From: Congeria kusceri
Lineage: Eukaryota; Mollusca; Bivalvia; Myida; Dreissenidae
NCBI GenBank assembly: GCA_027627225.1
Contig: CM051025.1
Coordinates: forward strand, 77,653,974 to 77,717,973
Direction: 5' to 3'
DNA: 64,000 bases
Shown here: positions 1 to 64,000 of the stretch, piece by piece
How the letters are laid out: every line of letters begins with the position of its first letter
Numbering within the stretch: the stretch's first letter is position 1
The notes under the pieces: model-generated
Seen by the model: the letters and a program-made list of their open reading frames with translations, nothing else
Databases searched by the model: none
Told to the model about the DNA's origin: nothing
Made by a program: the position numbers and the translations under genes

Positions 1-479
1 TGTTACGAGGGAAATTATTGGATATTAACATGAATATTTACATCTAGTATGGATTGATATGTGTTTTGCGTATCAGGTAATTATGTGCGTTTTTTAAATT
101 TTCTTTGATTACATTCTCTTTTTATGGAAGTTGACTTCAAAGCTTTTATGACTGGTGTTTGATTGATAATTATTACTATGCAAAGTTTAAAACAGACGGC
201 GAAGTGGACTGCTCCTTGATGAAATTTATGGGCGATGTCAATAGCTCCAGGGCAAAGTTATCGCCCACGTCGCCTTCACGGCTATGCCCTGAGACATAAG
301 TAAGCCCTATATGTCGCCTAGTCATGCAACACAAAAACTATACTTACTAGGTTTCATAATTTACTTCACTTAAAACACGTCAGTTTTGAAATTTTAGGTA
401 TACTCTTAAAAATGCAAACAAAATAAATCTACTACATTATGTATCAACAATCAGTATTAAAATAATTCGCATAACATTG

Positions 480-1015
480 CATGACAGCAACCAGAAAATT
501 ATATAAGCTGAGAAAAAAAGAGCTTTCTCAGGACAGCGCACTCAACTATTCATACTTCTTTGTCTCAGAGTTATGGGCCTTGGTCAGTGAACTTACATAA
601 TGACCCTGAAGGCATGTGTGAATTTTCAATTGAATATCTGTAGTAGTTTCAGAGAAATGAACTTGTTGCAGGCAAACCTTAACCTGAATTGTCTCTTGCA
701 CGCAAACCTTAACCTGACTTTTCTAAGTACAAAAAGGTTACATAGATATGAACTTGTTGCTGGCAAACTTCAACCAGAATTTCTAAGTACAAAAAGGGGC
801 ATAATTTTACTAAATTGCAAGTCAGAGTTATGGGCCTTGTAAAGTGACCATACATAATGACCCCTAAGACATGTGTGAAGTTTCAATTGAATATCTGTAA
901 TAGTTACAGAGGTATGGACTTCTTGCACGCAAACCTTAAACAGAGCATTACGCCCATGGCGACAGCTAACGATTGAGTAAAATAGCTAAGACTATTCGGT
1001 GCATAGCCAAATAGT
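480..1015 (-). repeat. Tandem-core dispersed repeat (same family as 40.15-41.89 kb), fragment
   Basis: Contains two or three units of about 180 bp with AGTTATGGGCC, TTACATAATGACC and AAACCTTAACCTGA, the reverse complement of units in the 40-kb copy. Its right end (960-1010, GACTATTCGGTGCATAGCC) resembles the 5' end of that copy reversed. It lies in the intron after FERM exon 8. Bases 1-480 show no exon. Confidence 0.7.
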
Positions 1016-1044
1016 CTAGCTAATAACTGCTATAAAGTACATAC

Positions 1045-1142
1045 CTGAAGAAGGAATGGTGTTCCACACTGATTTTCCACAGGCGTTTTGCATATTTTGC
1101 ATTTAGAAGCTTGAATCCAATCAAACTTGCAAACTCTTCAAA
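1045..1142 (-). CDS. FERM gene coding exon 8 (residues 272-304, end of F3)
   Basis: Encodes [19 protein letters not shown], then [13 protein letters not shown] and the first two bases of an arginine codon, the last helix of the FERM domain. Acceptor TTTTCAG|TTT, donor TTCAG|GTATGT. The next exon lies beyond the left edge. Confidence 0.92.
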
Positions 1143-4100
1143 CTGAAAATTAGTTGGACATATTAAGTGGCCTGTATTATTTCTCTTTGAATAACAATAA
1201 TTGGGGGCATTTTTGTATTGTTTGTTAGTTGTCTATCAGAATATAAACTAAGGAACTGAACATCTTGGTTTCTCAAATCTTTTTGTCTCTTATTTAAATA
1301 TATAAATATTATTTCCAAAAATTGACCAATGCCTTCATCTACCGATCTCAAAACAATTATTTTTTCAAGTATGCACATCAATTCTTAAATCTAATAACAA
1401 AATTGATGAAAATATTATTTTACTAGATGTCATAATGTACACACCCACAAATATATTGTTCTTTGGTAACAAATTCTAGACTGATGTGTGAAAATCACTT
1501 CAGACAACTTAAGGCTTATTGCATTTAAATATTTTTCTATAAAAACCTAGCATCTTGATAAATATTTACCTCCCCTGGACGAATCTTGATGAAGTATTTA
1601 TTGCGGCGGTATGAAATTTTGAGCACTTTGGGCCACACAAATCTGTTGACCTGCAGTTTGTCCTTGAACACAATCAGCCCGTTAGCACACACCCCCAGCT
1701 GGATATCCTTGCCCGTAGCATCCTGCACACACAAGAACCACAACTCTGTATATGATAGATACACCGTCTGTACCCAAGGGAAACAATCCACATTGTTTTA
1801 TTTTACACTGGCAAGAGTTAGTGTTCTTGCACATTGTTAGTTTAAGATACACATTGTCTAATCAATATAATAATAATAAATAATTTTGTTATTCAGGGCT
1901 ACCCCTGTTTAAAGTAATTTTGGGCATTTTATACAGTTTTATGAAGAAAACGTATCCAAATGGAAATGCAAATTAAATATGTATGCCATTGGTTAATTTG
2001 GTGAATGCCAGAGTGAGTCCTGTTACTAAATTAAGTAGTTTTTGATTATATTCGAATTCTTCCATTTCCTTTTGCTTGTTTCACATACTATTAAGGTTCA
2101 AGAAATATTCACATAACAAGTATGTTTATGACAGTCAATCTTTTTTTTTTAATCTTGTTTTTACCCATTAAATATAAGATTCACTAATTAAGGCAATGAC
2201 ATATTCCTGTGAGTCAAGTGTCAAACCTTGGCAGGGTGCAGCTCTACGCCATATAGGGCAATTTTCTGAGCATTCTCCAAGTATTTCAATTCTGCATCTT
2301 CAGGTGACAGTGCCCTGGAAAATAGAAACAGCAATGCTAACTAATGGACCAGAAAAGACACTACACATGGATAACATGGACAAGTCTGTATTTTTTTAAT
2401 ATGAAACTGCAAATGTCATTGCGTTGTATAAGCAAGTTTCACAAGACTATTGGTTTGACATACATGTACAATTCCAAAGGTCGTTGCTTTGATATACTGT
2501 TTCCCAAGGTCATTGCTTTGATATACCATTTCCTAAGGTCATTACTTTCATATACTATTTCCCAAGGTCATTGTTTTGTTATACTATTTCCCAAGGTCAT
2601 TGCTTTGATATACTATTTTCCAAGGTCATTACTTTAATATAAAATTTCCAAGGCCATTACAATTTCCCAAGTTTATAGTCTTTTCCAAAGGTCATTGCAT
2701 CAATATACTATTTCCTGAGTTCTTTTTTGATATACTATTTTCCAAGGTCATTGCTTTAATATACTATTTTAGAAGGTCATTGCTCTGATCTACTATTTCC
2801 CAAGTTCATTGAGTTGATATTCTATTTTTCCAAGGTCAAGACTTTGATATCCAATTTCCCCAGGTCATTGCTTTGATATACTATTTCCCAAGGTCATTGT
2901 TTTGATATACTATTTTTCAAGGTCATTACTTTGATATACTATTTCCCAAGGTCATTGGTTTTACATACTATTTCCTAAGGTAATTGCTTTGATATACTAT
3001 TCCCCAAGTTCACTGCTTTGATATACTTTTTCCAAGTTTATTGCATTGATATACTATTTCTCAAGTTCATTGTTTTGATATATTATTTCCCAAGGTCATT
3101 CCTTTGATATACTATTTTCCAAGGTCATTACTGTGATATATAATTTCCCAAGGACATTACAATTTCCCAAGGTCATAGCTCTGATATACTTTTTCCAAAG
3201 GTCATTGCGTCTAAATACTATTTTCCAAGTTCATTGGTTTGATAAACTATTTTTGATGATCATTGTTTTGATATACTATTAATTAAAAAAAATCATAGTG
3301 AATAAAGATCTTTGCCCCAGGGAGGAATTTACGACGCACAGACAAGTGGCCACATTGATGGGGTCAGCTGTGATGAGATAAGGATATATGGAATATCAAC
3401 ATGCACATTAACAACTTTAACAATTTCAGGCCTCGTAGCAGACCTCAGTGAAAAATAAAGGTTTTTATAAAGGCTAAAATTTGGCAAAATAAAGGCTTTT
3501 TAGGGAGATTTTGGTAAATTTAAAGAGCAAATAAAGGCTAATTCTGACAATGTAATTTAATCGATATTTAACAAAACATACCCGATTTGACGAAATTATT
3601 CTAAATTCAACATGAATATTAAACTGACATTAGCCAATTTCTACTTGTTGATAAAAAAAGTCATTTATTATATTTAAATGTTGAATTAATATGAACTTTA
3701 AATAAAACAAAATAAACAATGTACACTATTTAACATAGCTAATAGTCAAAATCCTTATGGAAGATAAAAAGCATACTGGGAAACATTAAGAACAACATAG
3801 CAGGGTGTTGCACATTTCTACCTTGTGGATGTTCAACATCAGTTTAAAGTCTATACCGGTTATCTTAACAAAGCCTAGTACAAATCCATCCATTCTTGCT
3901 CTTGTAATATGCAAATAATATTTAAGTGAACGTACTGAATGCTACTAATAATGAAGTTGGTCAAATGATGGCTATGAAATGACAGTTGTTTTTAAAAATA
4001 AAATCATGAAGATATCAGTGAAAAAGATGGATTCTGTACAGCAATGCATACTTCACAAGCATAAAGAGTTCATTCTTATTCTTACAGTATGGAAGTTAAA

Positions 4101-7100
4101 ATAGTAATGAAACTACATTGTATTTTTTAACAAATTTTAGCACTAGTGTAGAAAATTGGAAAATTCTTTCAAGTCATGTCTTGCCCACATCACAACCTGG
4201 TCACTGCCACTGAAGAAGGAAAGCAAAGAATGTTTTGTCTAACTTTCTTGCTCAGAAATGTATTCATTTTGCTGGGTATTACTACAAACTTGTAAACTCA
4301 ACAAGAGACCTACTTCTGACTAAGTAACTTACAATTTTAACTCATTTGTACTTCAGCTGTTTGTACTGTTTATATTTTTGTTAGATTTTACACAACTTTT
4401 AAACATTAAGTCTCTTCATTATATTGCACATTTTTACAAAAATCAATATTCCTGAGTGGACTAACCCAGAGAGGCAGTAGTGGAAACCAGGTGGTTTGTT
4501 CTGGACCTTCTCTGGTCTTCCATGAACAAGTTCAGAGTATTAAATGATTATTTCAACTATCCAACAAGTAATAAACTTACCCACAATGATAATATTGTCG
4601 TTCATATTCAGAATTGTTACAGAGATAATGCTGTTGACAAATATTGCTCCACTGCTGTACATGTATTTACAAGGTTTTGTATTATTTTGTAAAAGTCATT
4701 ATTCATACATGATTTGAAATGTTATTTACAACATTTGCATGAGTCGTGTATGTGCCTGTTTTAATATTCATTACTACAAACAGATGTGACAAACTAATTT
4801 TAAAAAATAAAGGTTTTCAGAGCGAATTACAGGTTTTTAGAGTTTTTTAAGAAAAAATACAGGTTTTAAAGGATATTCCATAAAATAAACATTTAAAAAG
4901 GTTTTAAAGGTTTCAATAGGAGGCCTGCAATTTGCAATTTGAAAATACACTGCAATATATCGGTGTCTGTAAATAAAAGTTACATGGTGATTTTTAATTG
5001 CCGGCTTAACAGAAATTGACACTAAATTGCCAATTTGGAAAAATTTTCCCAAAATTAAGAAACAAGAAAAAATAGAGTTTTCAAAGTGTCCCAAAATTAA
5101 CAGTCACGAAAAATCATAATTTTATCATATTTTAAGGGTGTCCTTTCATAAAGAATTATTACGGTAATCACATTCACATACAATTTCCCATAGACATCAC
5201 AATGACATACTCATTCCCCCATCTTACTTGTGCTGCCTGTGAAGCTCTGCAATCTTGATTAGGAGTTCCTTGTCCTGGCGTGGAGCAAACTGCAGATCCT
5301 TCAGGTACCTGTAGTCACTGCCGAACTCCTCCGCATCATAGTCACCGAGCTCCGACTGGGCCGTGTAGGAACCCAGCAAGGCATAAGTCACCAACGAGGC
5401 TGGCAACCTGCCGGGATCATGATCAGTAATTGCTTTGGCTTGGATACGCATACAGGACATTTAAGTAGATAGGTATTAATGAAATAACAGTAAACATCAT
5501 CAGTTAATCTTGGGATACGTGCGCATAAGTTTGAAATAGAAGTTTATTATAAAATAATAACTGGAGTTTATTTAACTAATTCTTTCAGTCCAGAAGTAAT
5601 GCACATAAATGTGACGTAAGTTATTTTCATGTAAAGTGCTTCACTTAGCTTCATGTAAAACTTCAACAAATAGGATTGGTCCTCCTATATTTTCCGATGA
5701 TTGAAACAACACATACAGTATAATCAAATATTTGTACTTCTCAATATTAAATTTGTGTAAAATTATTTCAGAGACCACAATTTTAGTAGTCATACTAGTA
5801 CTATTAAGTGCATACACATAATAGATAAAAATACAGTATGTATTTATCCTGCTCCATACATAGCATGCACAACAGCATTTCAAACTGATTACACTGGACC
5901 CACTTTTCATCAACAATGTTCCTCCTGATCTGCAAGCACAGTTGGTAGCGCGTCAAGTCCTCGGTCAACTGGGCTGGGTTGGCAGGGAAAAACTTCACTT
6001 CGAAAGTGAAAATCCAGTTCTGACCTGAAAACACACATGAAAAGGTTTACCATACATGTCAAAATAAAGTAATCAGCTGAAGGAGACTCAGCAGAAAATG
6101 TCAATGACACTTAACTTTTAGCGTGCTGCCGTCGCATAAATGCGATGTACGCTTTCCTTCCTAGTACACTGCAGTGGCTTTGACGCGACAGTCAACTTTA
6201 TACCCCACGACGCTATGGTCGCTTTTAAGCGACAAGCCGATCTATCATTGTATACAGTGTTTATTCGGTAACAATTTTTATTATACCCTCAGTAAAGGTC
6301 ATATTGGGTCAAATCAACATCAAAACAGTGTTAGTCTGTAAAAAAATGAACTAAAATAGCATCATTTATATGATTTTTTTTACAATTATGGCACGGATGG
6401 ATGCAGCTGCACTTCTTGCGGTCAAGTAGTTATTTTGCATTTCCGCGACCCGAAAATGTCAATTTCATACTTTCAAATGATACTTGTTTTAACAACGATT
6501 TGTTGTAAATGCATTAGTATTATAAATGTCTAGTTTATTTTTTGAAAATGAATACAATATTGATCGTTGCTTGTCACATTTGAATTTTATTACTGGCAAA
6601 TAGATAACTCTGGCGAGAATAAAGGTGTTAAATAATAAAGTTTTAGAATATTGTTGTTTTTAAATTCACTACTGATTAGTGTTTTACATTAGGATGCATT
6701 ATTTTATTTTGGATATTGTATGATGATAAAAATGTGTTGTATATGAAAATCCTTACTTGTTTGGTAGACGCAGATGTATGTCATGGTAAATGTGGGTTTA
6801 CATGTTTGTATTTATGTTTTCTGGAATTTCTATTTCAGAGTTTCCTGATGATGTCAAACAAAATAAGCTACAAAGAGTTCTGATTCTGAAGATGACCCTG
6901 GAACAAACCACCAGCAACTACTGCGCGCAGATTACCAACGCCCCTCTTGAAAACTGGCTGAAGGAGTTCATTGAATATTGTCTTGATGTTTGCTGATATT
7001 AAAGAAATTACAATTTTCATTTATAATTAGCATTGACTATAGTTGTATGATTTAAACACTAACAATCATGTACATGTATTGAAATTATCTTGTTTATATA

Positions 7101-10100
7101 CGTGTAGTTACCCGGACAATTGTAAATATAGTGCTGTTTTACATGCTCAGTTTTACATGATACTGTTTTCCGATAAATTCTGTGTTTGACTGATTGATTT
7201 TTATTTTTTTGTTCATGATATGTCATACTATTTGTTTTTATCTATTTTTTTATTTGGTATTTATTATTAATTCAGTTTAATTTATTTATGTATTTGTTCC
7301 TAATAATAACTGGTATTTCTACAAAATAGGTATGTTGACATGAAATTCAGAAATAAATATTTGTACTAAACCTCAATTGTGTCCATCATTATAAAAAATC
7401 ATTTGTATAAAAAATCTACAGAAAAAAGATTTGTTAAAATCCATTCACCAATAAGGGAGAAATTGGTCTTTTATAATGGTCACTGTTTGTCTTTTAAAGA
7501 CCATCAAAATTAATCCAGTTTCAGGGATGACGTCGTAATGTCATTTGTGCAGTGTCCTCCATTACTACACTCATTGCATAGGCAGCATGCTAAAGGTGAA
7601 AATAATGGGCAATTATATGTTAATTTTATAGCTGTTTTTTGGCTGTTAACCATGGATTTTTTAAAACAGTCTGATTATTTCTTTAAGCTTTTGATCAAAT
7701 TACATTTCAAATCATCCACAGGATTCAAATCAATCATACAGATACATGTGTATAAATGCTTTGAAGATACATGTATAAAATTTGAATTTAAATGTTTATC
7801 AAACATCCACAATTGTAACAAAATACAGCATTCTTTTGGCACCATTATCCAATAGAAGTTTGACATCATGTTCCAATAGAAGGTATGTCGGCCATATCGT
7901 TTTAAAACTGCTTTTGAACTGCTAATTAATTTTTGGCAGGTTATATATTCAGTAATGGGTCTGTAAACATTTACCCATTATAGAATGTTTTCTCTAATGA
8001 AACTTTGCTAGAGTTTAAATATATTTACAGTGTGAATAATATAGAGGATATTTGTTTGTTTTCAGTGTGATGACGCGTTATATCATCACCGGAAAGGGAG
8101 ACAATTAATATTTTCACGAGCGCTTGCACGAGTCAAAATATGTAAATTGTCTCCCTTTCTAGTAATAATATAATGCGTTATCACACCGAAAACAAACAAA
8201 CTTTCTTTTTATTTTAATGTTATTAAGTATTCTTTACATTTGAATTATTTTGAAGGGACTTTCAACAAGATGTTTTAAGTTTCATGTGAGCACTATTTTC
8301 TCTATCATGCGAAGTAATCCCTGTTAATAATAAGCATTCCTGCGCCATTTTTAATTACGATAAAAACATTGCCATGGATTAGTTAAGCTATTTAAACTGC
8401 AAAATTGTTGACTCTATGCATTATCATGGTAGCGTGTTTACAGTACAACAGTCTGCTATGCTGTACAGTATATTCATAAGTATCGCAGAATCCAGGCTTC
8501 TAAATTTATTTAAGTTTTAATACATGCAATTGGATACACATTGTTGTTGAATAATTTTCAGCTTTTAAATCAGTTAACACTCACTGCTAGCTTGAACTAT
8601 ATTTATGACAATAGTATGTACAGAAAGTGGAAGTGCGTTCAGTTCTCCAAAATTCATATTTTCTTAAAATAGCATGTGCATAGTTGTTATGATGTAAACA
8701 ATAGTTAACACAGTCACGACATTCAAACACACGTGTTTTCGCAAGCAATTCAAGATGATTAAACTTGTAGATGCGCGATAAAATGTAAAACAACAAAAGA
8801 TGTACTGTGAAAGTGTGTTCTGTTCAGAATTAATTACTTATACGTATAGTGTTTTCTATATTAATCATTCTGATTTATCAGCACAATTGGATTAAAAATC
8901 CCCCAAGAAAACAAGATGGCAGAGAATCAAACACTGAACACGTCTTACAATAACACAACTAATACTTAAGCATGGATATAAAGACTTAATACACACAAAA
9001 TAGTATATTAATATGTGCTAAATGAACGCAAGTTATTACTTAAGGGTACATCGGATTTTTGTTCGATTTTGGAGAACCGTCAATACAGAAATTTTGTAAA
9101 CAAAGGGAGACTACTGTTCATAGCAACAGTAAATAACAAGTGCAAGCTATTAATAAAGTGCAAAACATTAAATAAATACTTGGGCTGGTAAATTTAGTTT
9201 GGACAAAGAAAACCAGCTCCTAATAATTATGCCTTGTGGGTAAAACCTGTACCTGCAAGACATTGTCTGTTAGTCTACTTGACTCAATACGACTGAAGAA
9301 AATCCAAGAGAAAATAAGAGGTAAGGCTCTTCAATATATAATTGGGGAGGTATTCTTAACATTTGCTGTTATAAATCTTTACTACTCTTCTTTTTGGTAA
9401 TTCTGTATGATAAATTGTGACAATACATACAATTAAATCTTGTTCAAATCAAATTTAAACAAGAAATGTCTTTTTTAAAAACAATCGCCGTTGAAATTAA
9501 TATTGAGATGTCATTTTTTTACCTGAAAGATAATACAAGAGTGACAATATGATCGTTTCCGTGACTTCTCTGACCCCTGCTTGTTTGGTCCCCACTAAGG
9601 AGACATCTTTCTGACACTATAAGAAACCTTATCGGACCCAAAATTATTTGAAGATAAACTCAAAAATTATTAAGATGTTTACCGTGAATAAACCAATCAT
9701 ACCTTCCATGTTTTCACCGGTGATAAATGAATAACCTAAATGCTAGTAATGTACGTTACTACAGTGTCCGACAAATCCATAGCCCGGAGCCCGGGGGCTA
9801 CCGAAAATTTCAGTCGAGCTACCTAAAATTCCAAGCACACAACCGTCGGGCAACTTAAAATTTCAATCATCGGTAGCCCGGTATATTGACAAAACAACCT
9901 TGCAATTAATTACCCTGAGAGTGCGACTGAACACTGTGTATTGTTTATAATCCGACCAATTATCTAATCAGCGATTGTTATCAGTCATTTACAGTAATCT
10001 CGCTTTTGATTATCAAGAGCAGTGCTGTATCATGACCATCCAATCAAAAGCATTCAGTGTTGTTTGCTATTAATGTTATTAAAGACAATTGGTTAGTTTA

Positions 10101-13100
10101 CACTCGTGCTATGACGTCATTCCACTTTTTAGAAATCTGCGGTAAAGATATGTTTGCGACAACGTTTTTGATGTCGTAAATTAATTTCAGTCAGTTCGAT
10201 AATAAACACATAGGGTTCAGTGTATAATGCATATGATTTTAAAAATACAGTTTAAATGATATGTTTTTGGTATCAATTTAAAGGTATATATGTAAGAAAC
10301 AAAAAAATAAAAAATTTGGCACTACTTTGTCTTAATGGTTCCCAGCTTCATAAATTTTGGTCCATGTATCCATGCACAAAATGGCAGCACCCATGCCTGT
10401 CAAAACTGGTGTGTTTATTCTCAGATAAATATTTAGAGTTACAACAAAATTTGTCGGACACTGTTACTATAATTGTTACATTAATTTGTCAGGCAAATTT
10501 AACATATTAGTATTGTCAGCAAAAATAATTGCATAAATGAATGAAAATTATTATATATCAGACGAGTGTACATAGTTACGTTAAACAATATACTATACGT
10601 ATCATACGTTTTGCAAATATTGTATTCATGCTACGCATATGAAGTAAAAGTAACATTTTGACGTATTACGAAACATCTTTCACCACATTTTATGTATAGA
10701 AAAATGTTAAATATTATTTTAAAATTGAATAAAATCTACTGGAGATATAAATCATTCTTAATAAAGAGCAACCGCAATTCAAATATAAATTAACATGAAA
10801 AGTTTATAAATATTAATTCCCCATTTATTGAAATTCTTGGGTTTATGATTCTCCGAACACTAATTGATGAATGTCTATTAGCATAGCTCTACCACGCGCT
10901 ATTTTTAGAATGATGCACCCTTTATCTCGAGTGTGTTGAATACGCTGGAGTAGACCAGTTCATAGCGATCTTCGCCGAATATCTACGTTTGGCTCCGAAG
11001 GGTTTCAGAGCGCAATAATTCTCACAAAATTGGATCATTGTAATTTCTATTTATAGAGCGTGCAGCTGATGTAGGCTAAACAAAATAATGATTTCATTAT
11101 GTGAAAAAATATTACATTAAGTTCATGACATACAATGAGCAAAATTGTTCTTAATAATGTTCAGTTCTAGAGTTTATGTCGAAGACATGTTTATTTTAAC
11201 CGCTTATGCAAACAATTATGTAAATTTTAATCCCCCAAAATATGCAACAGTTATTGGTGAACATCAAACCATTGTTGTAAGTTTGCATTCCCTGAAATTA
11301 GAAAAATTTCCCAATTCTACTGGCATTCAATTTTCCTGCCGCATAAAATTATCGCAAAAAATCTAGGTCAAAAGTGATCTTAGACAGCTACATGGAAATT
11401 TAGTCCATCACTGTAAGTGACATAGGGATATATCTCACTGTTATTTTTCTATATTTCAATATTTAGCAATAAATACAATAAATTATTTAAGCAAAGCTAA
11501 ACATTCTGGGACAGAGACAGCATGCATTATGAAAAAGCATAACTGCTAATGTATCACAATGTCATCAAATGCAAGCTTTCAAGTTAAGTGTCATATAACA
11601 ATTCATTCTAATTTCTACATCAAGCAAAATTCCAAAAATTTAATAGGTTACATACCAACATGCTTCATCTGCCTGGCTATCTTCTTATCATTGTTCAGCC
11701 AGTACTATGAACAAACAAAAACAAGAAATGAATTACTTTACAACTCATCTGGAGTCATTTGATCCTTTAAACATTGTTAAGGAATTCACTGAGCTTATTG
11801 TGAAAGACGAGGTTTGTTCAACACAAGTCACACAATGAGACTACAATTAGACCAGTATTGAACCCATCATAAATACAAGGATTCACGTGGTTTGTATTTA
11901 ACACACAGTGAAGCTTTCCCATAATAATAACATGAAACCCATGTAAAAAAGACCTAGTTATAAATTATGTAAAACTTAATTAACTTCATGAAAAGTGGCA
12001 TAACAAGTCACAAATTAAAAGCCACCACACCCTAAGACTAAAAAAAATGGCTCGTTTCTCAGGCACTTTTTCCAAAAAATCAGGAGGGAGGGCGAATTTT
12101 TTTTTTATTGAATCATTTGTTTTTCTTTTTTTTTTCTCCTACACTTTTCTATTGGCACTATGTAATGGCTTATAAAAACAACTAATTAAGTACAGATTAA
12201 AGACAATTTTAAGTTTACAACATAAGCATAATAACAGCATAAGTATCCCTTTTTATAAAATTCTAAATATAGATTAATTAATCACAAACTGTCGTTTATA
12301 CAAGCTGATGTAAAAGGCAATCAATCTGAATGTTCATAACTAACATAAATGCCTTCAAATTGATAGACCATCAGCAATAAAGGACTTCTACTTATAGAAT
12401 TTAAGTCATATTTTTTATAACTGTCAAAAATAGGAATTATTTTTGCAATAAATAAATAATTTTGAAAAGGCAAATCGACACTTGTAAATGCAGCTGGCAT
12501 TTTCGTTTGTTTCCATAGGACTTATATTGACACAGATTTTCTTCAAAAATATTTGAATGCTATTACACAAGCAAAAGCATCTACAAAACAAAAGTTTAAA
12601 TCAACAAATAGATAATATTTATAAAGGTTCCCAGTGGAATATGACATTTTGTTTAAAAATTTACACAGTATTTCACAATTTGTGTATATCGGATTTATAT
12701 AATTAACTCAGACAGGAAGAAAGTTACTGGAAATACCGAAATCTCTACCGGGTAACTCTTCTTCCACTATGTTAATGTACGGGATTCTTTTAATTTTAAG
12801 CTGCTGCCCATGGGATCTAATTCAAGCCGGGCGGGCTAGCTCAGTTGGTAGAGCGCTGGACTACACATCCGAGGATCGCAGGTTTGATTTCCAGCCCGGC
12901 CACATAGGTTTGATTTCCAGCCTGGCCACATAACTTGTGTGGGAATTTGTCATGAAATTATTTCTATGGCCATTCTCCCCCTACCTCTGATTCAAGTAGG
13001 GCAGTTGTCAGTTACTGGCATAAGTATGTGCACTTAGTACTGGTAAACCAGCTTACCCAGGAAAAGTGTGAGTAGGTTAACTGACAGCCGTTATATGACT

Positions 13101-16100
13101 AAAATACTGTTGAATACGGCGAAAAATCCAAACAAAGGATCTAATTCAATATATCGTAATTGTAGTAATAGTTCTTATGAACGTTTGTTGTGTTTATTCG
13201 TCCGAAATCTGTTTATTATTTACGAAAGGCATTGTTCAAAAGCGCTTGGTATGAACGGAATACTATAATGTACTTGCTGGTTTACTCTAGAGTCATCACC
13301 AGTTATCGCATACAGAAAATAGACTATAGAAAATTACCAAAATGTTAATAATTAACATATTGCAATGCGTAGTTTTTGTATTTTGTTCGGTAAAATGCCC
13401 ATTAGAAACACTTTCTGCAAAGTTTTATTTTTAGTAACATTTCTGGACTCCTCCTTGAAAAACGTGATCGTCCAAAAATAGTAAATAAAATATTTTTTGG
13501 CATTAAATCAGATTAGCCTAATACATAGAAAATTCACCATGAATAAGTTATGATAAATCAATGACAAGTATTACATAAGGGCAATTTTATTGTGGCAAGT
13601 TTAGTGATTACATTACTGAAAGCCAGGTACAGATGATCCTCAGTTTCTATTATAAATGTCAATATATTTTCAATTTGTTTACAAAGGAGACTTAAAACGT
13701 TTCCTTACAAGAAATAATGAGCTAGAATTTTTGTTATGAAAGCACAGTCAACAACATTTCATTTTGACCAGGCAACTGAACTATATTCCAAGTTCCATAT
13801 TCACGCTTATTTTGAACATTTCTTTTCACTCTTCAAAATTTGTTTCAAATGTGTAATGATGTTTATGGTATAATTTCATTTAAGTAAGATAATTTGACTA
13901 TAATTATCAGACAGTGACATAATTAGGGCCTTGACTCATGGTTTGGACCAGTAGCTTGAGTATGCTACATACCAGTTCCTTGTCCACGGTACGGTATCTG
14001 AGTCCGAAGTAGTCTTTCTCCAGTATGTTAAGATGCTCGCATACCTTGTCAAATAGCACCCACCCGACTGCACGCTTCTACAAACAGAAAACATGAACAC
14101 TTTGAATGACATGAACAGAGAAACTAAAGCTCAGTGCCCATAAACCAAAATCTAATATAAAAGTAAAATATATAATAGCCAATCCTTCCATATGCTTCCT
14201 GTAAAAGTAATCAACATTTAATATGAGGCCAGTCGAGGGATTAGTCCGCACAGGCAAATACAGAACAACACTTTCCGCTTTTATGGTATTTTCTGTTTCA
14301 AGGAGTCTCTTTTAAACATAAATACACTGTCGGCGGAAAGTGCCATCCTGGATTAGCCTGCGCAGACTGCATCTGGTTTATCCAAAGTTTCAAAGTTGGG
14401 GGTTTTGGGGTGTTTGAGCTAATTGAGATTTTATTGAGCCAATTTCTGAATTATTTCGCCAATGGCTCAAATGGCGATCGCCAGCGCGGGCACTGAGACC
14501 AGATAATGAATTAAACCCAGCACAGACAGTGTTTCCGATGAAATTCGTTACAGTATAACAGTTAGTTATTGTAACACAAAACTGACTTTTTAAAACACCA
14601 AAAACAGCTTGCAAAACATAAAATGTCATGAAAGTCACCAAAATGTCAAAAAAAAATTATTCACATTTAGCCAGGGGTATGGAAATATCAAAATTGTTTA
14701 CTTGTCCATGGACAGGTTCATTGCACAAATCTACTTGTCCGCAAACAAAAGTCACTTGTCCAAACAAAAATATAGCTTTTGTTTCAGGATTTCCTGATAA
14801 TTTTTTCATAATATTATAAATAAAACACAATTTTTCATTCAAATGTATACGGATTATACATTTAATAATAATAATTCACTTCCAACATAAAAACCATTTT
14901 TACATGTTGAAATTGTTCTTGTCCATGGACAAGTAGACATGAAAAATTTACTTGTCCGACTGTAAAATTACCTGCGACAGACAAGTCGGGCATAGGATTT
15001 CCACACCACTGATTTAGCTTTAATTATCTGATAATTTGAATACAGCAGTTAATGTTATGCTTTCCAGTGATTTATAGGAGAATATCTGTGATATAAAATA
15101 GGTAATTTACTGTTTAAAACAGTGAAAATTATCACTAAGGGTATTTTCAATGTTTCACACTGGTTCCCGATTTAATACAGTAAACGACTGTCAACGATGC
15201 CGGGCTCAATATTGTGAAATGACGTCATTTAGATACCATTTACTACATAAAATGTAACAAAACGGCGTAAAAAGCAAAAAATAAACAGAAAATGTGCAGG
15301 TTTCTGTAGAATATTGATTTTTTATTCACTCTAATCATAGAAAATTTTTTGTTTCACTCGTGGCTGCGCAACTAATTAAAATATAAATTTCTATTATCAC
15401 TTGTGAATTAAAATACATATTCTACCGACCCCCACAAATATCCTTCATTTATTTCAGGGTAGGGGGCTGTATTTGGGATGAAGGTATGCATTGTGATGGG
15501 ATAGGGGGTTGTATTTGGGGTGAAGGCATGCATTGTGATGGGATGGGGGGTTGTATTTGGGATGAACGCATGCATTGTGATGGGATAAATGTATAAGAAT
15601 TGACAAGTACTTTCTGAGATTGTAACAAAATGTTTCAGATTTACATAACTATTTAAATATGAACTTTTATGTGCCAAACAAATACCAAAAGTTCGTACAT
15701 GCATAAGAACATGTCATTATTGAGAAACAAAAACATGCAAGAAACCTTTTAGACCAACCGTTTAAATATTGATCTTCATACGCAAAACATATACAAAAAA
15801 CGCCTTGCTTGGACCTAGTGATTATTTATTTAAGACGACAATATTTTACAACGCTTGCAAAGTTTACACAAGATATCAAGCAGAATGTAGCGGATTTAGA
15901 GGATTCAAATGACTTTTTAAAATGAGATGTTCCTCATGTGTGACTTTATCCGCTAAATTGTTCATTAATTGTTGTATTTAAGAAACTATCAAATGAATCA
16001 TTCATTGTTGTATTTAAGAAACTGTCAAATGAAGATTTGATTTTGTGCATTTTAAAGCACACTTTGTGTGTGGTATGAGAAGTTGATAGTAGCAGGATTT

Positions 16101-18407
16101 GTTTTCTCTAGCACTAAACTTATTTTTGTATTGAAATGTTTTATATGCATGTTTATCTTCTGATATTTTGCAAAAAAATATTCATTTTTACCAAGTTTCT
16201 TTCCTTTATATTAATCATTTGCACAGTACCTTTTTGTTGTGTTATTTGTGTGTTTTTTTGGCAATACATGTTTTAAGAATTGTTTCCACACATTAAATCT
16301 TATAACATATGTATTACCTAATGCATGAGAAAAGACCTTATCAAATAATCATTTATATTACATATAGTTTAACATGGTATAAAACGAAGAAATGTCACTG
16401 TAATATTTATACAGGAAGTAATTGAATAACTTAGGCGTAAAAAAAAAATTTGTTTGTTTCAGGTAACCTACCCTAAAAAAATGCCCCGACCCTAGAACAT
16501 TTTATTGGGTTTGTCAGAATGATTTTTGGTTCATCTACCTTTTTCAATAATTAAATGTGTTTTTGGATAAATAAGTGTTTTGTTTTGATAGTATCCACTT
16601 ATAAACAATGTTTAAGGATATTACTGATACGTTTGGAATATTTATTCAGTTTATCTTCAAGTTGACCATTTACCAAAAAAATATAAAAAATCCCGACATA
16701 CCTACCCTAAATTTTTGGGGCATGTTACCTGAAACAAACATTTTTTTTACGCCTTACAATCAGCATCAAAATCAATAAACTCAAGTATTTAAACAGGTTT
16801 AAAATTCAACAGCTTGCACAATAAAGTGCACATGTTCTGGAAATCAGGTGTCAAATGATACATTGATTCTCTTGTTATTTCACAAATTCAAGGAAACATG
16901 AAGACCAGAATCCCCTTTTCACATCTGCTCAGTTGATTATTGTTTCCCAGCATTGTTCAAATGACTCAACCGCTATTAGTCATGGGCATTTCAACATTGT
17001 TAGCAAATAACATGCATGGTTAGAAATGGTTAGATTGTTTTAAACACTGAAAAATGCAATTTTATTCTGATATGTTGACTACAGAAAGCAGACAAAATTG
17101 AACAGCCGCATGCGTGCTTTATTATTAGAAATATATTTGAGGCGTGTCGGGGGAAACCCGGGCTTAATGCATCTGCGTCAAGTGTCCCGGATTAGCCTGT
17201 TCAAACGCAAAAATGGACGTCTATTTAATTGACCATGTGGAACAGCAACCCAATTAAAAAAAAAACTGGGGAGGCGCGTTTTTCCAATTTACGAGTAGGG
17301 GCGGTGAAATTTATACATCACGATTACTTGCTGAAATATTGGGGCGGCAGCCGATGCCCCTGCCTGCCGCCCCATTGCCGACGCCCTTGAATTGTGAATA
17401 ACAAACAATGCTGGGAAAATTTACACTTCTTACACTGTTATTCACGAACCTTCATTATCCATTTTAACAAGCAACAAGAAAAGAAAATAACTAATTAAAA
17501 CCATAATTAATATTGTCAAAGATTTTAACTGATCATCATCCAGGCCTTTTTCTATAAGCCCCATGGGTCAGATATTCCCAATGCAAAATATGACTGTTTT
17601 TTTCCCAATAGAAAAAAATAATTCCCCTCCACTACAGAATTTGGTTCGACATTTATAACAATCTTGAAGCAAATATCATCAAGATATATTTTAAGAATAA
17701 AAACATAAAAAATCACAGTGAAATTCAGATATAAATTGCAATTTAATCAACTAATCAATGGAAATTGATACCGACGACAAGATTTATTTGTACATTTGTT
17801 GCCCAATTTGCTAAACTTTACGCTGAGAAATTCCCAATTTCAAACCAGGTACTTCTTCCCAAAATCGTCAGAAAAAGGACTGTTATCACATTGTTTGTTT
17901 TGGTCGCAGGGATTCGATAAGAGCTATGCTCGGAACCAGACAAATCTCTGTGCGGCGGTTGGAACATCGCTATTTCAAACTTTTCTATTTCGACCTATTT
18001 TCAATGGTCCCAACAACTTCGAAATAGCGGTGTTCAACTGTATTATCATGTATAATCAATTGATATTGAACCTGGGAGGACAAGTGCACCCGGTTCTGGA
18101 CTCGACCCACAACTGCCAGAACAGTAGCACGGCACTCTATCATCTGAGCTAACCAGGCAGCATATTCTTACCCACGCACACTACAGATATCAAAGGCTAC
18201 TGACATATCAATTCTGTGTTAACAGTGTTATCCATCATCAGTAGATATTGAAATCTACTTACATCAACTCTGATATAAAAAGCTACTTACATCAACGCTG
18301 GCATCAAAAGTGTCATCATCAAGCAGATACACGCGGACTGGCACTTGACGCGCAGACCGAACTTGCATAATTCTTTGATTGGGAGCTGGTTCTGCGGGTT
18401 CCCCCAT
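1045..18407 (-). CDS. Protein 4.1 (EPB41/coracle) family FERM-domain protein, N-terminal part, 8 coding exons, 3' end outside window
   Basis: Joined minus-strand exons 18407-18291, 14077-13973, 11704-11656, 6024-5904, 5407-5228, 2314-2227, 1722-1570 and 1142-1045 give 911 coding bases (303 residues) without a stop. All introns are GT-AG and phases agree. The product starts [11 protein letters not shown] and is followed by a whole FERM domain: F1 ubiquitin-like lobe about residues 20-90, F2 helical lobe 91-200 ([21 protein letters not shown]), F3 PH-like lobe 205-303 ([44 protein letters not shown]). These are signature strings of the protein 4.1 family, which links membrane proteins to the spectrin-actin skeleton and to septate junctions. 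The spectrin-actin binding and C-terminal regions would lie left of base 1. Other FERM families (PTPN3/4, FARP, EPB41L5) fit less well, particularly in F2 and F3. The paralogue cannot be fixed. Confidence 0.9.
1570..1722 (-). CDS. FERM gene coding exon 7 (residues 221-271, F3 PH-like lobe)
   Basis: Encodes [20 protein letters not shown], then [20 protein letters not shown] and [10 protein letters not shown]. This is the most conserved stretch of F3 and phase 0 on both sides. Acceptor GTGTGCAG|GAT, donor GAG|GTAAAT. Confidence 0.93.
2227..2314 (-). CDS. FERM gene coding exon 6 (residues 191-220, F2/F3 junction)
   Basis: Encodes [20 protein letters not shown] then YGVELHPAK, the conserved AE-x-x-YLENA-x-K-x-x-YGV-LH motif entering F3. 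Acceptor TTCCAG|GGC, donor AAG|GTTTGA. Confidence 0.92.
2466..3280 (+). repeat. 29-30 bp minisatellite, about 27 units
   Basis: Units read approximately GATATACTATTTCCCAAGG then TCATTGCTTT, tandemly repeated with point changes and a few shortened units. The array is in the FERM gene intron between exons 5 and 6. Open frames across it are a by-product of the repeat. Confidence 0.9.
3427..4927. mobile_element. Non-autonomous TIR transposon, 1,501 bp, 6-bp target duplication CAATTT
   Basis: Ends CAGGCCTC...GAGGCCTG, flanked by CAATTT at 3421-3426 and again at 4928-4933. Subterminal parts carry AATAAAGGTTTTT / AAAGGTTTTAAAGG motifs at both ends. No transposase frame remains. The superfamily is unresolved: hAT-like by its CAG ends, but with a 6-bp rather than 8-bp duplication. 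Confidence 0.72.
5228..5407 (-). CDS. FERM gene coding exon 5 (residues 131-191, F2 lobe)
   Basis: Encodes the F2 helices: [20 protein letters not shown], then [20 protein letters not shown] and AELHRQHK. Acceptor CCCGGCAG|GTTG, donor CACAA|GTAAGA. [15 protein letters not shown] is shared by 4.1R and coracle. Confidence 0.92.
5904..6024 (-). CDS. FERM gene coding exon 4 (residues 91-131, start of F2)
   Basis: Encodes [19 protein letters not shown] followed by [20 protein letters not shown]. The segment F-x-VKF-P-x-x-PAQL-x-E-x-TRY is diagnostic of protein 4.1 proteins. Acceptor TTTTCAG|GTC, donor GAAAA|GTGGGT, leaving two bases of a lysine codon. Confidence 0.92.
8051..8200. mobile_element. 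Short MITE with about 55-bp terminal inverted repeats
   Basis: The left arm (8051-8105, TTTGTTTGTTTTCAGTGTGA...GGGAGACAAT) is repeated inverted at 8145-8200 (ATTGTCTCCC...ACCGAAAACAAACAAA), leaving a loop of about 40 bases. The arms differ at about ten positions, so the copy is moderately old. No clear target duplication. Confidence 0.8.
9762..10463. mobile_element. Non-autonomous TIR transposon, 702 bp, 6-bp target duplication TTACTA
   Basis: Ends CAGTGTCCGACAAAT and ATTTGTCGGACACTG are perfect inverted repeats. TTACTA occurs immediately outside both ends (9756-9761 and 10464-10469). The left part carries repeated GGTAGCCCGG/GAGCCCGGGGGCTACC motifs. No transposase coding is visible. Confidence 0.85.
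11656..11704 (-). CDS. FERM gene coding exon 3, a 49-nt exon (residues 75-91)
   Basis: A very short exon found by matching the missing F1/F2 linker. It encodes [16 protein letters not shown] plus the first base of a glycine codon, the counterpart of the conserved W-L-D/N-x-x-K-x-I-x-x-Q segment. Acceptor CATAG|TAC, donor GTTG|GTATGT. It joins in frame to residue 74 upstream and to [12 protein letters not shown] downstream. Confidence 0.88.
12826..13136 (+). mobile_element. Full-length tRNA-derived SINE, 311 bp, with 13-bp target duplication
   Basis: The tRNA-like head is 12826-12901: the acceptor-like stem GCCGGGC pairs with GCCCGGC, the A box is TAGCTCAGTTGG and the B box GGTTTGATTTC. The end of the head is partly repeated (AGGTTTGATTTCCAGCC occurs twice). 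The body contains GGGCAGTTGTCAGTTACTGG and CAGCTTACCCAGGAAAAG, and the tail is A-rich. A 13-bp direct repeat, GGATCTAATTCAA, flanks it at 12813-12825 and 13137-13149. The body looks like SINEs widespread in molluscs. It is not an intact tRNA gene. Confidence 0.9.
13973..14077 (-). CDS. FERM gene coding exon 2 (residues 40-74)
   Basis: Encodes the core of the F1 lobe, [20 protein letters not shown] followed by [29 protein letters not shown] is the most recognisable F1 motif of the protein 4.1 family. Acceptor TTTGTAG|AAG, donor CTG|GTATGT, phase 0 on both sides. Confidence 0.92.
14240..14375. mobile_element. Fragment of the hairpin MITE found at 50.24 and 51.49 kb
   Basis: Shares AACACTTTCCGCTTTTATGG, TTTTCTGTTTCAAGGAGTCT (reversed in the other copies) and GCGGAAAGTG...GATTAGCCTG with the longer copies. 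Termini are missing or degraded. Confidence 0.75.
14672..15011. mobile_element. Non-autonomous TIR transposon, 340 bp, 7-bp target duplication ATTTAGC
   Basis: Ends CAGGGGTATGGAAAT and ATTTCCACACCACTG are imperfect inverted repeats. ATTTAGC flanks both ends (14665-14671 and 15012-15018). The interior has several copies of (A)CTTGTCC, including TTGTCCATGGACA. It lies in FERM intron 1. Confidence 0.8.
15461..15587 (+). repeat. 42-bp tandem repeat, 3 units
   Basis: Three near-identical units of GGGGGYTGTATTTGGGRTGA followed by AGGYATGCATTGTGATGGGA. It lies in an intron of the FERM gene. Just downstream (15962-16037) a 37-bp segment with GTTGTATTTAAGAAACT is also present twice. Confidence 0.85.
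16431..16756. mobile_element. MITE, about 326 bp, with GGCGTAAAAAAAA terminal repeats
   Basis: Left TTAGGCGTAAAAAA...TTGTTTCAGGTAACC and right GTTACCTGAAACAA...TTTTACGCCTTA are inverted. Inner arms ACCTACCCTAAAAA / CTACCCTAAATTTTTGGGGC extend the homology. Related partial copies are at 39877-40110 (same orientation) and 58783-58920 (reversed). Confidence 0.8.
17139..17215 (+). mobile_element. 5' end fragment of the hairpin MITE family
   Basis: GGCGTGTCGGGGGAAACCCG followed by GGCTTAATGCATCTGCGTC and GGATTAGCCTGT matches the terminal repeat of the copies at 50.2 and 51.5 kb. The rest of the element is absent. Confidence 0.75.
18075..18160 (-). repeat. tRNA-like SINE head or tRNA pseudogene
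   Basis: Read on the minus strand from 18160: a GCCTGGTTAGCTCAGATGAT A-box region and a GGGTCGAGTCC B box, with a closing CCGGG near 18090. The intervening arms do not form a convincing anticodon stem, so this looks like a decayed SINE head rather than a working tRNA. Confidence 0.6.
18291..18407 (-). CDS. FERM gene coding exon 1 (residues 1-39)
   Basis: The ATG at 18407-18405 is the first in frame. The exon reads [20 protein letters not shown], then the first F1 strand [18 protein letters not shown]. It ends in phase 0 at GTTGAT|GTAAGT. The acidic strand-turn LLDDDTF is where 4.1 proteins have LLDGSEY. Confidence 0.85.
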
Positions 18408-18437
18408 TTTGTAGCAAAATTATTTAACAATTACTAC
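18408..18437 (-). other. Probable end of a 5' UTR exon of the FERM gene
   Basis: On the minus strand, TTTATAATTTCAG|GTAG places a good 3' splice site 30 bases before the start codon. This suggests the ATG sits in exon 2, with a non-coding first exon further upstream, possibly in the 18.65-19.0 kb stretch. I could not place the transcription start. Confidence 0.45.
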
Positions 18438-21400
18438 CTGAAATTATAAAACAATGTTGTAATTTTAATACATTCAATTGAAACAATTCAAGGCTGTTGC
18501 ATAGATGGTTTTATTGACATTAAACATTAAAAAGGAGCAAACATTTAGGTAAACATTTCAAACCAGTTGTGACATTTAGTGTACAATGCCACATTTATCA
18601 CATTAACAATCAAGTCTAGAGAAGGACGCGTATAATTAACAACCAAAATAAACAAAATGTACATGACAGTCGCCACCGATGACCAATGCGGAAGACATGT
18701 TTATTTCCATATCTATACAGACGCAAAACCGATCTACCTGTAATTCAGGTGTGTCAATTACTTTTAGGTGCGTTTATAACATTATTCATGCAAACGTGTT
18801 CATAAACACTGGTATGTAACGTCTACGTTCAGTACTTACAGGTCTCTTTCTTGTTAATAAAAAATATTTTCGCCGATTTCAGCTTTACACCATTTTGAAT
18901 TGTGACCTAGATTGCATACCTGTGTAAAACAATTTCTCACACGCCGCAAGGTGCGCTCAGTTGTTTGGTGACGTCATTTTAATAATTGTCAACCAGTCTA
19001 CGTATAGGTGACATGCAACCAATATTATTATTTATTTATTTATTTATTCAATAAATAAATATCCGAAAAGATATAATAAACTATGTGAGGACGTGGCCTG
19101 AGGTTATAAAACTCTTCAGATCAATCTCCCAGCTCAAATCTCAACTCCTAGCTCAGCCTGAGACTGAACTCAGGAAATTTGAGATACAAATTGAACCTTG
19201 AGCTCAAACTCAGGCTGAGCAAGAAATCATGAGATTGGTTGCTACCTGTCTCAGAGTAGATCTCAGCATGTAAATGTGACAAATAATTATGTAAACAGTG
19301 ATGATATCAACAGTGTGATGATAAAATCAACATGGAACAAATGATTAACGTATATAGTGCTATACTTTAAGTATTTTACAACATTGAAATAAAATCTAAA
19401 TTCCAATTCAACAATTAAACAGCACAACATAAAATTGCATGTTTAATGCATTTATGAAAGGTCTTACCTTTATATCTACATAAAATACCAATTGTTATAA
19501 TTGTAATGTCAACGCTATTGATATTCACGTCGTTTTTGCAACAGTGTAATACACATTATTGTAAAATATAATTGTGTTTACCCTGTTGCAGCCATTTTGT
19601 CTACACATGAAATTGGAAATAATCGCACAAATGACGCAATATAAATACGTCATAACAACTAATACGTCACACAATTTTTGATTTAAGATTTAATCATGGG
19701 TATTGCAATTTTCAAGTGTAAATTAGTTCTGTGACCATTGCCTTTTAAAGCAACTTGTTTACTTTATCCAGTGGTTATAAGCACTGTTTTCGTGGTTTGG
19801 TGAGTAACTTGGACAGAAAAAATAAATCGCGATAAAAATATACCACTGTTTGCACAAATGGGCTGCTTAGGGCAATACCACGTAAATATGGATGACCGAA
19901 TAGTCGCTTAAATATATTAAACTTCATGCTAAAAAAATCGTCTCCACTGTGTTTGATCTCCAAATGTTTAATAACCTCAAACTGAGCACGAATCTCAGCT
20001 GAGCATGGAGATTGAGCTGTGAGTTGAGTTTTGAGATGAGAATAATGAAAGTTTTATAACCTCGGGCCACGGTGTGTGTCCCATAACACCTACCTATTGT
20101 ACGTTGAGTTTTAGAGACTCGTGGAAAGATGGAACAATTATTCAACCATAGCTGCAATTTCATGTTGTTTAGTTTTTACTGACAATATATACAGTATATA
20201 TATTTTTTATTTTAGTGCGGTCTTGTGCAGTGAGTGTGAGTAGGGACCTGAGTACCAGGAGAAACCCTACCTCTCCGGTATGGTGACAACTAACCGTACT
20301 CGCATGCGTCGGGACCAGCAACTGAACTCCCGATCGCCTAGTGTGCCAACGCCTGCGATAGCCATGGACAGCCTGGAAATGAAAAAGGTGTTAGAAATCC
20401 AGATATATATACTCACAAATGTAGTAAGAAAAAACATACGATTCCAAGCTTTAATACAATTCAAGTTTACGTGGCTGCGGTGGTTAAATAAAATATGTTT
20501 TAGTGACTGTATTATGATTTTAATTGATCCTAATCAAGAAATGTGTAGTCCCTTCGCATTTGATAAGTATGTGCAAAGCAAACACACAAGAATTATTCGG
20601 GAGCGCTACGTAAACAGTATAGTTAAACAAACAAAACAGCACTACATAGAGTTAAATAATAATATTTTAATCTGGTTATGTTGAAACTCGAAGAGTTGGA
20701 GTCCTATCAGTATCTATATCGTTTGAACCGCAACACTAGTCATCTGTGGATTAGCTGTGTAGCTCGCTGATGGTCAAAGGGCCTCACTTTATACGTGCGC
20801 AACTTGTCTGTTGTTTTTTGTTGCTGCACGAGAAACCCTCCCCTATCAAAGCGGATATGACTACGGCTTGGTCCCAGGATTTCCGGATGCTCTAGGACGC
20901 TGTCGACTCCATACATTAACAATTTGTTTAATAAACTTCATGAGTGTTAAGAATAGAATGCCTTTTGTCTATCAAAGAATGCCATTTAAACTGAAAAAAA
21001 CGCGGCGCTTGTTCTGCGTTGCAGAAACTACGAATTTGTTCAGACGATTTCCAGGCTAAAAAGAACATTGAGACACATGAGCCACGAGCATCGTTCCTTT
21101 CTCTCGCAGTAGTAAAGTGTTATGTAAAAAAAGTGATGGCCAATAATGGTCAAAGAAAATCTGGTACAGAAGATTAAAATAATTTATGAACAACGGACAT
21201 TAAACAAAACAAATAGTCAAAAATGAAATAAAATTGTGATTCTCACAATATATATTTCTTCGGAAATATACGTATATTATCGTTGGTTTCAGATCACATC
21301 CTTTCATATTATATCATGTTAAAATGTTTCAGCGTTAAACAATGTATCTATATTTATTTCACATGCAATGAATCTCCGTGACGAAAAAATAACAGCTCTT

Positions 21401-21659
21401 GCTGCTTCTTAATTATGAAACATTTCCCTGGTGCAATGCACACTAACCATAACCATTTACACATACCTCTATATGTGTTGTGTTTATAGTTACTCATTCC
21501 TCGCTGTTTAATCTGTGCCATATTTAAGTTAGTGTCTTTTAAGTTATAAAACGCAAATTTGCGTATCCAACTAATTAAATACTCCATAACATTATTAAAG
21601 GTAAACAAAGGTTAATGTATCTCATCGAGAAGAAATTAAATCCACAAAACCCATAATAA
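18438..21659. promoter_or_regulatory. Shared upstream region between divergent FERM and TICRR genes
   Basis: The two start codons are 3.9 kb apart and point away from each other. The region holds a long-TIR element (19092-20071), an ATTT microsatellite near 19030 and no recognisable exon. I cannot name a core promoter motif with confidence. 18.65-19.0 kb and 21.6-21.76 kb are the likeliest transcription-start areas, because they sit next to the probable 5' UTR splice sites. Confidence 0.35.
19092..20071. mobile_element. Long-TIR element, about 980 bp
   Basis: Left GTGGCCTGAGGTTATAAAAC and right GTTTTATAACCTCGGGCCAC are inverted. Homology continues inward through stretches rich in GAGCTCA/CTCAGCTGAGC-type motifs (19130-19260 and 19970-20040). 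There is no clear target duplication and no transposase frame. Confidence 0.7.
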
Positions 21660-21760
21660 GCCCTGATCGATATATTTCAGTCGTTGTATATATGTTTTGT
21701 ACTCTGACGAAGCGATGTGCAGTATACACGAACCACTACTCTCAATATATTGTGTTTTAG
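21659..21760 (+). other. TICRR: Possible 5' UTR exon of TICRR, start unknown
   Basis: A near-perfect donor, TTTTAG|GTAAGT, at 21760/21761 precedes the acceptor TTTTTAAATTAG at 22291, which lies one base before the TICRR start codon. A non-coding first exon ending at 21760 would explain both. The left limit is arbitrary. Confidence 0.4.
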
Positions 21761-22292
21761 GTAAGTTTTGAGCTTTGTAAATGGCATGGTTTAGATATTT
21801 TTTGGAACATAAACATTACATTCTGTTATGAAAACCAATATCTTATAGTCTCTCATCACTCTGAATCAGCTATTTGAATTTATTTTGCTAATAATGTATG
21901 GAGCTCTATAAGTGTTTCTAGTGAATTGTTTGATGCATACAGTCGTAAAGCATGGTCTAGGCCGACTGACTGTAAGAAAACTATATCAATGGATTATCAC
22001 TAGTACTTTTTCATATTCGTCACTTTGTAAAATGAGTTTTAGAGATTATTACAAGATAGAATTTTAATTTAATTATTATAGAAACTAAGGAATGAGTGTT
22101 CTCTGTTTTAATAAATCCTAAGCAATTTTCGTTAGATATTTCTTTCTTCAGTTTATTTTGAAACCAGTCTAATCGGTGTCAAGAAGACGCTCTTTGTGCT
22201 TTCATAAATACAAGCGCCTCAGAGTAGAGATTTCCGGGAATTTTGAACTTCCATAACAATAACTATATTTTTATTTTTATTTTTAAATTAGA

Positions 22293-22949
22293 ATGTTGAA
22301 TCAGGTAGTTTTTCTCATCGACACCAACGTAGATGAATGTTCTAACGATAACCCAACATCGCTGTCAAATGCTGTATGTTTGTCATGCTTACGTCTGCTC
22401 CATTTTTTGTCCTCCGAGTATGAGAAAGGAGCTCCAACAAAGACCAGTAAACTTCACCACACGAAAGTAAAATGGTCATACAAATTGTTTAACTCTAAAA
22501 ACTTTGTGTCAAAAATAGAAAATCATCGCCTGTATGATTTCAGACTTAAATATTTTGAAGAATTCGAAAATGAAGTGCAACGCAGGTTTGAAAGCAGTGC
22601 ATCAGACGGAAAAGTTCAGAGGTCAAATTCAAACATGAAAGCAGGGGATAGTCTTCATCTGGCCTTGATGCAGTTGTTGGCAGACTTTTCATGGGAAAAT
22701 CCAGACATTTCATCACCAGTAAAAGGAAGAAGGCACAGAAAGGCATCTAAACCATCCAAAAAGAATACTGTCATACTGTTTTCGAAGACTCCCAAAACAT
22801 TCACACAGTTAAAAGAGTTTGGAGGAAAACAAGTACTTGATGAAGATATTTTACTTGATATCATTCTTCCAGGAAGTTTATTTCAACAGTTTTGTGAGGT
22901 CACACGAATAAGTTTCAATTGGGTTGACACACAGCATTCTACATATTTG
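22293..22949 (+). CDS. TICRR: TICRR exon 1 (residues 1-219), N-terminal domain
   Basis: The largest coding exon of the first half. It begins MLNQVVFLIDTN, like the hydrophobic first strand VMLLLDT of vertebrate Treslin. It continues with VKWSYKLFNSKNF (vertebrate VHWAFKFFDSQ), a DFR-x-x-x-x-x-x-FEEFE motif, SWENPDISSPVKG and VTRISFNWVDTQHSTYL. The domain is von Willebrand A-like in metazoan Treslin and contributes to MTBP binding. Donor TTG|GTAAAT; a stop follows soon if unspliced. Confidence 0.92.
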
Positions 22950-25900
22950 GTAAATAATTAAGTGTTTACAGAAATTTAGATTAGGATATAAACAGTATTA
23001 AGATTTATAATTGAATCAAATAATTATTAATTGTTGATTTCATGACATTATAATTACTATGATAATTTGTTTCCAAGTATTATCAGGGATCTCGGAAACG
23101 CAAGATCAAGCGTATTTGGACGCATATTTTTTCAAAGGACGCATGTCAAACCCATGCCAAGAGACCTTGGGACGCATGCTTTTTGGCTTACTGCGTATAC
23201 CCTGTTACTTAACACATATACATGAGTGCCTGCAGTAAACTCGGCAATAGTCGCGATAAAATCAATATCGGCCCTGGTACACTCTTCAGCTGTCAAAATC
23301 TAGTCCTTTAGCTCCACCCACAGCAGTCCTTTAGCTCCACCCACAGCAGTCCCTTAGCTCCGCCCACATCATTCCAGACAGTTACTGTTAATTTTCATTG
23401 GTAAATTACATTTGTCACTCATTGCTGTGCTTTAATGCACAACTTGTGCCATAAGTCAATTAGAATGTGCGAAATCACCAAAATGTGTCAAAAGGCGTCC
23501 TCAATAAAGAACAGTTTTGAACATATTTGACAACTTGAAACAAACAACATTGTTAAAATGAGTGAAAAACAGCTTCAGCTGATTTCATTAATTTATATTG
23601 CCGATCCAATTTCATAAATAACAACTAAATCTCGGTAATATGGTGATAGGAGTTTTTGTTTTGACAGAAATTTTATAAGAAAATCTAGGGCTGAATTTTG
23701 GCAGGAATATAAAAGCATCTATCAATAATCATACATAAAGGAACTTTCTAGTATAGATAACACCTATGACAAGACATAAATTAACAATACTAGCAGTAAT
23801 TTAAGTACACAATTTTGTAACGTCACATATTTTCGCGAACTCGCGAAAATTTGTGTCGCCGATTTTACAGGTCACAAACATTTGTAAAACACATGCAAAC
23901 ACATACTTTGGTGTTTAATATCACCAATAATTGCTCCTTTTTACATTTTTGTGTTGTTAACCTGTTTCACAATTACTCTACTTGACAGTTACATATGCTT
24001 TACTGTAATCACCGCATCCTAACTTTTTACTAGGCCTACACATTACAAATCAGTCAACAAGTTTAGACCATCAATTGCTGATTGTCCAGAATTTACCTGT
24101 TTTAAAATATATGTTTGGTACAAAAATATTGTTTTATAAGACATGATTAAGTATTAAATATTATCATTATAATTACATAACCCAATAAAAGTAATATAAA
24201 GAATAATAATAATATAAATAATAATAATTATTATTATTATCATGATTATTATTATAACTGTCATATATTGTATAAATGTATAAATTGTAAAAATTCCATT
24301 CACTTTCGCACGTCACATACTTAAATTTTATTTCTTTTCTATTTGGGACTCCTTGTTTTTAGGCGGAAGGAGTCCCAGGACTCCTATTTTAAAATCCTAG
24401 TGAGATCCCTGATTATATAGCATAAATTACATTGTAGGCATTGAATACTTTGTAAATTCCAGTTAATGCAGGGGTCTCGATCTCCGTATTTTGATGCCGA
24501 AATTTGGCATCATTCCCCCAACGAAAAAGTATATATTTTTCCCCCATTTCAGATTAAAATTCCCCCTAAATGAACTGCCATCGAATTAGTTTTCGTTTTG
24601 TTTATGGGGATAATTTTCGGGGATCAAATTTACTTAAGCACCGTTACAAACGGTTAACAATAAAATCCGAAGAACACCACATGGTCATGTTAAATGACTG
24701 TTTTGACTTGTCTGGTTCATGATTATTTGTGCTTTCATAATAAAACTTCATTTATATACAGTTAACTGCTAGGGGTGCAACGATACCGCAAAACCCGTAT
24801 TGCAATATATTGCGATACATTAAATCCGTATTGCAATACGTATTGAATACATATTGAACACATAACAACGAAATTAATAGACAATACAATAACACCTATA
24901 ATTTACATCTAGTACATGTATTAACTCAAGTTTGCAGTTTGGTATCTTGCATACAGTAAAACAGGTAACTATATAAACACCAAGCAGTCAAAAAAGATTA
25001 TTTGTCCAGTTACTGAACTTCAGACATATCTTAAATAAGTGAATAGTATGTTATAATCATTGACATTCTTAATTTAATCACATGATACGAAGGGAACTGC
25101 AGCAATTGAACTGAAGTGCATGATCTGGTACTGTAAACATTTAACTTCGTAACATCGTATTTAAATGATACTACTTCAAAAAAAAAATCATGTTTAATAA
25201 TTATATTCATTTAGTGTTTTATCCAGGCCCTTTTTGCGCGGCGCGGCGCCATGCCGCTTTTTTTGAAGCGCCACATTGCCCTTTTCAAAGGCAAAAGCCG
25301 CCACTCGCCCTAATTGATAACGATCTTAATTGCCTCGTGACTAATTTTGTTTGCCCTTTGTTAGCGAAAAAGACAACCGCTGTTTTGTGTTATTGTCACT
25401 CGGACTGTGCTCGATTCAGTGCATACTTAGTTTTCTAATAGATAAGATTTAATCGATTACCGTGCTCGATTTATTGCCGACATACATTTCTAAGCGATTA
25501 GATTTACTAAGTGAGTACTGTACTATTGATTGTCAGCCGCTTTAGGGAAAGTTGATTCTTAAACCGACTAAAGTGACGATGCTATCTATATACGGTTAAC
25601 GTACATAACATTAACTGCCACATTCCCTGTCCCACTGTCCGTGTTCGTTACGTTAAAGACCCATAAATAAACATTAATAGATCTCTGGTTACGTTTGATT
25701 AATTCTATAATTAATATGAATAATTATTCCTCTTGGCAAATACTGTTAACACAACGAACATGTAAAATTACAAATAATGGCACCTGAAAAATGTACTATA
25801 GTATGGATGTGTATAATTGTATATATATTCAGGTGATTTAATATTTTTATTCAGTTGTGTTTACACTTATTAACAAATATACTTAATTGATTGACAACCC

Positions 25901-28900
25901 GTCAGTAACTTTACTGAACGAGTCCAATAGTGGGGTTCTCTATCTGGTGACTTGAGGTGTGAAAGGGAACCCAGTTGTATATTGGTATGCGTGTCAAATA
26001 TGACTTACCTGTTAACACCTATTGGGCCCCAAGTGTCAAGAAAATATAGCCCCTACAAAATATACCCGGACGTGTCTGTTAAGATTGACCCACACAAATA
26101 GTTTTCATTACAGATTCTCTATTATTTTCAAACGATTGTCGGACAAAAATTTGTGAAAAAGTTGTTTAAGTTAACTTGTTGCATATATTTGTGAGACTGA
26201 AAATGCCGTCATGTAAACAGAGGTTGGCACAACTTCAAAAAGAGAATGTAAAAGTGGCAAAAAACAACGTTAGTTTATTGAAATTTGTGCAGAGAACAGA
26301 CCGAACCGAACGGTAATTATATATTTGCTACGAATCTTTATGTTTGTAAATATAAGGTATCGATTAGTAAATAATTAGAATATAATTATGTGGTCCACAG
26401 AACTTTACTCGGTTCCCAAATTTCTCAGTAGTGCTGGGTACGTTACGGACACGCCTCGAACTATTTACCCGCATTATATAAAGAGAATTGCAAAAACTTA
26501 ACGAGTCAGACAGATATGCAACAAACGCGATTTTTTTCTTATGTTTAATCAGTGTAAATATTTTGTGTGCCAAAACTTTGTCATAATTATATTCGAAATA
26601 AGTGTGACAACATGCTTTCAGAGTGTTTTTTTAAGATATAAAATGTGTATATAGATTAATACGTCCCGGTATTTTAATGGCGCACTTCGTGTAAATTCTG
26701 CCCGTTTTTTATGACGATCACCCGCATGTAACGATTCGCACCATCTGACTTGCTACACAGCGTGTATATTTTTGAACATTTTTATTATTAATTGTAATGA
26801 ATGTATTGTAATTATTGAAACTGACAGTTCTGATTATTATTTCTAGAAAAATCAATAAATGTTGTAGTGCGTAAAATGTCGTGTTATTTCAAGAAATTAT
26901 TTACTTGTAGTGGTATTAAATCAATCACCGTGAGTTTTTCGTTGCTAATACATTAGACTGGAAATAAAAGACCTGGTGACGATATTAATAATTATGGCGT
27001 CTAGTTGAAGATCGAATGTACGTCACAGTGACGTGATGGCGATTTTAAATAACTATATTGGTATAAGACGTATAGTGTTTATCTTGTTTTACACTTCTTT
27101 ACACGCCCCAAAAAACATCGTTTCAAAAAACATTATAATAACAATAGTACATTTTGTGTCGATGTATTATGTTACTGTTTAAAACTTTTGCTATACTGTT
27201 TATTGCATAAAAATATATAACTCATAATAAAATATATGTTTTGGAATAACTGTTTGTTTTGAAAATACATCAATCATTTAAATATTCAGGTAATGACATG
27301 ATAATTAATAGTTAATCATATCATGATACTCCTAGCCAATACTCTGAAACACAAGTGCCCTTTTAAAAGGACGCAGTGCGCTAAAATGCCCTTTTTGAAT
27401 ATATTGCGCCATGCCCCTCTGCCTTCCTGGATAAAGCACTATCATTACATTGTGTTTGTAATTAATTCATAAAGTGCTTTTTTCAATAAAACATGCGCAT
27501 TTAATTACCATGCATTAATATTTTTTCCAATTTGAACAAACAATAAAATGCGTAACAAAGACACAGGTAACACCTGTTAAAACAAAGAATATTGACAGTG
27601 TGAAATCATCAATTAGCTGGGCTTCCAAATCTGCAAGCCGTTAGCAGCTACGGTGTGTCGGTTTGACTTTTTGAAAGATGTGACTGCCGAACTCGGCCAT
27701 TGTCTAGCAGTTTGTTGTAAGCGTGTAACACGGTGACTGGTGTCCAAAAGCATCAATCAATACTACTGCACCTGAAAAACACATGCACTGTCGATAGAGC
27801 ATTAATGAGTTAAGTGTTCTTGGGGAAATGTCAAGGGTGTCAAAAAATCTGAATGTTGTTTTGCTTCAGTGGATACATTGGAGTTTAAATCGTGTGATGA
27901 AATAAACATGTATTGGAATTAAAATGGTAACTGCGTCGATAAGGTAACGTAATTACTAATTATTTTGTTAAATGGTGTTTTGTACATAAAGTTTCTATAA
28001 ATATTGCGGTACAGCAAAACTGTATTGTGATACGATATTTCAAATAGCATGTATCGCGATATACCGGTATATCGTTGCACCCCTATTAACTGCTAGCTTA
28101 TTTGCGGGGAACCGTTATTTCTGTTTTGGGAAAATGGCTTCTGCTTAAAAGTTATCAAAACATTTGAAGCAAAAAGGCACAAATACCGTGTCTTACAGTC
28201 GAAAACACAGTTTATTACTGTATTAGAATTAGTATTAGTAGTTTAACAAAATTAATTAAGGTTAAACATTGGAAGTTAAAAAATGATTTAAAAATCGGAA
28301 GTGAAAAACTGTTAAATTGCATGAAAAATTATCTGTTGCACTGCTCCACCTTATAATGGTCAAGTGGTAGACCGTAGATGGTTAAAATTTGACTAGTTAA
28401 TATAATATTCAATTTATTGATAATTTTCTTGAATAACGTTGTCAGGTTAAGAGTTAGACTAAATAAAGTGATTTGAAAAATATATTTAATTGTTTTTATT
28501 TTTGACTCGTTTGCTAAGTAGAAATTTCCCCTTCTGTGTAAAACGACGCTAAAATTCCCCCGCCTGAGGGTACAGGTACTCTTCCCCCAAACCAGAGAGA
28601 GACCGCTGTAATGTTAAAAACAGTATGGGTAGTTTGTACTTGAGCGATCGCTGGAAATTCTAAATGTAAACAATGTTTTGCGCATGCATTGACGTTGCTA
28701 TGCATGACTTGACTTGTTCTAGTCGGCTGCCTTGTTTTTTTTCGATTCGTGATGTTTTTCTTGGAAAAATGTCATCGTTATGAATCAAAACAGGATGAAC
28801 ATTTGAGCCACGGGGCGTTTGAGTGTTAATAAGCGGGGGGTGGTGGGGGGGCTGCAGCCCCCAAAATCAGTCATTCCGCTCATTAACAGTTCACATTTCT

Positions 28901-31900
28901 GTATGGTTCACTGCTAGAAGACTAGATCTCCTGCTTTCAGTTGATATGTGTGAACTTGCAACTAAAATAATGCACAGGTTCTCTGCTAATTATTGTTTGT
29001 AATTTGTGGTTTTAAGTCCATAAATTGTTATGCATGACTGCGTCGATAACCATTTTCAAAAGGGCCAAACTTTCTGTAGAACACGGGTTAATCACAGAGA
29101 TCGGCGAATTTGAGAAAACCAGGCACAAAAATCACGAATTTGGGGTTATTTTTGCGTTTTACGGCCGATTTTTTAAAACTTGCCCCGCTAGAACGCAGCT
29201 CACTTAATACACACGCACTTAGTCCTAAGTTACGTAGAATATATATAGTATTTCCGAGGACCGCTAAAGTAAAGGTGTTCCAATAGTATGAACAGCATTT
29301 TTTTTCACTGCTTTGAGAATGGGCCCGGTGCCCATCAAATTGTGAATTTCTCGACGTGCAAACTTCAAATTGGGAAAGATTTAAGAAAGAAATTTAACTA
29401 ATAAACAACTTAGACTGGTGTTTAATTGGTTGAATTTTGTATTTTAATGGTGTTTATCTATACACATAAATGTAAGTTCATGATTTACAACTTAGAATCA
29501 CATTTCCTATGTATTTAGCATTTTGTTAGTTCTGATTTGGGATTTTTTTTCTTCCAATTGGGAAAAATAAACCATATTTGGCAGCTAGAATGGGTCAGTT
29601 AACCGACCCTGTTATATAATAAGGAAAAAATCACTGATGAATGTTGAAATGCTTAAGCTTTATTCAGTACACTTTAGAATCTGTCTACAGATATTATTAT
29701 TTCCAACTCACATTTGAAAGGCTTAAAGATTATTTTGCTAGACTTTCGAATATTTTTGCAGCTGTTATTGCCAACTCACAATGAGGGCAGGGCCTTCCCC
29801 AGGCCGTTTTATCGCCCCGGTTCCGGGGCGCTTTAATCTTAACTTGAACATATCCGCTGCACCTAAAATTAGTGTTGCACTGTGTTGACTGCAGCAGACC
29901 GACAATTCCTGCTGTGACAGCTAATCTCTTACGTCACAATGGCCGTTTTTCACTCGAAAAATATGTACACCCACTCAATTAAGTCGGCGAATAATCACAG
30001 CGAGTGTCACTTTGTCAAATTTTTTTACAATTTACAGTTATTCCTAAGCCGCAATCTTATTATCACTGTGAAGCACCGCCCAGTTTTGCCACGCAGTAAA
30101 ATCAATATGAGCCAATAGAAACGCTGAGTTTATTCGCTTTGGAATGACATTATGATTGACCAATTTGCGCAATAGGCATGTATCCGCAGACAAGTAACGT
30201 TATACGAGCGTCAATGAGTATTATCGACCTAAAAAGTAGATGCGCTTTGCTAATCCCTTTAGTATTTTATAATATCTACACTTATTTATTTGATAATCAA
30301 ATGAAGTGCGAAAAATCAGTCTGAAATATGCTAATATGAAATATCGTAATCAGAAAAGCCTATTCGGTGTTACTGTTGTAGTTTCATAAACACTGCTGTC
30401 TTGTTTATCAGCGTTTTTCCTCTATATAAAGTTGGTATCGGAAAACGGTACCATTCCCAATCGGATTTTCTGACTATTTTTCCCAATTTGAAGTTTAAAA
30501 AATTCCCAAATGTAAGAAAAAAATCCCAAAAGTTCGACGATGTTCCTATATTTTACGTTTGTTTTACCCAAACCTCCACGCACAGCTGCAGGGCCTTCCC
30601 CAGGCTGTTTTAGCGCCCTGGTGCCTGGGCGTTTAATTTTAACTTGAACATATTCGGGGCGCCTAAAACTAGTGTTGCGCTTTTAAACATCGCCGGGGGC
30701 ACGTGTATTTTATCAATTAATTAGCTGTGTTGACTGCAGCAGACCGACAATTCCTGTTGTAAAAGCTAATCTCTTACGTCACAATGGCAGTTTTTCACTC
30801 GAGAAACATGTACACCCACTCTATAAAGTCAGTGAATGATCAAAGCGAGTGTCAATTCGCAGAAAATTTTAACAATTAACAGTTATTTCTAAGCCGGAAT
30901 CAATCACCCTGAAGCACCGTCATGTAGGCGGAGTTTCAACATGCAGTAAAATCGAAATGAGCCGATAGAAACGCTCAGTTTATTTTCGCTTTGTAATGAC
31001 GTTATATCTAACCAATCAGCGCAATTCGCATGTATCCACACACAAGTAACCTTATACGCGTGTCAAGCGTATTATCGACCTAAAAAGTAAACAAGCTTTC
31101 GTATTTTATAATATGCACACTTGTTAATTTAATAAATTTCATAACTTTAAAAAATAAACTGCGAAAAAACAATCTCAAATACGCTAATATGAAGTCTTAA
31201 TCGGAAAAGCCTATCCACTGTTACTGCTCAGTGTTGTAGTTTCGTAAACACAAGCGGTCTTGTTTATGTACATGTTTGCCATGTAAAACCCGTGTTTTCT
31301 GCAAAAGAGCGCGAAATGTATGCTGATAACCACGACGTCATGTTCCACGCATGCAAAGCGTGCGTGTACCGACCATGTGCTTTCTTAATACAGGTCTTAA
31401 CATTTGACGCGCGTAGGCACAACGTGCGCGGGGAATTATCCCGCCGTTTTTGCAAGAACAAAGCATGTATAATATACATGTATTGTAATCATGATTCTTA
31501 CAATGAGACTTTTTATTTTTAAAAGGCTAGAGGTATACCGTTTAAACTGTGATATTTCGTTTTTTTTCATTTCGTTTAAACGTTTACAAAAAATTGAAAA
31601 CGTGTTAGCCATAAATTTAAGAGCTTAAACGCACCAGATAACATCATATGGCACATGTCGCAAAAAAAATTTCGACGTAGGGACTGGGGCGCCTTAGAAA
31701 AATTCTGGGTTACTGTTAACAGCTAGGGGAAGTAACTTACTGTTTTTACATCTTTTATGACATTTTTTAATGAAAGTGACAACCATGACGTCACGTTCCA
31801 CGATAGGGAAGCGTGCATGTACCGATCAGGTGCTTTACTTAATACAGGTCTTTAACATTCGTTGCGTTTAGGCACGATGTGCACGAGGAAATTTTTCCGT

Positions 31901-34900
31901 CGTTTTTGCAAAAACAAAGCATGCATAATATACATGCATTTTAATCAAGGTCTTTACAATTCACCAATTATCCAATCAGTAAGTACTACGTTCAACAACT
32001 GTATCTTTTAAAACAGTGTTAAAACACTAAAAACATACCCATATGAACATATTTAATGGAATAAAAAAGGCTCCATATATAGATCGAGTGTAACCTAAAG
32101 ATCCGAGAACGACCAGAATAGTGGGTTTGGTTATGATGTCACTGCGTGAATGTGATCCGGAAAAAATAATTACTTTCAGTTTTGCAACCACAATGACGCT
32201 TTTGCTTTTAAAAGGCTAGTGGTATGCTGTTCAAACGGTGATGTTTAGTTTATTTCATGTTGTTTAAACATTGACAAAAGATTGAAAATGTCTTACTCTT
32301 AGCCTTAATTTTAGAGCTGAAACGCAACAGATAACGTCATTTGACACATGCCGCAAAAAAAACAAAATTCAACATCAGGAGGGGATACCCCTCCCTAACC
32401 CACCCCTCTCGGGACTGTCTGAAAACAAATCCTGGGGAAGGCACTGGACGGGTAGTCATCTGACACCTTGTCTAGTTATTGATAAATTGTTTAGAAATGT
32501 AAATGCTGTACTATAGTAACACTAATGGCTTTCTTGTATGTTGATATTTAAATTGTAACATTTTCATTTTAGGATCAAGCAGATATCAATGCTGTTCAAA
32601 TTGTAGAGAAGACCCTTGCAAAGGCCAATGGGTCCCTTGTTCTACTGGATTCTATAACCAAACATGGCGGCTTACATTACAGTTCTGTGGTTACTCTTTT
32701 GGATGAGAGCATTGACCGTGAAGAGGTATGTAATTTTATGACTTTGAATTTATGTTTAATAGTATTGATACAGGGCTCGCATGGAAGTCTGGGAGTAATT
32801 TACACCCAGTTTTTGTCACAGGACTTCCAAAATTGCAACTCTGAATGACCTATGTAAAGATGAAATTCAGAAAGCCAAACTTAAAATGTTTTATCTTAAT
32901 TTATACACCTCTTTTACTGAATAAATTGGCATATAATCACCTAATGACAAAGAACTGACCTTAAACAAGCTTAAATTTTATATTATTTTATTTTATCTCG
33001 TGTTTGAAATGCTCAGGACTTCTAATATCGGACACTTGGTTGTCAGGCCTTCCAAAATGTTCACCTTAGTGCAAGCCCCGATTGGTGTATTATTGTTTGA
33101 TGCATAATGACCTTATATAATTTAATAATATATTGTATTCAAGGGAATTCAACTTCAAATCAGAACATGTCTTTAGGTATTTCACTTACTGTTTGGTTGA
33201 GAACAATCTGATTATAAGCACCTGTGATATTCACTGTTCAAAGTGTTATAAGGTCTGATTTAAATATGATAATTTCCTTTGCTTTTATGATTTGTGCAGT
33301 CTTCGAAATTAGCACTCGCCTGCTCGCCTGTGGCGAGAAAAATATTGTAGGGCACAGAACAAATTCTCACTTGATTGCCCGACTGGCAAGTACATAATCA
33401 GATCAAATTTAAAACTGCCCATCATGTTGCGAAACATAACAAGTCTTTCAGAAAGTATGTAGACATGATATGCAAACTGGATCAGGCAAAAGCCGAAAAA
33501 GCATAATTAAGGTGGGAAACACATGTATAACACACTTGTATAACCCTTGTAGTACTGTTATTAGTGGTTGATTCCTAATTTGAAAAAGTTTGGGCTTGTA
33601 AAAAAATTTTTGGGCGAGTACAAATTCTAAAGTTACTGGCCAGAATTTCGAAGACTGTGTTTGTGAAATAAAAAATTTACATGTGTATGAATAAATGAGC
33701 ACCCATCATTTCTTAATATTTCTTTCAAAATATGTGAAAATGCCTGATGTTAAATATTTTCAGAAATGTGGTGGCCATTGTCTATTTTACCAACTGCTAA
33801 TGATAACATAGTCATATCTTTAAAAAGTGTCAGGAATATTGTAAATCAATAAAAGCTGACTTGTATGAGCAGGAAGAAGTGGCCAAACTGCACCAGGAAG
33901 TCAGTGAAGGGTGTAAGAGCTTGCTGCCCATGACTTCTGTCTTGTCTTCTTGGCTGAAAAATGATTCACTGCATAAATATGATAGCGACCAACCTCATCA
34001 GCTGACCATCGTGATTGGTGAATAGAACAAAAACGTTTTAAATCTTTTGTTGAACGTATATCAAATAAACTTGTTCGAAGATAAAAGTAACACAATTAGA
34101 ATTGAAAATAAAAATTTTACTGTTTGATCCTTTTTGACTTGGAATTTGTGTTTATGTTTTATTAGTTGTACATGCATAAACCATTCGAAGATGAACTCTG
34201 AGTGCTTTTGTCTTATATGTTACCTTTATTATGGTCTTGACTCTTATCATAGCCAGATCCCAACACATTTATGCATATTGCATGTGAAGTGATCATCGTC
34301 AATTTATTTGAGAACAGATTTGTAATTGTACCTTGCTGTCGTATCGAATATATAGCTATGTCAGATATTCCATAAGAATCTTGGACATTGCATGATTGCA
34401 CACTTGTTTGTTGTTAATAATGAGACATAAACAATGACTTTTTATAATTTTTAGGAGAATTCCATATAAGAACAGCTTGTAGAGATGCTCAGTTGCAGCA
34501 ACTTAAGGCATTTACACATGGGTAGGTGATGAACTGTTTTAATTGTTCTTAGCACATTATTGTAACAATTTTTCAAACTCCCTAAATGTTTATGTTGTTT
34601 TGTATCTCTGATTACAATATAGCGCACAATTTTGCCTTGCCAAATGTTGATGTTTTAAAAAGTGTTTTGAATTGGCGCAGCGTTGATAAATTGGCGCAAT
34701 CTGCAATAATCGATAATTGAAAGCCAATAAGCCATTGACAATCTATTTTTACCTACTTTTGTTCTGATAAAATTGCGAGAAAAGGTGTGTTGCTAGTGTA
34801 ACAGCTGTGTTTTTGTCCTGGTTAGGTAGTTTTCAAATGTTCCTTCAAAGTCGCTATACACAAACTTGTAATACACTGTACAGGTGAAATATTACAGTTC

Positions 34901-37900
34901 TGACACGAAATATAGCTACATAGCCCATACATGATACAGGGGTTGCTATGTCTTATTTTTTCATAAATCTTGTAATTGTGTTTTTCAAAATTTCACAAAT
35001 TCTTATATGTTTCATGTAAATGTAGTAAAGTACTTATGCACTATCTTTGGTTACTCATATTTTATCATATGCAAGTTTTTTTGTCTGTGTTTACAATTGG
35101 CGCGCTATCATGACTGCCAATATAGCCAAAATTAAACACTCGCCAAAGATTGTACTGGTACAGTACACCATTATTATCCATTAAAAAATAAACACAAAAC
35201 CGGATCTCAGCTTTATTTTGCATGTACCATCTTGTTATCATTCTCTTTGACAGTTAATACCTAGTTCTTGTGTAAAGTATATATTTACCAGTATTTATCC
35301 AAAATCTTTTTTGTTAAATATATTTGTATAAAAGGTCATACCTTTCACATAATGTTGTATTATGCAGAGACATATGCCTGTCAGCTAGAGACAGTGTGCA
35401 GCCTGATGATAATTTCAGCTTCAGCGGCAAGTTTGCGGTAGGTGTTTTAGTACATGTATATTTGTTGTTTTGTTAATGGTTTCTCTAGAAAGCTCTTGCA
35501 ATACTCTTATTCGTCTGTCTGACTAAACTCTTGATGAAATGATTGTGGAATTCTCTCTTTTTTTGTTGTGAATGACTCAGTGACTGCATCAGTGAATGCA
35601 TAAATGAAGACGATTGAAAACTACAGGGTATGTTTTTTGTAAAATATTGTTTGACAAATTATTAAAACCTTTTTCTCATGTACTGCATGTTGCAGATGTA
35701 ATTGAAATTGGGTTACTGCAAAAGTTCAGTATAAATCCCTGCCAATAACTAGTAGTGAACAAGAAATGTAGAACTGTCTGTCTGTCTGTTTTAAGGGAGA
35801 TGCTCCTACAGCTCTCAGATGAGGAATCCAGTTGCCATTTTTAATGGGAATTTTACATAACATTAACATATGATCATACCCTAGCAGTTAGAAACTAGTA
35901 TATATGGTTGAGGTCAGGCTAATGCTGATGAATTTGCTTTAATAGTTATCAGATAAAATACCTATGTGCAAAGTTATTAACAGATTTGTATAAAATGTTC
36001 TGAGGTTGGAATGTTGGAAATGGACCAATGAGCAGATGTGTTTTTTTTGGGGGGGGGAGGGGGTGATCCAGATCACTGCTTGGATTTAGGAAGTTTTTAA
36101 ACAATTATTTTCTGTTGAGAGATAGGGCGAATTCCCAAATTATTGAGTATAGCTTGTGTATTTGTTGCACAAAACCTGGTGCAAATGAGCTGCCATGGTG
36201 GAGATCTGCGCTTTTCTAGCTGTTTAAATATTAATGACTTGGAGAGTTTTTACTTTTGAGAATAAAAAACAATGCTTTTTTTGCTATTCAATGAAAGCAA
36301 CTGAATGTTTGCTGAAAAATAGTCTGATCAAGGACCAAGAAATGTTGCATAAACTGTAACATTCTCAATGATATATTAAAATGTCTTTCTTGATAGGCCT
36401 ATGGCTTGATAGACCGCCAGTCAGTGAAGCACCTGCCAGTGCAGTGTAGCTGTGTTTGCGAGGCCTCCACAGGAGACGAGCGCTCTGGCAAGGTGACAGT
36501 CACCAAGGATGGGGTTTTTGAGAGACTGATAGAGAAACTGGCTAGCAGAAACTTCTGTCTGGTTAGTATGTGTATGGACAATGGGACAGTGAACTTATAA
36601 CAGGGAAAGATCCAGAGCAAAATACCATGCTGCTTTTTGTCCCCTCCTCTGCATCCCCTCTGGACTGTTCAAAAAATACTCTAGGGTATCTTTTGAACTT
36701 TAAATACATTTATTTTTGGAAATATTGAATTCCAGATGAAGAAATTTTTAAAAACCTTGAATATGGTCATATATAACAAAGATTAAAACCCTTGATAAAC
36801 TACCAAATTATTAGAAAATGCCAAAGGTCCAGCCCCACCCAAACTCCTCAATGCTTTTTTTTAGCAATGCACTGTAGCTTTTTGCATCCTAGATCTTTCC
36901 CTATTACGAGGGCTGTTCATTTAATACCCAGATGACCGCTATAACTTTTGATTGAGTAACCCAATTGTAATACAATTTGGTATAAAATGTCATATGTTTT
37001 TAATGTATTGATTGACAAAAGATGGAAAGTATCCACGCAAAAGATCAGAAATTATGGTTACTATAGCAACCCATTGACAGCCTACCCGGCCCACGCCATT
37101 TTTAGTCAACAGTAAAGTGTTTACTTTTAAAGAAATCTGGAATTTTGTTAGTTTTAAGCCGGAAAACTTTGGATGAGGTTACATATACATAGATGTTATT
37201 AAAAGCAAAAATAATGTCATTAACGAATCGCTATTGCACGTGGATAATGTTTAGCGTCAAAGTTTGCATTTGTGTTTTTTTTGCCATGGATTCTGAAAGA
37301 ATTGAAAGAAAAACAGGTTTTAATACAGTTTTGTATAAGTACTGGACATACACCATTTCAAACGATAAATTTTCTTGTGTAGTCTTTTGGGGAATCCTCG
37401 GTTAAGTGAACAACTGTTTATACATGGTATAAATGTCTTCATGGTGGCAGAGACTCAGCACACGATGATCTGAGACCTGGCCAGCCAGACATCAGAAGTC
37501 GAAAATTGCCGTTAGTGTAATAATTGTTGGACTCTGATCGTAGAATAACTACTGGAGAAATATTGCTTTTTATGATAAACAGTGGTTTTATGATGTTTTC
37601 ACCTCATGGGTGCATATACATGAGAAGTGTGTGGCGGCGTAAGGCCGATACTCCGAAAAAGAGTGACGTTTTGAGTGGACTAATGTCATAATATTTTGAC
37701 ATCGACCTGTGCTGACCCTAGTTACATGATCATGTTCAAATGTTACTTATTTGCAAACCCTTGGTCGGATCATGTTGAAATTTTGTATGTGAATACAGAA
37801 CTTTTGTACTTTTATTCCAGTCGTTTTTCATTATTATGCACCCATAACTTTTTAAGATATAGCGGTTGTCCGGGTATTAAATGAATATTATATTTTGTTT

Positions 37901-40900
37901 ATTGCATTTGTCAATACAATTTTTTTTTATAAATATATATTTGCAAAGAAAACTGCTCTTGGAAGTATTTCTGTTTTATTCATTTGAAATATACCGTTAC
38001 AATCATATACATTTTCATTTACATTTAAATACGGTAACACATCAGGCATTTAGTGATATATTTACTGGTAGTATATATATTTAATCAATGTTTGACATAT
38101 TTTTTACAGGTTTTGAATCAAGTTGATGCAGGGCACTTAGTTTTGTTGGAACCTCTATCAGTACAGACTGGATGTATGAGTCGGATAAGCCAAGGCAGCT
38201 CACTGGCTGTGGAAAAGCAACTTCTGGCACAGGAGAATGGAGTTGCCTCCCCTGTCAAGTCCAAGAAAGAAGGCACATTTGATCAGCTGGTACAGAGACT
38301 TGTGAGCAATGTGCCGACCAACCCCTGCACTGCTTACGGTAAGCCCAATTATTATTGGAATTATATCACTTAAATCTACTAGAAAAGACATATGAAAGAA
38401 AATATCCATTCATTTCTTTGATTGTTCATAATGTAATTGTTTAATTTTATTAAGCACAGTACTATTATGTATCTAGCATTGCAGCCACCTGTAGATCTGT
38501 TATATGTGATTATGCTCCATTAACAAAAAAAAATTGTGGTAGCCATTGGCTTTTTCTTTAACTGGGAATGCTGACATTGCCCTAATTAATCTTGAAATCT
38601 TCATGGCTTTTCTTCACTATTTTGGGAGTATGACCTACACCTGTGAAATTGGGAATTTTAGTGTCAGTTCACCGACAATTGGGACAAAAGTATAATTTTT
38701 TGATTAATAAAATTTGAAGAATTATTGATAAACTACATACAATAGAATGTTCTGAACTAAAACAAATCAGTTGAACGGTTATTACAACTTCAATAGTCTT
38801 TATTTCTACACTGAACACCTGTTATTTCCAAACATCTGAAAGTCAAACCATCAATTGCGAATTTTGGGAATGGAATGTTGGAAAAAAAGACAGCTATAAA
38901 ATCAGCCCTCCAAAAATCCCTGATCTTTCTCCACCAATGTTTACATGCCTACTAGCCATGTATCTGAGACTGCCTTACATGTGTAGATACAGATCTACAT
39001 TCATTCGAAGCCAAAGACAGCATTGGCAGTTTTGATGGTCGGCTGTTAGACAGATGGCAGGTACCTGGGCCCCCAAAGTCCTTCCAGTCTCTGATAACAA
39101 AGCTGAACCACAGGTACGGAAATGTTACAAAATTATGCTGCTTGCCAAGTTTGAAATGTTGTCATTTGTGCTTTTAACTTTTCCTTTCGATTTAGTTGTT
39201 CTTTGTTTTAGCTGTTCTGAACTCAATACTTACATTTGTCATTTGGCAGTATGAATGTTACTAAAATGAGACTGCATAAAGAATCGAAAATATTGTCCAA
39301 TCAATGTTTATAGCTTGATATCAATGAAGTAAAATGATAAATATTAAGTTAGAAAGAATTTGTTGCAGATGGGCGTCAGTGTGAACCTTCTTCACCTAGT
39401 TTTCACCAGTTTTTTGTTTGTCAAATGTATTTATTTATATCTTACAATGATGATGATAATATCAAACTACCAAAATTGTGTACACATGTGCATTTATAAC
39501 TATATGAATGCATACATTTAACGTAGGAGTTTACACACTGTTATTTTAATGTTTAATGAAATATATTATTACACATATTGAAAGAATAAGTTGATGATGA
39601 AAGTTTGAAAAAAAAAAATGCTTTCTAGGGTGTCAGATTTAGATTTTCTGACGGAGCAGGAAACCGGTATGCTCAAGCAGCTTCAGAAACTCTATAAGCA
39701 GGAAACCAAACCCCCCTTTCTGCAGAGCCCTTCTACCACTGCACCCACAGGTATATGCACGGTATTTCAGGATAATCCACTTTATCGAAATCATTACTTT
39801 CGATGCTGAAACAAGATACAAGAATTCAGGTATTGTGATTGTACACAGTTAGGTTTTAAAAAACATGTTCATTTCAGGTTACCTGACCTACCCTAAAAAA
39901 TGCCCCGACCTTAGAACATTTTATTCAGTTTGTCAGATATTTGTTTGTGTCATGTACTTTTTTCCAGTAAATAATTGTTCTTTGGATAAATAAGTGTTTC
40001 GTTTTGATATAGCATCCACTTTTAAACAATGTTTAAGGATATAACTGATATGTTTTGAATATTTATTCAGTTTAAGAATCTTCAAATTGATCATTTACCA
40101 AATAAACAAAGTGTATTTCCTTTTGAATTTAGTAATTAAGCTCATTTTTCGCTCGACTATTAACCGAATAGTTCCAGCTATACTACTTACCCGTTCGTCA
40201 GCGTCTGCATAATGCTCTGGTTAAGGTTTGCGTGCAACAAGTCCATATCACTATAACTGCTACAGATATTAATTTGAAACTTCACACATGTGTTCTGGGT
40301 CATTATGTGAGGTCACTGACCAGGACCCATAACTAAGACCTGCAATTTAGAAGAATTGTGCCCCTTTTTGTACTTAGAAAATCTGGTTAAAGTTTGTGTG
40401 CAACAACTCCATATCTCTATATCTACTACAGATATTCAACTGAAACTTAACACATGCCTTCAGGGTCATTATATAAGGTCACTGGCCAAGACCCATAACT
40501 GTGACCAGCATTTTAGCAGAATTATGCCCCTTTTTGTACTTAAAAGAGTCAGGTTCAGGTTTGCGTGCAATAGAAAATTCAGGTTAAGGTTTGCATGCAA
40601 CGAGTACATATCTCTGCAACCACTAAAGATATTAAATTGAAACTTCACACATGTGTTTGGGGTCATTATGTGAGGTCACTGACCAAGGCCCATAACTTTG
40701 ATCTGCAATTTAACAGAATTATGCCCATTTTGTACTTAGACAATCAGGTTAAAGTTTGTGTGCAACAACTCCATATCTCTATATCTACTACAGATATTCA
40801 ATTGAAACTTCTCACATGCCTTCAAGGTCATTATATAAGGTCACTGGCCAACACCCATAACTGTGCCTAGCATTTTAGCAGAATTATGCCCCTTTTTGTA

Positions 40901-43900
40901 CTTAGAAATTCAGGTTAAACTTTGCGTGCAACAACTCCATATCTCTATAACTACTACAGCTATTCCATTGCAACTTAAACATGTCTTCATGGTCATTATA
41001 TAAAGTCACTGACCAAGACCCATAACTCTGACCTGCAATTTAGCAGAATTATGCCCCTTATTGTACTTAGAAATTCAGGTTAAAGTTTGCTTTCAACAAC
41101 TCCATATCTCTATAACTCTAGAACGGATTGAACTATTGTAATAAAACTTCATACATAGATACTTTATAGCGAGGCCTCACTTGGGATTGCATATAGGTGG
41201 GTGGGGTCAAGGTCAAGGTCACTGTTACTAAAAATAGAAGAACAGTTTCTGCTCAATAACTTGAGAACGCATTGAGATATTTTAATGAAACTTAATACAT
41301 AGATACCTTATATCGATACCTCGCTTTTGATTGCATATGGGATGGGTGGGGTGAAGGTCAAGGTCACTGTTACTAAAAGTAGAAAAACGGTTTCTGCTCA
41401 GTAACTTAATAACGCATTGAGATAGGTTATACATAAATACCTTATATCGAGACCTCGCTTGGGATTGCATATGGGGTGGGTGTCGTCAAGGTCACTGATA
41501 CTAAAACAGAAAAACTGTTTCTGCTCAATAACTTGTGAATGCATTGAGATATTTTAATGATACTTCATACCTAGATACCTTATATCGAGACCTCGATCGG
41601 GATTGCATATGGGGTGGGTGGGGTCAAGGTAACTGTTATTAAAAATAGAAAAACTGTTTCCGCTCAATAACTTGAGAACGCATTGAGATATTTTAATTAT
41701 ACTTCATACATAGATACCTTATATCGAGACGCCGCTTTGGATTGCATGTGGTGTGGGTGGGGTCAAGGTTACTGTTACAAAAAATAGAAAACAGTTTCCG
41801 CTCAATATTTTTCTTGTTTGTTGTTATGAAGGCCACCCATAACTCTGACAAAGCGGTTAAATAGTCGAGCGCGCTGTCCTACAGCTCTTGGATTGGAGTC
41901 CTCTCTATTGATTTTGCAATGAATTAGGTCTCCTCCAAATAAGATATTGATAAGTCAAATCTTGGTTGTGCATATTTTCAGCATTTTTTTGGGGGAAAAA
42001 TTATTACCCTGTTATGGTGAATAAATTCAGTTGTGTATACATTCTTCTTACCGGCTTTACAGATGTAAATTAAACCCGGCAGAAAATTCAGTTTCAAGAT
42101 AAGCAGCGGATATTAAGAGTCTGTGCTTTCAAACTGATTCATGACCCACTTACGTTTAAGAAAAACAATAAAAAAAATGTCCCTGTATGAGGGTGGGAAA
42201 TGTGTATGTGTAGACCTCAAGAACATCGATGTATTTGCTGTAGGTAATGCTGGAAGTGGAGAGATGGCAAACAAATTGTGAGCTTTCATGTTATGGCAGT
42301 GCATGTGGGGAATGTTTATATTGCGAGCCTCCAACAACGAGATATTTTTGCTATAGGTAATGCTGGAAGTGAGGAGAAGGCGGACAGGTTTGAGCTGCCA
42401 TTCAAGGGGAGAGCATCCAGGGCATCTCTCAGCCGGGCAGAGATGATCCTCAGCAAGAGCAGGGCCGTAGTCAAGGAGCTGGGACAGGAGAAGGAGGGAC
42501 AGGCATCAGGGGTAGACCAGTCTGACAGGGCCAGACCAGACTCTTGGGCTCACATCACAGGTGGGTGGTGTATGTTGAGAAGGAGGGACAGAGGGCTGGG
42601 GCTGACCAGCCTGACAAGGCCAGACCAGACTCTGGGGCTCACATCACAGGTGGGTGTGCTTGTTGTGATGGACAGGGGGTGGGGGCTGACCATACACTAG
42701 GGCTCACATCACATTGCTTAGGGAAAGATTTAGGATCAGAAAAGGTACATGGTGCTGCTCAAAAGAGCAGGGGGGAGGGGGCAGACCCGGCCAGACCCGT
42801 TCTTTGACCACCCCAAAGGGGCAGCAGGGGATGGGGGATAAAAAGGAGCAGTGTGCAGCACCCTGCTATTTTGCTCTCGATTTTTCCCTAATGTTGCTGG
42901 GCTGCTATTCATAAAGCTTCTTAAGGAAATATTAAGTTGCGCTTTTCAGATCAAATCTTCTATGTGAAATCCACGAGTATTTATTTACAGAAGGGTAAAG
43001 TATTAAACATCTAGCCCTGATTAGTATGTTATAACTGGATTAGCTTAAGCTTACAATTTTCATATTCCAATAAAGTTTGTGCTGAACTCTCTGTTGTATT
43101 TCAAATTCGCCAAAATCTAACTCTGGTTTCAGACTTCAACAGTGTCGAAGAGTTAAAGTCCTACCTGACCTCCGTGTATGAGAAGATCTGCTCAGGGGAA
43201 AGCAATCTGGACTCCAGTGTGCAGATGATCGTCATGGTAACACAGCATTTCATCAAGCAGACGGAAGCAGATAATGCGGAGGTATGGTGGAGGGCGTACA
43301 AGTGCTATCAACATTTGTTTTTTTTCTATCTGTTTATGTTGCTGAATATGAATGCTTGTTAAAACCACACCAACAAAACAACAACATGTAAAAAAAGATA
43401 TTCAGTTTAATGGCATGATTGTTCATTAAATATCTAAATTCACTACTGTTTTTGATCACAAAACTGCAGGTTTAACATTTTTGCTGACATCTATACAACT
43501 TGCTTGAATGGAAGTTCTGGATAAGTTGGATAAGTGTAAACTTATTCTCAAATTTCTTCCTTCTTATTTTATATAAAATAAAAATGATTATCTCAAACTT
43601 GTAGCTCAAATTTTGGTTATGTTGAAGTGGTCTCAAAATTGTTTTTATGCCCCCGGCATCTTGATGTGGTGGGCATATAGCGATTGTCCTGTCCGTCCAT
43701 CCTTCCTGTCTGTCAGTCCTTCCGTCCGTTACGAGGTTAAGTAGATTTTACCATTTCGTCTAGCACCAACACCGCTTACTACAACACTTGGATACTTACA
43801 CAGTTGTTGCATATGAGCATTCTCTATCCACCCATATCACCCAACCTCACTTTTACCTTGACCTAATTTGCACTTAGAATAATTCAGATGGGCTGTTTCT

Positions 43901-46900
43901 TGGTTAACTAGATTTTACCGTTTCGTCTAGCACCAACACTGCTTGCTACAACACTTGGATACTTACACATTTGTTGCTTATGACCATTCTCTATCCACCC
44001 ATATCACCCAACCTCACTTTGACCTTGACATTATTTGGATTCAGAAGTGTTATTTCTTGGTTAACTAGATTTTACCGTTTTGTCTTGCACGTACACCGCT
44101 TACTTTAACACTTGGAGATTTACACAGTTGTTACTTATGACCGTTCCCAGTCCACCCATATCACTCAACCTCACTTTGACCTTAACCTTGACCTAGTTTG
44201 GACTAAGAAATGGGCTATTCAGCACCAAATGGGGGCATGTGTGTTTATCAAACACATTATCTTGTTTGACACCTATTTCTTTGTGTTTGTCATGAAGTGT
44301 TGACTCCAGTGGCAAAACATATGTGACCACAGTCCAAAGTTGTCACACATTGCAAATATAGTTCATTCTTTTCACAGGATTTAGTGATAAAGCACGTCTT
44401 TCATCTGAGTGAAGGATCCTTAATTTTTTTTCAGTATATTGATGGTTCAGCGTGAAACTATTGTATCTAATATAGAAATGTGAAGAAGATACAACAGTTT
44501 CATGCTCAACCCTTTATATGCATACAGGATTGCTATTTTATAGCATGATTTATCAACCATTTTTACCCAATAGATCTAGTCTTTATTTGGATAATAAAAA
44601 GCCAAACTTCCAATATGTCAAAGTCATTTCAAATTTCCTGCGACTTTGAGAAAATGAAGTTTGGCTGAATGGCATGAATATATTCTGTATACCTATCCAT
44701 AGGAGCAGTGCACCAGCCTTCTGCAGGAGAGCTTGTTGAAGACGGGGGCCCAGTTGAGGGAGAAGTATAGTCAGACTGAGGACCTTCCAATGGATCACAA
44801 GATCACAGAGTATGTGTATTTGTGCATAAGTAGTCATTTAAGCTGCAATTTCATTCCATGAGAATTTTGTTTAGACAGTTTGTCTGTCCTAGCTCAGCAG
44901 AGCTTGATGATTTTTCAGTATATAATAAGCTTTGGGTCATGATAAAAACTTGCATTTGTGTAGATCATAAGATCTCAGAAGAAACCAATAATAGAGGTAC
45001 AGTGTGCAGGTTATAAGCCCACATTTCTGTCACATGTAGGTACCTTGTGCAGGTGATAAGCTCACATTTCTGTCACATGTAGGTACAGTGTGCAGGTGAT
45101 AAGCCCATATTTCTGTCACATGTAGTTACGGTGTGCAGGTGATAAGCCCATATGTCTGTCACATGTAGGTACAGTGTGCAGGTGATAAGCCCATATTTCT
45201 TCCACATATAGGTACAGTGTGCAGGTGATAAGTCCATATTTCTGTCGCATGTAGGTACCTGTAGGTACAGTGTGCAGGTGATAAGCCCACATTTCTGTCG
45301 CATGTAGGTACAGTGTGCAGGTGATAAGCCCATATTTCTGTCACATGTAGTTACAGTGTGCATGTGATAAGCCCATATGTCTGTCACATGTAGGTACAGT
45401 GTGCAGGTGATAAGCCCATATTTCTTCCACATGTAGGTACAGTGTGCAGGTGATAAGTCCATATTTCTGTCGCATGTAGGTACCTGTAGGTACAGTGTGC
45501 AGGTGATAAGCCCACATTTCTGTCGCATGTAGGTACAGTGTGCAGGCAATAAGCCCATATTTCTGTCACATGTAGGTACCTGTATGTACAGTGTGCAGGT
45601 GATAAGCCCACATTTCTGTCACATGTAGGTACCTGTCGGTACAGTGTGCACGTGATAAGTCCATATTTCTGTCACATGTAGGTACAGTGTGCAGGTGATA
45701 AGCCCACATTTCTGTCACATGTAGGTATGTGTAGTTATAGTGTGCAGGTCATAAGCCCACATTTTTGTCACAAGTATGTACCTGTAGGTGCAGGTGATAA
45801 GCCCATATTTCTGTCACATGTAAGTACATTGTGAAGGTGATGAGCCTATATTTCTGTCACATGTAGGTACAGTGTGCAGGTGATAAGCCCCCATTTCTGT
45901 CACATGTAGCTACAGTGTGCAGGTGATAAGCCCATATTTCTGTCACATGTAGGCACACTGTGCAGGTGGTGAGCCCACATGTCTGTCACATGTAGGTACA
46001 TGTAGTTACAGTGTGCAGGTGATAAGCCCACATTTCTTTCACATGTAAGTACAGTGTGCAGGTGATGAGCCCATATATCTGTCACATGTAGGTACCTGTA
46101 GATACAGTGTGCAGGTGATAAGCCCACATTTCTGTCACATGTAGGTACCTGTAGGTACAGTGTGCAGGTGATAAGTCCATATTTCTGTCACATATAGGTA
46201 CAGTGTGCAGGTGATAAGCCCACATTTCTGTCACATGTAGGTACGTGTAGTTATAGTGTGCAGGTGATAAGCCCACATTTTTGACACAAGTATGTACCTG
46301 TAGGTACAGTGTGCAGGTGATAAGCCCATATTTCTGTCACATGTAAGTACATTGTGCAGGTGATGAGCCTATATTTCTGTCACATGTAGGTACCTGTAGG
46401 TACAGTGTGCAGGTGATAAGCCCACATTTCTGTCACATGTAGGTACAGTGTGCAGGTGATAAGCCCATATTTCTGTCACATGTAGGCACAGTGTGCAGGT
46501 GATGAGCCCACATGTCTGTCACATGTAGCTACGTGTAGTTACAGTGTGCAGGTGATAAGCCCACATTTCTTTCACATGTAAGTACAGTGTGCTGGTGATG
46601 AGCCCATATATCTGTCACATGTAGGGTACCTGTAGGTACAGTGTGCAGGTGATAAGCCCACATTTATGTCACATTTAGGTACAGTGTGCAGGTGATAAGC
46701 CCACATTTCTGTCACATTTAGGTACAGTGTGCAGGTGATAAGCCCACATTTCTGTCACATTTAGGTAAAGTGTGCAGGTGATAAGTCCACATTTCTGTCA
46801 CATGTAGGTACAGTGTGCATGTGATAAGCCCACATATCTGTCACATGTAGGTACCTGTAGGTCCAGTGTGCAGGTGATAAGCCAATATTTATGTCACATG

Positions 46901-49900
46901 TAGGTTCAGTGTGCAGGTGGTAAGCCCATATTTCTGTCACATGTAGATACTGTGTGCAGGTGATAAGTCCATATTTCTGTTGCACGTAGGTATATTGTTC
47001 AGGTGATAAGCCCATATTTCTTTCACATGTAGGTACCTGTAGATACAATGTGCAGGTGATAAGTCTACATTTCTGTCACATGTAGGTACAGTGTGAAGGT
47101 GATAAGCCCACATTTCTGTAGATACAGTTTGCAGGAGATTAGCCCATCTTTCTGTCACATGTAGGTACATTGTGCAGGTGATAAGTTCACATTTCTGTCA
47201 CATGTGGGTACAATGTGCAGGTGATAAGTCCACATTTCTGTCACCTGTAGGTACAGTGTGCAAGTGATTAACCCATATTTTTGTCACATGTAGGTACAGA
47301 GTTGAGGTAATAAGCCCTTGTTTCTGTCACATGTAGGTACGTGTAGTTACAGTGTGCAGGTGATAAGCCCACATTTTTGTCACAAATATGTACCTGTAGG
47401 TACAGTGTGCAGGTGATAAGCTCATATTTCTGTCACATGTAAGTACATTGTGCAGGTGATGAGCCCATATTTCTGTCACATGTAGGTACCTGTAGGTACA
47501 GTGTGCAGGTGATAAGCCCACATTTCTGTCACATGTAGGTACCTGTAGGTAAGTGTGCAGGTGATAAGCCCATATTTCTGTCACATGTAAGTACAGTGTG
47601 CAGGTGATAAGCCCACATGTCTGTCACATGTAGGTACGTGTAGTTACAGTGTGCAGGTGATAAGCCCACATTTCTTTCACATGTAAGTACAGTGTGCAGG
47701 TGATGAGCCCATATTTCTGTCACTTGTAGGTACCTGTAGGTACAGTGTGCAGGTGATAAGCCCACATTTCTGTCACATTTAGGTACAGTGTGCAGGTGAT
47801 AAGCCCACATTTCTGTCACATTTAGGTACAGTGTGCAGGTGATAAGCTCACATTTCTGTCACATGTAGGTACAGTGTGCATGTGATAAGCCCACATTTCT
47901 GTCACATGTAGGTACCTGTAGGTCCAGTGTGCAGGTGATAAGCCAATATTCTAGGTTCAGTGTGCAGGTGGTAAGCCCATATTTCTGTCACATGTAGATA
48001 CAGTGTGCAGGTGATAAGTCCATATTTCTGTTGCATGTAGGTATATTGTTCAGGTGATAAGCCCATATTTCTGTCGCATGTAGGTATTGTTGAGGTGATT
48101 ATCCCATAGTTCTTCACATGTAGGTACCTGTAGATACAATGTGCAGGTGATAAGTCTACATTTCTGTCACATGTAGGTACAGTGTGAACTTGATAAGCCC
48201 ACATTTCTGTAGGTACAGTTTGCAGGAGATTAGCCTATCTTTCTGTCACATGTAGGTACAGTGTGCAGGTGATAAGTGCACATTTCTGTCAAATGTGGGT
48301 ACAATGTGCAGGTGATAAGTCCACATTTTCTGTCACCTGTAGGTACAGTGTGCAAGTGATTAACCCATATTTTTGTCACATGTAGGTACAGAGTTGAGGT
48401 AATAAGCCCTTGTTTCTGTCACATGTAGGTACGTGTAGTTACAGTGTGCAGGTGATAAGCTCACATTTTTGTCACAAGTATGTACCTGTAGGTACAGTGT
48501 GCAGGTGATAAGCCCATTTCTGTCACATGTAAGTACATTGTGCAGGTGATGAGCCCACATTTCAGTCACATGTAGGTACCTGTAGGTACAGTGTGCAGGT
48601 GATAAGCCCACATTTCTGTCACATGTAGGTACCTGTAGGTAAGTGTGCAGGTGATAAGCCCATATTTCTGTCACATGTAAGTACAGTGTGCAGGTGATAA
48701 GCCCACATGTCTGTCACATGTAGGTACGTGTGGTTACAGTGTGCAGGTGATAAGCCCACATTTCTTTCACATGTAAGTACAGTGTGCAGATAATGAGCCC
48801 ATATTTCTGTCACATGTAGATACCTGTAGGTACAGTGTGCAGGTGATAAGCCCACATTTCTGTCACATTTAGGTACAGTGTGCAGGTGATAAGCCCACAT
48901 TTCTGTCACATTTAGGTACAGTGTGCAGGTGATAAGCTCACATTTCTGTCACATGTAGGTACAGTGTGCATGTGATAAGCCCACATTTCTGTCACATGTG
49001 GGTACCTGTAGGTACAGTGTGTAAGTGATAAGCCAATATTTCTGTCACATGTTGGTTCAGTGTGCAGGTGGTAAGCCCATATTTCTGTCACATGTAGATA
49101 CAGTGTGCAGGTGATAAGTCCATATTTCTGTTGCATGTAGGTATATTGTTCAGGTGATTAGCCCATATTTCTGTTGCATGTAGGTATATTGTTGAGGTGA
49201 TTAGCCCATATTTCTGTCACATGTAGGTACCTGTAGGTACAGTGTGCAGGTGATAAGCCCACATTTCTGTAGGTACAGTTTGCAGGAGATTAGCCCATCT
49301 TTCTGTCACATGTATGTTCAGTGTGCAGGTGATAAGTGCACATTTCTGCCACATGTGGGTACAATGTGCAGGTGATAAGTCCACATTTTTGTCACCTGTA
49401 GGTACAGCGTGCAAGTGATTAACCCATATTTTTGTCACATGTAGGTACAGAGTTCAGGTAATAAGCCCTTGTTTCTGTCACTTGTAGATACAGTGTGCAG
49501 GTGATGTTGAGAATGGAGATGATGTCTTCACTGGAGAACAAGGACCAAGAAGAAGGGGAGGAGGCAGTCAATGATGAGGTCTGATACCAATACTGCAACA
49601 GTGTCATTTATTTTTATATAATTCTCGCACGTGTGGTAAATTGTAGTTCTGAAATATATTTTATATAATTCTCGCACGTGTGGTAAATTGTAGTTCTGAA
49701 ATATATTCTACATGTTGCGCATCTTTTTTGTAAAATGTTCCAATTGTTTCTTCAAACAGATAACAATGGTGCACACACCAAAGTTAATATGTGTCAACAA
49801 AAAGTATTTCATGTGCCATAATTTAACTGTATTCAATTTATTCAGACTATACCCAATACAAGAAATTCCAGTAAAAAACCAAATCATTTTAAGGTTTTAG

Positions 49901-52900
49901 TGTCTTTGTTATCAGAATATTTATTTTAGAAACTGTATTAGGCTTGTACTTGTAGAAGAATCAGAAACTAGCATATTTATTTACAATCCTTAGCCTGGTG
50001 TTTCCCTCTAGTTAACATCCACATGCTTTATTTAACTGAACAGTTTAAGTTCACCATTTCTATTTCTGGAAAACATTGTATTTCATTGCAGATTGTTGGG
50101 TTGCTGAGGACCCTCTCCTTCATATCAGGACCGGATGTTCTCAACAAGTTCATGGAGTCTTCCCTGCTTAACAAGTATGCCTTTCACAACTTATCTAACA
50201 CTGAAAGCCTCCAAATCCTCAACGGTCAAAAAATATTTGAAGCCGGTCATGGGCACACCAGGCTTAATGCATGTGCGTACTGTCTTCCCTGATTAGCCTG
50301 TGCAGTCCGCATAGGCTAATCCAGGACAGCACTTTCCGCCTCCAGTGGATTGTTGTTTAGAAGAGACTTCCTTAAAACAGAAAATACCATAAAAGCGGAA
50401 AGTGCTAATCAGGGACAACACTTCACGCGCATGCATTAAGCCCAGTTTTCCCATGACACACCTCATTTTTCCTTTGTACAACGTGAACTATTGAATAAAA
50501 CAATGTCACTTGTTGTGACACTACAATAGATTTAACAACATTTTTTAATCCACAAAAATATTGTCGACCATGTAAATGATTTATCAGTGTAGATCTGAAT
50601 AGTGTTAAACCATACTGAACTGTCTGAATCTGAAAACGTGTATTACATGGTGTCTTTTATAGCATGTTAGGTTACTTTAGTCATCATTTATGGGTACTGA
50701 CGTTAAACAACCAACATATTTGGATATTTTCCACTAAATCAAGGTTTTAATTCCTAGTCAAGGTCGGTCGCACTGTCAATAAATATACAATTTCTGAAAT
50801 TTTCAATTATGTATACAAATTGTTTTTCAGTATGGTTAGGCATTTGATATGTTTTTGTCAGTATATATTTCGATTGTTCATACACAAAACAATTTTTGTT
50901 ATTTTCAAAATGTGTTGATTCAAAGAAACCATGTGCCTTTAATATAACAACTGTTTAACCAAAAATAAAACTGCTATTAGACTTGTAGTACCAGACAGGA
51001 ACTTAACAAAACCAATTAGAAAGCCTTTCAAGTATTAGCGTTAGGAGATGTCCATCCTTGGATAATAATCAAATTATTGTGAGATATAATAATATTAATC
51101 TCTGTTGAAGGGATTCACTGTCTGTAGTGCTTAAAAGTATATTTGCTCACAGGCATTGGAACACAAATATCTTTTATGTTGATATTTCTTTTTTACATCT
51201 ACACAATACAATAAATGGCATAATTCCTGTTGTATTATTTGCTCTTCTTCATTTTAACGAATAAATAGGCTATATAATAGAATAATAAGAAACAAACTGC
51301 ATAAGCAATGCATATTTTACGAATTTAAAAAGTGTCATATAACCTTTGGCGACTTTCACACATAAAATATTTATGTTAATCCACTAAAATATTAAATCTG
51401 AACTCTCATTATTTTGAAATTTTCTGCTTCAAAATAATGGTGTTTGAATGTGGTTTGTTGTTATAAAACATCTTTCAGGTTTCCATTTTACATTTGAGGC
51501 TTATCGTGAGAAACCTTGGGCTTAATGCACGGGCTGATCTGGGATGACACATTCTGCTTACAGTGGATTTATGTTTAAAAGAGACGTCATTGAAACAGAA
51601 AATAACATACAAGTGGAAAGTGTCGTCCTGGATTAGCCTGTGCAGACTGCAGATGCATTAAGCCTGGGTTTCCCACAACACGCCTTAAATATATCATCTT
51701 ATTGCTGTTCAGTTACATCCACAGCATCCCACGAACTCTCGCAAACATATATGACGAGCTCATGCAGCCACTGCCCGATGCCCTGGCAACGCTGCTCTCC
51801 CCCGAAAACAACAGTGCCGTGGACCAGTCAGCTCTCGACGTGTCCATGCAGGGAACCGAGAGTGTTGGCGGACCTCCCTCCACAAGGACTAGGTCACATG
51901 GGTCAGTGGGTCCACTCTCGAATCAGCCTGGGTCCAATATGTCTACCTCACAGCTGGATATCTCCACTTCAAGGTCCAGGTATTCAGTGATTTGAACTTT
52001 CTTGTGTCTGTTTGTGTTAACCGTGCTGCTTTGTTGTGTAATTTGTACAAAATTACACTGCCAAAACATCAACGTATCAAGTGGTGTAAAACTTTGGGCT
52101 GCGTTAACCATACTGCTTATTTTTCTGTTTGTATCTTCTCTTATAGGTCCAGGTATCAAGTGGTTTCAACTTTTGTGTGTGCGTTAAGTGTACTGCTTAT
52201 GTGTTTGATTATTGACATGTATGTCATTTCTCAGGCTATTAACCAAATTACTTTAGAAGCTGTGGAGTGATAGCCCATGATTTATCTGACATTGGCTTTT
52301 TTTGCCCGTTTCAGCTCCACAAGTCCCCCAGTTTTCATCACATCTTCACCAAAGTTGATATTTTAAAGACAAAACTGAATGGGGATACATGTTTTCAAAC
52401 AGCTCTTGCGATTTTTTGTGTGTAAAGTAAACATACATCAAGAATTCATGATCTGACGTCTGAGGGTTTTTAATTTTCGATTCAGGGGTAGTCGTAAACT
52501 TTTGCACCATCCAAGCCTGGCTGACTTTGGTGCCAAAAGACAAATTGTGGTACAGAAGGTTGTTAAAGAGAAGGTATTGTATTTGTAACTGTCTGAATTA
52601 GTTTGCAATATTTTCTAAATTCCCTTTCAGGGGGATATTGATGTTAAAGTAATATTTAAATAAATTAATAAACAGTATTGGTTCTCTTTAACTGTTCATT
52701 TTATCTTTGCTAAAATGTTTGTATCATCCAATTATTATCAGTTAATTACACAATTATTATCAAGGAAGTTTGAATTAAGTGGCTGAGCAATCCAATCATT
52801 GTCAATAGTTATCTACTGCCATCATACATGTATGTTAGCCAAGTATGTACTAATGCTTGCCATGCATGTAGATATTTGTGTTAAAGGAATGTTTGTAGTA

Positions 52901-55900
52901 TTAGAAAAATAATGACAATGTTTTATGAAAAGTTTTGTACGAAGTAGTCCTGTGGCAGTATGTAAAGATATTTTTGCTTTCCTTTTTCAATTTCTAAGTT
53001 TTTAATTAAGCTCTTAATGTGTTTTCTTGAATATTTAGGTGCTTTCCTTTTTCAGACTGGTAAAAGTTCAAAGAAAAGTAAAGATCCACACAAAAGGTCC
53101 AAGGACAAAGGTTTGATATTTTTACCTTCATCATCATTGTAAAAAGGTATTCACATACAACTGTATACTATATCATTTTGCTAAGAAATATCCTTTAATA
53201 AAGAATTATGCATACTTTGCATGAATTTGTATTTGATGTTCTATACAAATCCTTCACTTTTTTTTCAAATACAACTGTATACTACATCATTTTGCTAAGA
53301 AATATCCTGTAGTAAAGAATTATGCATACTTTGCATGAATTTGTATTTGATGTGCTAAACAAATCCTTCAAAGTTTCGGTCTCTTAAACCAAATATTAAG
53401 TAGTTTTATGCAGATTATGCACTGTCTGGCACCAGCAGTTAGCTTCATGAATGCTGTTTTTAGTTGCCAAGGTGTTGTTTGACCATCGGGGAGGCGTTAA
53501 GCTGGAGCGTCGCCAGTCTGTGGCCGTGATGCAGCGGACGTGTAAGACACCCAAGAAAACAAGCAGAAAGTCTCCAAGAAAGCTGCTGAAAAGCCCAAGA
53601 TGTGAGTGATTTCACACAAATATCATTGATGTACAAATTGTTCAGATTTGTGTTTGTTCACACACACCGCTTTATTTGAAAGAAAATAAAAATAAGCTTT
53701 TAGCCCCTGAAATGTTCAAAATGTGAGTGACTTCATGCTTAGGTCATTGATGTACTTACTTATTAGGGCTGCAACAACATAGCAAAAACTGTATTGCAGT
53801 ATATTGCTGTAAGCAAAATTCACATTGCAATATATTGCTGTAAGCAAAATTCACATTGCAATATATTGCTGTAAGCAAAAATCACATTGCAATATATTGT
53901 TGTAAGCAAAAATCATATTGAAATATATTGCTGTAAGCAAAAATCACATTGCAATATATTGCTGTAAGCAAAAATCATATTGAAATATATTGCTGTAAGC
54001 AAAAATCACATTGCAATATATTGCAATATATTGTAAAACACAAATTATAAAAGATGAGATAGCATTCTCGATTTTACATAATTGAGTATCAATTTGGACC
54101 AATACATAGAATATATCGAGTGACATACCAAACCTTTTTTCTTGTTTATCCAAAACAAAATCAAAATGCCCATTTAATTCTAGTCCAGCTAGTTTGTTTT
54201 AATGTAACAATTGACATGAGAAGGCTTGGTTCCTTTTTTACTAAATTCTTAGTTGTAAAGTACTGGGCATAGAGACAACGTTTACAAGTAATTATATTGA
54301 AATTTATAACGTGGCAATATATAACCATGACCAAAGTCATATTGCAATACACTGAGGAAAACGCGTATTGCATACAATACAATATATTGGAGTATTGTTG
54401 CAGCCTTAGCAATTATCAAAGCATATTAAGTAAATGTTACCCAAATATTTAACCAGTCAAACTACCATTTTATGCACCAATACTGAAGATCATTTTCAAT
54501 ACCTTGCTTTCATGAACAAATAAAATTGTTGTTATCAGCTACCTGTAAAGTCAGTATGATGGTGAAACATATGAAACCATAATGTAAACGTTAAAGTTTC
54601 TCGCCATTTACAGATGGAATTTCCCCGAGAAAGAAGCTGGTAGCAGATACGCCATCTCACAGACTTGTGTCCAGTGTCCTGCAGGGAAGAGAGGCCCGCA
54701 AGAGACACCTCAGCAGCACAGCAGTGATAGCTGAGTCTCCGGTGAAATCTTGTGGTGAGTGAAAACACACTTTATCCCATCTTCTTGCTGGCATTGACAA
54801 AATAACATCCCCTGGAATAAATTGAGCTGTATATTCACAAAGTGAGATACTGTATAGCAAACACAGGCAGTGTAATGACGTCATTGTTGATTTTCATGCC
54901 ATCACCTTTTTCATGTTATTTTAGTTTTTTTTCTTTTGTTTATTTTTGAAATAAAGATACAAATGATGGAATAAATAGAATACTAGGTACTTGTTTATTA
55001 AAAATAAATGAATTGGCTCGACATGAAAAAATGAACCACTGGCCAAGGCTCTTGGTACATGTTTACTAAGCCTCCCTAAGTTAACCTTTATTCAACACTT
55101 ACCTAGTATTCTGTATGTCTGCGCTTTTGTATGTTATTGCTCAAGGAGTATGAAAGTCCTTATTTTCAGACGTACTCTGAACTTAATGTATTGACTAATG
55201 AAATGTGTGTTTCATATAATCCTTGATTTTGTTTTAGATAATTATATTTAAAGACGTTCACAACATTTTTTCCTAAATTTTTTCCAACTTCAGATTTTCT
55301 TAAAAATTTGCACAAACATGTGTCAATGTATCCTTAAACTAAAACAGTCTTAAAAAATAAGGGTCACCGGCCTTGTTCCGGAAATATTGGGATTTAAAAA
55401 CGGTACCTGTTGAAGCCTTTTTTTCAGTTTGTGTGACTAGCAATGTTCAGTTATATAAAGCGTTCATATTAAAACAAGGACGGAGATTTTTAAATGCATC
55501 GTTTATTGCTCACCTGAGAACGAAGTGCTTGGTGAGCTGTTGGTGTAGGGGACCTCTCCTGCGTCGTCCGTATTCAACAATTTGGCCCGTTATCGCGATA
55601 AAGACTACATTTTTATTCAATCTTGACCAAACTTGCACAGTTTGTGTATAACCATAAAATCTTGGACAGGTGCGATAATGGGCCCGATCGGACCAGGAAC
55701 GCCAGAGTTATTGTCCCTGTTTTGGTCCCAAATACATTATTCCCGAATAAATCACCTGGTAAAGGGAGATAAATGAACTATAAGGAAGATAATTGCCAAC
55801 AATGTGTTATTTCCCTTTGTAGCTCATTCACTGATATAACCCAGATAGTGGAGTAATCTTATCAGTAAAATAATTGCATCACTCTGAGTCAGCATGATAT

Positions 55901-58900
55901 TTCTATTTGAGATCAGCATCAATACACACAGTAACCATTGATAGCCTGCTTCTGACCTATATTTTGGCTGTGTGTGCAGTAATAAAATTTTCCACTGTCT
56001 GTCTTGGCATCCGGTCAGGAAAAAGATTTAAACAATAATCAATAGCTAAAATTCATGTTGTAAACAAGCAAACAGAATATAGGATTTAGATCCTGTGATC
56101 TAGTGCCTGAAAGGGTTAATTATTTTCTGTAGTTTTTGGACTGTTTTGTTAGTCACTTATGCAGTATCATTTAATAATGTAACTTTTGGACTGACTTTTA
56201 CATTTCAATTGGGATTTTGGAAACTCAAGTAAATATCTTACATGATTTTTGAAGCTGATAAATTATTTCTCCTTAATTGGAAAATACTTCTACACTGTTT
56301 TACATTTTCCAGTCTTCACGAATAAGTTTTAAAAGCAGTGGACCCTCGGTCCACCAAACCAGCTAAATCAACTGGACCGTACAACAATTTAGTGGACCAC
56401 AATTTGTTCGTAGATTTTCTAATGTATATATATATATTAATGATTTTATTAAAAATAAATAAATTGAAAGCAATTATGGTTGTCAGACTTTTATTCTAAC
56501 ATTAATCATGTATTTATTACATTACTCTCTATAAAAATATGGCGAAATATAAAATGGAAACTGCTCCGCTTGCTAGGATTGCAGAACATGGAACCCTACT
56601 CCTCAAGAGTTGGGGTCCCAGTAGTTGTTATCAAAGCACCCCTCCCCACCCACTCCTTTAACAATAAATGCTTTGTGTCCAAAAATTATTTTTTAAAATT
56701 CCATTGTTAAGTAATAAAACATTTTTAATTTCACCCACTTAACTTTTGCTAACTTGCGTGAAAATGTGGCAGCATAAGTTTTTTGGTGTAATTAGTGCAG
56801 TTATACTCGTCTATTCGAAAACACTCGTAGTCATAACAATATTTTCTTTTAAAACAAATGAAGACTTACCTTTGACATTACACACTAAAACTCTATGCAA
56901 TCTGCAAACACAATTTGTCAACAATTTGTCAACATCCCATTTCGTATTTTAAGTAAACATTTTGCAAACAATAATATACTGACTTCTTTTAGTATGTAGT
57001 ATTTTATTTATTATGTGGGTGTTACAAACACGCAGCTAAAAATGTGTTACAAATTACTTCACCTTTACCAATAATGAGGGCGTGATAAACATTCTATCGA
57101 CTACGCTCATCTACATATTGGAAATTTAATGCGTTCTCATTGGCTGACTGGGTGACTGTAGTAAATCTAGTTCCTCCTGCTTACAGATTTTATCAGTAAT
57201 TGACAGGCTGATACAGAAGGAGAGTGCGTTTATTGCCGAGTAGGCGATCTTTGTTTTAGAAAATGGTTGTATCCGGAAATGGTTGCGAATCTGACACTGA
57301 ATTTTATGGCGTCATTTCGTAAAAGTATGCATCCAAATAAGCCGATTTTCACTTTACTGAGAATTATTGGCTGACATTTTTAGGGATTTCTGGTATCAAA
57401 ATTATCAAGGGAAATTTCTTTGCTGGACCATCGGTCCAGTTTACTTGCAAGTTTTGCTGGACCAAGCGAAAATTTGGTGGACTCTGTCCACGGTCCACCA
57501 CTTAACGTCGAAGACTGATTTTCTCCTTAATTGAGAAATATTTTTGCACTATTAGAGTGCACCACGCTACTTGCAGCTTGTATGGTACATATAAGTAAGG
57601 GCTTGTAATTTGGGGACTCTTTTTAGCTCACCTGAGCACTTCGAGCACGAAGTGCTCAAGGGTGAGCTATTGTGGTCAGCCTTTGTCCGGCGTCTGTCGT
57701 AAGTTGTTCGTCGTCAACATTTTACTTCAAACAACTTCTCTGAAATCACTGGGTGGAATTTAACCTAACTTGGCAGGAATGTTCCTGGGATGGTCCTTTA
57801 CCAAATTCTTTCAATTTATTAAAATATATTGAAAACTCTGGCAACCATGGCAACCAAAGCTTAAAAACTGGAAAACTTTAAAAATATTTTTGTCAGAAAC
57901 CACTGGCTGGATTTGAAAGTAGTTTTCACAGAAATGCTCCTTGGGTGACCCTCTACCAAATTCCTTCAAATCATTTTGATTCGTTAAAAAACATGGCCAC
58001 CAGTGGGCGGGGGAGTTTTCCTTATATGGCTAATTTTAAAACTTTAAAAATCTTCTTGTCTGAAACCACTGGCTGGATTTTAAAATAATTTCACAGAAAT
58101 GTTCATTGGGTGACCCTCTACCAAATTCCTTGAAATCATTTTGATTCGTTAAAAAACATGGTCGCCAGGGGGGGCGGGGCAGTTTTCCTTTTATAACTAT
58201 ATTGAAAAGTTTTAAAATCTTCTAGTCTGAAACCACTGGCTGGATTTCAAAATAATTTCACAGAAATGTTTCTTGGGTGACCCTCTACCAAATTCCTTCA
58301 AAACATTTTGATTTGTTAAAAAACATAGCTGCCAGGGGGGCGGGACAGTTTTCCTTATATGATTATATTGTAAACTTTAAAAATCTTCTAGTCTGAAACC
58401 ACTGGCTGATTTCATAATAATTTCACAGAAATGTTCCTTGGTGACCCTCTACCAAATTCCTTGAAATCATTTTGATTCGTTGAAAAACATGGCCGCTAGG
58501 GGGCAGGGCAGTTTTCCTTATATGGTTTTACTGAAAACTTCAAAATCTTCTCGTCTGAACCACTGACTGGATTTCAAAATAATTTCACAGAAATGTTCCT
58601 TGGGTGACCCTCTACCAAATTCCTTGAGATCATTTTGATTCATGAAAAAACATGGTCGCCAGGGGGCGGGGCAGTTTTCCTTATATGGCTATATTGAAAA
58701 CTTTGAAAATCTTCTAGTCTAAAACCACTGGCTGGATTCAAACTAATTACACATAAATGTTCCTTTGGTTCCTTGTTAAGTGGATGCTATCAAAACAAAA
58801 CACTGATTTAACCAAAAAAATTTAATTATTGTTTAAAAAATAAAACAACAAAATATCTGACAAACTTGATAAAAATGTTTTATGGTCTGGGCATTTTTTA

Positions 58901-61900
58901 GGGTAGGTCATGTAAATGTTTACAAATGTAGCCTATAAGACCTCGGTTTAAATTGCTAAAGCTGTTGTTGATGTTGCATATTTTTGAAGATGATTATAAA
59001 TATTAAAATGATGAAGGCTATGATGCTTATGATAGTGTGATTTTGGTGTTTTTGATGATAATGATGATGATGATGATGACAATTATGATGATGATCATTA
59101 TATTGATGATGATGATGATGATGATGATGTAGTGGTGATGAGGCATGAACAAAAACAACAACCCAATATTAGAATTATATTTGAATATTCAAATTAAATA
59201 TTCCCAATACTTATACTGGTAATTATGATAATCTCCAGAAAATCACATCAGGGAGGAACACAAAAACCAGAGCAACTGTGAACTTGAATCTTATTTGACC
59301 TCTTATCCACATGTTATGTCAGGAACTGTATAACTTTCTCCAACTGACCTTTTTATCCTTGTGTGGCCCAATGAACTTGTGGTTAAGCAGCTTCCTAGGC
59401 AATTCAGTAAACTGCACTATCAATAACAATGGAATATTTGGACATGATTCTTCCAAGGCTAATATAAACTGGGTTCTGTGTTGGAAAGGTTCTGTTTCAG
59501 ATAAATATTTTCAGTTATGTGCCTAGAAATTTAATATTTATATGTCACTGACATTAATAAAGAGGTTGTTTTGAAAGTTATTTGTCCACTACTGGTTGCA
59601 TGATCAGATGGGACACCCTCCATCTATGTTTCTGTCTGTATGTCTGTCTGTGCCATATAATTTGGGTCCTGCAATAATTCAATAAATACAAAAAGCTAGG
59701 TTCATGAAACTTTGTGTGGTTATAGAAATGGTAAGATATTTCATTTTCAGCGCGACTATTCGAAGAATAGGTGAGCTTTCCTGCTACCGTCAGCGTCCGC
59801 GTCTGAATTTGGTTCAAGTTTTTATTCAAAAGTATTGTAACTTCAAAACTACGCAAGTTATTCACTTGAAACTTGGAATATACCTTTGTCATCAACGCCA
59901 GTGTCAGGGGCAACATAACCCATAACTATGTTTTGTATTTTGACAGAGTTATGCCCCCTTTTCACATAGATTTTCTGTTTAAAGTTTATATTCAAAAGTT
60001 TTGTAACTTCAAAACTACATAAGTTATTCCATTGAAACTTGGAACTAACCTTTGTCATCAACTCTAGTATCAAGGGCAACATTACCCATAACTCTGTTTT
60101 GTATTTTGACAGAGTTAGCCCACTTTTTACATAGACTGTGGTTCAAGTTTTTGTTCCAAAAATTGATGATCTATACAAGGCTTCAAATAAAAATATTGTA
60201 TTTTAACAAATTTATACCCCTTTCACTATCCAAAATATGTACCAACTGAAATACTTTGAATAGTCGAGCGCGCTGTCCTCTGACAGCTCTTGTAATTAAT
60301 TGTTGTTGTTTTTTGCATCAGGAAAAAGTGTTGAAATTGCACATAAGCAGGTATTATGCTAAAACTTTAATGTTTTGGACTTCAGTGGATTAAAAAAAAG
60401 TCATAGAAAAAAGACAAAGTGCAGTAGTTATGGCATCAAGTCTTCCAAATTTTGCATTATCATTTAATTACTTAACAGATGAAGTTATAACAAGTATCTA
60501 AGATTGCCATTTTTAACCAAATGAAAATGTGTGGTTATTAGATTGGAGTATGTCGTTGGGCATGTGGGCTGACAGACTTGACAGCAACACCAACTTTTGG
60601 TTTCTGAACAATAACTTGAGAACAAAACTTGCTATTGAAATAAAACTTCATACATAGATGCCTCGCTTGAGGTTACATCTGGGGTGGTTGTGGTCAAGGG
60701 CACCAGTACTAAAAATAAAAAAAAGCTGTCTATTTAATAACTTGTACAAACTGAGTTACAGTGTATGGGGTGTGACTTTTTAATCCAGGTCCAGCTAGCC
60801 CATTTCATTGTAAAAATAGATATGGATAGGCTTGTTGACTTGTTTTAGAAGATAGACTTGCATAGCATTGGGCACAAAGACTAGTGTAGCTCGCAAACAT
60901 TTACCTTATACTCGTCACTTGTATTAGCACAAATTAGGCGCTCTAACTTTATTCTTTGTTTACATTCACTTTAGTCGGTGCACGTGTTTCACAAGTTTAA
61001 CGATACTGTGACAGTATTTTCTTTGGTAGGCTGCAAATCATTATATCGCAATTCGCGGGGTCCATGGATCGGGATATAGCCAGATCACAATATAACTTTC
61101 CAGACCATTCATGTACATATACACTAGCCTAATTTCGCGATTTGTCCAAAAACATGGCTGCCAGGGGGCGGGACAGTTTTCCTTATATGGCTTTATTGAA
61201 ATCTCAAACAATCTTCTTCTTAAAAGCCATTAGGATGCTTTACACTCATGTGAGCGACCTAGGGCCATCATGGCCCTCTTGTTTAATGTTTTGTTTTGCA
61301 ATATACAAGTGCAGTTTAATGATAAAATGTGCTTCATCTATAGTTACCATTTAAAAATGACTTTTAATGGACGTTTAATGAGGATTATTATGAATTAAAT
61401 ATGCCTTTGAAAACATCAATATATAATTAAATAATTGAATATCTTTAGATCAAAACGGCAGATTTTGTTAAAAAATTCCATAGACATGTGTCATTGTATA
61501 TTTAACTAAAACAGTGGTAAAAAATAGGGGTCACCAGCCTTTTTCTGGAAATATTGGATTTTTAATACGGTACCTGTCGAAGCCCCTTTTTCAGTTTGGA
61601 ATTTTTGTCAATGTTTTAAGTCTATAGGAGACATTGTTTTTTTATAAAAGGTTATGGTTCTTTCAACTGATATGTTTTCACTAGGGATTACAACAAATAA
61701 TCCAGTATTAGAATGTTCGAATACTTGACAGAATGTTTGAATATTAAATGAGTATTAGAATGGGAAAAAAAAAATTGTCCATAATTAACTAGTGTAATTC
61801 TGTAATCCACGATCATTATTTTTTCACAGTTACCTAATTTGACACGTTGACATGTTATTGAACACCATTGATACCCGTATGCGCAGTGGGAGATAACAGA

Positions 61901-62418
61901 TTAAGCAAACTGTTACAGTCGAGTCGTAAACGGACCCTAAGAAGAGACCGATATTTGCGGAGTTTGTACGTAACATTAATTGGGTGCTAAACTGAAGCTA
62001 ATTGGAGGCTGATGTTTTCACACTGATGATAATTGGAGACCAATGTTTGAACAATGTATGGTGCATAATGCGATTTAGGTGCTACTATTAATTTCATTTC
62101 ATTCCTTTAATTAGCGGGGCATTAACAACAACATTTTTTATGCCGACTCTAAAGCATTTATTCACTCAATATAACCAACAAAAATGATTAGAACAGCACT
62201 GGTATATATTCTATGTGTTTCCTGATTAATCTCAGGGTCTTCTTGTTCATTAAAGTGTTTATTAAATTGTCAGATTGCATTTACAAATCACCATGCGTCC
62301 GCGTAAGCCTTCAGCTGTGTGGAAGCATTTCTCACGGTCAGCCGATACAATGTCGGCAACATGTCAGCAATGCAATACATGATTCGAAATAAAAAGTAAG
62401 AACTGTTTTCGATGAATC

Positions 62419-62455
<37 letters not shown>

Positions 62456-64000
62456 AAAATTCGTATTAAATTCATAGAGTCTACAGCAATAAGAATGGTT
62501 TTTAACGACACATTGTTTACCTATTATACATCCTGGATAAATAAACAAAGACTTGGACATTTAAAAAAACCAACGAATATTCGAATATTGAATTTGGATA
62601 TTCAAATAGCGTTTTGGTATTTGTTGCCATCCCTAGTTTTCAAATGTCTTGTTTGGCAATATACAAGCATATTTTGGTAATAAAAATCACTTTACCTACA
62701 TTTAGTGTTGAATTAATGAATTTGACAGGACATTTAAATAGGTCAAATGGGTACGAATAATACCTTCTGGAACGTCATTTATTCTGCATCGATATATTTT
62801 GTTCCAAATGACAGATTTTCTTAAATTTTTGCACATACATGCACCAATGTATACTTACACCAAAACATTAATAAAAAGAATGGGTCGCCGAACTTGTTTG
62901 GAAAATATTGGACTTTAAATAGTGTACCTGTGTAACCTTGTTCATGTTTCGTATTTATGTAAACAACGTATCAATAGCCAAAATAGAGAGATATTTAATG
63001 GATCTTTTTTTAACTAATTTGTTTGGCAATACATCGTATATGTGTGTTTTTGATTATTATTATAATGCTTTATGAACTTTTAACCATTGACTGGAACTTG
63101 ATGACTTACAGAGACTTATATTTATTGATTGTAATTAGTATATTGTAACCTAAAGAAAATAATGAAGCAAAAGGGGAAATTAACCCAGTTATTCTCTTTT
63201 TGTTGCGAACGTCTTTAAGATTAACACTGTTTGAAAATTGGTTCTTAAATGGAATTATGGTGCCTGTATTATTTGTGATAAAAATTTGATTATATTTGCA
63301 ACAATAAAAATCCAAGTATATGTAAATAAGGATTGACTACTTTTGAAGTATTTTCTTATGAACTCTTGTTTTTGCTTTTATTGCAGAACCTGTTTTAAAG
63401 GACACACCAACAAAAGGGAAAAGAGCAAAGGCTTTGCTGAGAAGATCATTTTACTCTGCTGGTCCTGTGAAGCGCACAAAGAATCTCACCCAATACTTTC
63501 AGCTGGCAGACAAAATAGCTGGTCGCCAACGGCAACCCTCCGGGCAGGTAGCTGAGACGAATAAAGAGTCCACCAGACCAGCCAAACTGCTAAGCTTTGA
63601 ATCCTCAGCCCACTTCAAGTCCCCAGATAAGAACTCATCATTTCTCCTGTCTCAGCTTGTGTCAAGCCCTTCCCCAGCCAAAGCCACCCCAAGGAAGCTG
63701 GCATCTCACACACCTAGCAAGCTGCTGCTTGAATCCCCTTCTCATAACACACGGTCCAGGAACGCTATGTCACCGGTGGTGAATTTGTTCCAGAGTCCAT
63801 CTAGACGAACGAGAGTTATATCCCCTAGCAGTAGGTCTAAGGTTGCCTCCCCTGCTGTGCGTCAGCTGATGAGCCCCGTCAGTCGTAGGTCGCCGCGTGT
63901 GTTAGTGGCGGAATCAGACACAAAGGAATGTCCTAAGTCACCACAAAGCACACCAGTGAAAAGTCCTATATGCGGGGTGGTCATCAGTGGCCTAGATTCA
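22293..64000 (+). CDS. TICRR: Treslin/TICRR (TopBP1-interacting checkpoint and replication regulator), residues 1-1224, 20 coding exons, 3' end outside window
   Basis: Joined exons: 22293-22949, 32573-32725, 33873-34017, 34455-34521, 35368-35437, 36397-36561, 38110-38338, 38987-39113, 39629-39750, 42357-42560, 43133-43281, 44703-44809, 49488-49578, 50092-50174, 51713-51979, 52486-52573, 53056-53110, 53464-53601, 54614-54754, 63387-64000. They total 3,672 bases with no stop, and every phase fits. Treslin acts with MTBP and TopBP1 in the nucleus to load CDC45 onto MCM2-7 and so fire origins. It is the animal counterpart of yeast Sld3. The N-terminal domain ends with the typical ISFNWVDT string (about 207-214). 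The helical Sld3-Treslin domain spans about 640-810. The KLLHHPSLAD...RQIVVQK motif is at 880-905, the CDK-site exon at 974-1019, and then a disordered basic SP/TP-rich tail begins. Vertebrate Treslin is about 1,900 residues, so roughly a third may be missing. The start is the ATG just after a splice acceptor. Confidence 0.93.
23084..24411. mobile_element. TIR transposon, 1,328 bp, candidate 5-bp duplication ATTAT
   Basis: Ends CAGGGATCTC and GAGATCCCTG are perfect 10-bp inverted repeats with ATTAT outside both (23079-23083 and 24412-24416). Inside are a threefold 23-bp repeat (AGTCCTTTAGCTCCACCCAC) at 23302-23370 and an AAT/ATT microsatellite near 24200-24255. No transposase frame. Confidence 0.75.
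24770..28085. mobile_element. hAT element, 3,316 bp including a nested insertion, 8-bp duplication TTAACTGC
   Basis: Ends TAGGGGTGCAACGATA and TATCGTTGCACCCCTA are perfect 16-bp inverted repeats, flanked by TTAACTGC at 24762-24769 and 28086-28093. TAGGG-type ends with an 8-bp duplication are the hAT signature. The subterminal sequence is rich in GTATTGCAATAC-like motifs. It holds the 25212-27441 element, so its own length is about 1.1 kb, too short for a transposase. Confidence 0.9.
25212..27441. mobile_element. Innermost TIR element, 2,230 bp, candidate 5-bp duplication TCATT
   Basis: Ends TAGTGTTTTATCCAGG and CCTGGATAAAGCACTA are inverted with one mismatch, with TCATT outside each (25207-25211 and 27442-27446). 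The subterminal parts share GCGCCATGCC and CCCTTTT-rich segments in inverse orientation. No convincing transposase frame. Ends resemble those at 29788/32446. Confidence 0.75.
29788..32446. mobile_element. TIR element with a second copy of the same family inserted inside (30589 to about 31700)
   Basis: Ends CAGGGCCTTCCCCAGG and CCTGGGGAAGGCACTG. The same left end recurs at 30589. GTTGACTGCAGCAGACCGAC...CTCTTACGTCACAATGGC occurs at 29883 and 30728. ACCA(C/T)GACGTCA(T/C)GTTCCACG...AACAAAGCATG occurs at 31330 and 31783. The order left part, whole copy, right part fits insertion of one copy into another. No target duplication found. Confidence 0.7.
32573..32725 (+). CDS. TICRR: TICRR exon 2 (residues 220-270)
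   Basis: Acceptor TTTTAG|GAT, donor GAG|GTATGT, phase 0 on both sides. Encodes DQADINAVQIVEKTLAKANG, then SLVLLDSITKHGGLHYSS and VVTLLDESIDREE. It carries on from the WVDT region as in vertebrate proteins. Confidence 0.88.
33297..33657. mobile_element. Short TIR element, 361 bp, in TICRR intron 2
   Basis: Ends CAGTCTTCGAAATT and AATTTCGAAGACTG are perfect 14-bp inverted repeats. TTTGTG lies just left and again two bases right of the element, an imperfect target duplication. Subterminal ACTCGCCTGCTCGCC / GGGCGAGTAC motifs are also inverted. Ends share CAGTCTTCG with the element at 56310. Confidence 0.8.
33873..34017 (+). CDS. TICRR: TICRR exon 3 (residues 271-319)
   Basis: Encodes EEVAKLHQEVSEGCKSLLPM through SSWLKNDSLHKYDSDQPHQL to TIVIG. 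Acceptor GAGCAG|GAA, donor GATTG|GTGAAT. It ends one base into a glycine codon completed by exon 4. Confidence 0.85.
34455..34521 (+). CDS. TICRR: TICRR exon 4 (residues 319-341), 67 nt
   Basis: Encodes EFHIRTACRDAQLQQLKAFT followed by HG. Acceptor TTTTTAG|GAG, donor CATGG|GTAGGT. Its two trailing bases join the first base of exon 5. Confidence 0.82.
34522..36396 (+). other. TICRR introns 4 and 5 (apart from exon 5)
   Basis: AT-rich. I see no further exon or clear transposon. ATTGGCGC occurs at 34676, 34690 and 35097, perhaps ends of a decayed element. A T8-G10 homopolymer junction lies at 36039-36062. Confidence 0.4.
35368..35437 (+). CDS. TICRR: TICRR exon 5 (residues 341-364), 70 nt
   Basis: Encodes DICLSARDSVQPDDNFSFSG followed by KFA. 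Acceptor TTATGCAG|A, donor GCG|GTAGGT. It restores phase 0. Confidence 0.82.
36397..36561 (+). CDS. TICRR: TICRR exon 6 (residues 365-419)
   Basis: Encodes AYGLIDRQSVKHLPVQCSCV, CEASTGDERSGKVTVTKDGV and FERLIEKLASRNFCL. Acceptor TTGATAG|GCC, donor CTG|GTTAGT. It is flanked by plain AT-rich intron. Confidence 0.85.
36905..37885 (+). mobile_element. Decayed mariner-like element, internally deleted
   Basis: The left end TACGAGGGCTGTTCATTTAA plus TACCCAGATGACCGCTATA is mirrored by the right end TATAGCGGTTGTCCGGGTAT followed by TAAATGAA. The right extremity is truncated. Around 37435-37530 one frame reads GGRDSAHDDLRPGQPDIRS, like the mariner transposase motif GRESxEDDPRxGRPS. Frameshifts and stops are frequent and most of the catalytic region is lost. 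Confidence 0.7.
38110..38338 (+). CDS. TICRR: TICRR exon 7 (residues 420-496)
   Basis: Encodes VLNQVDAGHLVLLEPLSVQT, then a serine-rich stretch with NGVASPVKSKKEGTFDQLVQ and RLVSNVPTNPCTAY. SPVK is a full CDK consensus. Acceptor TTTTACAG|GTT, donor TACG|GTAAGC. Confidence 0.87.
38987..39113 (+). CDS. TICRR: TICRR exon 8 (residues 496-538)
   Basis: Encodes TDLHSFEAKDSIGSFDGRLL then DRWQVPGPPKSFQSLITKLN. Acceptor TGTGTAG|AT, donor CACAG|GTACGG. Confidence 0.85.
39629..39750 (+). CDS. TICRR: TICRR exon 9 (residues 538-579)
   Basis: Encodes VSDLDFLTEQETGMLKQLQK, then LYKQETKPPFLQSPSTTAPT. Acceptor TTTCTAG|GGT, donor ACAG|GTATAT. Confidence 0.85.
39877..40110 (+). mobile_element. Partial copy of the MITE at 16431-16756
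   Basis: TTCAGGTTACCTGACCTACC, CTAAAAAATGCCCCGACC and TTTAAACAATGTTTAAGGAT match the left two thirds of the other copy. The right terminus is missing, and the next repeat starts at 40149. Confidence 0.75.
40149..41890 (+). mobile_element. Tandem-core dispersed repeat, about 1.74 kb, two internal arrays and a 3' hairpin
   Basis: Starts TCGCTCGACTATTAACCGAA and ends AATAGTCGAGCGCGCTGTCC then TACAGCTCTTG. The termini thus carry inverted CGCTCGACTATT/AATAGTCGAGCG, and a CTGT-ACAG stem lies just before CTCTTG. Core 1 (40200-41100) has about five units of 175-190 bp with CATAACTNTGACC and AGAATTATGCCCC. Core 2 (41110-41810) has about five units of about 150 bp with TTATATCGAGACCTCGCTT and GGTGGGGTCAAGG. 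The layout suggests a Helitron/Helentron-like non-autonomous element, but this is not proven. Confidence 0.7.
42191..42290 (+). pseudogene. Decayed tandem copy of the TICRR exon 10 acceptor region
   Basis: Bases 42241-42285 (TAGGTAATGCTGGAAGTG...) repeat the acceptor and first coding bases of exon 10, 113 bp upstream of the real one. The preceding intron sequence is matched as well. In the exon 10 frame it hits TGA after 11 codons, so inclusion would truncate the protein. Confidence 0.75.
42357..42560 (+). CDS. TICRR: TICRR exon 10 (residues 579-647)
   Basis: Encodes NAGSEEKADRFELPFKGRAS, then RASLSRAEMILSKSRAVVKE and a charged low-complexity end. The RAEMILSKSR helix precedes the Sld3-Treslin domain. 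Acceptor GCTATAG|GT, donor ACAG|GTGGGT. Both edges have nearby tandem copies (42191-42290 and 42577-42716). The upstream copy would read NAGSGEMANKL then stop. Confidence 0.86.
42577..42716 (+). repeat. Tandem copies of the TICRR exon 10 3' end and donor
   Basis: GAGAAGGAGGGACAG...CAGACTC-TGGGGCTCACATCACAG|GTGGGT is repeated 89 bp downstream of the real exon end. A third, shortened copy (42667-42716) lacks the donor. Using the second donor would shift the frame, since 89 is not a multiple of three. Confidence 0.8.
43133..43281 (+). CDS. TICRR: TICRR exon 11 (residues 647-696), start of Sld3-Treslin domain
   Basis: Encodes FNSVEELKSYLTSVYEKICS then GESNLDSSVQMIVMVTQHFI and KQTEADNAE. This helical segment matches the start of the conserved central domain of vertebrate Treslin (a run of E-L-x-x-x-x-x-x-x-Y-E type helices ending in VTTVKTFLK). 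Acceptor GGTTTCAG|AC, donor GAG|GTATGG. Confidence 0.88.
43647..44220 (+). repeat. Dispersed repeat with three units of about 180 bp
   Basis: Begins TTATGCCCCCGGCATCTTGA and GTGGGCATATAGCG, then a pyrimidine-rich GTCCGTCC tract. Units repeat TAGATTTTACCGTTTCGTCT, ACACTTGGATACTTACACA and TCACCCAACCTCACTTTGAC. It lies in TICRR intron 11. No coding sequence. Confidence 0.75.
44703..44809 (+). CDS. TICRR: TICRR exon 12 (residues 697-732), Sld3-Treslin domain
   Basis: Encodes EQCTSLLQESLLKTGAQLRE, then KYSQTEDLPMDHKIT and two bases of a glutamate codon. Acceptor ATCCATAG|GAG, donor ACAGA|GTATGT. Its partner acceptor lies 4.7 kb on, past the minisatellite. Confidence 0.86.
44995..49487 (+). repeat. 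4.5-kb minisatellite made of copies of the TICRR intron 12/exon 13 boundary
   Basis: Roughly a hundred units of about 43 bp (some 53 bp through an added ACCTGTAGGT). Unit core: TTTCTGTCACATGTAGGTAC then AGTGTGCAGGTGATAAGCCC. The last unit runs straight into exon 13, whose acceptor and first 18 coding bases (TTTCTGTCACTTGTAG|ATACAGTGTGCAGGTGAT) are that same sequence. A higher-order period of about 1.08 kb is visible from the marker GTAATAAGCCCTTG near 47310, 48400 and 49460. The minus-strand open frames with MWAYHLHTVPTCDRN-like repeats follow from the repeat and are not genes. Confidence 0.95.
49488..49578 (+). CDS. TICRR: TICRR exon 13 (residues 732-762), Sld3-Treslin domain
   Basis: Encodes YSVQVMLRMEMMSSLENKDQ then EEGEEAVNDE. 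Joined to exon 12 it gives HKITEYSVQVMLRMEM, matching the vertebrate KxxECQLQV-x-LRLEM motif. This fixes the acceptor at CTTGTAG|ATAC rather than at the CAG 13 bases later. The donor GAG|GTCTGA is weak. Confidence 0.88.
49614..49708 (+). repeat. Direct duplication, 48 bp, two copies
   Basis: TTATATAATTCTCGCACGTG...GTAGTTCTGAAATATATT occurs twice back to back in intron 13. No other feature is seen in this intron. Confidence 0.85.
50092..50174 (+). CDS. TICRR: TICRR exon 14 (residues 763-790), Sld3-Treslin domain
   Basis: Encodes IVGLLRTLSFISGPDVLNKF followed by MESSLLN. It corresponds to the vertebrate segment EE-x-TDLLR-x-x-x-LTED-x-x-x-L-x-x-FLEE. Acceptor CATTGCAG|ATT, donor AACAA|GTATGC. 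Confidence 0.88.
50240..50464. mobile_element. Hairpin MITE, nearly full length, about 225 bp
   Basis: Ends GTCATGGG...GGCTTAATGCATGTGCG and CGCGCATGCATTAAGCCC...CCCATGAC are inverted. Inner arms GATTAGCCTGTGCAGTCCGC/ATAGGCTAATCC and ACTTTCCGC/GCGGAAAGT give further pairing. Other copies are at 51490-51688, 14240-14375 and 17139-17215. I associate this sequence with bivalve (dreissenid) genomes from memory. Confidence 0.85.
51490..51688. mobile_element. Hairpin MITE, second long copy, ending 25 bp before TICRR exon 15
   Basis: Left TGAGAAACCTTGGGCTTAATGC, cut here to its core GGGCTTAATGC, pairs with right GCATTAAGCC followed by TGGGTTTCCCACAACACGCC. The right terminus stops about 25 bases before the exon 15 acceptor at 51712. 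Element sequence therefore supplies most of the region where the branch point would lie. Confidence 0.85.
51713..51979 (+). CDS. TICRR: TICRR exon 15 (residues 790-879), end of Sld3-Treslin domain and linker
   Basis: Encodes YIHSIPRTLANIYDELMQPL, the vertebrate YIDSIPKTL-x-x-x-Y motif, and then a serine/proline-rich linker with LLSPENNSAVDQSALDVSMQ and TSRSR. Acceptor CTGTTCAG|TTAC, donor CCAG|GTATTC. Degenerate tandem copies of the donor region follow at 52068-52215. Confidence 0.9.
52068..52215 (+). repeat. Two degenerate tandem copies of the exon 15 donor region
   Basis: The exon/intron join GGTCCAGGTATTCAGTG...GTTAACCGTGCTGCTTTG is echoed at 52068 (GTATCAAGTGGTG...GTTAACCATACTGCTTA) and at 52147 (GTCCAGGTATCAAGTGG...GTTAAGTGTACTGCTTA), with a period near 80-95 bp. 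The last copy is preceded by a usable acceptor-like CTCTTATAG. Confidence 0.7.
52315..52353 (+). CDS. Possible optional small exon of TICRR
   Basis: Acceptor CCGTTTCAG|CTCC opens a frame reading STSPPVFITSSPK in the phase required between exons 15 and 16. The only nearby donor (CAAA|GTTGAT) is weak, and a stop follows. Exon 15 joins exon 16 in frame without it, so it is excluded from the main model. Confidence 0.25.
52486..52573 (+). CDS. TICRR: TICRR exon 16 (residues 879-908), conserved basic motif
   Basis: Encodes GSRKLLHHPSLADFGAKRQI followed by VVQKVVKEK. It corresponds to the vertebrate ALIRHKSIAE...LRQIEIPKV motif. Acceptor GATTCAG|GGG, donor AAG|GTATTG. Confidence 0.88.
53056..53110 (+). 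CDS. TICRR: TICRR exon 17 (residues 909-927), 55 nt
   Basis: Encodes TGKSSKKSKDPHKRSKDK, a lysine-rich linker. Acceptor TTTTTTCAG|ACT, donor AAAG|GTTTGA. Confidence 0.82.
53155..53370 (+). repeat. Direct duplication of about 105 bp in TICRR intron 17
   Basis: ACAACTGTATACTAYATCAT...AATCCTTCA occurs at 53157-53258 and again from about 53270, with only a few changes. It lies between exons 17 and 18. Confidence 0.85.
53464..53601 (+). CDS. TICRR: TICRR exon 18 (residues 927-973)
   Basis: Encodes VAKVLFDHRGGVKLERRQSV, AVMQRTCKTPKKTSRKSPRK and LLKSPR. It contains TPKK, SPRK and SPR sites in a basic setting, typical CDK targets. VAKVLFD aligns with the vertebrate V-RRNLFN element. Acceptor TTTTTAG|TTG, donor AGAT|GTGAGT. 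Confidence 0.88.
53764..54408. mobile_element. hAT-like non-autonomous element, 645 bp, with internal 31-bp array
   Basis: Ends TAGGGCTGCAACAACA and TATTGTTGCAGCCTTA are inverted. They resemble the hAT-type ends at 24770/28085. The interior (53780-54030) repeats CACATTGCAATATATTGCTG plus TAAGCAAAAAT about eight times. There is no convincing target duplication. Confidence 0.7.
54614..54754 (+). CDS. TICRR: TICRR exon 19 (residues 973-1020), paired CDK sites for TopBP1 binding
   Basis: Encodes GISPRKKLVADTPSHRLVSS, VLQGREARKRHLSSTAVIAE and SPVKSC. ADTPSHRLVS (Thr985) and VIAESPVKS (Ser1014) match the contexts of human Thr969 and Ser1001, whose CDK phosphorylation creates the TopBP1 BRCT docking sites. 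Acceptor TTTACAG|AT, donor TGTG|GTGAGT. Confidence 0.9.
55262..55425 (+). repeat. About 150-bp repeat, copy 1 of 3 in TICRR intron 19
   Basis: ACAGTCTTAAAAAATAAGGG then TCACCGGCCTTGTTCCGGAA, ATATTGGGATTT and GGTACCTGTTGAAGCC. Further copies in the same direction lie at 61450-61600 and 62812-62950, with 70-80% apparent identity by eye. Confidence 0.75.
55507..55760 (+). repeat. 5' fragment of the CTCACCTGAG repeat family
   Basis: GCTCACCTGAGAACGAAGTG then CTTGGTGAGCTGTTGGTGTA resembles the start of the element at 57625, in the same orientation. No tandem core follows here. Confidence 0.6.
56310..57517. mobile_element. TIR transposon, 1,208 bp, 6-bp target duplication ATTTTC
   Basis: Ends CAGTCTTC...GAAGACTG, with ATTTTC outside both (56304-56309 and 57518-57523). 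A second inverted pair lies inside, GTGGACCCTCGGTCCACCAA (56338) against GGTGGACTCTGTCCACGGTC (57477). Several GGACCGTACAAC/CTGGACCATCGGTCCAG-like palindromes occur near the ends. No transposase frame. Confidence 0.8.
57625..58760 (+). mobile_element. Tandem-core dispersed repeat, CTCACCTGAG family, six units
   Basis: Begins TTTAGCTCACCTGAGCACTT, where GAGCACTTCG and CGAAGTGCTC form a perfect hairpin. The core has about six units of about 165 bp, each with AACCACTGGCTGGATTTCAA, CAGAAATGTTCCTTGGGTGA, CCCTCTACCAAATTCCTT, AAAAACATGGCCGCCAGGGG and TTTTCCTTATATGGCTAT. A separate 3' fragment at 61130-61285 shows the family's other end (AGGGCCATCATGGCCCT hairpin then CTTGTTT). Confidence 0.8.
58783..58920 (-). 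mobile_element. Fragment of the MITE at 16431-16756, reversed
   Basis: TGGATGCTATCAAAACAAAA, CTGACAAACTTGATAAAAAT and GGGCATTTTTTAGGGTAGGT are the reverse complement of the 16.5-kb copy. Confidence 0.7.
59055..59145 (+). repeat. GAT/ATG microsatellite
   Basis: Interrupted GATGATGATG tract within TICRR intron 19. A second pure ATG run is at 62418-62453. Confidence 0.9.
59742..60297 (+). mobile_element. Shorter copy of the tandem-core repeat at 40149
   Basis: Starts CAGCGCGACTATTCGAAGAA, continues ACCGTCAGCGTCCGCG and about two core units with GTAACTTCAAAACTAC and AGAGTTATGCCCC. It ends AATAGTCGAGCGCGCTGTCC followed by TCTGACAGCTCTTG, giving the same 3' hairpin. Confidence 0.75.
61130..61285 (+). 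mobile_element. 3' fragment of the CTCACCTGAG tandem-core family
   Basis: Carries one core remnant (AAACATGGCTGCCAGGGGGC...TTTTCCTTATATGGCT) followed by the terminus CATGTGAGCGACCTAGGGCC, ATCATGGCCCTCTTGTTT. AGGGCCATCATGGCCCT is a near-perfect hairpin. Confidence 0.7.
61286..63386 (+). other. Right part of TICRR intron 19 outside named repeats
   Basis: Besides the hAT element and the two 150-bp repeat copies (61450-61600, 62812-62950), the sequence is plain AT-rich intron with no exon-like frame. 62960-63386 shows nothing but a pyrimidine-rich approach to the exon 20 acceptor. Confidence 0.4.
61682..62635. mobile_element. hAT element, 954 bp, 8-bp target duplication GTTTTCA(C/A)
   Basis: Ends TAGGGATTACAACAAATA and TATTTGTTGCCATCCCTA are inverted with two mismatches. 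GTTTTCAC lies just left (61674-61681) and GTTTTCAA just right (62636-62643). Subterminal parts repeat GAATATTCGAATATT-like motifs, and the middle holds the ATG microsatellite. No transposase remains. Confidence 0.85.
63387..64000 (+). CDS. TICRR: TICRR exon 20, partial (residues 1020-1224), SP/TP-rich disordered tail
   Basis: Acceptor TTATTGCAG|AA. The frame is open to the window end. It begins EPVLKDTPTKGKRAKALLRR, then SFYSAGPVKRTKNLTQYF, which resembles the vertebrate SFYS-x-x-QPKSRS segment. Then come many S/T-P motifs in basic surroundings (KSPDK, TPRK, TPSK, SPSRR, MSPVSRRSPR, TPVKSP). The composition is GC-richer than neighbouring introns. No globular domain is expected here. The stop codon is outside the window. 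Confidence 0.9.

Follow-up and report, generated by a model that had tools for sequence, protein, structure and literature searches.

An intron of the Treslin (TICRR) gene of the bivalve Congeria kusceri carries, ahead of a coding exon, a 4.5 kb minisatellite array whose repeat unit spans the gene's own intron-exon junction. In order to characterize the array, repeat detection, homology searches, splice-site comparisons and folding predictions were applied to a 64,000-nucleotide stretch of genomic DNA (hereafter the window). The array is best explained as a 'mirage', a junction segment that was duplicated in tandem, grew by recombination and is tolerated, with the last unit presumably chosen via exon definition; a probability of about 0.7 is assigned to this reading. 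The repeat structure is directly observed, while the process and order of its expansion are suggested by the sequence.

The gene had been called Treslin in an initial annotation of the same DNA, and a match to Pfam Treslin_STD (PF21855) at 125 bits, against a curated cut-off of 24.2, established this identity. The main tblastn matches of an annotated treslin protein were collinear, running from residue 1 at position 22293 to residue 1226 at position 64000. With an STD construct lacking four residues where exons 13 and 14 meet (these were present in the 125-bit Pfam run and absent from the construct used for protein matching, alignment and structure search), the nearest protein was Dreissena polymorpha treslin, matching at 79% across 98% of the query, and no solved-structure relatives of the domain were detected up to an E-value of 1. 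According to homology with D. polymorpha treslin, the exon behind the array is the twelfth coding block mapped; the previous label of exon 13 would need a further, unmapped exon. The frame joint of exons 11 and 12 reads ...KITE/YSVQVM. A sequence near 44963 resembling the end of exon 11 scored 12.0 versus a shuffle maximum of 14.5, consistent with chance, and no known RNA families were present in the window at the gathering threshold.

Tandem Repeats Finder yielded a period of 43, 98.5 copies and 75% matches for the array, with limits identical to those first annotated (Table 1). The repeat unit comprises the last 25 intron bases and first 18 exon bases (43 bp), or a 53-bp form with approximately 10 bp extra bearing a second AG, and not the 34 bases initially given. 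An acceptor core (up to 4 edits) was found 95 times, representing 94 copies and the real one, as read from one haplotype. All cores lie head-to-tail in one orientation with a spacing of 43 bp in 57 of 94 intervals, 53 bp in 25 and another distance in 12, and the last core, ending at 49487, is the real junction and closes the array, as had been proposed. The 94 copies have the consensus AAGCCCACATTTCTGTCACATGTAG in the intron part and GTACAGTGTGCAGGTGAT in the exon part, from which the real junction differs at 4/25 intron and 1/18 exon bases; the claim that the unit consists of the gene's own intron end and first 18 coding bases is thereby upheld. Furthermore, the likeness of unit and exon edge is far above chance: a 31-base junction pattern (up to 3 mismatches) had 52 matches in the whole window, all within 45027-49505 and the real junction last, but none in 100 dinucleotide shuffles, and the best match to the real junction among 5000 43-mers drawn at random from the initial 44 kb was 49%, compared to approximately 83% for the decoys, which are 85% identical among themselves. 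The AG is kept in 75 of the 95 cores including the real one, while 20 end without it, leaving 74 AG decoys rather than the roughly one hundred decoy acceptors first estimated; at least one of the 74, at 47127, is a core match out of register, with a non-homologous AG. The exact 34-base unit was not found in viral contigs, in a search that may omit records of the window's own genome.

Table 1. Coordinates of the junction array, its internal repeats and the flanking coding exons within the window.
Feature	Position	Strand	Description
Coding exon 11, upstream splice partner	44703..44809	+	Donor AGA/GTATGT; tblastn mapping, frame
Minisatellite array	44995..49505	+	94 decoy junction copies, real junction as last unit; unit 43 or 53 bp
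Higher-order repeat	46103..49493	+	Aligned to 44998-48391, lag 1105, 87.8% identity over 3485 columns
Second decoy with CCCTTG intron variant	47312-47336	+	About two higher-order periods upstream
Decoy with the real acceptor's CCCTTG intron variant	48404..48428	+	About one higher-order period upstream
300-bp block	48516..48815	+	98% identical to 47426-47725, lag 1090
Real intron end, last 25 bases	49463..49487	+	Acceptor ...CTTGTAG; exon placed by tblastn with treslin proteins
Coding exon 12, first 18 bases	49488..49505	+	Part recurring in unit (unit comparison); conserved Treslin_STD columns
Coding exon 12, remainder	49506..49578	+	Purine-rich (73%); two GARGAR enhancer-like hexamers

Any use of a decoy would cut the conserved domain of Treslin, and the array thus constitutes a natural experiment in which one acceptor is picked by the spliceosome among dozens of near-identical ones. 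The real acceptor contains 13 pyrimidines in 17 positions, the highest of the 75 AG cores and equaled by none of the 74 decoys. However, it ranked only 65th of 75 by a position matrix built on 11 further Treslin acceptors, and its unbroken pyrimidine run of 5 is exceeded in 7 of the 74 decoys, suggesting that sequence alone gives the real site no clear advantage. The real acceptor alone directly precedes the purine-rich body of the exon; no 73-nt window of the array exceeds 59% purine, and GARGAR hexamers are absent from the array. The preferred mechanism is that exon definition would pick the last acceptor through the combination of exon body purines, the real donor and the richest pyrimidine tract. 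The array would then be tolerated because splicing joins exon 11 to the last unit. All 391 upstream array AGs lead to a premature stop if used, 390 of these within the extension, and only the authentic acceptor, among those tried, gave the conserved protein. Use of an upstream AG would presumably be followed by nonsense-mediated decay, so that errors may cost RNA and yield no aberrant full-length protein. Weighing against this account, the array contains 152 donor-like 9-mers (at least 7/9), compared to a score of 5/9 for the real donor of exon 12, such that pseudo-exons look possible. A premature stop is moreover expected anyway after a long extension, and this property is therefore no sign of design.

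The same properties could be read as a regulatory brake, whereby decoy acceptors and donors compete during transcription of the 4.5 kb and unit number sets the productive share of Treslin RNA (poison splicing). The real acceptor is preceded by 74 AG decoys and the 152 donor-like sites; furthermore, each array AG gives a premature stop, which falls at exactly 10 or 43 nt for 63 of the 74 core decoys. No sign of selection keeping the decoy AGs was observed, since the -1 G consensus occurs in 84% of units and is among the less conserved columns, and amphioxus mirages are reported to splice normally (PMC3087553, PMC3902484). A brake is consequently considered unlikely. Its more specific form, in which decoy copy number acts as a length-variable rheostat and more copies cause more Treslin pre-mRNA to be lost to decoy splicing and decay, is very improbable; if true, an intronic minisatellite would tune the level of a rate-limiting origin-firing factor between individuals or species.

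Beyond the basic unit, the array has a higher-order organization with a period of approximately 1.1 kb, and a lag of 22 units had the top mean identity among lags 1-59. A TTG at -19 to -17, as in the real acceptor, occurs in just two of the 94 decoys, located about one and two such periods upstream (Table 1). The 300-bp block repeated at 98% is a recent duplication inside the array; such block duplications bear only indirectly on length instability between alleles or cells. Taken together, the higher-order repeat, the 98% block and the placement of the TTG variant point to unequal exchange as the likeliest expander of the array, lending support to the origin initially suggested. Mean decoy identity to the real junction is 85% in the first kilobase and declines to 81% over the final half kilobase. 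Resemblance to the junction is therefore not greatest next to the exon, a pattern that block exchange can explain and that is not predicted by simple outward copying from the junction. A plausible sequence of events is that a segment of the last 25 intron and first 18 exon 12 bases duplicated in tandem, that unequal exchange or slippage first produced 43-bp units, and that later expansion proceeded as blocks of approximately 1.1 kb that incorporated a duplicate of the real unit, with recombination spreading the array.

Part of the unit number could instead reflect assembly error, through misjoined haplotypes or expanded blocks. The 98% block at a lag of 1090 speaks for this, and the authors of an amphioxus study state that one mirage had been wrongly assembled in the draft genome (PMC3087553). 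The whole higher-order alignment is only 87.8% identical, lower than a duplicated read or haplotype join would leave if it were the main cause, and an artefact would affect the count but not the nature of the array. This explanation is likewise doubtful.

A scan for copies of other junctions of the gene covered 34 junction windows, 18 at acceptors and 16 at donors (the donors of exons 3 and 4, being unplaced, were omitted), with approximately placed sites including the acceptors of exons 7, 8, 15 and 17-19 and the donors of exons 5, 6, 8, 11, 16 and 18. Scores of at least 20 were obtained for 4 of the 34, including the array junction. The background scan omitted windows straddling exon edges, and the same threshold was reached by 34 of 553 windows outside exons and listed arrays, 164 of 176 windows touching listed arrays (the junction array among them), 198 of 729 non-exon windows combined and 1 of 53 exon-interior windows. 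Junctions were not enriched relative to the 553 array-free windows (Fisher p 0.27), and relative to all 729 windows the difference was toward fewer copies at junctions (Fisher p 0.048). Splice-directed duplication was rejected on this lack of junction enrichment over introns. Single extra copies do occur at other junctions of the Treslin gene. Below the threshold of 20, the exon 17 donor scored 16.5 versus a shuffle maximum of 14.0, and the exon 16 acceptor scored 15.0 versus 13.0 through a 15-base pyrimidine-tract match only.

The converse history, in which the array came first, the 3' splice site of the exon shifted into the repeat and the first six codons are repeat-derived, was also considered. 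The real junction does resemble an ordinary unit, being nearly as similar to the decoys as these are to one another. However, the six residues encoded at the exon start, YSVQVM, occupy conserved Treslin_STD columns, and their loss lowers the domain score by 9.1 bits when masked and 18.2 when deleted, compared to 3.9 and 6.5 for two other masked stretches. Of 12 aligned rows, all carry the Q and 11 carry the Y, both Mya arenaria models match all six residues, and the window translation has no insertion at the exon start versus 11 homologues. By this comparison of proteins, used in place of the orthologous intron, the exon start holds as old coding sequence, with the array derived from the junction, and an array-first origin is scarcely credible. 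Masking of each decoy AG by a local RNA hairpin, with an A-to-T change at -6 sparing the real site, is similarly improbable and unsupported by folding predictions overall. In its favor, a hairpin of the 26-nt core can place AGGU in its loop, and the real AG has a G that is predicted to be open (unpaired probability 0.999), as is the case in only 2 of 74 decoys. Against it, the consensus unit has no folding advantage over shuffled sequences (z 0.37 for 49 nt, -0.46 for 26 nt), a better fold is predicted for the real site than for 79 of the 94 decoys, and the A of the real AG is predicted to be paired (unpaired probability 0.01 versus a decoy mean of 0.48).

The mirage interpretation places the Treslin array beside a small set of known cases. 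A partial search of the open-access literature found no bivalve mirage. Tandem copies of intron-exon boundaries are known as mirages in the amphioxus globin genes BflGb6 and BflGb9, where BflGb6 copies the intron 3' end with the 5' portion of the following exon (units of 150-160 bp, 6 and 3 in number) and BflGb9 an exon 3' boundary, AG/GT signals occur in many copies, haplotypes vary in unit number, units evolve in concert within a cluster and splicing was regular by RT-PCR (PMC3087553). Like these, the Treslin array consists of minisatellite-like tandem junction copies, many with AG/GT signals; unlike BflGb6, it has 94 decoys, units of 43 or 53 bp and blocks of approximately 1.1 kb, and lies in a bivalve replication gene. 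Mirages of Branchiostoma Adh3 (Canestro 2002, as recounted in PMC3087553) belong to another phylum and another gene. In lancelet PGBD5, a 60-bp repeat and a 108-bp triplication lie over splice sites and splicing is held by the authors to be undisturbed; troponin C mirages are also named there (PMC3902484). The Treslin array has far more copies than the PGBD5 repeats. The human IFI6 (6-16) minisatellite (NAR 1995) reportedly provides multiple splice donor sites; it likewise multiplies a splice signal at an exon edge, but on the donor side and with short units. The Treslin array is an extreme mirage, remarkable for its copy number and its gene. It also serves as a natural experiment on the seeding of minisatellites by intron-exon edges and, as far as the literature search shows, extends mirages beyond the cephalochordates, to about 94 copies.

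The plus strand of the window contains the greater part of a bivalve Treslin (TICRR) gene: the main tblastn matches to the Dreissena polymorpha treslin are collinear, starting with residue 1 at 22293 and reaching residue 1226 (of 1691) at 64000. This was the closest protein found (79% identity over 98% of the queried part), followed by Mya arenaria (60%), so that the DNA probably belongs to a dreissenid distinct from D. polymorpha. The assembled STD domain scored 125 bits against Pfam PF21855 (Treslin_STD). The intron between coding exons 11 and 12 is occupied by a 4.5-kb array of tandem units.

Features of the Treslin gene, its intronic array and the local junction duplications
Feature	Coordinates	Strand	Remarks
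Coding exon 11	44703-44809	+	
4.5-kb array between coding exons 11 and 12	44995-49505		last unit continues into exon 12
Coding exon 12	49488-49578	+	
Exon 9 acceptor region, one duplication	42193-42289 and 42305-42401		78% over 95 bp; AG|GT at copied junction
Exon 9 donor region, one duplication	42488-42567 and 42577-42656		88% over 80 bp
Exon 14 donor region, single downstream copy	51959-52043 and 52132-52210		76%
Exon 17 donor region, single downstream copy (weak)	53581-53634 and 53702-53755		76%

The array contains 95 acceptor cores, all in the same orientation. As the initial annotation had claimed, the real acceptor is the last of these (core 95/95), with its end at 49487; the 94 upstream copies are referred to as decoys. 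Core-to-core spacing was 43 bp in 57/94 cases, 53 bp in 25/94 and other in 12/94, the 53-bp form carrying approximately 10 extra bp (GTACCTGTAG or similar), which bring in a second AG. The 94 copies share a consensus of 25 intron and 18 exon bases that differs from the real junction at 5/43 positions (38/43 identical), while random 43-mers reached at best 49% identity to the real junction; the proposed unit of intron end plus first 18 coding bases was thus recovered, with a likeness to the exon edge far above chance. A 31-base pattern matched 52 times in the window, including the real junction, against 0 expected, and in the best decoy similarity to the junction stops at exon base 18. Overall, the original observation stands with corrections, and its interpretation was borne out in part. 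On the minus strand, the array is open over 181 codons (45073-45618), probably a mechanical product of the repeat.

Together with the split codon, the 18 exon bases encode E-YSVQVM. Across a 12-row alignment of the window and 11 homologues (10 from named molluscs, including two Mya models), Q was conserved in 12/12 and Y in 11/12, with all six residues of YSVQVM identical in Mya and 5/6 in D. polymorpha. Masking these six residues lowered the Treslin_STD score by 9.1 bits and deleting them by 18.2, compared with 3.9 and 6.5 bits on masking of two other stretches. Because the residues are conserved across homologues and in Treslin_STD scoring, the exon 12 edge is old protein-coding material from which the array was derived by copying. 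At exon position 1 the consensus has G where the real junction has A, a synonymous difference (GAG/GAA) that is compatible with either base at the time of copying.

Self-alignment of the array at a lag of 1105 bp yielded 87.8% identity over 3485 columns, and one 300-bp segment is repeated at 98%. Mean identity by unit lag (1-59) was maximal at 22 units (0.882 vs ~0.85 at lags 1-5). The TTG variant of the real unit (-19 to -17) occurs in only 2/94 decoys, approximately one and two periods upstream, and therefore the exchanged blocks took in the real junction's unit copy. Unequal exchange or block slippage would be the simplest account of array growth. Similarity to the real junction does not increase toward exon 12, mean decoy identity being 85% in the first 22 decoys and 81% in the last 10. 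Simple outward copying from the junction would not predict this lower likeness near the exon, although it could result from subsequent exchange inside the array.

AG is kept in 75/95 cores, giving 74 AG decoys, one of which (47127) is a shifted match. The -1 G is the consensus base in 84% of units and is among the less conserved columns; with units non-independent owing to the blocks, decoy AGs appear neither clearly retained nor clearly cleared. Upstream of the real AG the array holds 391 AG dinucleotides. Use of 390 of them would lead to a stop inside the extension, and use of the last would put exon 12 in a frame that ends at a stop within that exon. Among the core decoys, 39/74 meet their stop at 43 nt and 24/74 at 10 nt; it is TAG in 67/74, and in 44 it falls at the same place as a later core's end. 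These stops are a consequence and no evidence of design, because chance stops are expected in long extensions. Such premature stops would presumably lead to RNA decay.

The real acceptor has 13/17 pyrimidines, a count reached by 0/74 decoys; counting against its advantage, however, the pyrimidine run is longer in 7/74 decoys, and a matrix of the gene's 11 other acceptors places the real site at rank 65/75. Past base 18, purines make up 73% of the body of exon 12, which contains two GARGAR motifs of a type that may act as enhancers; the array is at most 59% purine in every 73-nt window and contains no GARGAR. Donor-like 9-mers number 152 in the array, and exon 12's own donor scores 5/9. Masking of decoys by local RNA folding was considered and rejected, since the predictions fail to set the decoys apart from the real acceptor in the way this hypothesis requires: the predicted fold at the real site is better than at 79/94 decoys, with the A of the AG paired and the G open.

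Copies scoring at least 20 were found at 4/34 junctions, the array junction included, and in 34/553 comparison windows outside exons and arrays, 198/729 with array windows added, and 1/53 in exon interiors. Junctions are not special; the introns here are rich in local tandem duplication. The single copies (exons 9, 14 and 17) span 54-95 bp at 76-88% identity, and the intronic exon 9 donor copy, translated over 24 residues, shares 75% identity with D. polymorpha treslin. Just past exon 12 is a perfect 47-bp tandem duplication (49612-49707). By eye, 50240-50460 and 51600-51690 look like one dispersed repeat (TTAGCCTGTGCAG), the latter stopping just short of the exon 14 acceptor. A weak plus-strand Pfam match to the Mos1 transposase HTH domain (~37320; 16.8 bits, under the 24.1 cut-off) is perhaps a mariner relic in the intron that precedes exon 6.

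Tandemly repeated intron-exon boundaries, termed mirages, are known from lancelets (amphioxus; PMC3087553, PMC3902484). In its sequence features, the bivalve array is of the mirage kind. It has 94 decoys, where haplotypes of the amphioxus globin BflGb6 carry 3 and 6 units (PMC3087553), and it also differs from that mirage in the length of its unit and in taxon. No bivalve mirage was seen in a search limited to open-access literature, and the Treslin array would constitute a striking further example of this known type.
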